64,000 nucleotides of DNA from Spinacia oleracea. Lineage: Eukaryota > Streptophyta > Magnoliopsida > Caryophyllales > Amaranthaceae. Below the pieces are notes generated by a model. It searched no databases and was not told the DNA's origin. It saw nothing but the letters and a program-made list of their open reading frames with translations. Made by a program: the position numbers and the translations under genes. Numbering within the stretch: position 1 is the first letter of the stretch; each line of letters begins with the position of its first letter. Below, piece by piece: positions 1-64,000 of the stretch. The DNA lies in the NCBI RefSeq assembly GCF_020520425.1, contig NC_079487.1, positions 108,596,141 through 108,660,140 on the forward strand, given 5' to 3'.

Positions 1-1
1 C

Positions 2-196
2 TCTACAGGTGCGAAAAAAGACAACATCGTTGGAAAAAGAAATTATCAACCCTCTTATGGAGATTACGGGGTTGGTCTGCCACAAGCCTTTTCAGCATCT
101 AACATCTTGAAGAACTTAAATTTGAAGGTAATATTGACGCAACAAGTTCTAGAGGAATTCACTAATCACGAAGACAATAATGGATCTAAGATTTAG
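2..196 (+). other. Unrecognised open reading-frame tail
   Basis: An open frame enters from the left edge of the window (frame starting at base 2) and ends at TAG 194-196, giving about 64 residues that end in EEFTNHEDNNGSKI. I do not recognise it. It could be a terminal exon of a gene carried by CACTA element 1. The stretch from 197 to about 780 is T-rich, intron-like and has no convincing coding sequence. Confidence 0.25.
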
Positions 197-862
197 TTGA
201 TTTTGATGCTTAAGAGAAACACAAACAAAGGGCATTTCCTTATGCCAAGGATCAACCTCTAAAGTTAGTGTTTTATGCTTCTAACTGTGATATAATGTAC
301 TTCAGTTGCTTTTGTTCGTCTTCTGTTCTGCTTCTGATCTGCTCTGCGTACTAGTCTGTTTCTGTCCTACTTTACGAACTATTCTTTGCTTTGCTGATGT
401 GTTTTTTTGCTCTAATGTGCTGAGTTCTAAACTGATTTGCTGTTCTGCTAGCTTTAACTAACTTGATTTTATGTAACTAACCTGATTTTATGTAACTAAC
501 CTGATCTGATCTGATTTTCTGTACAGCAGTGTGTAAACTGTTCTTGCTAGTTTTAAGGAGCTATTTATTGCTTTTAAGTTGGGATATATAACCTGATATT
601 GGTTAATGTGGTGTTTTGTTTGAAGGATCTACATGTCCCAGTTCCATGTTGCCCGGTTGTTGTGCTGGTAGTGTCTTGTCAAAGTTATCCTAATTTAGTT
701 GCATAATAAGTTAGCATTTAGCCTGTTGTAAAGTACATGAAAAATCTTTCTTACGATGCAGAAGCTTAATATTGGAATATGGTGCACAAGTTAATTCAGT
801 TGCGTGCTATCTTTTGCTGTCTTTTTATGATGTACATTGCTCGTATTTGCTCAATTTTTCAG

Positions 863-990
863 GATTGGGATTCACAGAATGGTTCACAAATAGCTACAGA
901 ATTGTGTGGATTTGTAACCATTTTGTCTGGGACGTTTCTGCTTAACAAAACAAAGGACATGGGAAGTACTCCAACAGCACCAGCAGTACC
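863..990 (+). pseudogene. Captured exon of a NIPA-type magnesium transporter
   Basis: A splice-acceptor-like tract (TCAATTTTTCAG, ending at 862) is followed by an open frame reading DWDSQNGSQIATELCGFVTI and then LSGTFLLNKTKDMG. This matches what I know of the last transmembrane helix and tail of plant NIPA family (DUF803) Mg2+ transporters, whose homologous segment reads ATELCGFVTILSGTFLLHKTKDM. Only this piece is present; the rest of the gene is missing, so it is a gene fragment inside CACTA element 1. The frame stays open to 1090, but similarity ends near 990. The identification rests on recognition by eye. Confidence 0.6.
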
Positions 991-1348
991 TGTAACTGAA
1001 CTTGTTAGGCAATATAGCAGCAATTGCATTCATAAAAGTTCAAAGCATTCTAACCTCCATGGTAGCCCAGAACGCAATTGCAGAGAATAAGCTCAATTTT
1101 TAGAGATCCAACAAATATTTTTGCCGGTTAGATGATATCTTGTCTCTTGGTGCACAAAGTTTGGGCTTGAAATGTTCATCACAAATACAGAATGGCCAAT
1201 TTTTTTTAGCAGAAGTGCAGACAAATTTCTGATTAAAGGGTGGACAAATTCCTGACCTGTATGTTTTGTTTGTTGAGGTTTTACCTACTTTGTTAACTAT
1301 TATAGAACAATGCATTTGTTTAACTACTAATTATGCTACTTATTACAG

Positions 1349-1471
1349 TTTTCTGAAGAAATTTATTCATCGGAAAATGCGGATGAGGTTAGAGACATGT
1401 GGGTCGAGTATTTGCTCAAGCAAGAAGCGGATGAAGAAAACAAAGTTGATGGTATGGAAATAACTCCATGA
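1349..1471 (+). pseudogene. Last exon of an Ulp1-like (C48) protease, CACTA element 1
   Basis: After an acceptor-like TTATTACAG (ending at 1348) the frame reads FSEEIYSSENADEVRDMWVE and continues to TGA 1469-1471. The pattern 'YS..EI/NADEVRD-W-EYLL' parallels the last exon of the better preserved protease at 11543-11641 (YSPEEINEVKDFWADYF). The catalytic Cys exon is not visible upstream, so this is either a remnant or the rest lies left of the window. The role in CACTA biology is unknown; such proteases resemble SUMO peptidases. Confidence 0.45.
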
Positions 1472-1734
1472 GTTTTGGTTCCAATTGTTGATAAGTTGTG
1501 AATTATTATATTTTGGAACTGGTTTTTGTTTTACGTTTTTTGAAATTGCGATATAAAGCTTAGACGTTTATGCAAATTACAATTAATGTAAAGCTTTTGC
1601 GTTTTGAGCATTACTTGTGGGATTTTTATTTTTTTTTGGGTAATATATCGATTACTATGGAAGTTCTCGAATTATTACAAAGTACGTATTATAGCAGCAG
1701 GTGTACGTAGTTACGTACGTAATATCGATTTTTT

Positions 1735-2208
1735 TTTAATAAAAAAATTTGCAAAGAGACCCGTTAGGTATAAAAAGGGCTCTCTAGTTATAATAATAAA
1801 AAATTCAAAGAGACCCCATATCTAACATATGGGGTCTTAATTTGTAAAATATAAAAATATTAGAAGTAACAAAGAGACCCTCTATATTATATATGAGGTC
1901 TTAATTTCTTGAATAAAAAAAAATAAAAAAAATCAAAGAGACCTCCTATCTTACATAAGGGGTCTGAATATTTTTAACAAAAGACCTCATATCTCTAATA
2001 TGGGGTCTCTTTCCCTTCTAAAATATTTTTGACCAAGTTTACATAAGAGACCTCCTTTCTTACGTGAAAGGTCTCTAGCTTTTAACAAACAGACCCCCTC
2101 TTCTAGAGAGGGTCTCTTTATCAAAGAGACCTCTGAGATAGAGACCCCTTGAAAGGAGGTCTCTTTGGCCATTTAGGAAGGGTCTCTTTACCATTTTTTG
2201 TAGTAGTG
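1735..2208. repeat. CACTA 1 subterminal hairpin repeats
   Basis: At least seven imperfect palindromes follow one another, each with arms of the type AAAGAGACCCC(T) and GGGGTCTCTTT around a short AT-rich loop (for example 1806-1837, 1870-1900, 1936-1966, 2086-2118, 2119-2166). Subterminal repeats of this kind are the binding sites of the small transposase subunit in En/Spm. They stop at the terminal CACTA motif. Confidence 0.75.
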
Positions 2209-2209
2209 T

Positions 2210-4141
2210 ATCCTTGTGGGCTATCCAAAGGAAACAAAGGGGTATTACTTCTACAATACATCTGAGAACAAGGTGTTTGTTGCTCGAGATGGTGTCTTTT
2301 TGGAGAAGGATCACATTTCCAAAATGACAAGTGGGAGAAAAGTAGACCTCGAAGAAATTCGAGTCGAACAACAAACTCTAGAGAATGCTCAAGATGACAT
2401 TCAGGATGAAACTCAGAGATCTTTAGAAGAATCTGGTGAGAATCATGGTCAATCTAGAAATGTTACCCCGCGTAGATCGCAAAGATATAGATCTCAACCG
2501 GAAAGGTACTTAGGTATTTTGACGAACGAGAGCTATGACGTTCTATTACTTGAAAGTGATGAACCTGCGACTTACAAACAAGCTATGACGAGCCCTAGCT
2601 CCAAGCAATGGCAAGAAGCCATGCAATCTGAATTAGACTCCATGTCTGAAAACCAAGTATGGGATTTGGTCGATTTGCCAGATGGCTACCAAGCCATTGG
2701 AAGCAAATGGGTTTTCAAACTGAAAAAGGACAAGGATGGGAAACTTGAAGTTTTCAAAGCTAGATTGGTTGCAAAAGGTTACAGGCAAGTCCACGGTGTG
2801 GATTACGATGAAACCTGATCACCAGTTGCAATGCTAAAGTCTATTCGGATAATGTTAGCAATCGCTGCATATTACGATTACGAAATATGGTAGATGGATG
2901 TCAAAACTGCTTTCTTAAACGGCGTTTTAACAGAAACCGTGTTTATGACACAACCTGAAGGTTTTGAGGATTCAAAGAATGCTAAAAAGGTATGCAAGCT
3001 AAAGAAGTCAATCTACAGATTGAAGCAGGCATCCAGGAGCTGGAATATACGTTTTGATGAAGCAGTCAGTGACTTTGGTTTCATCAAGAACGCAGACGAA
3101 TCTTGTGTATACAAGAAGGTCAGTGGGAGCAAAATTTCTTTCCTAGTATTATATGTCGACGACATATTACTTATCGGAAATGACATTCCTATGTTGAACT
3201 CTGTCAAGATTTGGCTTGGGAAATGTTTTTCGATGAAGGATCTAGGAGAAGCACAGTACATATTGGGCATCAAGATTTACAGAGATAGATCTAAAAGGAT
3301 GATTGGACTTAGTCAAAGCACTTATATCAATAAGGTGCTTGATAGGTTCAAGATGGCGGACTCCAAGCGAGGCTACCTACCCATGTCTCATGGAATGACT
3401 CTAAGCAAGACTCAGTGCCCAAAAACACTTGATGAGCGTAGACGAATGAATGGGATTCCATATGCATCATTGATTGGTTCAATAATGTATGCTATGATAT
3501 GTACACGCCCGGATGTTGCGTACGCACTCAGTGCTACGAGCAGATACCAGTCAGACCCAGGAGAGGCGCATTGGACTGCTGCCAAGAATATTCTGAAGTA
3601 CCTGAAAAGGCACAAAGATGACTTCCTGGTCTATGGTGGAGATGATGAATTAATTGTTAAAGGCTATACGGACGCAAGTTTCCAAACCGACAAAGATGAT
3701 TTCAGATCACAGTCTGGGTTTGTCTTCTGCCTCAATGGAGGAGCAGTAAGCTGGAAAAGTGCTAAGCAAAGCACCATTGCGGATTCTACAACTGAAGCGG
3801 AGTACATTGCTGCACATGAAGCAGCAAAGGAAGCTATATGGCTAAGGAAGTTCATAGGTGAACTTGGTGTAGTCCCCTCCATTAAAGGACCAATAGCCCT
3901 GTATTGTGACAATAACGGAGCTATTGCACAGGCAAAAGAGCCTAGACACCACCAAAGAGTCAAGCATGTACTTCGTAGATTTCACCTTCTACGAGAGTTC
4001 GTTGAAAGAAAAGAAGTCGAGATAAGCAAGATTGGAACTGATGACAACATATCAGATCCATTAACTAAACCTCTGCCGCAGGCGAAGCACAACTCGCACA
4101 CTGCAGCTATGGGAATCAAGCATATTGGAGAATGGCTTTGA
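2210..4141 (+). pseudogene. Copia 1 pol fragment (integrase C-terminus, RT, RNase H), two stops
   Basis: The frame opens with the GYPKETKGYYFY motif that follows the copia integrase core. RVT_2 reverse transcriptase follows, with the catalytic YVDD at 3152-3163. The RNase H part contains SGFVFCLNGGAVSWKSAKQS and a conserved TTEAEYIAA, and the protein ends with GIKHIGEWL at 4141. Two in-frame stops break it: TGA at 2817-2819 in the 'VDYDET-SPVA' stretch and TAG at 2891-2893 just before [10 protein letters not shown]. The frame is the same on both sides, so there is no indel. The element is not autonomous as it stands. No gag is in view. Confidence 0.85.
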
Positions 4142-5006
4142 TGTCTCTGTTTAATGTTTTAAAGTTTTAGAGTTTAAATCTTTGTAAAACATTATTGGTT
4201 AATCATTCACAATAAATGAAAAGAATTCATTTTTCCATTTAATTTGTGGTTTATTAAATGATGAGTTCCTTCAAATTTGACGATATATTCAAGATAGACT
4301 GTCAGGACCAGTCCTGTGACTAAGAAATGTGTATCAAGTGAACTTGAATGTCAAAGGTTGAAAATGGTCCCTAATCGGAGTTTTCTATAAAATTGGACGC
4401 ATAGAAAACGTTAGACGATTAGAATGCAAGATGACTAGTAGTTCTGTTTCTTGAACTATGTGGACATGGCAATGTCATAATCATTTGCATAGATACTTAC
4501 TTTGGGAAGACTAGTATCGGACAAGACCTATGAAACTTTACTGTAAGAGATGAAAATCTGTCATAAGTAAATTTCATTAAATTATTAGATACTAAATCCT
4601 CAATACCTGAGTGATTTGAGATTACTTGTTTGAGAACTGGTTGCTTTGACGTTGACCAACCGTCGCACCGTAAAAGGAGGCTATAAAGGCAACGCTCAGG
4701 TAATCACCTATCAAACGAAGTCTAATCTCAAGATCGCAAGATTGGGATTGTCCTCCCATAAATCGGGATGAGATGCTTAAAAGTTGTACAAGGCCACTCG
4801 GAGAGCTAGAAACTGTGAAATGCATGGCCGTGCTCGGATGAATCATAGGCTATGATTATCTGTTTATTTGATCAGTTGAACTCTGAAACCGAGAAACACC
4901 TCTGGACATAATAAGGATGACAACTCTTACCTTATGTTCAAGAGCAAGCATCGAGCGACAAAGGAATTAGGAAATGCACACTTGTCCCTAAGGACAAGTG
5001 GGAGAC
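4142..5006 (+). other. Copia 1 spacer between pol and 3' LTR, with polypurine tract
   Basis: No coding sequence is convincing here. The last bases (4996-5006, AAGTGGGAGAC) form the purine-rich tract that should prime plus-strand synthesis directly against the LTR start at 5007. Confidence 0.6.
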
Positions 5007-5329
5007 TGAAGGAAATAATGCCCTTGGTCCAATTATGCATTCTATGATAAGTCTAATAAATGCGGTTCAGTATTAATTAACAAGTTAATAATTCAGTGAG
5101 ATCAAGTGAGCTGAATGCCTAGCTAGAGGCCGCTTCAGTTCAAGTGGAATTAATGATATTAATCCACAGCTTACTCTTGACTGAACCCGTAGGGTCACAC
5201 AAATAGTACGTAAACGGATCAAGTATTTAATGGCATTAAATACTCCATCTATGAATATTCGGAATCGACGGATCTTGGTTTCAGTGGGAGCTGAGATCGT
5301 CACAGGCAAGAAATGAATACTCCGGAAAC

Positions 5330-5650
5330 GATGATATTGCCGGAAACGGAAATATGGATCGTATCGGAAATATGAATATTATCCAAGTCGTAGATGTTGC
5401 CGGAAACGGAAACATGGTACGTATCGGAAAATATTATCGGAAATGGAAATATTGCCAGAATCGGAAATATTGCCGGAAACGGAAATATTGTCAGAATCGG
5501 AAATATTATCGGAATCGGAAAATAATTCCGGAAACGGAAATATTAAATATTTGTTCGAAACGGAAATTAATTCCGGAATCGGAAATATTAAATATTGTTC
5601 GTATCGGAAATGAATTCCGAAATCGGAAATTTAATCGGAAGCGTATCGTA
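5330..5650. repeat. Degenerate CGGAAAYGGAAATATT minisatellite in the LTR
   Basis: The motif CGGAAA(C/T)GGAAATATT and variants such as TATCGGAAATATTATC occur about fifteen times with irregular spacing. It lies upstream of the LTR TATA box (6077), so it falls in the U3-type region where copia enhancers occur. A regulatory role is only inference. Confidence 0.6.
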
Positions 5651-6076
5651 CGAATAAGCATCGGACGAGGCCTGCCGGACGAGGGCCCAGCACGAAGCCA
5701 GGCCATCGCCCAGCAAGCCAAGCGCGCCACACGAACAGCCAAGGCCACGCCAGGCCCAGCGCAAGGCCAGGCCCAGCAGGCCGAGGAAGCGCGCACAGCG
5801 CGCGCAGCGCGCGCAGGAGCTGCGTGGGCTTGTAGCTCGCGTAGGCCTCGCTGCGTGGGCTGCTGCTCGCACACACGCGCATGGGCGGCCCATCGTGGCT
5901 GCCGTGTGTGTGTGCGTAAGTGTTTGTGTTCATGCACGATTCCTAAAGCATGCAGAGTTCGGTTAATGATTAAATTCCTAATTCTATTTGATAAATTAAT
6001 TAATTAGAGTTCTTGTAGGATTCTAGGTTTAATTAATTTGTATCTGAATAGGATTCCAATTCCCTTTCCATACCCC

Positions 6077-6084
6077 TATAAATA
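6077..6084 (+). promoter_or_regulatory. TATA box of the copia 1 LTR
   Basis: TATAAATA in the context CCCCTATAAATATG, about 360 bases before the LTR end, the expected place for the LTR core promoter. In this 3' LTR it would drive transcription outward into CACTA element 2. Confidence 0.55.
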
Positions 6085-6439
6085 TGTGACCTGGGTTCAC
6101 AATTTAAAACGAGTTTCAAAGTATTCAAAGTGAGTTTTTGAGAGAAAAATTCAATCACACATCTTGCTCAAAAGTGCCGAAAATTCTAGTACCTTAAGGG
6201 CAATTCTAGTTGGTCAATCTTAAGGCGGATCCGGACGTGCTGTGGACTATCTACGGAGGGGCGACACTTGGAGTCCTAAAGACTTGTTCTTGCTCGGTTC
6301 GGGCGCAGCTAGGGAGGGCACGCAACAAAGAGTATGCATCTAAATTATGCTATATGATTATGTGTAAATAATACGTATTCCTGGGTTAATGGTTGTTTCC
6401 GCATGATTTATGTAATATCATATGTATCATAACCTAACA

Positions 6440-6556
6440 ATTTAATCAATCAAGTGCGTCGCAGTTTTATTAATCTGCGATGCAAATGACTCTGAGAACA
6501 TCTTAGAGTCATTTGCCTCGCAGTTTAATAAAGCTGCGACGCACAGGTGTTTGTGA
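6440..6556. repeat. CACTA 2 left subterminal repeats
   Basis: Palindromic units such as GCGTCGCAGTTTTATTAATC paired with CTGCGATGCAAATGACTC, and GAGTCATTTGCCTCGCAG paired with CTGCGACGCA, match the repeat theme at the right end (GTCATTTGCGTCGCAC). This links the two flanks to a single element, interrupted on the left by copia 1. Confidence 0.6.
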
Positions 6557-6589
6557 ATTTAATTTTTTCTCAAATTCGTGCTCACCTTT

Positions 6590-6926
6590 TAATTGTTTTC
6601 TTCAATATTCTGACTTGCTCCAAATGACCTAAATCTATCGAAACCAGTTAAGCCCAAAACTTCCGTTCTCACCGGCTTCACCCTTCCGTTTACCAGCTTC
6701 ACTGCCGTCGTCTTCCCTCATTCTGCGTCGTTCTCTCCTTCCCCTGCGCCGTTCAACTTGCTGTTCGTCCTCCTCTTCAACCTGCTGCTCGTTCTCTTCT
6801 TCCCCTGCGTCGTTCAACTCAAACTAATCAGTGTCGCTGCTCCGTGTTAACGCCGCCTTCCACGGCAGCCGCCCACGCCGCCGCCCACTCCTCCGCTCCT
6901 GGTCACTGTCTTCTCTCCTCTCCTAG
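6590..6926 (+). other. GC- and CT-rich exon-like segment in CACTA 2
   Basis: This block is GC-richer and pyrimidine-rich, quite unlike the AT-rich DNA around it, and ends at a donor-like CTCCTAG/GTATAT (6926/6927). It looks like a captured 5' untranslated or first exon. Tandem variants of CTGCGTCGTTC and CTGC(T)GTTC occur in it. The 1.2 kb that follows (6927-8106) is intron-like and T-rich, with no recognisable gene. The source gene is unknown. Confidence 0.35.
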
Positions 6927-8106
6927 GTATATTTAAAGATTGAATCTTAATTTTGATATTAAGATTGAATTTTTGTGGATATTGAATTTTAATTGTTCAT
7001 TTTAATTTTAATTGTGCATTGTCTCTTGACTGTTAAGGTTTTGAGTTCGTTTGATTTTTGACGGAATAATGCACTGATAATTCTTAGAATTTCGTTGTTT
7101 AGAATTTTACTTTTTTGGCATTGGACTGCTATTCTGTAGGTTTTAGGCACGGAATTGCTATTATTTTGTGAGATTTGGATGTATTTGGGAGAAATGTGTT
7201 ATGATTTTGATTGTTGTTTAAATTAATTTTCAGCTTTACCCTTATATCCTTGTAGTATTGGTCTTCTGACTTGTATTGGTCTGGTTTCCTGAAAAAATCA
7301 AAATGTTGAGAGTGAAGTGCAATTTCTCTTGCTGCAATATATTTTTTATATCATCAAATGTATGGATAATATTAATGCAATTTGCCAAATTCTGTTGCTC
7401 TCATTTTTGTACTCCATGTTTTAATTGGGAACTTGTGAAGAAACCCTTTCGTTGGCAACTTGGCATTATTTTCTTTATTTTTCTTTTAGGTAAAGAGCTT
7501 CACTATTATTTTCTGTTATGTTAAATACTAGATGTTGTTAAGGTCCCGTAAGGATTTTCATGTTGTTGCCACAGAAGCTGTTTGGTAATATGTGCTTGAA
7601 TATTACGTATACTACCTCCGTAGATGCTGAAGATAACATACAAGAGTTGTTTGTGTTAGGTGTAGAAGCAATCCCGGATTGACAGAGGTTTCCTCTAGTT
7701 CTGTTGGCTTCTCCTTTTTATGTTCTTGTTTTATTTATTTTCTTCAAATTTTGTGAAGACTTAACAAAAGATAGTTGTCGAACACTTGCATATCATTGCA
7801 TTGAACATGATCGAACACTGTAATTTTCAATTGCTGTTGGTAATTAGATCACGAAACTGGTGATTTGGCAATTAGACATGTAACCAATGTATAAATTTCG
7901 TAGTTATGAAGTGGACTCGGAGCAGTTGTCTTGGCATATGCTCTTTTTGGTGATTAAATTTTCTACACGACCTTTCTTTCTGTGGCAATTTGGAATTACT
8001 TATTAGTTACAATCGTTGTCAGAAACTCTGTGGAGTTGGATGTTTTAATAGTGATTTATCGCTTTTTAAATTGGAGTTCACTCTTTGAATAATCTATAAT
8101 ATGTAG

Positions 8107-8200
8107 ACAGGGCAGTGATGTGTCTGTGAAGGATCTTGACTACCTTTTGTCTCTACTTGAGGAAAAGAAGAGAAAGATGGCCGGAGCAAGAAGAAGCTAG
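8107..8200 (+). pseudogene. Captured COP1-like coiled-coil exon fragment
   Basis: After an acceptor-like TATGTAG (ending at 8106) the frame reads QGSDVSVKDLDYLLSLLEEK then KRKM. This matches the start of the COP1 coiled coil after the RING domain, which in Arabidopsis runs 'RGCDVSIKEVDNLLTLLAERKRKMEQEEAE'. In COP1 the next codons are M-E-Q-E-E-A; here ATGG is followed by four extra bases (CCGG) before AGCAAGAAGAAGC, which shifts the frame into TAG 8198-8200. COP1 is an E3 ubiquitin ligase of light signalling. Only this fragment is present, so it is a broken gene piece carried by the transposon. Confidence 0.65.
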
Positions 8201-8344
8201 GGTTTGAAGCCAGTAATTAAACTCGCTAAGAATACAAGGAAATGGTTAAGATTGAAGCCAGTAAACTCGCTAAGAAGCATCCACGATGTCTTGCAGATGG
8301 AATGAGCTACTAGGACGGTGGTTGACTGGTACTTTCATTCCGGC

Positions 8345-8890
8345 AGAAATATTAAAAGTACAAGAGGTTGTGTCAATGAGATCAATCAGTATATTTCGCA
8401 ACATAATCAGCTTTTGTTGGATCACATAACTGACCTTACTTTGGAGCTCTCTGATGCCCAGTTTGTGTTCTGTGATGTTTACCAAGGCTTCATGCGTATC
8501 TTGTCCAACCTTAAACACTATGGTAAGCACTTTCATTACATTACATTGGTGGAACTGTTTTTAACCTATGATCTTGTAACAATGCTGGTTATAATGTTGT
8601 ACAATACTTAGTGTTACTTGTGCAGTTATATATGCATAATTATGTCTCTAAGCTGATTCTGTTGTGATGTTGGTAGTGATGGTATGTGAATTTTTGGGTG
8701 GTAGGCATCAAGGAAACAAGAGGAGCATGTTGTGGAATAGGGTGGCATGGAGCAGCATCGGGGTGCGACACCATGGAGATGGTTTGCAACCAAAGTACAG
8801 CTCATGTAATCCTTCCGAGGCCGTCAATTATCTGTTGGCCGACTCTGCCTGGTTCGGTCATCCATTGGGTGACATCTTTCATCCCTTGAG
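8345..8890 (+). pseudogene. Captured GDSL esterase/lipase exons
   Basis: Two exon-like pieces join in frame. The first (about 8345-8522) reads CVNEINQYISQHNQLLLDHI then ELSDAQFVFCDVYQGFMRIL and ends 'KHYG' at a GTAAGC donor. The second starts after TAG at 8705 and reads GIKETRGACCGIGWHG then C-(x)7-C. This order (N-Q..HN..L, AQFV..D.Y..., KYGF, ..CCG.G) is that of the C-terminal half of plant GDSL lipases. The WDS-x-HPT block with the catalytic Asp and His is not intact: a shifted frame shows only 'CNPSEAVNYLLADSAW'. The Ser block is absent. A fragment carried by CACTA 2. Confidence 0.6.
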
Positions 8891-9216
8891 CGTCCGAGCA
8901 CTGGTGAACATAGCTTCAGCAGCAGCAGCAGCAGGAGGTGTTCTGGCAACAACAATTATCGATTACAAGCTAGAAGCAGCAGCAGCAGTTCTGGCAGAAG
9001 TAGAAAGCAGCAATTCTGGCAGCAGCTGCAGTTGAAATAAGAACAAAACCAAGCCAGCCTAAAGAGTGTTTATTTTCACCAGTTGCTGGACTTTCTTGAA
9101 GTTCTCTGCCTTAACTGTGACTATCACCGTTGGTAATGCATCCCATCTTTGTATTGAAAGTCATATATTGATTTGTCATAGATTTGATTTCTAACATCTT
9201 CCATTTTTATATCCAG

Positions 9217-9371
9217 GATAGAGATCTTCTGTCATGATATCAGTGTGCATATTCCTCATCATATCTCTCCTAAAATTCTAAGTTACGCACACAATCAAAA
9301 TATCTACAACTATGGCGAAACCAAGAAACACAAGCAGATCCACAGTCACTTTAATCTGGTCTTCTCATCTG
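9217..9371 (+). other. Possible captured exon of unknown origin
   Basis: The segment is bounded by an acceptor-like TTTTATATCCAG (ending 9216) and a donor-like CATCTG/GTAAGC (9371/9372). It holds an ATG at 9312 followed by AKPRNTSRSTVTLIWSSHL to the donor. I do not recognise the product. It may be an exon of a third captured gene, or chance. Confidence 0.25.
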
Positions 9372-9511
9372 GTAAGCTTCACTTCATCCCTTTTTCTTAT
9401 TTTGATTTTCGTAATTTGTGCACAATTGTCAAATTAGAATCTGGATTTAATATTGATTGATTGGGTACAATATTCTGATACATAATTTGTATTGTATTGA
9501 AATATTTGCTT

Positions 9512-11042
9512 GAAAACATTCCTTAGGTTCTTTAGTTCAAAGTTTGGTTCGAAAACTTCATTTTTGCCTAAAAATGACCTAGAACGACCCAATTAGCCTT
9601 AAATGTGAAATAATAGATTATAAAGAGCCTTAGAAAGTTATAACTATGCATATGAGACGTGTAATAAGTTTGAAAACATTCCTTAGGTTCTTTAGTTCAA
9701 AGTTGGGTTCGAAAACATCATTTTTGCCTTAAAATGACCTAGAACGACCCAATTAGCCTTAAATGTGAAATAATAGATTGTAAAGAGCCTTAGAAAGTTA
9801 TAACTATGCATATGAGACGTGTAATAAGTTTGAAAACATTCCTTAGGTTCTTTAGTTCAAAGTTGGGTTCGAAAACTTCATTTTTACCTAAACATGACCT
9901 AGAACGACCCAATTAGCCTTAAATGTGAAATAATAGATTGTAAAGAGCCTTAGAAAGTGGTAAATATGCATATTAAAGGTGTAATAAGTTTGAAAACATT
10001 CCTTAGGTTCTTTAGTTCAAAGTTGGGTTCGAAAACTTCATTTTTGCCTAAAAATGACCTAGAACAACCCAATTAGCCTTAAATGTGAAATAATAGATTG
10101 TAAAGAGCCTTATAAAGTTGTAAATAAGCATATTAAACGTAGAATAAGTTTGAAAACATTCCTTAGGTTCTTTAGTTCAAAGTTGGGTTCGAAAACATCA
10201 TTTTTGCCTAAAAATGACCTAGAACGACCCAACTAGCCTTAAATGTGAAATAATAGATTGTAAAGAGCCTTAGAAAGTTATAAATATGCATATGAGACGT
10301 GTAATAAATTTGAAAACATTCCTTTGGTTCTTTGGTTCAAAGTTGGGTTCGAAAACATCATTTTTGCCTAAAAATGACCTAGAACGACCCAATTAGCCTT
10401 AAATGTGAAATAATAGATTGTAAAGAGCCTTAGAAAGTTGTAAATATGCATATTAAACGTGTAATAAGTTTGAAAACATTCCTTAGGTTCTTTAGTTCAA
10501 AGTTGGGTTCGAAAACTTCATTTTTGCCCAAATATGTCCTAGAACGACCCAATTAGCCTTAAATGTGAAATAATAGATTGTAAAGAGCCTTAGAAAGTTG
10601 TAAATAAGCATATTAAACGTAGAATAAGTTTGAAAACATTCCTTAGGTTCTTTAGTTCAAAGTTGGGTTCGAAAACTTCATTTTTGCCTAAAAATGACCT
10701 AGAACGACCCAATTAGCCTTAAATGTGAAATAATAGATTGTAAAGAGCCTTAGAAAGTTATAACTATGCATATGAGACGTGTAATAAGTTTGAAAACATT
10801 CCTTAGGTTCTTTGGTTCAAAGTTGGGTTCGAAAACATCATTTTTAAAAATGACCTAGAACGACCCAATTAGCCTTAAATGTGAAATAATAGATTGTAAA
10901 GAGCCTTAGAAAGTTATAACTATGCATATGAGACGTGTAATAAGTTTGAAAACATTCCTTAGGTTCATTAGTTCAAAGTTGGGTTCGAAAACATCATTTT
11001 TGCCTAAAAATGACCTAGAACGACTCAATTAGCCTTAAATGT
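9512..11042. repeat. 160-bp tandem array inside CACTA 2
   Basis: Nine full units and one partial unit begin with GAAAACATTCCTTAGGTTC near 9512, 9672, 9832, 9992, 10152, 10312, 10472, 10632, 10792 and 10948. The period is 160 bp except for one 156-bp unit that lacks four bases near 10845. Units differ by scattered substitutions. The last unit stops at AAATGTG (11042), just before a 14-base copy of the protease active-site codons. No coding sense is seen. Confidence 0.95.
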
Positions 11043-11171
11043 GGCTACTACGTATATAATTGCATTTACACGTGTAAACAAAATATATAATTGCACTTAC
11101 ATGTAAAATATTCTTTGCATTTACATGTGTAAACAAAGTATATATAATTGCATATTTTATCGAATGTGTAG

Positions 11172-11641
11172 TGCTTTTCGGAGTTACAAGAGACTAGGTG
11201 GACAATCTAAGGGAACTAAATTAACATGGATTCCAGCACAGGTATAATTAGTTTATTATTTACCTAAGAAGCAAGTTTTTCAAAATTATAACATACAATG
11301 TGATAGAAATTTTACTTGTGTTATTTATTTTAATGCATTTAGTGTGCTCAACAACCGGGATCACTAGATTGTGGCTACTACGTCATGCGTTTTATGTACG
11401 ACATAATAATGAATCATGGTAATAGTCAAGATCTTACTAAGGTATGTTCTCATAAACTACGTACTTTATATAATAAATTGAAGTACACAAAACTATTATA
11501 TTGATCGATCGTTGATAAATTGAATTATTTACACTTTTTTAGGATTTTTCAAGAACATTGCCTTATTCACCGGAGGAGATTAATGAGGTGAAAGATTTTT
11601 GGGCAGATTACTTCATGAACAATGTCGAATTTTTAGCTTAA
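11172..11641 (+). CDS. Ulp1-like C48 cysteine protease, C-terminal three exons
   Basis: Three exons with GT-AG borders join in frame: 11172-11241 (AFRSYKRLGGQSKGTKLTWI-PAQ), 11343-11441 (CAQQPGSLDCGYYVMRFMYD) and 11543-11641 (ends VEFLA, TAA). The QQPGSLDCGYYVMR block carries the catalytic Gln and Cys of the Ulp1/SENP family. Plant CACTA and Mutator-like elements often encode such a protein, thought to resemble SUMO peptidases. The N-terminal part with the catalytic His and Asp is not visible: the 160-bp array and captured gene pieces lie where it should be. It is therefore probably a remnant, although the three exons themselves are clean. Confidence 0.7.
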
Positions 11642-11879
11642 TTTGTAATATGAACTTGATCTCTAGCTAGCTACGTACCTTTGTTGTAATAATTTTATGT
11701 TTGTTGTAACATGTTGGTTGATCTATGACGAATTTAATTGCCTTTTATTGGGAACGTTAATTACGTTGTAAACTTTTGTGACAGGTATTATTTATAAATG
11801 TATTCCCGGTATTGGGAATGAAGCGTCTAATTTCAAAGACGATCATGTCGGAATTTCCAACTATAATATTAAAAAACGA

Positions 11880-12441
11880 ATTTTTTTTTTTAAAAAAATA
11901 AGTCATTTGCCACGCACGTTAGCTTAATGTGCGAGGCAAATGACTTAATTTTTTGGCGCTAAAATTGTCATTTGCGTCGCACATTAAGCAAATGTGCGTG
12001 GCAAAAGACTTTTTTTTTTGGCGCCTGAAAGTCATTTACGTCGCACATTAAGCTAATGTGCGTGGCAAATGACTTTTTTTTTGGCGCCTAAAAGTCATTT
12101 GCGTCACACATTTAGCTAATGTGCGTGACAAATGACTTTTCAACATGGTGCCTGAAAAGTCATTTGCCACGCACATTTGCTTATTGTGCGACGCAAATAA
12201 GGGTCATTTGCGTCGCACATTTAGCTAATGTGCGTGGCAAATGACTTTTCAACATGGTGCCTGAAAAGTCATTTGCCACGCACATTTGCTTATTGTGCGA
12301 CGCAAATAAGGGTCATTTGCGTCGCACAAATGTGCGACGTAAATGACTTTTAGTCATTTGCGTCGAGAGCTTTTGCCACGCACGATGTGCGACGCAAATG
12401 TGCTTAAAAGTGCGATGCAAATGACCCTTTTTCCACTAGTG
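11880..12441. repeat. CACTA 2 right subterminal palindromes and terminus
   Basis: About ten palindromic units of roughly 50-60 bases are built from AAGTCATTTGCGTCGCACAT and its complement ATGTGCGTGGCAAATGACTT. A 130-base segment (GCCTGAAAAGTCATTTGCCA... to CGCAAATAAGGGTC) is tandemly repeated around 12150 and 12258. The array ends at the terminal CACTAGTG (12434-12441). Confidence 0.85.
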
Positions 12442-13114
12442 AGATCTAAACTATAGAAGTAACATACCTAAACTAAAAAAGTACCTCCTCTAAAATTTTT
12501 TTTTTTAAAAAAAAAGTAACATATCTAAACTATAGAAGTAACATACCTAAATTCGTAAGTGTGAACTGGTCTCACCATCAGTTGATGGTGATGACAGTCT
12601 CATATAAGAATTTGGGATTAACATATGTGAGCCGATAAACTAGAACATACAAATACATGAGTCCAAACACGGGGATTAAAAGAGAAAACAATGGAGTTTT
12701 TTTGTTTTGGTACTCACTCGGGTAGCATATTAATTAAACAAAAAACAAGAGGGGGTAAGGTTAACGTTATAATTTTAATAGCAAAAAATTACCATGCATA
12801 GTACTTTGTAACATTGTAGCTAAAAAGAAATTGTCATTTTGGGGAAGTTTTGGAATTAAAATTGAAAGAAGAAAGTAGTTGTATACTGTTATACAATCCT
12901 TGTGAACCAAAAAGAGTAAACTTACATAGACAAATTTTACAATTATACGTAACAAATTCTTACGGCATAACTAAAACAGTAAAAACACAAAGTGAAAGCT
13001 TAACTACTATGGGCCAGTGGCCTCTTTGGGATCGTAACTATAAAAAAAGATATAGTAACATTATGGTGTCCTTGTATCATTAACTAAGGTACGTACAATT
13101 CCTTGATAAGGAAA
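12442..13114. other. Intergenic spacer, no gene seen
   Basis: AT-rich DNA between the CACTA 2 terminus and the stop codon of peroxidase 1. It contains a duplicated GTAACATA(C/T)CTAAACTA motif (about 12459-12480 and 12517-12540). It should hold the peroxidase 1 3' untranslated region on the minus strand. Nothing else can be supported. Confidence 0.5.
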
Positions 13115-15763
<2,649 letters not shown>

Positions 15764-15868
15764 ATTTTTCTTAACTAGAAGGAAGTTTGTTAGCAAAACT
15801 ACAAGCAAATGAGTATTGCTAACAACTTAGGAAGTGTGGTTGGAGCAAGCTTAGAGGAAAGTGCGTGA

Positions 15869-15876
15869 TATTTATA
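15869..15876 (-). promoter_or_regulatory. TATA box of peroxidase 1
   Basis: The plus strand reads TATTTATA, giving TATAAATA on the coding strand about 106 bases upstream of the ATG. Peroxidase 2 has the same motif at a similar distance. Confidence 0.55.
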
Positions 15877-16277
15877 GTAGTCTTGTAGGTAAAACTTTCT
15901 CAAGGTTAATTAGTATGTGGGGCCCTAACAAAATGCCTAGTTGCATGTGATTGTCTTTTTAAATGTAGTAATTAGCGGTAGGATTAGAGTGAACCAAGTA
16001 CAAAATGAAAAGTCAAGTGTTGGAACCAATCAAAGGGCAGGTCAGACCGACCAGCCATAAGTTATCATATTGCGACTTAGCTTGTGCAGTGGACGAACTA
16101 ACTAAAAGAGACTTGGTAGACATTAGAAAATCACGAAAGTTTGACATTATCGCAAATGGACCCACCTTACCTAACATAAAACACGGAGCAGTTAGCCCGT
16201 AAAGAGGTAGAGAAAGTAGATTCACCACCCCAATTTAACGAAGCAAGGAGTTAGGGATCCAACTCATGTGTACAATT
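15877..16277. other. Upstream spacer of peroxidase 1
   Basis: Promoter-side flank of peroxidase 1. A 65-codon frame at 16005-16202 (plus) has no recognisable domain and a frame of similar length lies opposite, so I do not call a gene. Confidence 0.4.
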
Positions 16278-17315
16278 TAGAGCTGTCAAAAACTGATTCG
16301 ATCTGAAAATTCAATCTGAACTGACCGAATCTGTAATTAATCATGACCCAAAATTTTGATAAAATAATTAATCCGAAACCCGACCTGTACCCTACCCAAA
16401 AAAATCGATGACTGATTTTAACCCGATGTTGTATGACCCGAAACCGAACTCGACACCGACCGAAAAATGACCGATAACCGAACTGACCCGACTGAACAAT
16501 GATCTGAACCCGATTCGATACCCAACAATGACCTTAACCCGAATTTTACCACGTAACCTGTTAGTGACTCGACTTGTGCAGTAAATTTTTTACTCTTGAA
16601 TATTTTGGGATTACGAAATCAGTTATTGACTCAATCTTAACCTGTGTTCGAGAGTGAACTTGACCTGAATTTTAATCGCCCCGAAGTTATCTTATCCGAA
16701 CTTGACCCCAAACTCGAGATTAACTGCTACAAACTCGGCTATATAAGACTCAAACCCGAAATTGAACCTGACCCGAACCCGACTTGTACCCGACATGACC
16801 TGACCGAAAACCAACTAGACCGAACCCGACCTGCACCCGAAAATAAAGTGACCCAAAACGACCGGAAATGTTCATGACCCGAGATCCGAGATGATCTGCC
16901 CCGAACCCGATCCGATAATGGTGTATCCAAGATCTTAAAATAGGATAGACATTTTCAGATGACATACGTATTCTATAGTTTGCATACTACGTATAAAATA
17001 AATAAATTAAATTACATGTATATTACATAAAAGTAAAGAACATCATATTGTATATAAAAATAAAAAGAAGAAATACGGTGTTGCTATGGACCGAACCGGT
17101 GAGCTATTGAAAAGATGCAATTGCTTATATAATTGCAGTATATAACCACTAAGATGCAATTGCAGTTGTGTATCTTTTATGGGTTAAATATTACTTATAT
17201 AATTAGCGATTTTGTATTTTCAGCACATTTATTAGTTTTTTTTTAGGGCGAAGGGTAGACAAAAGTGCAACATGGATCCGTCCATGCGATCCGATGATCT
17301 ATTTTAACAGCTCTA
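16278..17315. mobile_element. Candidate non-autonomous TIR element with CCCGAA-rich interior
   Basis: The ends TAGAGCTGTCAAAA (16278-16291) and TTTTAACAGCTCTA (17302-17315) are inverted repeats with one mismatch in 14. The flanks GTACAATT and GTACGATG match at six of eight positions, which would suit a decayed 8-bp hAT duplication. The left 650 bases are a degenerate minisatellite of (A)CCCGAA/ACCCGACC. No transposase is seen. The call is tentative. Confidence 0.4.
16290..16930. repeat. Degenerate CCCGAA / GACCCGA minisatellite
   Basis: Repeated short motifs such as ACCCGAACCCGAC, AACTGACCCGACT and TGACCCGAA fill this stretch without strict period. Short frames on both strands (for example at 16644-16877) read this repeat and are not genes. 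Confidence 0.7.
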
Positions 17316-17970
17316 GTACGATGCTCATTGTGTGTTACATTTAAGGAGTAAAAGAACATAAATGCTTTATGGCGCGATATTATGATAACAAAAGAAGTAT
17401 GGGACATGTACTTCTATTTTTAAAGCTACAACAAAGAACATATGTATTACTACGTAGTTAGTTACTTAGTTATGAATTTATTATAATGTATGTTATATTG
17501 GTTTACAAATTCAATGTATAGTACTGTATGTTATATTGGTTTACAAATCCATTTGTGTTCTTTTGGTGTATAATGAATAATTCATGACTATTATTAATTG
17601 CTTGTAATTTGGTGAATTAAAGTAATGATTCATGTTTGTTTTGCTAATGTCAATAAAATTACGTTTTTTGAATGTGGTGAGCTCATCAATGATCAGTTGG
17701 TGGAGGATCGTAAAATTGGTTTGTTAGTAAAGATTAATATGATCAGATCACAACAATAATACTTTTTTTAATGCAATATGATGAATCGGATGAAAATCGT
17801 TCTTGTGGCTACAACAAATCATTATATCATTGCCCCTATTAAAAATATTGTATTTTCATCAATATGTGCAAAAGATGTCCCACGTTACAAAATTTCTAGA
17901 TTATCATAGTTTTGATGAATGATTATCATAGTTTTGACTATATTTTTATATTCAAATTTATAACTATTTA
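17316..17970. other. AT-rich spacer, no gene seen
   Basis: A short local duplication of TGTATGTTATATTGGTTTACAAAT (about 17487 and 17525) is the only structure noticed. It ends at the GTAAT target duplication of the gypsy element. Confidence 0.5.
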
Positions 17971-17975
17971 GTAAT

Positions 17976-18400
17976 TGTTCCGGTGTTGTAAAGATGGAAA
18001 CAATGGGCTTCGAATGAAGGCCCTTTTGTATGTGTTGAAGATCTTGCTTGTTTGAATGAGTGGAGTCCGAATTCACCTGCACAAGAGCAAAGTTACTAGC
18101 CTCGGGGGTGTTTCCGAGGAAAGCCCCTCCGCTGCCTAAGTAAGAATGATGCTCGGATTCTAGAGAGAAGTTCTCTAGAAGAGTAGTCTTAAGGCGGTAA
18201 ATTGGACGTACCTTGAGGTGTGAGCCTTGGCGGCCTATTTATAGTGTTTGCATAATAAATGCCCATAGGTCATTTATTACTATTGGGCCTTGGGCCTTAA
18301 TGGATGGCTGAATAGCCACTGGTGGGTTCGATGTTGTTGTTTAGAGCCATTGGGCTTTGGACTTAGTGGCCCAATTGAGAGTCAATTGGGAGCCCAAACA
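17976..18400 (-). repeat. Gypsy 3' LTR (left copy)
   Basis: Starts TGTTCCGG and ends CCCAAACA on the plus strand, so the ends are TG...CA in either reading. The minus-strand copy adjoins the polypurine tract at 18401, which makes it the 3' LTR. It has a TATA box at 18236-18243. Confidence 0.95.
18236..18243 (-). promoter_or_regulatory. TATA box in gypsy 3' LTR
   Basis: TATTTATA on the plus strand gives TATAAATA on the minus strand. The same site in the 5' LTR is 29407-29414. Confidence 0.6.
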
Positions 18401-18417
18401 ACATGCCCCCCAGACCC
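18401..18417 (-). promoter_or_regulatory. Polypurine tract of the gypsy element
   Basis: On the minus strand the bases just before the 3' LTR read GGGTCTGGGGGGCATGT, a G-rich tract expected to prime plus-strand cDNA. Confidence 0.65.
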
Positions 18418-18579
18418 GGTCCATTTAGAATTAAATGGGTGGGTTTCCAGCTGTCAGAAGTCCGAAAGTTCCCTCTCTTTTTTGAAAAGGGATGATTTGC
18501 ATTGATGACAAGTGTTGGGAATTGTACTGTGTCATGGAGATCGTGGGTTTGAGGAAGTTGATGCGCCCTTTCTCTTTTC

Positions 18580-18587
18580 TATAAATA
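18580..18587 (+). promoter_or_regulatory. TATA box of the antisense gene
   Basis: TATAAATA in the context TTTTCTATAAATACTGGG lies 255 bases upstream of the ATG at 18842 and outside the LTR. It suggests that the antisense gene has its own internal promoter rather than relying on the LTR. Confidence 0.55.
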
Positions 18588-18841
18588 CTGGGTGCTTTGC
18601 TCCTTTTGAACTTTTTACTCCTTATTTCAAACCCATTCTCTCTCTAAATTCCGGCGATCGCAGTGTAATTTGCTTCTTCAGATCTACGAAATTCGGCCAA
18701 CTTTAGACTTCGGGAACTTGTGTTGTTCGCTTTATCGGCGAATTCCGCTTCGGAAAAAGGTAATTTGTTTCTGAGTTCTCCTTTTTTCTTCGTTCTTCCT
18801 TCTACCCCTCAATCTAAACCCTAGATCGAGATTTCGCGACC

Positions 18842-21800
18842 ATGGCAAAGAATAGGGGCAAAAGCAAGTTCGTTGTTGGCTCCTCGAGTGAGAGAGAGAA
18901 CGTGCCTTCGGGGAGGTTACCGAAATCTTCGAGGGGTCGACCTTCGGAGAGGCCGTTGGAGAAGAGTGCGATTGGTTGGGATGCTTCCGAAGATGAACGC
19001 GCAACCTCTGGTGAGAGAGCTGGCTTTTCGGGTGCTCGTCGTCGTTACTCCGAGTTTCCAGTTCATTGGACGGAAGCTGATCCGAAGGGCAAGTATGCCT
19101 CAATTTTGCATGAGACCACGCAGATCGACGGTCCGTTGGAGAAATCGGTCAGCGGTGACTGGTTGGTGGAAGCGAAGTTAGGGAATTATCATCGGAAGGC
19201 CGAGGAGCTATACGGAATTCAGCATGCCTTGGGGTACTGGTGCGAGCTTCCTGAGCAAGAGCGTCCTCGGGTGACTCATCCACCGAGGGGGTTCATTTCC
19301 GTGTATACTCACCATTTGGAGAATGGTCTCCGCTTTCCTCTGGATCCGTTCGTATCCGAGCTTTTGGTGTCGTACAACATTAGTTTGGCCCAGCTCACAC
19401 CCAAATCTATGAGGCACATAATCGGATTTAGATGGGTGTGTGACTTCGTCAATTTCCCCTGCTCTGTCGCTGTTTTTCGGGATCTTCACGATCTGGTTCT
19501 CAACCATGCTTCCAAGGGTGATGGGTATGGTTGGTGGACCATTGTCAACAAGAAGTCCCGAAAGAGGGGGGATCCGAACTACATCACGGCGTACCCCTAC
19601 CTTAGCTCTGACCACAATTGGAAAACGGAGTGGTTGCTCGTCCGTGTGCCGACGGATCCGAAGCATCCCAACTTTTATCGTCCTCCGAAGTGGTTCGTGG
19701 CTCCTAATCCTGATATGAGGGGTGTGGCAGCTCCAGATCGGAACCATCGTCACTATGTGGACCTCCTCCAGTGGTTCTTGGCTCAAGAGGATAACCATCG
19801 ACTGCCGTCTAGCTGGCTTCCGAATCTCAATTACATTTTGAGGGAGGACATTCTTGCTGTTGCCGGTCTCAGCAGGATCTTTGACAGGGGTAGGTGTCTT
19901 TCGGCTGAGACCGTTTTTCAGTGAGTTTGTCCTCTTTCCTGCTTCGTTTTGCTGACATGTTTTGTGCTTTGTTTTTGCAGAGTACGGCTTTAGCCGCATT
20001 GATCCTAAGAAGTTGGGCATTTCTTTGGATTTGAAGACTATTTACGACCCGGCTCCCGAGTACAAGTTCGGAAAAGATAACCCTCGTAATCCTTGTCTGA
20101 AGGATTACGTGTTGTCTCCTTCGGGGGTTGCTCGGATATCCGAAGTTCGAGCTGATCCGTGGGATTCCGCCTCCTCTGTTGAAGCTGTTCCTGTGAAGGT
20201 TGTGCTTCCTGAGTTGAAGACAACTTCGGACCCGGTGAGTGTTCATTTATAGGCTCGATTTTCTGTTTGTCTTTTTCTTTTCGGTTGGCCGTCGGCTAAC
20301 GTCTTGGTCCTGGACCATCTTTTTAGGGTCCTGGGACTGACGCTGTGCCGCGTGCCGTTCCTTCGGTTTCATCTCCGGCTCGGATAGATATCTCTTTATC
20401 TAGGAACCGGGTATTTCCCGCTTTTTTCTCTATTTCTTCCTTTTTCTTCTTTTATATTCGTTGACCCTTGGTCTCCCCTTTTTAGGATCAACGCAAAAGG
20501 AAGGGTAGCACTCTTTTGAGGCCTTCCACGCATCCGAAGAAAGCGAAGGCTTCTCAGCCCTCGGAGAAGGTATTTGTTCTGACTTGGAGTTTTTGTAGTT
20601 CGTTTCTCCCTTTTTCTGAAACTAATCTTTGAACGCTTGCTATGTAGGAAGCGGTTTCGGAAGTTATGCCTCCTCCTAAGAATCTTCTTCACTTCATGCC
20701 CTTGCCGGGGCAGAAGTTAAAGAGTGTGGTGGTTGCTGAACCGCCGCCCGTGGATCAGCCGCTGATCGAGGAAGATATCATCCCCTCTCCCCTAAAACCA
20801 TCTGCTGCTTCGGGGATCGAAATCCAGGATATCACCGAGGTGATGGAGGCGATTGAAGCCGATTTTGTTCCTGGTTTGGTTGTCCCTGAGGTAGCTGAGG
20901 AGAAGGAGTCTGCTGATCTTCCCTTCGAGAGAGAGAAGAGTCCAGACAAGGAGATGATAGATCTCTCGGGCCCCGAAGCTGCGGTCCCCGAGGTTCAGAA
21001 GGAGGTTCCCTCTGCTGGAGAGGAGGAGCAGCCCGAGCAAGGTTTGACGAGGAAGAGGCGCCACTCAACTTTGGGCTCTACTTCTACCTCGGCCCTGGAT
21101 AGGCTGATCCATGCTGATCCCTGTTCGGATGTTCCGCTAAAACGGATCCCTGAAGAAGTAAGGGAGGCGATGGCTCGATATGCTAGGGCTCCGATTTTGG
21201 GAGAGGACCCCTTGGCCCACGTGGGATCCTTGGTGGGCCCCGAGGCTGCTCGGGAGAATCTGCTTCGTGCTAACCCGCAGTGGAGGGTTCCTGGGGCCGA
21301 AGAGAGGAATCCGGCTATGATGGCCCAGTACTATCTGAACGAGGTAATTTGCTAGATTTTTCTCTTTGAGTTGTGTTTTTGTTTTATGTTTTTCCTATTT
21401 TGCTCATCTTTCTCTCGTTCCCAGGCTGTTTTCTGGTCTTCGTTCGCTTCCGAGTGTAGCTCGGTTGAGGAGAAACAACTGAGGAAATATCGTGAGGCTT
21501 ATGCTCGTGATATTCCCATTTTGGACCAGAAGGCTGGGCAACTCCTCTCCGAGCTTACGGAACTCAAGCAGCTGTACCTTCATTATAGTCGCGAGGCTAG
21601 AGAGTCTGCTGAGAAGATCGGGACCGAGGTTGGCCAGCTCATCTTCCGAGTTGAAGAGGATGCTGAGAAGATCGCTTCCTTTGCTGAGGAAAAGAAGGAT
21701 ATGGCCGCTAAGTTCGCTAGCGAACTTGAGGAAAAAGATAGACTCTTCCAGGAGATGAAGTCTAAATTTGAAGCGGCCGACAAGGAGCATAAAGAGGCGG

Positions 21801-22225
21801 AGTTAAGGCTCCACCATTTTGTCCAGCATCGGGAGCTGATCCAGCAGCAAGCTGATAAGGTGCCTGTCCTTCGGCTGAAGCTTCGGGAAAAGGATGACTA
21901 TATTCGGAAGCTGGAGCAGGAGCGAGTCAACCTCTACACTGCTGATCAGTGTAGAGAGCAGTACTGGAACGGCATCCTGGGTGCTCGGCGCATGTTTGCG
22001 AAGCACATGCCTCACTTCCCTTGGAACGAGAAAGTTCCCCTATGGATGCAGGCCGAGGACCACTTGGTGGAATGCCAAGCTGATCGAGATGAAGCTGAAG
22101 CTGAACGCCAAGCTGCTCTTGCAGAGGCTCGGGCCCAGAAGGCCACTTCCGAGGGTGATACTACTGCTGGGGGTTCTTCGAAGGATGCTCCCCTGGGGGC
22201 CGCTCCTGAGACTCCTAAGAGTTAG
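18842..22225 (+). CDS. Antisense additional ORF of the gypsy element, PF04195-like protein (six exons)
   Basis: Exons 18842-19889, 19981-20234, 20327-20410, 20486-20569, 20648-21343 and 21425-22225 join in frame with GT-AG introns, giving 988 codons plus stop. The ATG has an ideal plant context (CGACCATGGC). Exon 1 holds a domain with GLRFPLDPFVSELLVSYNIS and L-(T)PKSMRHIIGF, the pattern of the Pfam family 'putative gypsy type transposon' (PF04195). Exons 3-5 are charged and Pro/Glu-rich, with basic KRKGS and KKAK clusters that could be nuclear signals. Exon 6 is a long coiled coil rich in E, K, A (about residues 735-930). Function is unknown. It converges with pol. The intact frame and clean introns suggest constraint or youth. 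Confidence 0.8.
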
Positions 22226-22452
22226 GGACTCGGGCAGTCGTCTTCTTCAGAGTCGGTCGGTTCCAGTTGAGGACTTCCGAATATGTGCTTGCTTTTCCCC
22301 CTTTTGCCTCGGCGCTGCGTTGTACTCGTTTCTTTTTGCTTTCTTAGTACTTCGGTAGGCCGGTATTGTCTGTTGATGGCTGCCGATTTTAACTGTTTCA
22401 TTTTGTTTTCAATTTTTGAGGTTTTCAATATTTGTACTTCCCCCAAATATTG

Positions 22453-22458
22453 AATAAA
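22453..22458 (+). terminator. Polyadenylation signal of the antisense gene
   Basis: AATAAA in CCAAATATTGAATAAAAAATG, 228 bases after the stop codon and just before the 46-bp array. Confidence 0.45.
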
Positions 22459-22499
22459 AAATGAATGTTTGTTACTTGGCTGCTTCTTTTCAACTTGTT

Positions 22500-22935
22500 C
22501 TTTCGCAATTTTAGGTCTTTAAATCCGTAGATTTCTCGAGCTCCTCTTTCTGTAGACTTGCTAAAAACCTTTTGATCTTGCGAGCTCTTTAAATCCGTAG
22601 ATCGGTTAAGAGACTTTTTAACTTTTGCGAGTTCTTCAAATCCGTAGATCTGCTAAGAGACTCTTTGACTTTGTGAGTTCTTCAAATCCGTAGATCTGCT
22701 AAGAGACTCTTTAGTTTTGCGAGTTCTTCAAATCCGTAGATCTGCTAAGAGACTCTTTAGTTTTGCGAGTTCTTCAAATCCGTAGATCTGCTAAGAGACT
22801 CTTTAGTTTTGCGAGTTCTTCAAATCCGTAGATCTGCTAAGAGACTCTTTAGTTTTGCGAGTTCTTCAAATCCGTAGATCTGCTAAGAGACTCTTTAGTT
22901 TCCAGACTCTTCAAATCCGTCGATCTGCTCAGAGG
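22500..22935. repeat. 46-bp tandem array between the antisense gene and pol
   Basis: The unit GAGTTCTTCAAATCCGTAGA-TCTGCTAAGAGACTCTTTAGTTTTGC repeats at exact 46-base steps (AAATCCGTAG at 22638, 22684, 22730, 22776, 22822, 22868, then 22913), with two more diverged copies to the left (22521, 22591). The central copies are identical or nearly so. It lies in the shared 3' region of two convergent transcription units. Confidence 0.95.
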
Positions 22936-23322
22936 TTTGGATTGTTCTTCCGATCTCTTGTGGTTCGGAAACCTGGGCAAGAGATCGCTAGTCTGCCTCT
23001 TTAGTTATGCCTTCGGCGATCCGTGGATCTGAGCCGGAGTTTTATAACTTGATTCGAGCGACTGTTTGTTGCGAACAAATTTTATTAGGGTACCGCGAAT
23101 CCGAGGATTCTGGACGATTCCCTGAAGTGTATGATTTGGTCATTTCTTGCATTTTATCAAGGAATGGGCAAAGTCAACCTGTTTTTAGTCTCGGATTGAT
23201 CAGATCCGAGGCTGCATATATATATAAAGGGACAATAATTATAGAGATAAGTTTAATGAAACACATGGTGCCAATGGCTTTCCTCTTCTCATTAAACAAC
23301 TTACTTGGTTTACAGACAGAGA
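22936..23322. other. Spacer after pol (minus strand 3' region)
   Basis: Non-coding DNA between the array and the polyprotein stop at 23323. It repeats the element's typical TCCGAGG/ATCCG word usage. No separate gene is supported. Confidence 0.5.
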
Positions 23323-26300
23323 TCATACAAAATATTTCTTGAGAACATCGGTATTCCAATGGTTCTTCAGAATTGTTCCATCTAACTGTTTCAGCATATA
23401 CGTGCCTGGCCTTTTTTCGGAATGGATGATGTATGGTCCTTCCCAAGTGGCTGAGAGTTTGCCATGGATCCGTCCTTTCTGAACCGAGGCGGCGTTTCTG
23501 AGTACTAGATCACCGACTTTTAGGGGTCTGGCGTTGACTCTTCGGTTGTAATGCTTGTTGACCCTCTGCAAATAGGCTGCGTTGAGTGTCCTTGCATCGT
23601 TCCGAGCTTCGTCCAGTAGATCGAGAGCTTCGGATAGAAGTTGATTGTTGCTTTCTCCTTGGAGCCCATCATACCTGTTGTATGCCTGAATCCTCAGGCT
23701 TTCTGTTCCGATTTCCACAGGAATTACAGCTTCGGATCCGTATACAAGGTGGAACGGTGTTTGCCCGGTAGCTTCTTTCTCAGTGGTCCGAAGGGACCAT
23801 AGCGTTCCGGGTAGCTCTTCTAACCATTTGTTTTTGTCATCTTCGACTCTTTTCTTGAGTGCATTGAGGATGAGTTTGTTAGCAGCTTCGGCTTGCCCGT
23901 TGCTTTGTGGGTGACAGACTGCCGAGTACGCTAGGTGTATGCCGAACTGTTTGCACCACTTTTGCAACGGGGTGTTGTCGAACTGTTTCCCGTGGTCGAA
24001 GACCATCAGTCTTGGTATGCCGAACCTTGTGATGATGTTCTGCCATATGAACTTGCGGACCTGAGGTTCGGTGATGGAGGAGACAGCTTCGGCTTCGATC
24101 CATTTGCTAAAATAGTCGACTCCTACAATCAACCACTTCTTCTGGTTCGTCGCTGAGGGGAAAGGACCAATGATGTCTAACCCCCACTGTGCGAATGGTA
24201 ATGGATACAGCGTTGATTGTAGGGTTTGAGCTGGTTGATGGATGGCTGGTGCGAACTTTTGGCATTTCTCGCATTTCCTTGCCATCTGCTTTGCCTCGGA
24301 AACCATAGTGGGCCACCAGTACCCAGCCCGAAGGGCTTTATGTGCTAATGTCCTACCTCCAATGTGGTTTCCGCATATCCCGAGGTGGATTTCCCTTAGG
24401 ATGTAGTCAGCGTCTGTTGGACCCACACATTTTAGCAGCGGAGCAGAGAATGATTTCCTCATGAGCTCTCCTTCGGCGCTGATGATGAACCATCTGTTGA
24501 ATCTTTTCAGTTTTCTCGCTTGCAGCTTATCTTCGGGAAGTTCTCCCCTTTCTTTGTATGCAACTACTGCGTCCATCCAGCTAGGTTCGGTACGTAAGCT
24601 GCATACTGTGGTGGGTAGCAAGTCGATGCTTCTCTCTTGGTGAACTTCCACGTGGACCGACCTGTTTAGGTCGATGAGTGTTGAGCTTGCGAGTTTTGAC
24701 AGTGCGTCTGCTTGCGTGTTCTGTCCTCGGGGAATGAGGATGACTTCAAAGGATCTTAACTTTGACGTTAAGGATTTAATTTTTGCTAAATAGGCTGTCA
24801 TGCTGGGCCATTTGGCCTCATACTCCCCTCGGATCTGGTTGGCTACAAGCTGGGAATCAGTTTTGAGGCGAACATGTTCGGCCTCCAGGGATAAACAAAG
24901 CTCTATCCCTGCGATTGCGGCCTCGTATTCGGCCTCGTTGTTGGTTGCTTTGAAGCCGAACTTCAATGCATACTCTATGCTTTTCCCCGTCGGGGGGATC
25001 AGTACAACTCCTGCCCCTGAGCCGTTTATTGTGGAAGATCCGTCAGTGAAGACCTCCCAAGTGCTTTTCGTATCATCCAACATTTCCTGGTATGAGCACT
25101 CGGCCAAGAAGTCTGCCAATGCTTGTGCTTTGATTGCTGTCCTCGGCTGATATTTGATGCCGAACTCTGATAGTTCGAAGGCCCAGGCAGCCAATCTTCC
25201 TGACCTCTCTATTTTGTCGAGTACTTTTTCGAGCGGTTGGTCAGTTAGCACTGTGATCTGGTGGGAGTCGAAGTATGGCCTCAGTTTTCGTGCAGCTACC
25301 ACTACTGCATATGCGACTTTCTCGATGAGTGGGTACCGGGTTTCGGCCCCTGTGAGTGTTCGGCTGGTGAAGTAGATTGGCTGTTGCTTCTTTTCTTCTT
25401 CCCGAAGAAGCACTGCGCTGACGGTTCCAGGGCTAACTGCGACATATAGGTACAGGGTTTCCCCCTCCTTTGGTCTGGCCAGTGTCGGCAGTTGAGCTAG
25501 GTGGGCTCTGAGTTGCTGAAAAGCTTCTTTTTGCTCCTGTTCCCATATCAGTTCGGGATCCACTTTCCTCGGGACCCCTTTTTTCTTGACTGGTTCTGCT
25601 TCTCCTCCGGGGAGGTTCTTTGGTTTCAGTGCTTTGAAGAAGGGGGCTCCCTTATCCGAGGCTTTTGATATGAACCTTGTTAGTGCGGCTAACCTGCCGG
25701 TTAGCCTCTGCACATCTCTCTTGGTCTTCGGCTCGGGTAAATCCAATGCCGCTTGGACTTTGTCCGGGTTCGCATCAATTCCTCTTTCGCTCACCATGAA
25801 TCCGAGGAATTTACCTGACTTCACCCCGAAGACGCATTTTTTTGGGTTCAGCTTCATGCTGTGCTTCCTCAGGTTTCCGAAGGTCTCTGCCAAGTCTTTG
25901 ACGTGGTCTTCCTCCTTGATGCTTTTTACGATGGAGTCATCCACATAGACCTCCACATTCCTCCCTTTCTGGTCGGCGAAGACGTGATCAACTAGTCTCT
26001 GGTAGGTGGCTCCGGCATTTTTCAAGCCGAAAGGCATCATTTTGTAGTTGAACACTCCTGCGCTTGTGATGAACGCTGTCTTTGCCCTGTCATCGGGGTG
26101 CATGAATACTTGGTGGTAGCCTGAAAAGGCATCCATGAAGCTGAGCAGTGCATGGCCGCTGGTGGAGTCAACCAATTGATCTATCCTTGGCAGGGGATAG
26201 CAGTCTTTGGGGCAGGCTCGGTTCAGGTCTGTGAAATCCACGCACATTCGCCAGGAGCCATTCGCTTTTTTGACCATCACCACGTTGGCCAGCCATTTCG

Positions 26301-29076
26301 GATACATGCATGGCTCAATGAATCCGGCCTCCTGCAACTTTTTCACCTCCTCGGCGATGGCTTTGTTTTTCTCCGAGGAGTAGTTCCTCTTTTTTTGCTT
26401 GACTGGCCGAGCTTCAGCGTTGACGTCCAGCTTGTGACAAATCAGCTTCGGATTTATCCCTGGCATATCTGCTGCTGACCATGCAAAGATGTCTTTATGA
26501 TCCCTGAGTAATCGGATCAAATCGATTCGGAGCCCCGAGCTTAGGCCCTTGCCTATTCGGACGCTCCTGTCTGAATCCTCTTCGAGGAAGATATCCTCCA
26601 TTTCTTGATCTGGTTCGGGAGATAGGGTTTCGGGGCGGGCATCAACTTCTGCGGGAGACAAGCTGCTCGTGCTTGCTCTTCTCCTTTTTGCCTCGCTTTC
26701 CTCTCCCTTAGCTCCTTTTTCTTCCTCGGGGCCGTCCTCTAGTTTGGGCTTTCGGACAGCAGTGTGGCAGGTTCTTCTCGCCACTTCTTGATCACCTCTG
26801 ATTCGTTCGGCGAATCCTGCATCCGAGACGTATATCATCAGCTGGTGGTATGTGGAGGGGACTGCTTGCATCTTGTGAATCATGGTTCTCCCCATGATTA
26901 CGTTGTATACGGAGTCGCAGTCCATCACCAAAAATTCGTCCCGAAGGGTTTTTGCTGCCTGGCCTTCGCCCACTGTGACTGGCAGGGTGATCTTTCCTCG
27001 AGGGATAGCTGCGGATCCGTTGAATCCGATCAGAGGATAACTGACTTTCGTCAGTGCTTCCTCTGGCTCTTCGAGGATCAGCTGCTCGAAGCAGTTTCTG
27101 AAGATGATATTGACGGCACTTCCTCCGTCGACTAACACTCGATGTACGTTATGGTTGTTGAGGTCCATGGAAATGACCAGAGGATCGTCATGTTTGTACT
27201 GGACTCCGAAGCAATCATCAGCAGTGAAGGTCATGTTCGGGGGGTGTGGTTGGTTGTCTCCAACCGCGCTGAAGTTGACCCGATGGGAGAGGGCTCTTAG
27301 GTGTTTCTTGCTGGCCTGGCCAGACTTCTGCCCCCCGAACACCACCAGGATGTCGTTTTTCTTATGTCCTGTTGTTTCGTAGACCCTCTTCTGGGGTTGC
27401 TCATGCTGTTTGCCACTGGCGGCCTTTTCTTTTTCCTCCCTTCGGTCTAACAAGTACTGTTTCAGGTAGCCTCGGCGAACGAGGTCCTCAATGTTGTCTT
27501 TCAGCGAGTTGCACTCTTCGGTGTGGTGACCGAAGTCATCATGGAACTCGCACCACTTGTTCTTGTTTCTCCGAGCTGGGTTGGACTTGAGCTTCCCCGG
27601 TAGTTTCCACTTTTCGTCATTTCTGTTGAGGCTAAATATCTCTTTTCGGGGCAGAGCTAGTGGAGTGTAGTTGGTGTATTTGGGTTGAAGTTCACCCCTT
27701 CTCCCGTCTTTCTTCGGGCTCATCTCTCTAGCTCCTACTTTCTCTTTCCCCTTCCTTGAGCCGCCCTCGGGCTTGCTCTGGGTATTCTTTGTGTCTCTCG
27801 GATCTGACGATCCCTTCAATCTTGCAGCGGCCTTGTTGAACTCTTCGGTTCTGATGAACGCATCAGCCATTTGGAGCACGTCAGCTATTCTGGAGGGGTT
27901 CTTCATTGAGAGTTCGTCACGGAACTTCCCTTCCTGGAGCGCGTGCTTCAAGGCGAAGATGGCCACGTCTGGCTGCAAGTTTGGTATGTTTGTTGATTCC
28001 TTCATGAATCTGGCCATGAATTCTCTCAGACTTTCGTCTCTTTCTTGTTGGATTGAGGTCAGTTCTGCTGTGGTTCGCTCGGGGCGATTGTTGCTCACGA
28101 ACTGTGTGCAGAATCTCTTTTTCAGCTTTTTCCAGCTCTTGATCGATCCCTTCGGCAGCGATCTAAACCACTCTCCCGCCACTCCGGTTAGCGTGGTTGG
28201 GAAGTATTTACACCAACATGCTTCGGAGTAGGGACTCAAGAACATTTGCTGCTCGTAGGAGATGACATGATCCCTCGGATCTGTGATTCCGCTGTAGGTT
28301 AGGTGCGCTGGCAGTCTTACCTTCGGTATTTCTTCCATGATCAGCTCGTCCGAGAAAGGGGATGACGTAGGAGTCATGATTCTTTTCCCGAGTCTAGCCC
28401 TGATGCCTTCGTTTGCCGAGGTTCTGTGATTAGAACGCTCGGGCGTACGATGGGGGCTAGGGGTTCGATCATGCCTCCTGTCTCTTCTTCTTTCTCGGCT
28501 ACTGACCTCGGGTCGTTCGCCAGACCTGCTCGACTCACCTACCCCGAGTCTCGTATGGATCGAAGGTCTTAACCTTGAGTGGACCGAGGGCCTCAACCTG
28601 CTGAGCACCGAGCTTCGGATCCGAGTGTTACGAGTAGTTGATTCGCTTTGGAGAGCTGTTGGAGTAGGCGATGGTCTCGCAAACCAATCTGGTTGCTGTT
28701 GTGCCCTTTTTTGGGTGTCCCACGTGCTTTCCATCCACCTCGACGTCAAGTGTGTACCTGTCAAGGGAAGGAGTTCTCGTTCGGGTCTGGACACTTCCGC
28801 ACTGGGTGGCTCGTTCAGCCTTCGCCTGGTCCTCCTCTCTTCTCTGCGGTCATTTGCCAGTCCTTGCTGCTTCTCATTGAAGAGGAAGTTTTGCATGATG
28901 GTCATGGCCGCAGTGAGCTCTTCCCTAGTTGGAATCGGAGGTCCTGCATTCGTGGCGGTCGTAGCTCTGCTTGGCTGTGACCTCGCCATCGATTGAGGGT
29001 GCCCCTCTTGGTCAGATTCTGAATCTGACCGCACCATCATATCGTCGTTATTGTTGTTAACAGCATCATTCACCAT
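23323..29076 (-). CDS. Gypsy gag-pol polyprotein (Gag, PR, RT, RNase H, IN)
   Basis: One open frame without stops. Reading from the upstream-most in-frame codon at 29253 it is 1976 residues, and positions below use that count. I chose the ATG at 29076 (residue 60, MVNDAVNNNND) because everything before it translates LTR and primer-site sequence. Gag core is near 330-430, with a zinc-binding CEFHDDFGHHTEEC near 570. Protease DGGSAVNIIF is near 707. RT has MPFGLKNAGATYQR and YVDD near 1100. RNase H has FTDGSS near 1405 and NNEAEYEAA. Integrase has an HHCC zinc site (CEKCQK near 1664) and core Asp, Asp, Glu (GLDIIGPF, MVFDHGKQFD, NGQAEAAN). FDHG replaces the usual TDNG, but the Asp is kept. All catalytic residues are present. 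Encoded on the strand opposite to the antisense gene. Confidence 0.95.
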   Translation of the reverse strand: MVNDAVNNNNDDMMVRSDSESDQEGHPQSMARSQPSRATTATNAGPPIPTREELTAAMTIMQNFLFNEKQQGLANDRREERRTRRRLNEPPSAEVSRPERELLPLTGTHLTSRWMESTWDTQKRAQQQPDWFARPSPTPTALQSESTTRNTRIRSSVLSRLRPSVHSRLRPSIHTRLGVGESSRSGERPEVSSRERRRDRRHDRTPSPHRTPERSNHRTSANEGIRARLGKRIMTPTSSPFSDELIMEEIPKVRLPAHLTYSGITDPRDHVISYEQQMFLSPYSEACWCKYFPTTLTGVAGEWFRSLPKGSIKSWKKLKKRFCTQFVSNNRPERTTAELTSIQQERDESLREFMARFMKESTNIPNLQPDVAIFALKHALQEGKFRDELSMKNPSRIADVLQMADAFIRTEEFNKAAARLKGSSDPRDTKNTQSKPEGGSRKGKEKVGAREMSPKKDGRRGELQPKYTNYTPLALPRKEIFSLNRNDEKWKLPGKLKSNPARRNKNKWCEFHDDFGHHTEECNSLKDNIEDLVRRGYLKQYLLDRREEKEKAASGKQHEQPQKRVYETTGHKKNDILVVFGGQKSGQASKKHLRALSHRVNFSAVGDNQPHPPNMTFTADDCFGVQYKHDDPLVISMDLNNHNVHRVLVDGGSAVNIIFRNCFEQLILEEPEEALTKVSYPLIGFNGSAAIPRGKITLPVTVGEGQAAKTLRDEFLVMDCDSVYNVIMGRTMIHKMQAVPSTYHQLMIYVSDAGFAERIRGDQEVARRTCHTAVRKPKLEDGPEEEKGAKGEESEAKRRRASTSSLSPAEVDARPETLSPEPDQEMEDIFLEEDSDRSVRIGKGLSSGLRIDLIRLLRDHKDIFAWSAADMPGINPKLICHKLDVNAEARPVKQKKRNYSSEKNKAIAEEVKKLQEAGFIEPCMYPKWLANVVMVKKANGSWRMCVDFTDLNRACPKDCYPLPRIDQLVDSTSGHALLSFMDAFSGYHQVFMHPDDRAKTAFITSAGVFNYKMMPFGLKNAGATYQRLVDHVFADQKGRNVEVYVDDSIVKSIKEEDHVKDLAETFGNLRKHSMKLNPKKCVFGVKSGKFLGFMVSERGIDANPDKVQAALDLPEPKTKRDVQRLTGRLAALTRFISKASDKGAPFFKALKPKNLPGGEAEPVKKKGVPRKVDPELIWEQEQKEAFQQLRAHLAQLPTLARPKEGETLYLYVAVSPGTVSAVLLREEEKKQQPIYFTSRTLTGAETRYPLIEKVAYAVVVAARKLRPYFDSHQITVLTDQPLEKVLDKIERSGRLAAWAFELSEFGIKYQPRTAIKAQALADFLAECSYQEMLDDTKSTWEVFTDGSSTINGSGAGVVLIPPTGKSIEYALKFGFKATNNEAEYEAAIAGIELCLSLEAEHVRLKTDSQLVANQIRGEYEAKWPSMTAYLAKIKSLTSKLRSFEVILIPRGQNTQADALSKLASSTLIDLNRSVHVEVHQERSIDLLPTTVCSLRTEPSWMDAVVAYKERGELPEDKLQARKLKRFNRWFIISAEGELMRKSFSAPLLKCVGPTDADYILREIHLGICGNHIGGRTLAHKALRAGYWWPTMVSEAKQMARKCEKCQKFAPAIHQPAQTLQSTLYPLPFAQWGLDIIGPFPSATNQKKWLIVGVDYFSKWIEAEAVSSITEPQVRKFIWQNIITRFGIPRLMVFDHGKQFDNTPLQKWCKQFGIHLAYSAVCHPQSNGQAEAANKLILNALKKRVEDDKNKWLEELPGTLWSLRTTEKEATGQTPFHLVYGSEAVIPVEIGTESLRIQAYNRYDGLQGESNNQLLSEALDLLDEARNDARTLNAAYLQRVNKHYNRRVNARPLKVGDLVLRNAASVQKGRIHGKLSATWEGPYIIHSEKRPGTYMLKQLDGTILKNHWNTDVLKKYFV

Positions 29077-29126
29077 TTTCGCGGAAAGAGGTGATTGATG
29101 TCTTTCAAAGGCTTTGAAGTGTTCTT

Positions 29127-29143
29127 CCCCACAGACGGCGCCA
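29127..29143 (-). promoter_or_regulatory. Primer binding site of the gypsy element
   Basis: On the minus strand the 5' LTR ends GGAACA and is followed after four bases by TGGCGCCGTCTGTGGGG. PBS sequences beginning TGGCGCCGT are usual in plant Ty3/gypsy elements and complement the 3' end of a tRNA. The exact tRNA is not decided here. Confidence 0.75.
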
Positions 29144-29146
29144 AAT

Positions 29147-29571
29147 TGTTCCGGTGTTGTAAAGATGGAAACAATGGGCTTCGAATGAAGGCCCTTTTGT
29201 ATGTGTTGAAGATCTTGCTTGTTTGAATGAGTGGAGTCCGAATTCACCTGCACAAGAGCAAAGTTACTAGCCTCGGGGGTGTTTCCGAGGAAAGCCCCTC
29301 CGATGCCTAAGTAAGAATGATGCTCGGATTCTAGAGAGAAGTTCTCTAGAAGAGTAGTCTTAAGGCGGTAAATTGGACGTACCTTGAGGTGTGAGCCTTG
29401 GCGGCCTATTTATAGTGTTTGCATAATAAATGCCCATAGGTCATTTATTACTATTGGGCCTTGGGCCTTAATGGATGGCTGAATAGCCACTGGTGGGTTC
29501 GATGTTGTTGTTTAGAGCCATTGGGCTTTGGACTTAGTGGCCCAATTGAGAGTCAATTGGGAGCCCAAACA
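29147..29571 (-). repeat. Gypsy 5' LTR (right copy)
   Basis: Same 425 bp as the left copy apart from one base. Read on the minus strand it starts TGTTTGGGCT and runs into the PBS. The TATA box is at 29407-29414 and transcription should begin some 30 bases further down. The polyprotein frame stays open back to 29253 inside this LTR. Confidence 0.95.
29407..29414 (-). promoter_or_regulatory. TATA box of the gypsy 5' LTR
   Basis: TATAAATA on the minus strand (context CACTATAAATAGGCC). This is the likely core promoter for the genomic RNA. Confidence 0.65.
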
Positions 29572-29576
29572 GTAAT

Positions 29577-30757
29577 GAATTGATTTTCCTTTTAATAAAA
29601 TGGGCGTAGGCCACTCATTAGAAGTTAAAAGAAAGTTAAAAATTCAACCAAATTTGGTGGAGAAGTGCATTGGTTTCTTTCCAAAAGTTCAAAACTATTC
29701 AGAAAACTAATTAATAAATCATGAAAAACTCATAAAAATATTTTAAAATGTTTTTCGAAAAATTGAGACGCAGTATGAAGTTATGGTTGATGGACAAAAA
29801 CAGTACAATGTGAGTGCCTGAGTGGCAAGTCTCAAATTCTCATCAAACGCTCAAATCACTCGATCCCTTATCTGATGTCTCATAGGACTCATATTCCAAA
29901 TTACTTCCTCTTTTCCTAAAGTTTGCACTTTATTAAGAATTGGTATATCCAAAATGAAATTGGGAGGTATGTTTGCCTTTTAGTCAGATTAAATAATTTT
30001 TTGTGAGGAAAAAGATATGGGGACCATAAGCCAAATAAGGTATTGGGCAAATAAATAGAGACAATCATTTTTAGTCTATAGAACAATCTTTTAGGGACAG
30101 AGAGAGTAGCTGGTTAGATAAATTAAAAATGGTCAAGGTTGGTCCCTTAGAATTTGTACAATCAACGTAATTAATACAACCAAGTACTCAAACCGGCTTA
30201 TACAACCAACTAGCTTAGTCAAACTAGTTAATGCAAATAACTAAAAGCTAACGAATAACCAACAATTGCCAAACAGGGCCAGCAAAGGTTTAAACATCAT
30301 GCTTCTAGCTTGTTCAGAATAAAGGTGCTTCATCATGCCAAAACTATTTGTGTTCCATAAAAAAAGTATTTACATGTTTTTTAGACCACTGGTGAGAAGC
30401 ACGTGTCATTCACGTGTTGAACCGACATACATTTAAAAAATTTACTACTCATATTAATTAAGTTGTTTTGTATAACATAAAAAAACATTGTTCTAATGCA
30501 ATTAGGGAACATGCTTGTATGAAATTTCTAAATTTATCACTGCATGCATACTAGCATATATCTAAATAATCAAAATTACAATTTCATTTGAATTTGCTAA
30601 TTAGACAACATGCTTGAAATAATGCCTCAGAATTATCTTAAGAACTCCCTACATTACATTGATACATAATTAATTACAACGTCATGAACTTTTTTGGATG
30701 AACTATTATCTAATACAGAGTACACTGCTACAATATCTTAGAATCTATCATATCGAT
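29577..30757. other. AT-rich spacer, no gene seen
   Basis: No frame of note and no strong repeat. The left edge carries the GTAAT target duplication of the gypsy element. Confidence 0.5.
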
Positions 30758-31033
30758 CCCCTCCATATTTTTTAGGAGTCACAATTACTAATTTTGGTCG
30801 TATTTTTTTAGGAGTCATAATTCCATATATTGGTAACTTTTTACTTTCCTATGCTTCCACTTAAATCATAAATAATTTCATTTTTGATAACTTTTACACC
30901 CTACTTATCTTTTTTATATTTCTTTATTATCAACTACCCCACTTAGCTTGCACCATTATTATATCAAATTCAACTATGATTTCTTAATACTTGTGCCGAT
31001 CAACATATGACTCCTAAAAAAAACACTGAGGAG
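30758..31033. mobile_element. Candidate MITE (TTTTTTAGGAGTCA inverted repeats)
   Basis: CCCTCCATATTTTTTAGGAG at the left is mirrored by TGACTCCTAAAAAAAACACTGAGGAG at the right, with two small gaps. A second internal TTTTTTTAGGAGTCA copy lies at 30805. The target duplication is not clear, so the family (Stowaway-like) is tentative. Confidence 0.4.
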
Positions 31034-31276
31034 TATTAAACTTTATCCATGATCGGCACTAAACAATCATAAAAAATAATAATGAAATCGACTAAAAAGA
31101 TATTGTATTAAAAAATAATAATAATAAACAACTAAATTGAAATTATAATAAGCAATTGAATGAAGGGGTAAAATGGGAACAAAAGTTACGCAAAATGTTG
31201 TAACTCCTTCGAATTTTTATATAGGTAATGATATAGGTCGAATAACTAAACAAACATCAATTATTCAGGCCGGTTT
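31034..31276. other. Short AT-rich stretch left of the truncated copia LTR
   Basis: It has no match to the first 200 bases of the 3' LTR at 37139, so the 5' LTR of copia 3 is truncated or replaced here. Confidence 0.4.
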
Positions 31277-31454
31277 TGAGATCATTTTTTTGTTTTGTCG
31301 GGTTTTTGATCTTCTCTTTGGATTCCTCTTTTATGATAGCCTTTTAAGTATGATTTATGGACAATTATCATTCTAATTATGGTGATTAAGTTGGACCATT
31401 ATTTCTGTTGATTATGGGGGTTATAAACCCTTCATTATTATGGGGTTTAATTAG

Positions 31455-32096
31455 TTTTTTTTTGCTAGGCAAGTGTAGTATATATATTAACAACAAGAGT
31501 AACAACCGATCATGGGAACAACCTCCCACTGATCAAACACAAAGTGACCAGAAAGCCACACAGCTACCCCTCATACAAGTTAAAGAACCAACTGTAGTCA
31601 CCAGGGTTAACATTCCTAGGGAGAACATTGCTAATTCTATTATGTACACAAAATTTTATGCTTTTACACACTTTATCAGGTAATCTGACCTGACCACTCC
31701 AGAGGCATTGTTCCTCTCACACCAAATATGGTAAACTGTACAGAGGATGCTAGAGTACATCACACTTTTCTTGAATCTGGAATACTTCTTCCTATGAACC
31801 CACTGCAGCATGGAAGCAAGATTAGAATGAACTGTACTGATGCCTATCCATGAAGCAATGTGAGACCAACATTGCTTACTGTAAACACACCTGAAAAATA
31901 GATGTTTGTGGCTCTCCACCTTAGTACCACAAATGAGGCACCAATTATCAGGAGTGACACCAATTCTCATCAATTTCTCTTTGGTGTTCAGTCTCTCTAA
32001 CATGGCTAACCATGTAATGAATCTATGTTTAGGCACACTCAGCCTACCCCAAACTGCATTACACCATTGCAGTTTATCAGAACCAGTTTGCATTAG
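31455..32096 (-). mobile_element. 5'-truncated LINE inserted in the copia 3 LTR
   Basis: The insert begins on the plus strand with nine T's (a poly(A) tail on the minus strand) and is flanked by ATTAG on both sides (31450-31454 and 32092-32096). On the minus strand it encodes a reverse-transcriptase zinc-binding domain. Poly(A), 5' truncation and a short duplication are typical of target-primed LINE insertion. Confidence 0.8.
31656..32091 (-). pseudogene. LINE ORF2 C-terminal zf-RVT domain fragment
   Basis: About 145 residues are open, with WGRLSVPKHRFITWLAMLER, a C-x2-C (CLICG) and the following H-x3-H/F-x-C (ESHKHLFFRC), the pattern of the plant zf-RVT family (PF13966) that follows LINE reverse transcriptase. 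The polymerase itself is missing because of 5' truncation. Confidence 0.8.
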
Positions 32097-32484
32097 TTGT
32101 TCAATGTCATTGGATTCCTTTGAGTCCTTTGATTTCTTTGGGTTGTTTTGTATCCTCCTCTAATCCTATAAATACATGCTTCATTTCTTGAGTTGCTTAC
32201 AGAAAAATTATTCCCTTATCATCTCATTTTCTTCCTCTCTTTTGGGTATAAGTTCTAGTAACTCCATCTCACACCCAAGAGTGTCATTGTGTGTTGAGAG
32301 TCGTGTAAACCTTAGGGAATTAACGAATCGCTGAATACAATTGTGCACTGCAGTTGCACCGGGTCTTGTTTTTAAGGCAGTAGTTTGGTTACCACGACAC
32401 AACAAGTTTCGTGATCTTACTTTCTTATTTTTCATTTTAGCCTTGAAAACACTTAAAATACAACAATTTGATAACGAGGTATTA

Positions 32485-35400
32485 TGTCTATTGTTATGGC
32501 TAACTCTATAATGAGCAAGACCCTTCCCGGCCTCTCTAAGTTGGAGAATCTTGATGGCAAGAACTACAAGAGATGGTCAAAAAAATTATTGATCTTTTTT
32601 TAGCAACTTGAAATAGATTATGTGCTATATGAGGATGTGATTGAAGCAATTGAAGCAAGCAAGGCGGTAGCACCGGATCCCTCCCTTTTGGCGGAAGATG
32701 TCAAGAAGGCGGTTGAAGCATTGACCAAGAAGGAGAAAGACAACAAACTTGTCAGGGCTCACATTCTCCATCATGTGAATGGGATATTGTTTGACCTCCT
32801 CATCACCAATCGGTCAAGCAAGTCCATTTGGGACACCTTTCAAAAGAAATATGGAGTCGATGATGCCGGTAAGAAAAAGTATGTTGTTGTTAAGTGGATC
32901 AATTTCAAGATGACGGATGACAAGTGCGTCATGGATCAAGTCCATGATTATGAGAACATTGTCACCGACATCTTAGGTGAAGGTATGAAGATGTGTGAAA
33001 CTCTTCAATCCAATGTAATCTTGGAGAAATTTCCACCATCATGGAATGACTACCGCAATTCTTTGAAGCACAAGAAGAAGGACATGAACCTTCAAGAACT
33101 CATTGGTCATATGAGGACCGAAGAGGCTAACCGCCTCAAGGATAAGTTTGAATCTATTTCTTTGAATTCCTCTAAAGCTAACTTGGTTGAATCTAGTGCT
33201 CCTATGGCTAAAAACAGGTTCAAAGGGAAGAAGAAAAATCATTCAACCAAAGAAAACTTTACCAACAACAACAAGATTCAAAAGACCAAATGAACTTGCT
33301 ATGTGTGTGGAAAGATAGGACACAAAGCCTATCAATGTGACCACTGCCACAAGAGCAAATCCAGTGGTGCCTCCCAAGCCAACCTTGTTGAAAAGAATGA
33401 GGTGATAGCCGCGGTGGTGGTTGAAGCCAACTTGGTGGAGAACAAGGTGGAGTGGATCTTGGATACGAGAGCATCAAGACACTTTTGTGATAACAAGGCT
33501 ATCATGACGGGTATTGAGGATGGTACCGATGGAGACTATGTTTATATAAGAAATAGTAGCACCGCCATAGTTCTTGGAAAAGGGAAAGTCCATCTTAAAC
33601 CCACTTTCGGAAAAAATTTATTTTTGAATAATGTCTTGTATGTTCCTTCCCTTACTTGTTCCGGGTGCCCTTCTCAACAAAGTCGGCCTAAAACTTATCT
33701 TTGAGGCGTACAAGATTGTTATCTTTAAGAATGGAGATTTTGTTGGGAAAGGCTAACTTAGTGAAGGCTTGTTTGTGTTGAATATTTTGAAGAATAATGA
33801 AAGTATTTCTTCTTTTGCTTGCATCGTTGAGTCTATGGATGTTTAGCACAATCGATTAGGACATTTAAATGTTTCTTACATAAAAAAGTTAAAAGACATG
33901 AACTTAATTTCTTTTGATAAAATTGACAAAGCCTCTAAATGTCCTATTTGTGTTGAGGCCAAACATACTAAGAAACCATTTAAGAAAATGACAACGAGAA
34001 GTACTAAATTGTTAGAGTGATTCACTCGGATATAGCGAACTTTGAAAATTGCACTACTAGTAGAGGTGGGAAAAATTACTACATAACCTTTGTTGATGAT
34101 TTTTCGAGATTTACTAAAGTTTATCTTTTGAAAACTCAGGATGAGGTTTATCTTTTGAAAACTAAGGATGAGGCCGAAAGTACATTTTTAAAGTATAAAG
34201 CCGAGGTTGAAAATCAACTTTACCTTAAAATTAAAAAAGTTAGAACCGATAGAGGTGGTGAATATGGAAAATGGTCTTTAAAAGAATTTTGTGAAACCAA
34301 TGGAATTATCCATGAGCTAAGTTCTCCCTACACCCCCACAAAAAAATGGTATTGCCGAAAGGAAAAACAAATCTTTAAAAGAGACTATGAATGCCATGCT
34401 TCTAAGTTCCGGATTATCCAACAACATATGGGGGGAGGCGGTTTAATCCCATTGTTATGTACTCAATAGAGTGCCCCATAAGAAGTTGGATAAGACACCC
34501 TATAAGCTTTGGAAGGGTTATATATAAATCTAACATGAGTATTTTAAAAGTGTGAGGGTGCTTAGCCAAGGTTGCTTTTCCAGATTTTAAGAAAACCACC
34601 ATTGGATCTAAAACTTTTGATTGTGTGTTCATTGGTTATGCTCATAATAGTGCCGCATATAGATTCATACTTTTGAGTGATCATTCTATTTGTGAATATA
34701 CGGATGCAGTTTTCTTTGAGAATACTTTCCCTTTGAAATCGTTTTTGTCTTCTCATGTGCATGAATCAAGTGTTGATGTGCCTTTAGATGTTTCTTTGCC
34801 TAGTCCTAGTGTTCCTCCTCCTCCCACTATAGTGGAAGAAGTCCAACCTAGGAAGAGTAAGAGGCTTAGAGTAGAGACTACATTTGGACCGGATTTCTTG
34901 ACCATTTTTCTTGTTGAAGACTTTGATGTGGATTATTTGAGTAAAATTGTTGTTTCTTTGTTTCTCTTAGAATAATAGCCAAAGACTTATAGTGAAGCTA
35001 TGAAATACATAGATGTTAGTTTTTGGAAAGAGTTCATTCAAAGTGAATTAGATTCAATCATGTCTAATCATACTTGGGACTTGCGTGATTTGTCTAAAGG
35101 GTCTAAACCCATAAGTTGTAAATGGATCTTTACTAAGAAGAAGAAAACCGATGGCTCTATTGATAAGTTTAAGGCTGGCTAGACTTGTTATTAGAGGTTT
35201 CACTCAAAAAGAGGGAATTGACTTTTTTTGATACCTACTCACCGTGACTAAGATTGTCACCATTAGAACATTGGTTGCTTTAGCGACAATACATGACTTA
35301 GTGGTTCATCAAATAGATGTTAAAACATCCTTTCTTAATGGTGATCTTGATGATTAAATTTATATGACTCAACCGGAAGGGTTTGTGGTTAAGGGTCAAG

Positions 35401-36532
35401 AGCATAAGGTGTGTAGACATAAAAAGTCTTTCTATGGTTTGAAACAAGCTCCTAAGCAATGGTATGAAAAGTTTGATAGTACCCTTAGAAGTGATGAATT
35501 TGTGACTAATTCTTAGGACTCTTGTGTGTATTCTAAAGTGTTTTATTCCTCTTGTGTTATTATTTGTCTCTATGTTGATGACATGCTTATTGTGGCCACT
35601 AACCTTGAGGTTGCGAATTACACTAAAGATTTTCTGTCTACTAAGTTTGAAATGAAGGACTTAGATGAAGCCGATGTGATCCTTGGTATCCGGTTGACCA
35701 AGTCCAAGGATGGGTTCTCAATGAGTCAAATTCATTATGTAAAGAAAATCTTGAAGAAGTTCAATTGCTATGATTTGGAGCCATCTAAGACTCCTTATGA
35801 TGCAAGTGTAAAGCTTACAAAGAATAAGGGTCCAAGCGTGTCTCAAGAGAAATATGGCAAGGTAATAGGAAGTATGATATTTTTGATGAATTGCACACGT
35901 CCCGACATTGCCTATGCGGTAAGTAGATTAAGTCAATATACTCATAATCCTAGTAGTGATTATTGAAATGCACTTCATCTTTTTCTTAGGTACCTAAGGG
36001 GTACCATGGAGGTATGTTTGCATTTTAATCGCTTTCCTAATATTTTGGAAGGTTATTGTGATACTAATTGGGTGTCCTCTAATGATGAAGTTGTTTCTAC
36101 TAGTGGCTATGTGTTTATGTTGGATGGAGGTGCTATTTCATGGAAGTCCGCAAAACAACCATGTCTAGCTCGCTCCACCATGATATCTGAATTCATTGCT
36201 CTTGAGTTGGAAGGTCAAGAAGCGGATTGGTTAAGAAGTCTCCTAGCCGATATCCCATTGTGAGGGGGGGGGGGGAGAGAACTTTCCCGGTATCCTTGCA
36301 TTGTGACTCTCAAGCGGGGATTGGTGTGGCTAATAATATAAACTATAATGGTAAGAAGAGACACATACGCCTTAGACATAGTTCGGTGAGGCAACTACTC
36401 AAAAATGGAGTGATTGCATTGGACTATGTAAGGTCCGAAAGAAATTTGGCGGATCCTTTGACTAAGGGGTTGGGAAGGAACCAAGCTGATCTTGGCTCGT
36501 CGAAGGGGATGGGGATTAAACCCATGAAGTGA
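32485..36532 (+). pseudogene. Copia 3 gag-pol remnant
   Basis: Gag starts at ATG 32485, has a stop at 32601-32603 and then 223 clean codons to a TGA (33292-33294) directly before the zinc knuckle CYVCGKIGHKAYQC. The protease motif reads DTRAS instead of DTGAS, losing the invariant Gly. Integrase, RT (YVDDM near 35571) and RNase H (ending SSKGMGIKPMK) are recognisable but split among several frames, for example 34017, 34625, 35526, 36006 and 36227. A run of 12 G's (36264-36275) shifts the frame in RNase H. No product can be made. Confidence 0.85.
36264..36275. repeat. Poly-G run (12) in the copia 3 RNase H region
   Basis: Corresponds to CCATTGTGGGGGAAACC in intact copia 2 (51471-51487), so the short G run has expanded and broken the frame. 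Confidence 0.85.
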
Positions 36533-37138
36533 ATAAGATAAGCATCACTAACATTCCATCCCTATGACAATTTGTGTTTGTAATGCTTGTTGTAGGTTGA
36601 ATTCGTTCGAATTCTTAATGGATTTATACTTACATAGTAGGTCCTCTAGCTAAGCATTTGAGAATCCACCGTTGTATTTTATGTGGAGATTGAGTTTGTT
36701 TAAACTCTTAATGAATCCAAAGAGATGTTTTGTGCTATTGAGAATCACAAGGGATTCACCTACGTGGTTGTGAAAACTCGCCATCTTCTATGAAAATTTG
36801 GCGATTTCCTAGATCTTCTATGAGAACTAAGGTAAACGCATGGCTTAAAACGCGTTCACTTTGCGGAGTTTATTAGATCTTTGGGATGATGTATGTATTG
36901 GGGGGGGGGGGGGGGCTTGACTTAAATCTTAGAGTTTCAAGGTTAGTCCACTCTTTGATCAAACGTTTAAGGGTTTCAAGATTAGTCCACCCTTGTACTT
37001 GTAAGTCATTGTTCCACTTCACTAAGCATTTGGTTTCAATTTACTTAAATGTAACACCGAATGTTATGTATTGATCTCCTCTTATACCCAAAATTTTTCT
37101 CTTTCATTTGGTATCTTTTCTCATGTTTAGTTGGGGAT
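36533..37138 (+). other. Copia 3 spacer between pol and 3' LTR
   Basis: Non-coding. It includes a run of 16 G's (36900-36915), followed by a short duplication (GGTTAGTCCAC and GATTAGTCCACC), and ends with a PPT-like TTAGTTGGGGAT (to 37138). Confidence 0.6.
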
Positions 37139-37886
37139 TGTTGGAATTGAAAAATGGAAAAGTGCGCCGAAAACCTACCGGATTTTCCAAAACCGGCAGG
37201 TTTCCAGCGCAAGTGGAAAATCGAAATTAAAAGGCCTTTCTTGAAGTGCACCAAAAATCGACCGATTTCGGAAAACCTGCAGGCTTTGAGAACTGTGGTT
37301 TATGAAGGTTTTTAATTTTGGTTGAACTCGGAACCGACCGATTTTGAGATCATTTCTTTGTTTTGTCCGATTTTTTATTTTCTCTTTAGATTCCTCTTTT
37401 TTGATAGCCTTTTAAGTATGATTTATGGACAATTATCATTCTGATTATGGTGATTAAGTTGGTCCATTATTTCTCTTGATTATGGAGGTTATAAACCCTT
37501 CATTATCATGGGTTTAATGGGTTGTTCAATGTCATTGGATTCCTTTGAGTCCTTTGATTTCTTTGGGATGTTTTGTATTCTCCTCTAATCCTATAAATAC
37601 ATGCTTCATTTATTGAGTTGTTTACAGAAAAATTATTCCCTTATCATCTCATTTTCTTCCTCTCTTTTGGGCATAAGTTCTACTAAATCTATCTCACACC
37701 CAAGAGTGTCATTGTGTGTTGAGAGTTGTGTAAACCTTAGGAACGAATCGGTGAATACAATTGTGGACCCCGGTTGCACCGAATCTCGTTTTCAAGGCAG
37801 TGGTTTGGTTACCAAGGTACAACAAGTTCCGTGAATCTTACTTTCTTGTTCTTTATTTTAGCCTTAAAAACACTTAAAATACAACA
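37139..37886 (+). repeat. Copia 3 3' LTR (748 bp)
   Basis: Starts TGTTGGAATTG after the polypurine tract and ends TACAACA. A TATA box lies at 37592-37599. It differs from the 5' LTR by many substitutions and small indels, in line with great age. Confidence 0.85.
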
Positions 37887-38124
37887 CCTCAAACTTCTAA
37901 GATCGAGTACATGTAAACATACAATCTTACCAAGTGAGTCAAGCTCACTTGATAAATGATAAATAAAATACAGTAAAAGATAACAAAGTCTTAGAGTGTG
38001 GGTCTACATATACTTTGTACGTTGTATGAGTAATATTTTGTATTTTTATCCTATAAATGTCTGCAATTAATGTCCTTTTAGTTTAAGGCATTATATGTGG
38101 GCGGGCACGGGGCATGTCAACAAA
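37887..38124. other. Short spacer, nothing recognised
   Basis: Non-coding DNA between the copia 3 LTR and the first Helitron 5' head. Confidence 0.4.
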
Positions 38125-41100
38125 TCTATATATTATACTAAAAGAGAGGAAATCAATGTGGTGATGACAAATGTCACTCATTGATTGGCCTCTCTTTTAA
38201 ATATAAAAAAACAAAAAAATTATTTGTTAACTTTCACCTTAAAAAGTATTTGATTCTATTTTCCTAAAAAAAATGTCATTCAATACATGGGGAATATTTT
38301 GAAAAATCTTTTCTATATTTTGTTAACAAATATAACCAAAATGATTATCTTTTTATAAAAAAATTAGTCCATTATACGGAGTACATAGTAGGATAAAAGT
38401 TTGTAGTAATCTACCAATTTGTGGTTACATAATATATTATAATACAAATAAATTAGAAAATCAATACAATATGAATAAGAGTGTATAAAAAAAGTTATTG
38501 TAGTACTCTATAATATTTTAACAACTAAATTCGCTAATAATAGACGCCAATGATTGTACTATTTTATATTTTAGATGTATTATATTTAGCAACTAAATTC
38601 TATAATTAACACCATCATTGATATGATAGTAATATTTCAGTACTTTAAAAAAAGTTTGTAACTTCCGTAAACATGAGCAAAACTTGCGTAATCTAATCTA
38701 TCTACTACGTAATTCCTCAATTTTTTAGATGCAACTCTTTAGTTTTTACATTAGCTTTTATATTCACACGTCGCTCTACTCTTTTCTATTTTTTTTATGA
38801 TTATTAATATTGTATGATGAACATAGTTATGTATTCCGTAATATTTTGTTGACTTTGTCTAAATATTTACATAATACTACATTTTTATCTATTAATCTAT
38901 ATGCTATACTTTCCCTCAAAAAAGATCTATATACTATACTTAAAGAGAGAAAATCAATGTGGAATTGACAAATGAATCTCTTTAATTTGTCTCTCTTATA
39001 GATATACAAAAATACTAAAAGAAAAAAGTATTTGATTCTATAATTATTTTCTTAACTTGCACCTCATAAAAATATTTGATACTATTTTTTCTCAAAAAAA
39101 AAAAAAATGATTCTACACATGGGAATTATTTTGTAAATTATATTTTCTATAATTTGGTAACAAATATGATCAATATAAGATTATCTTTTTATAAAAAATT
39201 AACTCATTTTACGTAATACATAGTAGGATTCTTATAAAAATTTAAAAGTAGTTTACTGATATTGGATAATTAGAATACAAATAAATTTGACAATCAATCA
39301 AGTATATGTAATTAAGAGTGTAGTGATGACAAATGTCACTCATTGATTGGCCTCTCTTTCAAATATAAAAAAACAAAAAAATTATTTGTTAACTTTCACC
39401 TTAAAAAGTATTTGATTCTATTTTCCTAAAAAAAAAATGTCATTCAATACATGGGGAATATTTTGAAAAATCTTTTCTATATTTTGTTAACAAATATAAC
39501 CAAAATGATTATCTTTTTATAAAAAAATTAGTCCATTATACGGAGTACATAGTAGGATAAAAGTTTGTAGTAATCTACCAATTTGTGGTTACATAATATA
39601 TTATAATACAAATAAATTAGAAAATCAATACAATATGAATAAGAGTGTATAAAAAAAGTTATTGTAGTACTCTATAATATTTTAACAACTAAATTCGCTA
39701 ATAATAGACGCCAATGATTGTACTATTTTATATTTTAGATGTATTATATTTAGCAACTAAATTCTATAATTAACACCGTCATTGATATGATAGTAATATT
39801 TTACTACTTTAAAAAAGTTTGTAACTTCCGTAAACATGAGCAAAACTTGCGTAATCTAATCTATCTACTACGTAATTCCTCAATTTTTTAGATGCAACTC
39901 TTTAGTTTTTACATTAGCTTTTATATTCACACGTCGCTCTACTCTTTTCTATTTTTTTTATGATTATTAATATTGTATGATGAACATAGTTATGTATTCC
40001 GTAATATTTTGTTGACTTTGTCTAAATATTTACATAATACTACAATTTTATCTATTAATCTATATGCTATACTTTCCCTCAAAAAAAGATCTATATACTA
40101 TACTTAAAGAGAGAAAATCAATGTGGAATTGACAAATGCATCTCTTTAATTTGTCTCTCTTATAGATATACAAAAATACTAAAAAAAAAAGTATTTGATT
40201 CTATAATTATTTTCTTAACTTGCACCTCATAAAAATATTTGATACTATTTTTTCTCAAAAAAAAAAAATTTGATTCTACACATGGGAATTATTTTGTAAA
40301 TTATATTTTCTATAATTTGGTAACAAATATGATCAATATAAGATTATCTTTTTATAAAAAACTAACTCATTTTACGGAATACATAGTAGGATTCTTATAA
40401 AAATTCAAAAGTAGTTTACTGATATTGGATAATTAGAATACAAATAAATTTGAAAATCAATCAAGTATATGTAATTAAGAGTGTATAATTTTTTTTACTA
40501 TAGTAATCTATAATATTTTAACAACTAAATTCGATAATTATAACCGCCATTGGTTCTAAGATTTTATACGTAGTATATGTCGCAACTACATTTGATATTA
40601 TCACTGCCATTGATAGTAATATTTTACTATTTTTAAAAAACAAAATATGTAACTTCCTTAAACATATATTGCGTAATCTAATGTATCTACTACTATACTA
40701 CTCTACTACTTAATTCCTTCAATTTTTAGATGCAACTCTTTGATTTTTGTACTATCTATTATATTCACACATCGCTCTACTTTTTCTGTTTTTTTGGTGA
40801 TTATTAATACTATATGATGAACATAGTCATGTACGGAGTACCCCGTAACATTTTTTTGGATTAGTATAAATACTTGCACAATGTTGTAATTCTTTAAAAA
40901 TAATTTTTACTTATTTGATAGTTTAAGATATTAACAGTTGTTACTTATTAACAACCGTGAAAATAAAATTGGTTAATCCAAAAACATGGAAGAATTAGTA
41001 AACAAGAAAATCAATGTGCAACTAACACATGATCCTCTCTACTTAAAAAATCTCCACCAAATATTTTAGGCTAAACAATTGAATTATATTTTGGACAATT

Positions 41101-42894
41101 TTTAACACCATTTGTATACGTAGTACAATACTAAAATAGAGGCAAATCGACGTGGAGCTGACAAAATAATGTTCTCTGGTGTGCCTCTCTTATAATATAA
41201 ATAACTATCCTATGATAAAATAATTAATATACTTCGTACTTATTTTACCTATAACGTACCTTCTAATTACTTATGGTAATAATCGATTATACTACGAAAT
41301 ACTTATTTACTTATGACCCATAAATTTGTGGATATGTTTAAGTATTAGATGATTACTCATATGCTTAAGAATGAGTCATAATAATCGATTATACTACTAA
41401 GCACTTATTTACTACCTACAAATGTTTATACTCTGTACTATAGTCTGTGTAGATGACAAACTATATATGTATCTATATCTATATATTCCGTACTATACCA
41501 AAAGTAAGTCAAATCGATGTGGAGATGACAAATGTCGCTATATGATTTGTCTCTCTATCTTATAACATAAATAATGACGTACTAATTGTAAACTACTAGA
41601 TTCAATATCAATTTTTGTTTAGAAATTATGTTATACTGGATGCAGATATGTATAACGTAAGTTTACCTTCGTTCATTTATTATTTATAATCCAATGAATC
41701 TTTGCATGCTTTTCTGATAATTGATATAGAAAATCTTATAATAGTTGAACATGTACTATCAATTATATTATTATAATACTATCATCTTTCTAAGAATTAG
41801 TGTCATATAATGAATACGGATATGAATAATAAACTTTAACTCTTGATTTTTATATTTTACAATGTTGTCTCAAACATTTTATATGTCAGATTTTAATTAA
41901 CAAAATGAGACCCGTAGCCATATGATTTTTATGACCGGCCCTAGCCTGTACTTAATCTTAAATATCAAAACCAAATTTTGCTACATTCTTATTATCGTAA
42001 TATTTTTTCCATATATTAAAGTTAATTGAAAAAAAAAGTGGATTATTTATCGAATATAGTGATGTCATATTGTCAATAGGGCAAGTTTTTGGGAGACCCC
42101 ATTCATCCGCCCCCAAGTGGATTATTTGTCGAAAATAGTGACGGGGACGCGGATAAATTTTAGATTGGACATGCACGCTTTGATAATCCTTCATCTAATT
42201 GATTATTAATATATAAAAAAAAGTTACTACTAACTTACATATTATAATGTTTTATTTATTACTCAATTACTCTAATCAGATAAACGGATTGTCAAAAACT
42301 CTAAAATAAGTTTTAAAATTCAAAACTATTTTACCAAAAAAAAAACTGAGTCTATGGGTGGGTAATTTTAGGATGCATGGGTACTGGATACACCAGAGGG
42401 GGAGTCATGAAGCAGGGAGACATTTTACTTTGTACCTCTCGAGTGGTGGGTATCGTTCCTATCGTGGATTGAGGGGATAGAGATGAGAATTGTAGGCGGG
42501 TATGAGTGTGCAGGCCTCGCCTCGCCTCAAAGTCATCTCTAACTAAATACATTAAATGGTGTAATTAGGTGTTAAGTGGTCGGGTAATTAAGTTAATGGG
42601 GCGACTTTGCAAGTATGAACTTGGTATTACTGTCGAAGTGAATGGTGGATGAGATCATTAAGTTTATTCTTGACACAACAGGTGAATGCGAAAGAAAATA
42701 AAAATTTTTATGTACCCTTATTTGTTTTAACTATTTTATAAGTATGACACCGAATGGGAAATTTCAAATTTATCCATCATTAATTATAATTTGGAGGATA
42801 GCTATAAGCTCTATTTTGATGATAATTGTCTACCATATTTCATACAAATTTATGTTTAGATTATAAATCGTGCATCGCACGGGTGTTATACTAG
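38125..42894 (+). mobile_element. Helitron cluster with several 5' heads and one 3' end
   Basis: The outermost 5' end reads TCTATATATTATACTAAAAG (preceded by A) and the only clear 3' end is CGTGCATCGCACGGG hairpin, then TTATACTAG (CTAG 42891-42894) and T. Between them, head-like sequences (TATACTA(A)AAGAGAG...AAATCAATGTGG..GACAAATG) recur near 38925, 40089, 41128 and 41487. No Rep/helicase protein is seen. The interior is AT-rich and non-coding, with a GC-richer patch at 42350-42540 of unknown origin. Confidence 0.65.
38161..40484. repeat. 1162-bp tandem duplication inside the Helitron cluster
   Basis: GTGATGACAAATGTCACTCA occurs at 38161 and 39323, and the following 1.16 kb matches line by line with few changes (for example AATTCGCTAATAATAGACGC at 38527 and 39690, TTCCGTAATATTTTGTTGAC at 38833 and 39995). 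Each copy includes an internal Helitron-head-like sequence. Confidence 0.9.
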
Positions 42895-43189
42895 TTACAA
42901 AGTATTTTAAAGGAAAAGGAAATGGAACCAATTAAGGAGAGAACCAATTAATATACGTCGTTTATTAATCATCAGCTAAGTTTTAGGATTATACTTCGTA
43001 TAAACGCCAATTAAAGTCACGAAATTTATAACGCAACTTCAACTAAACATTGTGAAGAAAATATAAGATGAAAGCTTCAAACACGTGAAGGTTCCTTTGA
43101 ACCAAACTACTTCGTATAACATTATAATAACGAAAATACTCGGTATATAATTGTGTGCTCGTATATTAATTACAGCTACACGGACCTAA
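42895..43189. other. 3' flank of peroxidase 2
   Basis: Non-coding; expected to include the 3' untranslated region of peroxidase 2 on the minus strand. Confidence 0.4.
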
Positions 43190-45577
<2,388 letters not shown>

Positions 45578-45654
45578 AGTTTAGAAAGGAAGTTTGTTAA
45601 CAAATTGAACTAGGTAGGACGTGTGCTTGGAGAAAGATAGAGGGAATTGCATGA

Positions 45655-45662
45655 TATTTATA
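45655..45662 (-). promoter_or_regulatory. TATA box of peroxidase 2
   Basis: TATAAATA on the minus strand, 78 bases upstream of the ATG (45577). Confidence 0.6.
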
Positions 45663-46070
45663 AAGTGCATTAGTGGTTGTAGTGATAAGGGGCTTATCAT
45701 GGTTATACACTTACGTAGTGAATATATTATACGGAGCCCTACCAATAATTAATATAGTCCAATATTATATGCCGCTAGTCGCATGTGATTGAATGTTTGA
45801 TTTTTATTTTTGTTATATTCTTAAGTGGTAGGCTATTTTGTTATTGTCTCCAAATAAATAAAGAATAGTCAAACTTTTAAATAGATCCACAAAAGCAAAT
45901 GTTATACGTAGGATGTAACTATGTGGAACTACAAGGGAATATTTAGTATGGGGAATGGGAAGAGGGATAAGATTCCTTAGAGTGGAATGAGGATAGATAT
46001 TATTGGTGTTCTCCTTCCCATATTTGTGCTCCTTCTGTTTTTTATACTACGTTTGAGTTATAAATATTAT
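45663..46070. other. Upstream region of peroxidase 2
   Basis: Promoter-side DNA; no second gene seen. Confidence 0.4.
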
Positions 46071-46262
46071 AAGCAGTCGTATTTTAATATGAGTTACAAT
46101 TCGAATAAACCATTATTTAAGTCTCTAAATTTTGACAAAAGGTTCAATTTAGTCCCTTAAAATGGTAAGCAGTCGTATTTTAATATGAGTTACAATTCGA
46201 ATAAACCATTATTTAAGTCTCTAAACTTTGACAAAAGGTTCAATTTAGTCCCTTAAAATGGG
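46071..46262. repeat. 96-bp tandem duplication
   Basis: AAGCAGTCGTATTTTAATAT starts at 46071 and again at 46167; the two 96-base copies differ at one or two positions (AAATTTTGAC / AAACTTTGAC). The right part (TTTGACAAAAGGTTCAATTT, GTCCCTTAAAATGG) belongs to a dispersed repeat also found inverted at about 55505-55665. Confidence 0.9.
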
Positions 46263-46833
46263 TGAAAAATAATAATATTGCTAATAGTGTTAGATTTTTC
46301 ATTAAATTCATTAAAATAGTAATAAACTGCTTTAAAAAAAAAACTAATTTATACGTGTAAAGTAACTCAAGTGGGTTGAAACCATTGATTTTTGGCGTTT
46401 CAACTTAATTAGCTTTTAAGGATTATTGCTTATCTTATTTATCAACATGATTTACTTTTTACTTAGTCTAAAATAATTATTTTATTTTACAAAATAATTA
46501 TGAGTTTCTTCCCTCTTCTCTGGTGAATTATTTTTGTTAGAATAATGTCTTGAATCGGTCAAGCCCCTTACTGCAACGCCCCACCACGGGTCATAACCTA
46601 GTCGTATTCTGTAATATGTACTCTTCAAGATCAATAAAACTTTCCTCCCCTCTGCATGTGGACGTAACTAACACATTGTTAGTGAACCACGTTAAATTTT
46701 CTGCATTCTTTATTACGTTCTTTATTCTTTCTTTGCATCCGTTATAACAATTTTATTTTACAAAAGTTATTTTACAAAAATTATTTACATTATATTATCA
46801 ATGTTTTCTACTGCGGAAAATGGAAAGAATGAG
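46263..46833. other. Spacer, no gene seen
   Basis: The dispersed repeat continues to about 46325. A 65-codon frame at 46550-46747 has no recognisable domain and is not called. Confidence 0.4.
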
Positions 46834-47036
46834 AGTCTAAGACTCCATTGTCCACCGTTGGATCTACATCCCACTCAGTAGCGTTGGAGCTACCCGCTAC
46901 TGTTGGGCGCTACCCGCTACCTCAATCGACAACAGGTACCCGCTACTCAACCGCTAAAGTTGCCCGCTACCGCTAGTTTTACCGAACAGGGCCTAAAAGT
47001 CTAAGACTCCACCGTCCACCATTGGATCTACATCCC
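46834..47036. repeat. 39-bp direct repeats around a foldback-MITE end fragment
   Basis: AGTCTAAGACTCC(A)..GTCCACC.TTGGATCTACATCCC occurs at 46834-46872 and 46998-47036. Between them (46878-46996) lies CTACCCGCTAC-rich sequence ending TTTTACCGAACAGGGCC, the right end of the foldback family seen at 53999-54230. Confidence 0.75.
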
Positions 47037-47061
47037 GCACATTCAACTTGTTTCTTCAATC

Positions 47062-47747
47062 TGTTGGAAGTATAGGTAGTGATGCTTCAAAATTAAGAAT
47101 GAAAATTGTGCTTGTCCCACATTGACAAAAAATAAGAGTTTTACCCACTTTATATATCCTCACTCCACTAATAGGTTTGTTAGAAGACTTGAGAGGAGGC
47201 TCTAGGCCACTGCACACGCGCGCGCGGGCCGGGCCGGGCCGGGCTCGGGCGAGGGCGAGTGGCGCGGCGCGTTCGCGGGTGGGGGTGGGGCCCTTTTTGC
47301 CACCAATCAATCCCGTGTAACGGCTAGTTGTTGTATTTTGGTAACCGAATATTTTCCATAACGGTTACAGATTTTATTCCGGAAATTGAGTCGTTGATTG
47401 ATTCTAATTGATTACCGAATTTATTTCCTTCCCGAAATAATTCTTCAGCCTTCCGTTATTTATTTTGGCTTCCTCCTTCACAAAGAAAACACAGAAAAAT
47501 TGCTCTCCGAAAATTTTCCTCTCAAACACACACTCTCTGATTCATTTTTTGGGCAACGTTCAATTTCGTTTTCAATCTATCTTTTTGTACTACACCAACG
47601 AGATAGATGTCGTGTAACCCTGGAGGTTGATTGTCAAGAGGCCGTGTGTATGTAACGGGGCAAATTCAACTTTAGGGCAGTGTTCATACACGCCACGACT
47701 TGGTTAAAGATAAGTTTATTCGTTTATTACTAGTCATTGTTCCTACA
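47062..47747 (+). repeat. Copia 2 5' LTR (686 bp)
   Basis: TGTTGGAAGTATAGG to GTTCCTACA. TATA-like TATATAT at 47151-47157. A GC-rich CGCGCGCGGGCCGGGCC block (47217-47280) lies downstream of it. AAATTCAACTTTAG (47660-47673) is complementary to the sequence just outside the LTR. Confidence 0.92.
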
Positions 47748-47766
47748 ATCTAAAGTTGAATTTTTT
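47748..47766 (+). promoter_or_regulatory. Putative primer-binding region of copia 2 (atypical)
   Basis: Directly after the LTR the sequence is ATCTAAAGTTGAATTTTTTT. It lacks the TGG start and TGGTATCAGAGC core of the usual initiator-tRNA site. Instead CTAAAGTTGAATTT (47751-47764) is a perfect 14-base complement of AAATTCAACTTTAG inside the LTR (47660-47673). Whether this primes cDNA synthesis is unproven. Confidence 0.35.
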
Positions 47767-47788
47767 TCTTCCGTGTTTTATTTTTACA

Positions 47789-48544
47789 ATGGCTGGTCAT
47801 ATCCCTACTGCTATCCCTTTTACTTCTGCCATGCTTCCCAACCCTTTCATCCCTGATATGTCTAAGTTAGATCCTTTCGATGGGAAGAATTATAAGATGT
47901 GGTCTGATAAGATGGAGTTTTTCTTGGGTCAAATTGGGGTAGATTATTGTCTTACTGTTATTGCTGCCCCTACTAATTCCACTAGGGATTTTGAGAAAGA
48001 TAACAAAACCTGTCGTGGGATGTTGTTGCACTACATGACTGCTTCTCTTTATTTGATTTATAGTAAGTCTAATAATGCTATGGAAATTTGGGATGCTCTG
48101 AAAACTAAGTATGGAACTGATGATTTTGGGACTAAGAAATATGCTTGTAGTCGTTGGTTAAATTTCCGTATGACTGATGATAAGCCTGTCCTTGATCAAG
48201 TTCATGAGTATGAACATTTATGTGCTGATATTGTTGCTGAGGGTATGAAAATCTGTGAGCTTTTCCAAGCCAATTGTCTCCTTGAGAAATTACCCCCTTC
48301 TTGGCAAACCTATGTCCATTCCATGAAACACAAACAAAAAGACTTTACCCTTCAAGAACTCGTTTCCCACATTAAGATTGAAGAGCAGAACCGTATCCAA
48401 ACCAAGGGAAAAAATACTGACCATTCTTCCTCTACTGCTAATCTTGTTGAAACTAAAAGAAATGCAGGTTATAATAAGGGACCGGAAGGCAAGGGTCCAA
48501 ATCAGTTCCATGGTACAAGGCAGAACAACAACAACAAGGAGTAA
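47789..48544 (+). CDS. Copia 2 Gag
   Basis: The ATG at 47789 (context TTTTACAATGGC) gives 251 residues, with the copia gag core (LDPFDGKNYKMWSDKMEFFL near residue 30, W-x-AL-K-YGTDD near 105, LNFRMTDDKPVLDQVHEYEH near 130, and LLEKLPPSWQTYVHSMKHKQ near 170). It stops at TAA 48542-48544 after an Asn run (NNNNKE). The nucleocapsid zinc knuckle [16 protein letters not shown] lies after this stop in the same frame, so Gag as terminated here lacks its RNA-binding end. Forms virus-like particles in related elements. Confidence 0.85.
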   Translation: MAGHIPTAIPFTSAMLPNPFIPDMSKLDPFDGKNYKMWSDKMEFFLGQIGVDYCLTVIAAPTNSTRDFEKDNKTCRGMLLHYMTASLYLIYSKSNNAMEIWDALKTKYGTDDFGTKKYACSRWLNFRMTDDKPVLDQVHEYEHLCADIVAEGMKICELFQANCLLEKLPPSWQTYVHSMKHKQKDFTLQELVSHIKIEEQNRIQTKGKNTDHSSSTANLVETKRNAGYNKGPEGKGPNQFHGTRQNNNNKE

Positions 48545-51500
48545 AGGCAGTTTAAAGGAAATTGCTATACTTGCGGTAAGTATGGTCATTCAGCTAGGGA
48601 ATGCAGGCAAGGACATGGACCTGGGAACAAGCCAAAGGAGAACAAGCCTCAAGCTAATCTCACTGAAGACATCATTGCTGCTGTTGTGTCCGAGGTGAAT
48701 CTGGTGAGCAACGTGACTGAATGGGTTGTTGATACTGGAGCAACTCGCCACATTTGTTCGAGCAAGGAAATGTTTCAAGACTATGAAAAGGTTTCTGAAG
48801 GAGAATGTGTCTTCATGGGCAACTCAAGCACTGTGAGTGTACTTGGCAAAGGAAAAGTTTTTCTAAAGCTTACTTCTGGAAAAACTATTGCTTTGCAAAA
48901 TGTTTTGCATGTACCCGATATCCGCAGGAACCTCATTTCTGGTGCTTTACTTAACAAAGAAAGTATCAAGTTAACTTTTGAATCTGATAAACTTGTACTT
49001 ACCAGAAATGGTGAATTTGTGGGTAAGGGATTTTGTAATGGGGGTTTATTTGTGCTTGATGTTGTGACTGATAATAATAATAATTCTGCTTCTGTTTATA
49101 TTGCTGAGTCAGTTTCTTTATGGCATTCTAGACTAGGTCATGTGAATGTTGCATCTGTCAAGAGACTCAAACAACTTAGTCTTATTCCAGATTTTAGTAA
49201 TACCTCTTTTGACAAATGTGAAGTTTGTGTAGAAGCTAAGCACCCGAAAAAAGCCTTTAATAAGAATGTATGTCGATCTTCTACCCTACTAGAACTAATT
49301 CATAGTGACTTAGGCGACTTTAAGAATTCCATGAGTAGAGGAGGAAAACGTTATTATATTACCTTTGTAGATGATTTTTCTCGTTATTGTAAGGTCTATT
49401 TATTGAGTACTAAAGATGAGGCAGAAGAGAAATTCCATATTTATAAGGCTGAGGTTGAAAACCAATTAGACCTGAAAATAAAGAGAGTTAGATCAGATAG
49501 AGGTGGTGAATATGATGGAACTCCTTTAAAGAAATTTTGTGAAGCTAATGGGATTATTCATGAGGTTACAGCTCCTTATACCCCAGAACAGAATGGAATA
49601 GCTGAACGCAAAAATAGGACACTTAAGGATATGATGAATGCTATGCTTATAAGTTCTGGTATGCCTACTAACATGTGGGGTGAGGCAATTCTTTCTGCTT
49701 GCTATGTGCTTAACCGTGTTCCCCATAAGAAATTAGATAAAACCCCATATGAATTGTGGAAAGGGTTTAAGCCTAATTTGGGTTACCTTAAAGTGTGGGG
49801 GTGTTTGGGAAAAATAGGACTTCCTGATTTCCAAAGGAGTAAGATTGGACCTAAAACCGTGGATGGTATTTTTATAGGTTATGCGTCCAACAGTGCTGCA
49901 TATAGATTCATTCTTAAGGATGCATCTGGTTTTGGACCAATTCGTGAGTCAAGGGATGTAGAGTTTTTTGAGCATATTTTTCCTATGAAAGTTAATGTTC
50001 AAGCATGCTTACCTGTTGCATCTCCACCTTCCATTGTGCATCATGACATTGCATCATCTAGTGAGACTCTAGAACCTAGAAGGAGTAAAAGAACTAGAAC
50101 TAAGTCTAGCTTTGGACCCGATTTTATTACTGCCTTCCTAATTGAGAAAGAGTTATTAGACGAGCAAGAAGTTGATGCATTTCTCTTAGAAGAAAACCCT
50201 AGATCCTATGGAGAAGCTATGAGGTCAATTGATTCAAGTTTTTGGTTAGAGGCCATAAATAGTGAAATTGAGTCTATCATGAGTAATAACACTTGGATTT
50301 TGTCTGATCTTCCTAGAGGTTGCAAGCCCTTATGTAGTAAGTGGATTTTTACTAAGAAACATACTCCAAAAGGATCCTTGATTAAGTATAAAGCTAGGCT
50401 TGTGGTAGGAGGTCATCGTCAAAAGCATGGTGTAGACTATTTTGATACATATTCTCCTGTCACTAAAGTTGCCACCATTAGAGTCTTAATTGCACTTGCA
50501 TCCATTCATGATCTGGTTGTGCATCAAATGGATGTAAAAACTGCTTTTTTGAATGGTGATTTGAATGAAGAAATTTATATGAAGCAACCAGAGGGATGTG
50601 TTGTTCCTGGACAGGAAGATAAGGTATGCAGGCTCATTAGATCATTGTATGGATTAAAACAAGCACCTAAACAATGGTATGACAAATTTCATCAAACTAT
50701 TATTTCTAATGGCTTTCAGGTAAATGATTCTGATGCTTGTGTGTATTCCAAACTTTCAAAACTTGGTTGCGTTTTCATATGTCTATACGTGGATGACATG
50801 TTAATTTTTGGTACCAATATAGACATAGTAAACGAAACCAAGGCTTTCCTAAATTCTTGTTTTGAGATGAAGGATTTAGGAGAGGCAGATGTGATTCTTG
50901 GCATAAAGATTACTAGAACTTCATATGGGATGTCTTTAAACCAATCTCATTATATTGAAAAGATTTTAAAGAAATTTGGTCAATTTGACTGCACTCCAGT
51001 GCAAACCCCATATGATTCTAGTATTCATTTGAAAAAGAACAAAGGTAATTCTGTATCACAGGAACAATATGCCAAGATTATTGGAAGTTTGATGTTTTTG
51101 ATGAACTACACTAGACCTGATATAGCATATGCGGTTAGTAGATTGAGTAGATATACTCATAATCCTAATCAAGATCACTGGAATGCATTGATTAGATTAT
51201 TGAAGTATTTGAAAGGCACTATCAATTGGGGTTTACATTATCATAGAGCACCTTGTGTTCTTGAGGGATATTGTGATGCCAATTGGGTGTCGGATAGTGA
51301 TGAAATTCAATCTACTAGTGGCTATGTTTTTACTCTTGCTGGAGGAGCTATATCATGGAAATCATCTAAACAAACTTGCATTGCCAAATCTACTATGGAA
51401 TCTGAGTTTATTGCTTTAGAATTGGCAGGACAGGAAGCTGAATGGATAAGGAGTTTGCTTGCTGATATTCCATTGTGGGGGAAACCAGCTCCATCAGTTT

Positions 51501-51739
51501 CAATGCATTGTGACTCACAAGCTGCAATTGGGGTAGCGAAAAATCAAGCCTATAATGGAAAGAGAAGGCATATTCGCTTAAGGCATGCTATAGTTAGAGA
51601 TCTGATCAGAAAAAATGTAATATCACTCGAGTATGTAAAGTCCGAGAGGAATATTGCAGATCCTCTCACCAAAGGCCTTTGTAGAAAAATGGTGCTTGAG
51701 TCAGCACAAGGAATGGGTTTAAAGCCTATTGTGGAGTAA
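48545..51739 (+). CDS. Copia 2 Pol (PR, IN, RT, RNase H)
   Basis: Same frame as gag, directly after its TAA; the first ATG is at 48686, giving 1017 residues (numbering from there). Zinc knuckle at 48563-48610 precedes the ATG. Protease DTGATRH at residue 16; integrase HHCC zinc (WHSRLGH near 145, CEVCVEAKH near 175), core Asp near 206, Asp near 270 and Glu near 306; RT with [14 protein letters not shown] and catalytic YVDD near 701; RNase H with [18 protein letters not shown] and [10 protein letters not shown]; ends [10 protein letters not shown]. All catalytic residues are present and no further stop or shift occurs. If the TAA is not read through, protease onward could only be made by internal initiation. 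Confidence 0.92.
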
Positions 51740-52288
51740 ATTGTGGTGGACACCCATCTTAGGAAATCTAAGTTCAATGGGTCAAACGAAATCACAAAAG
51801 AACTCATGTTTGTTACTACTACCCTTCCTAATAATAAAAGTGATGTAGTATTTTTCTAACTGTCATATGCGTAAGGTTGAGCTAAGGCTCTTAATAAGTT
51901 CATAGCCTTGAAAATGTGGTTTGTGACAGTACAAACTTGATGAACTTACCTATGTGAATGTGGGGGTTACGCCCAATCCCCTATGAGAGTCCTTAAGGCT
52001 TAGGACCACTAGAGCATTCATGAAAATCCGGGTATTTTGTGGGGCACTAAAAAATTACAAATTGCGAAAACGAGTCTTGATTTGAGAAAAGTTGAAACGC
52101 GCAAAAGTAGTTTACAAACTTCGTGATAGGTTCAAAGAGAAATCTACCTAAAACGACTGTAAGATATTTTTGTATGCGTTGGGTGTTAATTCAAGTCCAA
52201 AAGACATTGACACTTTCAAAACTAAAGTCTCCGTTGCCCAAAACGTTCCTTCCTAGTTTTTTCTGTTCTTTTGAATCATGTGGGGGAT
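51740..52288 (+). other. Copia 2 spacer with polypurine tract
   Basis: Non-coding. It ends with TGTGGGGGA (about 52279-52287) directly before the 3' LTR start, the polypurine tract for plus-strand priming. Confidence 0.7.
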
Positions 52289-52970
52289 TGTTGGAAGTAT
52301 AGGTAGTGATGCTTCAAAAGAATGAAAATTGTGCTTGTCCCACATTGACAAAAAATAAGAGTTTTACCCACTTTATATATCCTCACTCCACTAATAGGTT
52401 TGTTAGAAGACTTGAGAGGAGGCTCTAGGCCACTGCACACGCGCGCGCGGGCCGGGCCGGGCCGGGCTCGGGCGAGGGCGAGTGGCGCGGCGCGTTCGCG
52501 GGTGGGGGTGGGGCCCTTTTTGCCACCAATCAATCCCGTGTAACGGCTAGTTGTTGTATTTTGGTAACCGAATATTTTCCATAACGGTTACAGATTTTAT
52601 TCCGGAAATTGAGTCGTTGATTGATTCTAATTGATTACCGAATTTATTTCCTTCCCGAAATAATTCTTCAGCCTTCCGTTATTTATTTTGGCTTCCTCCT
52701 TCACAAAGAAAACACAGAAAAATTGCTCTCCGAAAATTTTCCTCTCAAACACACACTCTCTGATTCATTTTTTGGGCAACGTTCAATTTCGTTTTCAATC
52801 TATCTTTTTGTACTACACCAACGAGATAGATGTCGTGTAACCCTGGAGGTTGATTGTCAAGAGGCCGTGTGTACGTAACGGGGCAAATTCAACTTTAGGG
52901 CAGTGTTCATACACGCCACGACTTGGTTAAAGATAAGTTTATTCGTTCATTACTAGTCATTGTTCCTACA
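52289..52970 (+). repeat. Copia 2 3' LTR (682 bp)
   Basis: Same sequence as the 5' LTR apart from the absence of four bases near 52318 and about two substitutions. Followed by the CAATC duplication. Confidence 0.92.
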
Positions 52971-52975
52971 CAATC

Positions 52976-53604
52976 TCCTTCGACTTCTTGTTCAAATTTC
53001 TCAGTAAGTACTCAGTAGCGCGATTATCGTGGCAAATCATCAGTCAGTACTCAGTAACGCGATCCAAAAATTTCTCGACTTCTCCTCTTTCTCTTTCTCT
53101 TACCTTTCGCAATTGTTATTTAATTTTGGCATATTTGTCAAAAAAACGCGTGACAATGTCTTAGGAATTTTTTGAATTTTGTAAATTTGTGAAGGATTTA
53201 TGTGAAAATTTGGGTGAATTGATATTGAAATTAATTGAATTTGACTACTGATTGGAAGGGTTTAAAAGATGATAGATCATTACATGCAGTCACATTAGTT
53301 TTATTTTTTCATGGTTTAATGATTATGATCGGTGTTTAATTTGATGTGTATATTGATAATTGCTCTTCTGTTGGATTCAGAGAAATTTTGATTGTAATTG
53401 TTCGATCTGTTAGATTTTCTTTGAATTTTATCATCGGTGTTTAACTCAGTAGTCAGTTCATGTTGTTCCTCTAATTTTATAAAAGTAAGTAAATAAATAA
53501 AATGCTGAACATTTATTTATTTTAGCTTTTACAGAGTAGTACTTAGCTTATTTACCGAAAAATTATTAGGGGCCAATTAGGAATTTATGGTTAATTAGTA
53601 TTAT
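52976..53604. other. Right flank of copia 2, no gene seen
   Basis: A short tandem motif GTACTCAGTA(G/A)CGCGAT occurs twice (53008-53024, 53046-53062). The CT-rich stretch at 53080-53110 followed by T-rich DNA resembles a 5' untranslated exon and intron, but no coding exon is recognisable. Confidence 0.4.
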
Positions 53605-54390
53605 GGCCCTGTTCGGTAAAATTAACGGTAGCGGGTAGCGGTTGGCGGTTAAGTAGCGGATAGCGGTGAATGGTAGCAGGTAACGGTTAGCTGTTAAAGT
53701 AGCGGCTAACTGATATGGGTGTTCGGTAAAAGTAGCGGTTGATATGCTAAAATAAAATAAAAGGTAGAATATTATTTTAAATTTTATTATAAATTTGTCA
53801 AAAGCTACCTGCTACCTTAAAAACTACTAAGGGCGTGTTCGGCGGTAGCTTTTGAGGTAGCGGGTAGCGTTTTGACCGAGTCAAGACGCTACTTGTAAAA
53901 TTTGTAAGTGTTTGGCGAGGTAGCGATTTAGGTAGCGGTTAGCGGTAGAGGTAGCGGTTGAGTAGCTTTTATCAAACGTTAAAATTAGTAGCGTTTAAGG
54001 TAGCGGGTAGCGTTTGACAAATTTATAATAAAGTTTTAAATAATATTTCACCTTTTATTTTATTTTATAATATCAACCGCTACTTTTACCGAACACTCAT
54101 ATCAGTTACCCGCTACCTTTGACAGCTAACCGTTACCCGCTACTATTGACCGCTACCCGCTACTCCAACCGTTACCCGCTACTGAACCGCTACCCGCTAC
54201 CCGCTACCGCTACTTTTGCCGAACAGGGCCTAATTTTAACGTTTGACAAAAGCTACCCAAACGCTACCTCTACCGCTAACCGCTACCCAAAACGCTACCT
54301 TGCCGAATGCTTACTAATTTTACAAGTAGCGTCTTGACTAGGTCAAACGCTACCCGCTACCTCAAACGCTACTGCCGAACATGCACGCCC
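53605..54390. mobile_element. Two interleaved foldback MITEs (GTAGCGGGTAGC-rich)
   Basis: Palindrome A: left arm 53605-53829 (starts GGCCCTGTTCGGTAAAA) pairs with right arm about 53993-54230 (ends TTTTGCCGAACAGGGCC). Palindrome B: left arm 53831-53992 (starts GGGCGTGTTCGGCGGTAGC) pairs with right arm 54231-54390 (ends GCCGAACATGCACGCCC). The order on the chromosome is A-left, B-left, A-right, B-right. Arms are minisatellites of GGTAGCGGTTAGC. No coding capacity. Confidence 0.75.
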
Positions 54391-54510
54391 TATAACGGTT
54401 AATTAATAGTTAATTTTGGGAAACCAAATTATTTTCCTCAAAAAGCTAAGTCAAAATAATTTTTTTGAGAAATAAGTTAGGTAATAAAAGCTAACTTATC
54501 TATCCATCTA
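54391..54510. other. Short spacer
   Basis: AT-rich link between the foldback elements and a Helitron, with (TATC)n-like ATCTATCCATCTATC just before the Helitron start. Confidence 0.4.
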
Positions 54511-55455
54511 TCTATTACTATATACTAAAACACACACCAAGAATGACACGTGTCACGTCTTGTTGAATCCTTAGTTTTTTTATATATATATATATATAAA
54601 TAATTTAAGAATCTTTTAAAATATCTGATTTCCTGAATTTTTTTTCTTCTTATTCTTTCTTTCCATTTAATATAATAGAGGTATATATGAAAAAGTACAT
54701 TATGATTTCATGTATTACGACAAGGATAAAAAAAAATATTATTACTGATTTGAAAAACATATATGTTAGGAATGGAAAATAATCACAGTTTTTTTATATT
54801 ACTATTTCTATAATATACGTAGTAAGCTATTACAGAAACCCCGTAAAAGCAAAATAGCAAAATATTTTTTTGATTTTCATATAAAATTTTCAAAAAAAAA
54901 TGCATTATACTCTTAACCTACAACAGTTAATAAATAAACAAACAAATTACACTGAAATGTGTTATTATGCAACCATACCCAAACAAAAAACAATTATTTA
55001 TTTTTTACTTTATGTAAAACAAGTGTTAATAAGTTGGCCCAACAAAATTACTTATAAACCTAAAAGCCTGTCATATACCCAATCTAGAAAATAGGGTATT
55101 ATAATTTATATGGTTATCAAATTAATGCCATATCCAAAAATTTGGATAAATCGAGGGTATGGGTATGGTTACGGTTACGGATATTATTCAATTCCAAAAG
55201 AAAATGATATCTAATAATTGTCTGATAAGTTTTTTCTTATATTTTCCCAACTTAAGTATTTTTGTCGAAACGCTAAATTCCTAAAATTGCACTAATCACT
55301 TTACAATCCAAATAAACAATGTTTTTCTATGATTTTCCCAAAAACCGTTGATAAAAATTGATTTTATTTTATTAAAAACTTCGTTTAAATAAATTATTCA
55401 GAACAGGAAAAAAAATATATAGTCCCATCCGTGCGTTGCACGGGACCTTACCTAG
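54511..55455 (+). mobile_element. Non-autonomous Helitron
   Basis: 5' end TCTATTACTATATACTAAAA with A before it, ACACGTGTCA palindrome 31 bases inside, and 3' end CCGTGCGTTGCACGGG hairpin, then ACCTTACCTAG (CTAG 55452-55455) and T. Same family as the Helitrons in the peroxidase introns. No coding sequence; a (TA)n run lies at 54580-54597. Confidence 0.85.
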
Positions 55456-55504
55456 TATAAATTTATTTTTTAGTGATTTTATTTTATTTTCCTTTTTATT
55501 TAAC

Positions 55505-55665
55505 AGACTTAACGAAAAACCTAATACTGTTAGCAATATTAGTTTTTCCATCCACTTTGAAGGATTAAACTGACACTTTTGAAAGTTCAGGGATTAAACT
55601 GAACCTTTTGTCAAAGTTTAGGGACCTGAATAATGGTTTGCTCGTTACAATTTCATATTTTATTT
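55505..55665. repeat. Dispersed repeat, inverted copy of 46.1-46.3 kb
   Basis: GAACCTTTTGTCAAAGTTTA and CTAATACTGTTAGCAATATTAG correspond, on the opposite strand, to sequence at about 46190-46325. The family is not identified. Confidence 0.6.
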
Positions 55666-55870
55666 TGTTTTTACAATTTAATAACATATTTCTCTCATTT
55701 CATGTCATTTTCTTTGATAATTTAATAACACTATTGTCTTTTTTATTATAATCGTTTATTGCACACTATCCCTGCTTGCAACTTATTTTATTAAAATTAA
55801 ATCAAGCTCCTAAAACTCTATTCCGGACAAATTATAAATCATACTAGAATACAGAGAGGGTAAAAAATTA

Positions 55871-56227
55871 CTCCCTCCGTCCATTTTTAATCTTTATATT
55901 TGGTATTATGCACGCGATTTAATAATTAATTAATGTGCGTAATTTATTTTATTTAAACAATGTAAAATACATTTATTAATAATGTTTTTACTTTTATAAA
56001 AAATCTGGGATTGGAAAAGTGATAGAAATTTATTGTACCAATGGGAAAGTGTTAGAGATTTAATGATCCAATGAATTTGATTGATTAAATAATAATTTAA
56101 CACGTTTTTTTAATAGAATATTAGTCCATTTATGTTACAATGAAGTAAAAGAAAATGTTCCAAACATGAAGATTAAAAAAGGACACCCAAAACAAAATAC
56201 GTAAAAAATAAAAAGGGCTGGCAGGAG
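55871..56227. mobile_element. Stowaway-like MITE
   Basis: Left end TA/CTCCCTCCGTCCATTTTTA; right end TAAAAAGGGCTGGCAGGAG/TA, an imperfect inverted repeat flanked by TA. Length 357 bp, no coding capacity. Confidence 0.65.
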
Positions 56228-56496
56228 TAAAACTTATCAGAAATATGCGAAATAACCGTTGATATAGAGTAATTAGTTTTCCTATATTAGCAATTGAATG
56301 AAAAATCCATGGTTTATATATTATCTTTCTAAAATTTCCACTATTTTTCTCATCAATATGATCCATTAATTTTAAAATGTATGGTGTAGATACAACTCTA
56401 ACTTGTAGAGTTTTATTAAAACTCTAGAGAATCCGGACTCTATTTTGTTTATCTTATTTTAGTGAAGTAAGTGTACCAGCGTACAACTAAAATAAA

Positions 56497-57811
56497 CGGA
56501 TATTTCATGAAATACCCCCGAGTTTTGCCTTAATTCACCAAATGCCCATCAAGTTTCAATAATTCACCAAATACCCCTCACAAATGACTTAATACCCCAA
56601 ATACCCCTCTATGACGTCATCATCCTCATAATCGACCAATTACGATCTAATTACTCACCTAATCCCTCATTAACCCCCTAATCCTTAATTACCCACCCAT
56701 TAACCCATTAACCCACCCATTTCTTTTTCTTTTCTCACTCCCCTTCCTTCTTCCATTAACCCACCACCCACCTCAATTGATTCGGTCACCCTTGTTCCTC
56801 ATTCCCTTTCCTCCATGGAAGCCCCCTGCTACTGCCTCCAGCACCCCGCCATCTCCTTCGTCCTCGTCGAACTCAATGCCCAGGAACCCTAGAAACCACC
56901 ATAACTCAGGGACCACAAAATCAAGATTCTACTCAAACTCTCTCCCTTTTTCTGGACCATTCGATCACCACCACCAATTTACCAAACCCACCTTGCACCG
57001 CCATTTTTGGCTGGAAAACGAGAAGGAAGCAACTAGAATTTTTGGCTGAAAATTATTCGATTAAGACGAATTTTTGGCTGGAATTAACTAATTGAAAAAG
57101 TGTGAATTGAATGAAAATTTGATTTGTGTGATATAGGGAGATGAAAAGTGCGAATCCATCCAAAAAAAATTGGAGATGAAAACCTAAATAATGCAAAGAA
57201 ATCAATAATGGAAAAAGATGGGTTTATTTTGAAGAAAGATAGTGGATCTGGAGGAGGATGATAATTGGGTTTAGAGTTGTTCTTGGATGTCGATTGATGA
57301 GATTTGACGCATCATTTGCTTTGAAGAATTGGAATTTGCAAAGGAAATAAAAATGGTGATGATGAGTGGTGTTGGTGTTGTCGGGGGAGGAGATCAGATG
57401 GTGGTGATGAGTGGCGGCGGTGGTGGTAATGTAGGGAGGGAGGGCGTGAGGGAGGAGGAAAAGGCGAGGGGCTTCAATGGTAAATGGGGGCGAGGTGGTG
57501 GCGGCGGTGATGGGTCGAGGAGGGAGAAAACGGGTGCGATGTGGTGGCGGAAGAAGGGAGAGGAAGAAGGGTTGGTGGCGGAAGGAGTGAGAGGAAGAAG
57601 ATGGGTTAATTAGGAAAAAATGGGTTAATTAGGAAAAATGTGTAAATGGGTGGGTTAATTAGATGATAATTGAGTTAATTAAGGATGATGACGTCATGGA
57701 GGGGTATTTGGGGTATTAAGTCATTTGTGAGGGGTATTTGGTGAATTATTGGAACTTGATGGGCATTTGGTGAATTAAGGCAAAACTCGGGGGTATTTCA
57801 TGAAATATCCG
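56497..57811. mobile_element. Non-autonomous Mutator-like element with long TIRs
   Basis: Terminal inverted repeats of about 140 bp, starting CGGATATTTCATGAAATAcc and nearly perfect (about two mismatches), are flanked by a perfect 9-bp duplication TAAAATAAA (56488-56496, 57812-57820). Long TIRs and 9-bp duplications define Mutator-like elements. The interior carries a Pro/Ser-rich frame (56777-57049) and a Gly-rich frame (57329-57613), neither with a recognised domain; no transposase is present. Confidence 0.9.
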
Positions 57812-57820
57812 TAAAATAAA

Positions 57821-58657
57821 TTAAGATAAGTGAAACAACATAATACCAAACAATATCTTAGCCTAGTGGACATAATTTTACCTTCCAATCCCCATTCATA
57901 GTCATGAAATAGAGTAGAATGACTCGTTTTATATTTAACTGCATCCAGTATTAGGGATGAATGTGGATATTGCATTTTGCTCACTTAATTTCTTAAATCT
58001 TTGTACTTAAAAATAAAACATAATCGCAATAAAACTGAATGGAGAATAAAGTATGCTTCGTTAATAATCAAATTTCCCTTTCAGAGAACCACTTTAATAT
58101 GTTCCTTCTGCTTTACAAATTACTAAATTAAGAATCTAATTACTTACAAGTCACTCTTTGAGTAGTTACAATACTTACAAATTAAAGTTAGTATTAGTGA
58201 TTCAAGCAGTTTTCCGTGAATAAAGCTTTTTTTATTTATGGAAATCAACAAAATTGTCAAACTTAAATGATAAGGATTTGTCATGTACTCTTTTTCTCAT
58301 TTTGGCGAGATTAGATACAGCTTTCCGGTGTTGACAAAATTATCGGTAGGGGGACAATGGAGCAGATATCACCGGCGCATGTAAGACACGAGCATAAGTA
58401 TTGAGGTACATGTTTGTGTCATCCTTTACTTGTTGTCATTTAGTACTATCTTCGTTTCAAAATGATTTTTACATTTTTCCGTTTTAGTTTTTTTTATAAT
58501 GTTATTTACACTTTGAATTATTTTACTTTTGAACATAAAAATTTACTACCTTCCATTTCTTATTCCATAATATTTAAAATTTTCTACTCAATTTCTCTTA
58601 CCTTATTCATTTTTTTTCTTACACCCACCCATCTTTTACACATTTAATTTATCCATA
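57821..58657. other. Spacer, no gene seen
   Basis: AT-rich. A MITE-like start (TACTATCTTCGTTTCAAAATG, about 58444) has no matching right end that I could find. Confidence 0.4.
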
Positions 58658-58808
58658 TCTCTATTATATAAGCCAACTCCTGAGGGTTTTTTTGGTAAAT
58701 TAACTTTTCGTGTCCACTTGAGAAAATACAATAATGCCCTCCCCCGTTTAACCGTTAATCACAGTTACAAACCCTAAAATGTCGCGGTCTCTTACCGCAC
58801 ACTCTCCT

Positions 58809-58848
58809 CCCCCTCTCTCTCTCTCTCCCTCCCTCCCTCCCTCCATCT
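58809..58848. repeat. (CT)n/(CCCT)n low-complexity tract
   Basis: CCCCTCTCTCTCTCTCCCTC followed by CCTCCCTCCCTCC. It resembles a captured 5' untranslated region, being close to an ATG-containing exon-like piece that ends ACTATG/GTAAGT at 58898. Confidence 0.8.
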
Positions 58849-60849
58849 CAACTCCATCTCCCTTTCTTTCGATGCGTGAAACCTCAGCAGCAACTATGGT
58901 AAGTCTTCATCTTCTCCCTTTCTCTATCTTCTATTCTTCGATTCATCTTCGTCTTCTACCCCTGAGATCGGATTATTTTTGTTTAATGGCAAAAAGAAAC
59001 AGAAACGGCAAACCTAATTCAATTTACATAACCCAAAACCTTTGAATCTCCACAAATCAAAACACACTCAGAAAACACAATCACAAAGAGAGAAAATTTT
59101 CTCAGAAAACCTTTGAATCTCTCTCTCTCCAAAATCAACTGATTTGTTTTCCCCAAATTTGACTTCGAAACTCTTCGAGAATTTGATTTCTCTCTCTTAA
59201 TGAATGGGCGAAAGCTGCCGCTGCGTGAGAAAGGTGATGTGAGTGATTGTCAATTCGATTTTTATTTTTAATTTTGCAGATTTCGGGATCTGAATTTCAT
59301 TCAAATTCAAGGTTTCGTTGACGATCTAGAATAAATTAGCAGTTTTGGCAGTATTCTTTCTCCCTTTTACTTCATCTTGATGTTGATTATGGTTTTTTCT
59401 ATTACGAAACGTAATTATTTGACAAAATATTTGCTTTTTGGTTGTTTTTGTTTTTGGGTTTCAGACGCATTGCAATGGTTGAATTAGAGAGGAGTGAAGG
59501 AGACATAAATCATAGTTTTATGACATTGGAAGAAATCAGGTTAGAGAATGATTAAGCATAATAATGGGTAAAACGAGCTAATCCGAGAACAAGGAGAATG
59601 CAGCAGCAGCTGTCCTTCTTACTATTTGGACAAATTCACCCTCTGGAAAACCCTAGCTGTAAATTTCTTCCCCTTATTTTTACTCCCTTCCATATCATCG
59701 TTTTTTTAAGGTTATGTACGTACATATCGAATGGACTAATTAGGATCTTGGTCAAATAATATGAAATGGATTAATGGGAGAGTATAGTATTTGTCAATTG
59801 AATTTTTCCCCCTTTGGTCTGGTGATTATGTGATCACATAATTGAATTAATGACTGTTATGCATGATTAAGATATTTTATTAGTTTTGTGTTTTTGCATT
59901 AATTTAATTAATATAACTACCAAGTTGTTGTACCAACCCCTTTGAGGACAGTGATAGTAAAATTAAAATAAATAAATATATAGAATTTGTTGATAAAAAA
60001 ATATGCCAAGCTCAAGGGTATAATTTGTTGATCCCTATTCAATAAGGAAACACTTGAGGTTATTTTTGTATAATTTTCGGAAATTTGGCATATTGATTGA
60101 ATTTTTTTAGTTGACTGAAGTGTAACTTAATTACAACATCAACTTGGAATTCTTCGTCATTCAGGTTCGAATTTCTCTACTGATCTCACTTTGAAGATGG
60201 TGATGTTAAGAAAGAAGATGTTGCAGATCCTACTGGCAGGAGTGGTTCCTTTCCAAACGTGAGCTTCTTTCCCCCAATTATTTTCAATTGATTTTGTTAT
60301 TTTTAAGGTTCTTTGCGTTTGGTAGATGAAAACATGTTTATGTCTGTCTTAATTAAATTAGTGTAGTATGAATGACTATTGTTAGTGTAATTTTATTGTC
60401 TTTAGTAGTTCAGTGATGTGTTTGGTTGGGTATAGGAATAGGAAATTGCAATTTAACGTCACAGAAAGTGTTGAATACTGCTGGATGGACTATGAATTAG
60501 GTAACGCCACATAATTTACGGATTGATTATTGATTTTGATATTTGGTTTATTTCCAATTAATTGAATTTATTTCCATTTTTGTTGAGAAATTGATGATTT
60601 GTTCTTTTTGTTTTTGTTATAGATGCAGCAATATAACTCAGATGTAATACTACTAAGTGCAGTTGGACAGGTATTTAAGTGCAATTAATTATATTGTTTA
60701 ATTTCGTTGTTACTGTTATTTATGATTTAAGTTGAGCCTGCATCAGAAACTGATTTGAGTTCAGCCTGCATCAGAAACTGATTTGAGTTCAGCCTGCATT
60801 AGAAACTGATTTTAGTGAAAGTTTTTTGATTTTTTGATTTTTTTTTACT

Positions 60850-61010
60850 AAAATAGGAAGCAAGAGAGGGTGTGAAAGAGCCTAGACCAGAAGTTTATAA
60901 AGATCAGAATTACTATGGAGGTAATTTTAATCAGAAACAGGGTGGGGATTAGATGGTGCAAGGTTCGAGGACGAGTGACGGCAAGGTGGAGTCTGGATCA
61001 GAAAGAAGGG
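60850..61010 (+). pseudogene. Exon-like pieces of a captured gene (charged, Gly/Ser-rich)
   Basis: After AAAATAG the frame reads EAREGVKEPRPEVYKDQNYY and ends at GGAG/GTAATT; a second piece reads VQGSRTSDGKVESGSERRG. These are low-complexity and I cannot name the source. They lie upstream of the RS-type exons and may belong to the same captured gene. Confidence 0.3.
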
Positions 61011-61279
61011 GTTAGTATTATCGACTGTATATTTCTTTGTGATTTGATGATTTTTGATTTGATGATTAGATGATGATTATGATGATGATGGGAGAATTGT
61101 TAATGGTGTTACTGGACATATGACAGCTCTACGGAAATGAAGGAGACTATAACGGGAAGGGAAATTATGGAGTCTTATAAAACTAGGGAAATTATTTTTT
61201 TCTAATGTATTTATTTAACTTTGAGCTTCGTACATCGCGTGCATCTCTATTAATTTTAGAACATTTATTGTTTATGCAG

Positions 61280-61900
61280 TCGCTCTAGACCCGAAGCTCG
61301 GGGTAGTCCTGAATTTGTTAAAGATGAAAACCCTGCTAATGGAAGATACCACTGGTTTGTGTTCATATCCAACCTGACTATCTTCATCTCTCTACCATTT
61401 TGGGACTGAAACCTATACTGTCGATGCAGTCGCTTTAGACTTGAGGTCGAGGAACGCCTGATTATCCTAAAGATGAACTTCTAATGGAAGATATCACATG
61501 TTCAGTTAATCTCTAAACTGAACACCTCAATTTCTCCTCAGACTCAATTTAAGACTTAATTTATAGATTCTATGTTGTTGAATATTGATGCAGTCGTTCT
61601 AGACCTGAAACTCAGGGGAACTCCTGATTATGCTAAAGATGAAGGCCTTGCTAATGGAGGAAGATACCACAGGTTTGTGTTCATTTCCATCCTAATTCCC
61701 TTGAGCTTTTCCGACTAATGAGGTACTAGGTATAGATGTGAGTCCCCATGCCCATGTTGTTCTTTTATACAAAATATCTGTTGTGAACTTAAAGAACATT
61801 CAGTTCTCTCTTCAACTCAACTGTGTACTTAATTACTCCATTGCATCTTAACTATTATCGCAGTCGATCTCCTCCACCACGAGAGAGGTCGAGATCCTAA
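61280..61900 (+). pseudogene. Multiplied RS-domain exon of an SR-type splicing protein
   Basis: Four pieces each start after (G)CAG with TCG(C/T/A)TCT (or TCGCTTT) at 61280, 61440, 61594 and 61864. The first reads RSRPEARGSPEFVKDENPAN then GRYH and ends ACTG/GTTTGT. The second and third are variants of it with frame damage, and the last reads RSPPPRERSRS followed by TAA. The RS/RSP content and the terminal RERSRS suggest an SR-family splicing factor tail. The first three lie 160 and 154 bases apart, so the exon was tandemly triplicated together with its intron. Fragment only. Confidence 0.5.
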
Positions 61901-62699
61901 GCAAGGAGATGGTCACAAATCGGTCACTTGAAGGGCTGTTTCTGGAGAGGGGACGATATCCTAAGCAAAGAAATGATCTTGAATCAGTATTTGTCAAGTG
62001 CAGGTTTTAGAGGAGAGCCATAGTTGCTTAAAAGTACCCTATTTGTGAAAATGCATGTATCAACAAATTTACAATTGAATTTGATATTGTGTTAGTGGTT
62101 TGATGTATTTTGATATCCCTTTAGAAGAGGGTTCATAAGTGCTTATGCTGTTGTCGAACCGTGGCTGAACTATTTGTATATAGACATGATTTCAAGTGTG
62201 AACATTTTGTAAATTTTGTTAATTTTATGGAGACGTTCTTGAGTCATGGTTGTGAGGTTTATTTTTGTGTATGACAATGAATTGAAGATGAATTGTTGTG
62301 ATCTCTTGAACAACTGCTTTTAGGTCGTCATGTTGTTCATTAAAGTAAACACATGATTACTCCGTTACACTATTTAGATGTATGATTGTATACTATAACC
62401 TTAATTTTTTAAAATATGAACTTTGCGAATATTTTTTTAATCTAATACGAAGTATGTATATTTAGTGGTAGTAATACAATTTTAATTTTTTATATAATCT
62501 CGCACGGATCGCGTGCATATAAGACTAGCTGAGGTTAAAAAGTAAATTAACTTTTCGTGTCCCCAAAGAAAAAGACGGTAATACCTTCCCCCTAATTAAA
62601 CCACTTTGATTCCAAGCCCTAAAATTACCCAGAACACACGTCCGTTCACTCTCAACTCCATCGCCCTTTCTCTCTCAATCCTTTCGAATCTGCTCTTCA

Positions 62700-62814
62700 A
62701 TGGCTTCCGCCTACTCAGAAATTCAACACAACGTGACTCAAGCTCGGTCGATTTTTCCTTTCCAGGGTACTCCGGCTGCGAATCCAGAAAGTAGAAGTTT
62801 CCAAAACAATAATG
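62700..62814 (+). pseudogene. Captured first-exon-like segment, unknown gene
   Basis: ATG at 62700 opens MASAYSEIQHNVTQARSIFP and continues to AATG/GTGAGT (62814/62815). The context (CT-rich leader, good donor) looks like a host first exon. I do not recognise the protein. Confidence 0.35.
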
Positions 62815-63331
62815 GTGAGTATTTTACAATTCCAATCGTAATTTACCCTTTTTCAATTTGATTTCAATTTTCTGATTGATTTATTCAAATAAAAGAGGGA
62901 TTCAGATGATGGATTCATTTGATTTCAATTTTCTGACTAACTTAATCTTCTCAGAATTGCAAATCTGGAATTGAATCCTGCTGTTGCTCCAATTGAATTT
63001 TAGTGCGCTCCAATTAGGGTTCTATAAATTTGGGTGAAATTCCTGGGTTTGATCGATCTTCTTCAATTATCGGGTAAAAGTTCTTCATTTGCTTTTCTGT
63101 TTTGTTTAAATTAGATTTCTTTTTCTGGGGATTTTTTTAGTTTTTTTTTGTAATTATTAGGATTTTAATTAGGTGTTTGTAATTTAATTTCATTTTGTGA
63201 TTATTTTCAAGCAATAATTTGATTTCCTTTTTTAATTAGGTGTTAATAATTTAATTTGGTTTTGTGAATTTTTATCAGGATTTTAGTTAATTTTTAGTTT
63301 GCTGAGGTTTCTGCAATTTGTTTTTGAGAAA

Positions 63332-63443
63332 ATGGGAAAGCGTGGAAATAATCAGAAGAAAGCTCCTCGAAATTTGAAGAAAATGAAGCTGAATAATGAA
63401 GATGTGAAAAAATTCAATAGTATGGAGGATGAAATTGATGTCT
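63332..63443 (+). pseudogene. Captured first exon resembling SAS10/UTP3
   Basis: ATG at 63332 opens a basic stretch, MGKRGNNQKKAPRNLKKMKL, then NNEDVKKFNSMEDEIDV, ending at a donor TCT/GTAAGT. SAS10/UTP3 (small-subunit processome) proteins start MGK(R/K)G with a lysine-rich tail and later have 'DEID.FH.QRD'. The likeness is short and from memory. The sequence downstream of the donor is Helitron head, so only one exon was taken. Confidence 0.3.
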
Positions 63444-63766
63444 GTAAGTAAGGATGAAGAGGTGAGGTTATTTTTGGTAAATCCACTTTTCGTGTTCTCC
63501 TTGGATTACTAAAATACCCTCCACTCTTATACAATAGAGAATATAATGACAACCAAAGAAGCATTTTAATCAATCTTAGCCCCTTAAATAAATTCTTATC
63601 ATTTTAATCAATCTGTTTATATGTGTTCGATTATATCTAACTTATATGTTTCTTATATTCGCACGCATCGCATTTATATTATATTCTTTACATGTTATTT
63701 CAGGTTTATATGTAATAACACAAATTTGTTCTTATATTCGCACGCATCGCGTGCATATAAGACTAG

Positions 63767-64000
63767 TTTTATTATATTCAATCAAGTTTTCCATGTTTAA
63801 CTTATATAAAAAAAAAACGTAAAGATCTTTATAAAACGAGATAGTACTAGCAATGTGCTAATTAGCAAGGACCACTACTATTGAGGCTCTTAAATACGTT
63901 GTTCGTATAGTACAGAGTGTAACGTATAAGTATTGGTTAATACTAGGAGGTTTTTATTCGACGTCCTAATCCGCTAAAAACGCCCGCGTATTTTGGATGA
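63767..64000. other. Right edge, nothing recognised
   Basis: AT-rich flank of the composite Helitron; no frame or repeat of note. Confidence 0.4.

Follow-up and report, generated by a model that had tools for sequence, protein, structure and literature searches.

Can a retrotransposon maintain a spliced protein-coding gene on the strand opposite its own polyprotein, and if so, how do the introns of such a gene survive copying through RNA? The question is raised by an element in the 64,000-nucleotide stretch of spinach (Spinacia oleracea) DNA analysed here, which we call the window. An initial annotation, made from the letters of this stretch, described a young gypsy element that codes on both strands. 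We find the element at 17976-29571 on the minus strand with the following parts:

17976-18400, minus strand: 3′ LTR, 425 bp, a single mismatch against the other LTR, with the TSD GTAAT at 17971-17975
22571-22934, no strand assigned: tandem array of a 46-bp unit, 7.9 copies, between the convergent gag-pol and antisense gene
23323-29076, minus strand: gag-pol polyprotein, counted from the in-frame ATG at 29076 that comes first beyond the 5′ LTR, the open frame itself reaching 29409
29147-29571, minus strand: 5′ LTR, 425 bp, with the TSD GTAAT at 29572-29576

The sole LTR mismatch is at 18132, a PBS sequence is recognised, the internal region measures 10,746 bp and the distance from pol to the 3′ LTR is 4,922 bp. 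At the rate adopted from the initial annotation (1.3e-8 per site per year), one change in 425 corresponds to an insertion age of about 0.09 My, with a wide error because a single change underlies the estimate. The annotation's one-base LTR difference, exact TSD and age on the order of 0.1 million years are thus borne out, and its view that the element is recent gains support from four near copies, whose LTRs differ at 0, 1, 0 and 0 positions. The LTRs of the more distant copies L061 and L062 differ by one base and by two bases plus a gap, respectively; L059 and L060 gave neither an LTR age nor an RT count, the RT piece being unmatched in L063/L064 and the 5′ LTR in L067/L068. This is a large and partly recent family, and the element could be active. 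Its G+C content is about 0.45-0.52, compared with about 0.32-0.39 in the surrounding few kilobases, and no RNA family reaches its gathering score in the window.

The polyprotein had been described as fully open with all catalytic residues. A single frame does run from 29409 to 23323 with zero internal stops and, searched in pieces, it matches the Pfam gag, RT, RNase H, second RNase H (RVT_3) and integrase families above their cut-offs; the protease domain falls below its cut-off (E 0.14). In one piece RT_RNaseH (182-280) is followed by RVT_3 (319-434), and the integrase lies in the next piece. Inspection by eye for the motifs that we take to be catalytic located YVDD in the RT, all four acids in the second RNase H and D-D-E in the integrase; the first RNase H lacks its first acid, so that the claim stands with this one exception. 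Decay of the first RNase H has been described in the Tat clade (PMC6317226, available text), and the same text gives as the mark of its Ogre/Retand branch a second RNase H (aRH) that follows the first and precedes the integrase, which is the arrangement seen here.

The opposite strand holds the antisense gene. Its parts are:

18580-18586, plus strand: TATA box, outside the LTR, motif CTATAAATA
18842-19889, plus strand: exon 1, with the start codon and a conserved domain at about residues 145-349 that includes PF04195
19890-19980, plus strand: intron 1, phase 1, at the same position in four families
19981-20234, plus strand: exon 2 of the spliced gene model
20327-20410, plus strand: exon 3 of the spliced gene model
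20486-20569, plus strand: exon 4, with the basic clusters RKRK and KKAK (NLS-like)
20648-21343, plus strand: exon 5, an acidic linker with RKRR
21425-22225, plus strand: exon 6, long helices, coiled-coil-like, with the stop codon
22453-22458, plus strand: AATAAA polyadenylation signal (sequence motif)

At base level the annotated model proved correct: six exons and five GT-AG introns of 75-92 bp (417 bp in total; phases 1,0,0,0,0) join into 988 codons plus a stop, with the start context GACCATGG, and the TATA box outside the LTR and the gene's own AATAAA are where they had been placed. CTATAAATA is present in all 32 of the rows L027-L058 (31 places) and lies 258-261 bp upstream of the start in 28 of them; in L034 the distance is 1233 bp, and in three of these rows the start pattern has no exact match. 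The PF04195-like domain of the annotation is a profile match to PF04195 (Transposase_28) at residues 154-216, scoring 42.8 bits against a cut-off of 26.2, and its long coiled coil agrees with exon 6 modelled alone, for which helices of 142, 48, 4 and 40 residues are predicted (mean pLDDT 74.7). A fold of exon 1 predicted from the single sequence reached a pLDDT of 36.9 and was discarded. An antisense TRP28 (PF04195) ORF between pol and the 3′ LTR and a TSD that is usually 5 bp long are expected of Retand, and both features are found here. The element is a recent LTR retrotransposon of the Tat/Retand kind. Modelled as intronless, the gene would be reduced to exon 1, 349 of its 988 residues, and the joined protein would be overlooked.

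To follow the gene through the genome we searched 894,210,420 bases in 242 contigs, of which C1-C6 (115-189 Mb each) make up about 879 Mb. The exon-1 protein retrieved 3209 first-look candidates; the best 116 were scored, at 95-100% identity, and 112 of these are stop-free in exon 1, a sample of the highest-scoring candidates that favours good copies. With up to three mismatches allowed, the boundary of exon 1 and intron 1 occurs unspliced at 450 places genome-wide, whereas the joined exon 1-exon 2 pattern occurs at 0 places, a zero that is not absolute because very common words were skipped. Because unspliced places are so many and spliced ones were not met, the copies of this family appear to have been made from RNA in which intron 1 was still present, which is what gag-pol-sense RNA should yield.

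In the scheme that we propose, the accessory gene, convergent with gag-pol, would be transcribed by Pol II from its own promoter and its mRNA spliced at five introns. The introns would survive retrotransposition because new copies come from gag-pol-sense RNA, in which they would run backwards and could not be removed. Placing a gene on the uncopied strand may be a way for a retrotransposon to retain introns.

The introns are well preserved among the copies. Thirty-six fetched rows were aligned to the window, 24 spanning the whole gene and 12 ending before exon 6; all ten splice dinucleotides are kept in 23 of the 24 full-length rows, and the nine that are visible are kept in all 12 partial ones. 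In L044 the match breaks abruptly at the place equivalent to 20326, the end of intron 2, as an insertion or a breakpoint would produce, and this row was excluded from the codon counts. Also uncounted were L009, which is the window itself, and L010, L011, L013-L026 and L036, which are shorter fetches of places already counted. The whole spliced frame is intact, each copy's own insertions included, in 14 of the 23 other full-length copies; six have one stop each and three a frameshifting deletion. Retention of the ORF by other copies, on which the annotation had let its proposal of a selected protein depend, is thus observed.

An open frame in a young element might reflect youth alone, the gene being a long-acquired passenger that is now decaying, and the stop or frameshift in nine of the 23 copies is what such a gene would show. 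The comparison between subfamilies makes this reading very improbable. Transitions outnumber transversions by 77 to 20 among noncoding differences, and the Nei-Gojobori count overstates selection when transitions dominate; for this reason we also used a neutral N/S expectation of 2.18 that includes the noncoding bias. Between the window and L060, L061 and L062, N:S is 25:57, 40:83 and 46:98 with 0 stops, giving omega of 0.20, 0.22 and 0.21, with binomial p values from 2e-12 to 3e-19, at dS of 0.09-0.17. For the same pairs the Nei-Gojobori dN/dS is 0.14-0.16, and it is 0.16-0.19 for L056-L059 (N:S 15:27 in L056, 18:30 plus one stop in L057, 18:27 in L058 and 22:49 plus one stop in L059) and 0.15-0.21 for the partial subfamily rows L027-L035, L037 and L038. 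Among near copies it is higher (0.17-0.45; L012 0.34). When the joined sequence is read in its five wrong frames, each frame has 6-21 changes that involve a stop in the comparisons with L060-L062; the true frame has 0. Judged by these codon changes, the joined six-exon frame is under purifying selection between subfamilies with omega about 0.2, and the dN/dS near 1 that would have spoken against the proposed protein is not what we see. A 1.2-kb piece of RT is more constrained still (omega 0.09 in L061 and 0.01 in L062).

How the changes are shared leads to the same view. Across the window and 23 copies, shared changes comprise 30 N, 83 S and 0 stops, where about 8.5 stops are expected under neutrality, and private changes comprise 68 N, 85 S and 6 stops. 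The private N/S of 0.80, also below 2.18, mixes decay after insertion with changes in subfamilies that were sampled once. Every stop is confined to a single sampled copy, from which it would seem that no element lineage can do without a working gene of its own, and we propose that the antisense protein would benefit its own element. Lineage-shared indels measure 27 and 3 bp in exons; introns have five, of which four are single-base and one is 3 bp long. In raw terms exons diverge less than introns in L060 (2.9 versus 5.8%), L061 (4.9 versus 6.3%) and L062 (5.4 versus 7.5%), and more in L059 (2.8 versus 2.2%) and L056-L058 (1.4-1.7 versus 0.2-1.0%); intron divergence is below the Nei-Gojobori synonymous distance, and the introns are not clearly faster than the exons.

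It is also conceivable that the antisense transcript acts rather than a protein, pairing with the genomic RNA and setting silencing through dsRNA. Given its position, the transcript would show complementarity to the genomic RNA in the 3′ part of the latter, and the possibility is raised in the available text of PMC7264820. We nevertheless regard it as improbable as the main function, since codon-level selection, shared exon indels in multiples of three and a conserved splice phase all indicate a protein, though both could coexist.

The other PF04195 loci of the genome fall, by eye, into three families (L001-L008, L083 and L084; L079-L081 and L086; L082 and L085) that share 23-29% identity with the antisense protein. 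The alignment of nine exon-1 proteins spans about 200 residues, compared with the 69 positions of the Pfam profile, and the invariant residues include P137, G162, R164, P187, W325 and G342-L343. PF04195 is the sole Pfam family found in all nine; three others appear in one or two members at E 0.04-0.26. Six residues past the Gly-Leu pair, all ten members read for this feature have a phase-1 intron with a GT donor and an AG acceptor, as the window gene does (L002, L006, L007, L008, L083, L081 and L085 by script; L079, L080 and L082 by eye). The alignment thus indicates that one phase-1 intron occupies the same residue in four Transposase_28 families of this genome, a statement about the genes that does not assume the other three families to lie inside Retand elements. 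L002, L007 and L008, of a single family, further have a phase-0 intron directly before a coiled-coil-like exon, resembling intron 5 of the window gene.

A search for solved relatives returned 0 PDB chains at E <= 5, and of the 26 pattern matches in viral contigs and the 3 in bacterial and archaeal genomes none was confirmed as a relative. Ogre elements with the plant mobile domain (PF10536), and MAIN/MAIL1, are also comparable: this is the extra domain in many Ogre elements, and there too an extra gene belongs to a Tat-clade element (PMC6317226, available text). A shared origin of this domain and TRP28 was considered and rejected: hhalign gave probabilities of 0.13 and 0.09%, from shallow profiles (7 and 8 plant-mobile-domain sequences, Neff about 2.5-3) that leave a remote tie possible, and PF10536 is absent from the matches of all 9 members at E <= 5. 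The plant mobile domain itself has copies in the same genome, with 126 matches; several are in two parts (profile 2-197 and 239-346), for instance at C2:63844308-63846694, about 1.4 kb apart, and an intron may separate them.

What the protein does can be approached through its architecture and its published relatives. Its basic clusters RKRK, KKAK and RKRR resemble nuclear signals, and the protein of Grande gene 23, which is transcribed from its own promoter, is nuclear (PMC7264820, available text); PF04195 has been predicted to bind DNA (PMC11963269, available text). The protein would accordingly enter the nucleus and self-associate by its coiled coil, and the PF04195-containing domain would bind element DNA or chromatin and so regulate expression, silencing or integration. 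Taken together, we lean, by a modest degree, towards the view that this spliced accessory gene encodes a self-associating nuclear protein which aids its element, probably through regulation at the level of DNA. The same nuclear-signal-like clusters, long helices and selection on the protein would suit a structural or trafficking accessory, comparable to some retroviral accessory proteins, that assists nuclear entry of the pre-integration complex or its choice of target instead of regulating expression. Such a role has been proposed (PMC7264820, available text) and we consider it possible, if doubtful; the gene has its own promoter-like signals, separate from the gag-pol frame, which fits such a role less well. 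We weakly favour regulation of the element over trafficking.

One form of regulation has an analogue elsewhere. The VANDAL elements of Arabidopsis are a different element class. By analogy only, their VANC is an element-encoded anti-silencing protein whose targets are often tandem repeats (PMC5735166, available text), and an antisense protein of this kind would bind the tandem array of its own element and remove silencing marks. The array at 22571-22934 adjoins the gene, and arrays occur in about half of the Retand elements in print (PMC11963269, available text). The other half lacks an array, and motifs of the array recur only weakly in the rest of the element (8 near-matches, compared with 0-4 across five shuffles), so that we hold this version to be rather unlikely. 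A broader scenario is also rather unlikely: an ancient intron-bearing Retand accessory gene, spared intron loss as only the opposite strand is copied, might encode an element-specific anti-silencing chromatin factor, in which case the shared intron would predate the split of the families.

We compared the locus with the available text of five papers (PMC11963269, PMC7264820, PMC6317226, PMC5418596 and PMC5735166). Antisense ORFs in Tat-lineage elements, which the annotation had called known, are in print for Retand, where antisense TRP28 ORFs occur in 97% of the recent clusters surveyed (PMC11963269). Table 1 of that paper lists a cluster, ‘Spinacia oleracea 1’, of 54 copies with an LTR of 425 bp, equal to that here, an average internal region of 10,719 bp (10,746 here), a pol-3′ LTR distance of 4,850 bp (4,922 here) and, as here, gag, protease, RNase H, integrase, an antisense TRP28 domain and one tandem array. 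By this printed description alone, the window element agrees with the cluster in size, domain set (its protease being below cut-off) and single array, and the family has very probably been catalogued already under that name. Grande gene 23 of maize, RIRE2 and ORF4 of the Silene Retand are described as antisense genes between pol and the 3′ LTR, as here, and the Silene ORF4 likewise has PF04195 (PMC7264820).

The kind of element is therefore already in print. The available text of PMC11963269 relies on ORF Finder and does not use the word intron, and that of PMC7264820 calls for study of antisense and spliced transcripts. In our literature search we met no description of conserved introns in this antisense gene; the older studies of Steinbauerova 2011, Kejnovsky 2006 and Gomez-Orte 2013 lay outside its scope, and we claim no priority. 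The novelty is modest: we add a spliced gene model, a test for selection on it and an intron conserved between families. Experiments thereby gain a defined protein, from a model that is spliced and under selection and whose conserved domain is roughly three times as long as PF04195.

Several further features were recorded in the window. A second young LTR element, of copia type, lies on the plus strand from 47095 to about 52900, with gag in 47714-48544 and pol in 48545-51739, both open; its repeats are identical (47095-47650 and a copy 5223 bp downstream). Remains of copia elements include RVT_2 at 2207-4141, a copia gag at 32604-33293 and repeats at 31270-37741. An AT-rich segment at 38117-40568 contains a twice-repeated unit of about 1163 bp, with pieces 98-100% identical. 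A tandem array at 9510-11043 has 9.6 copies of a 160-bp unit, with 94% matches, and the tandem units at 11897-12328 each have a palindrome-like core around AATGTGCG.
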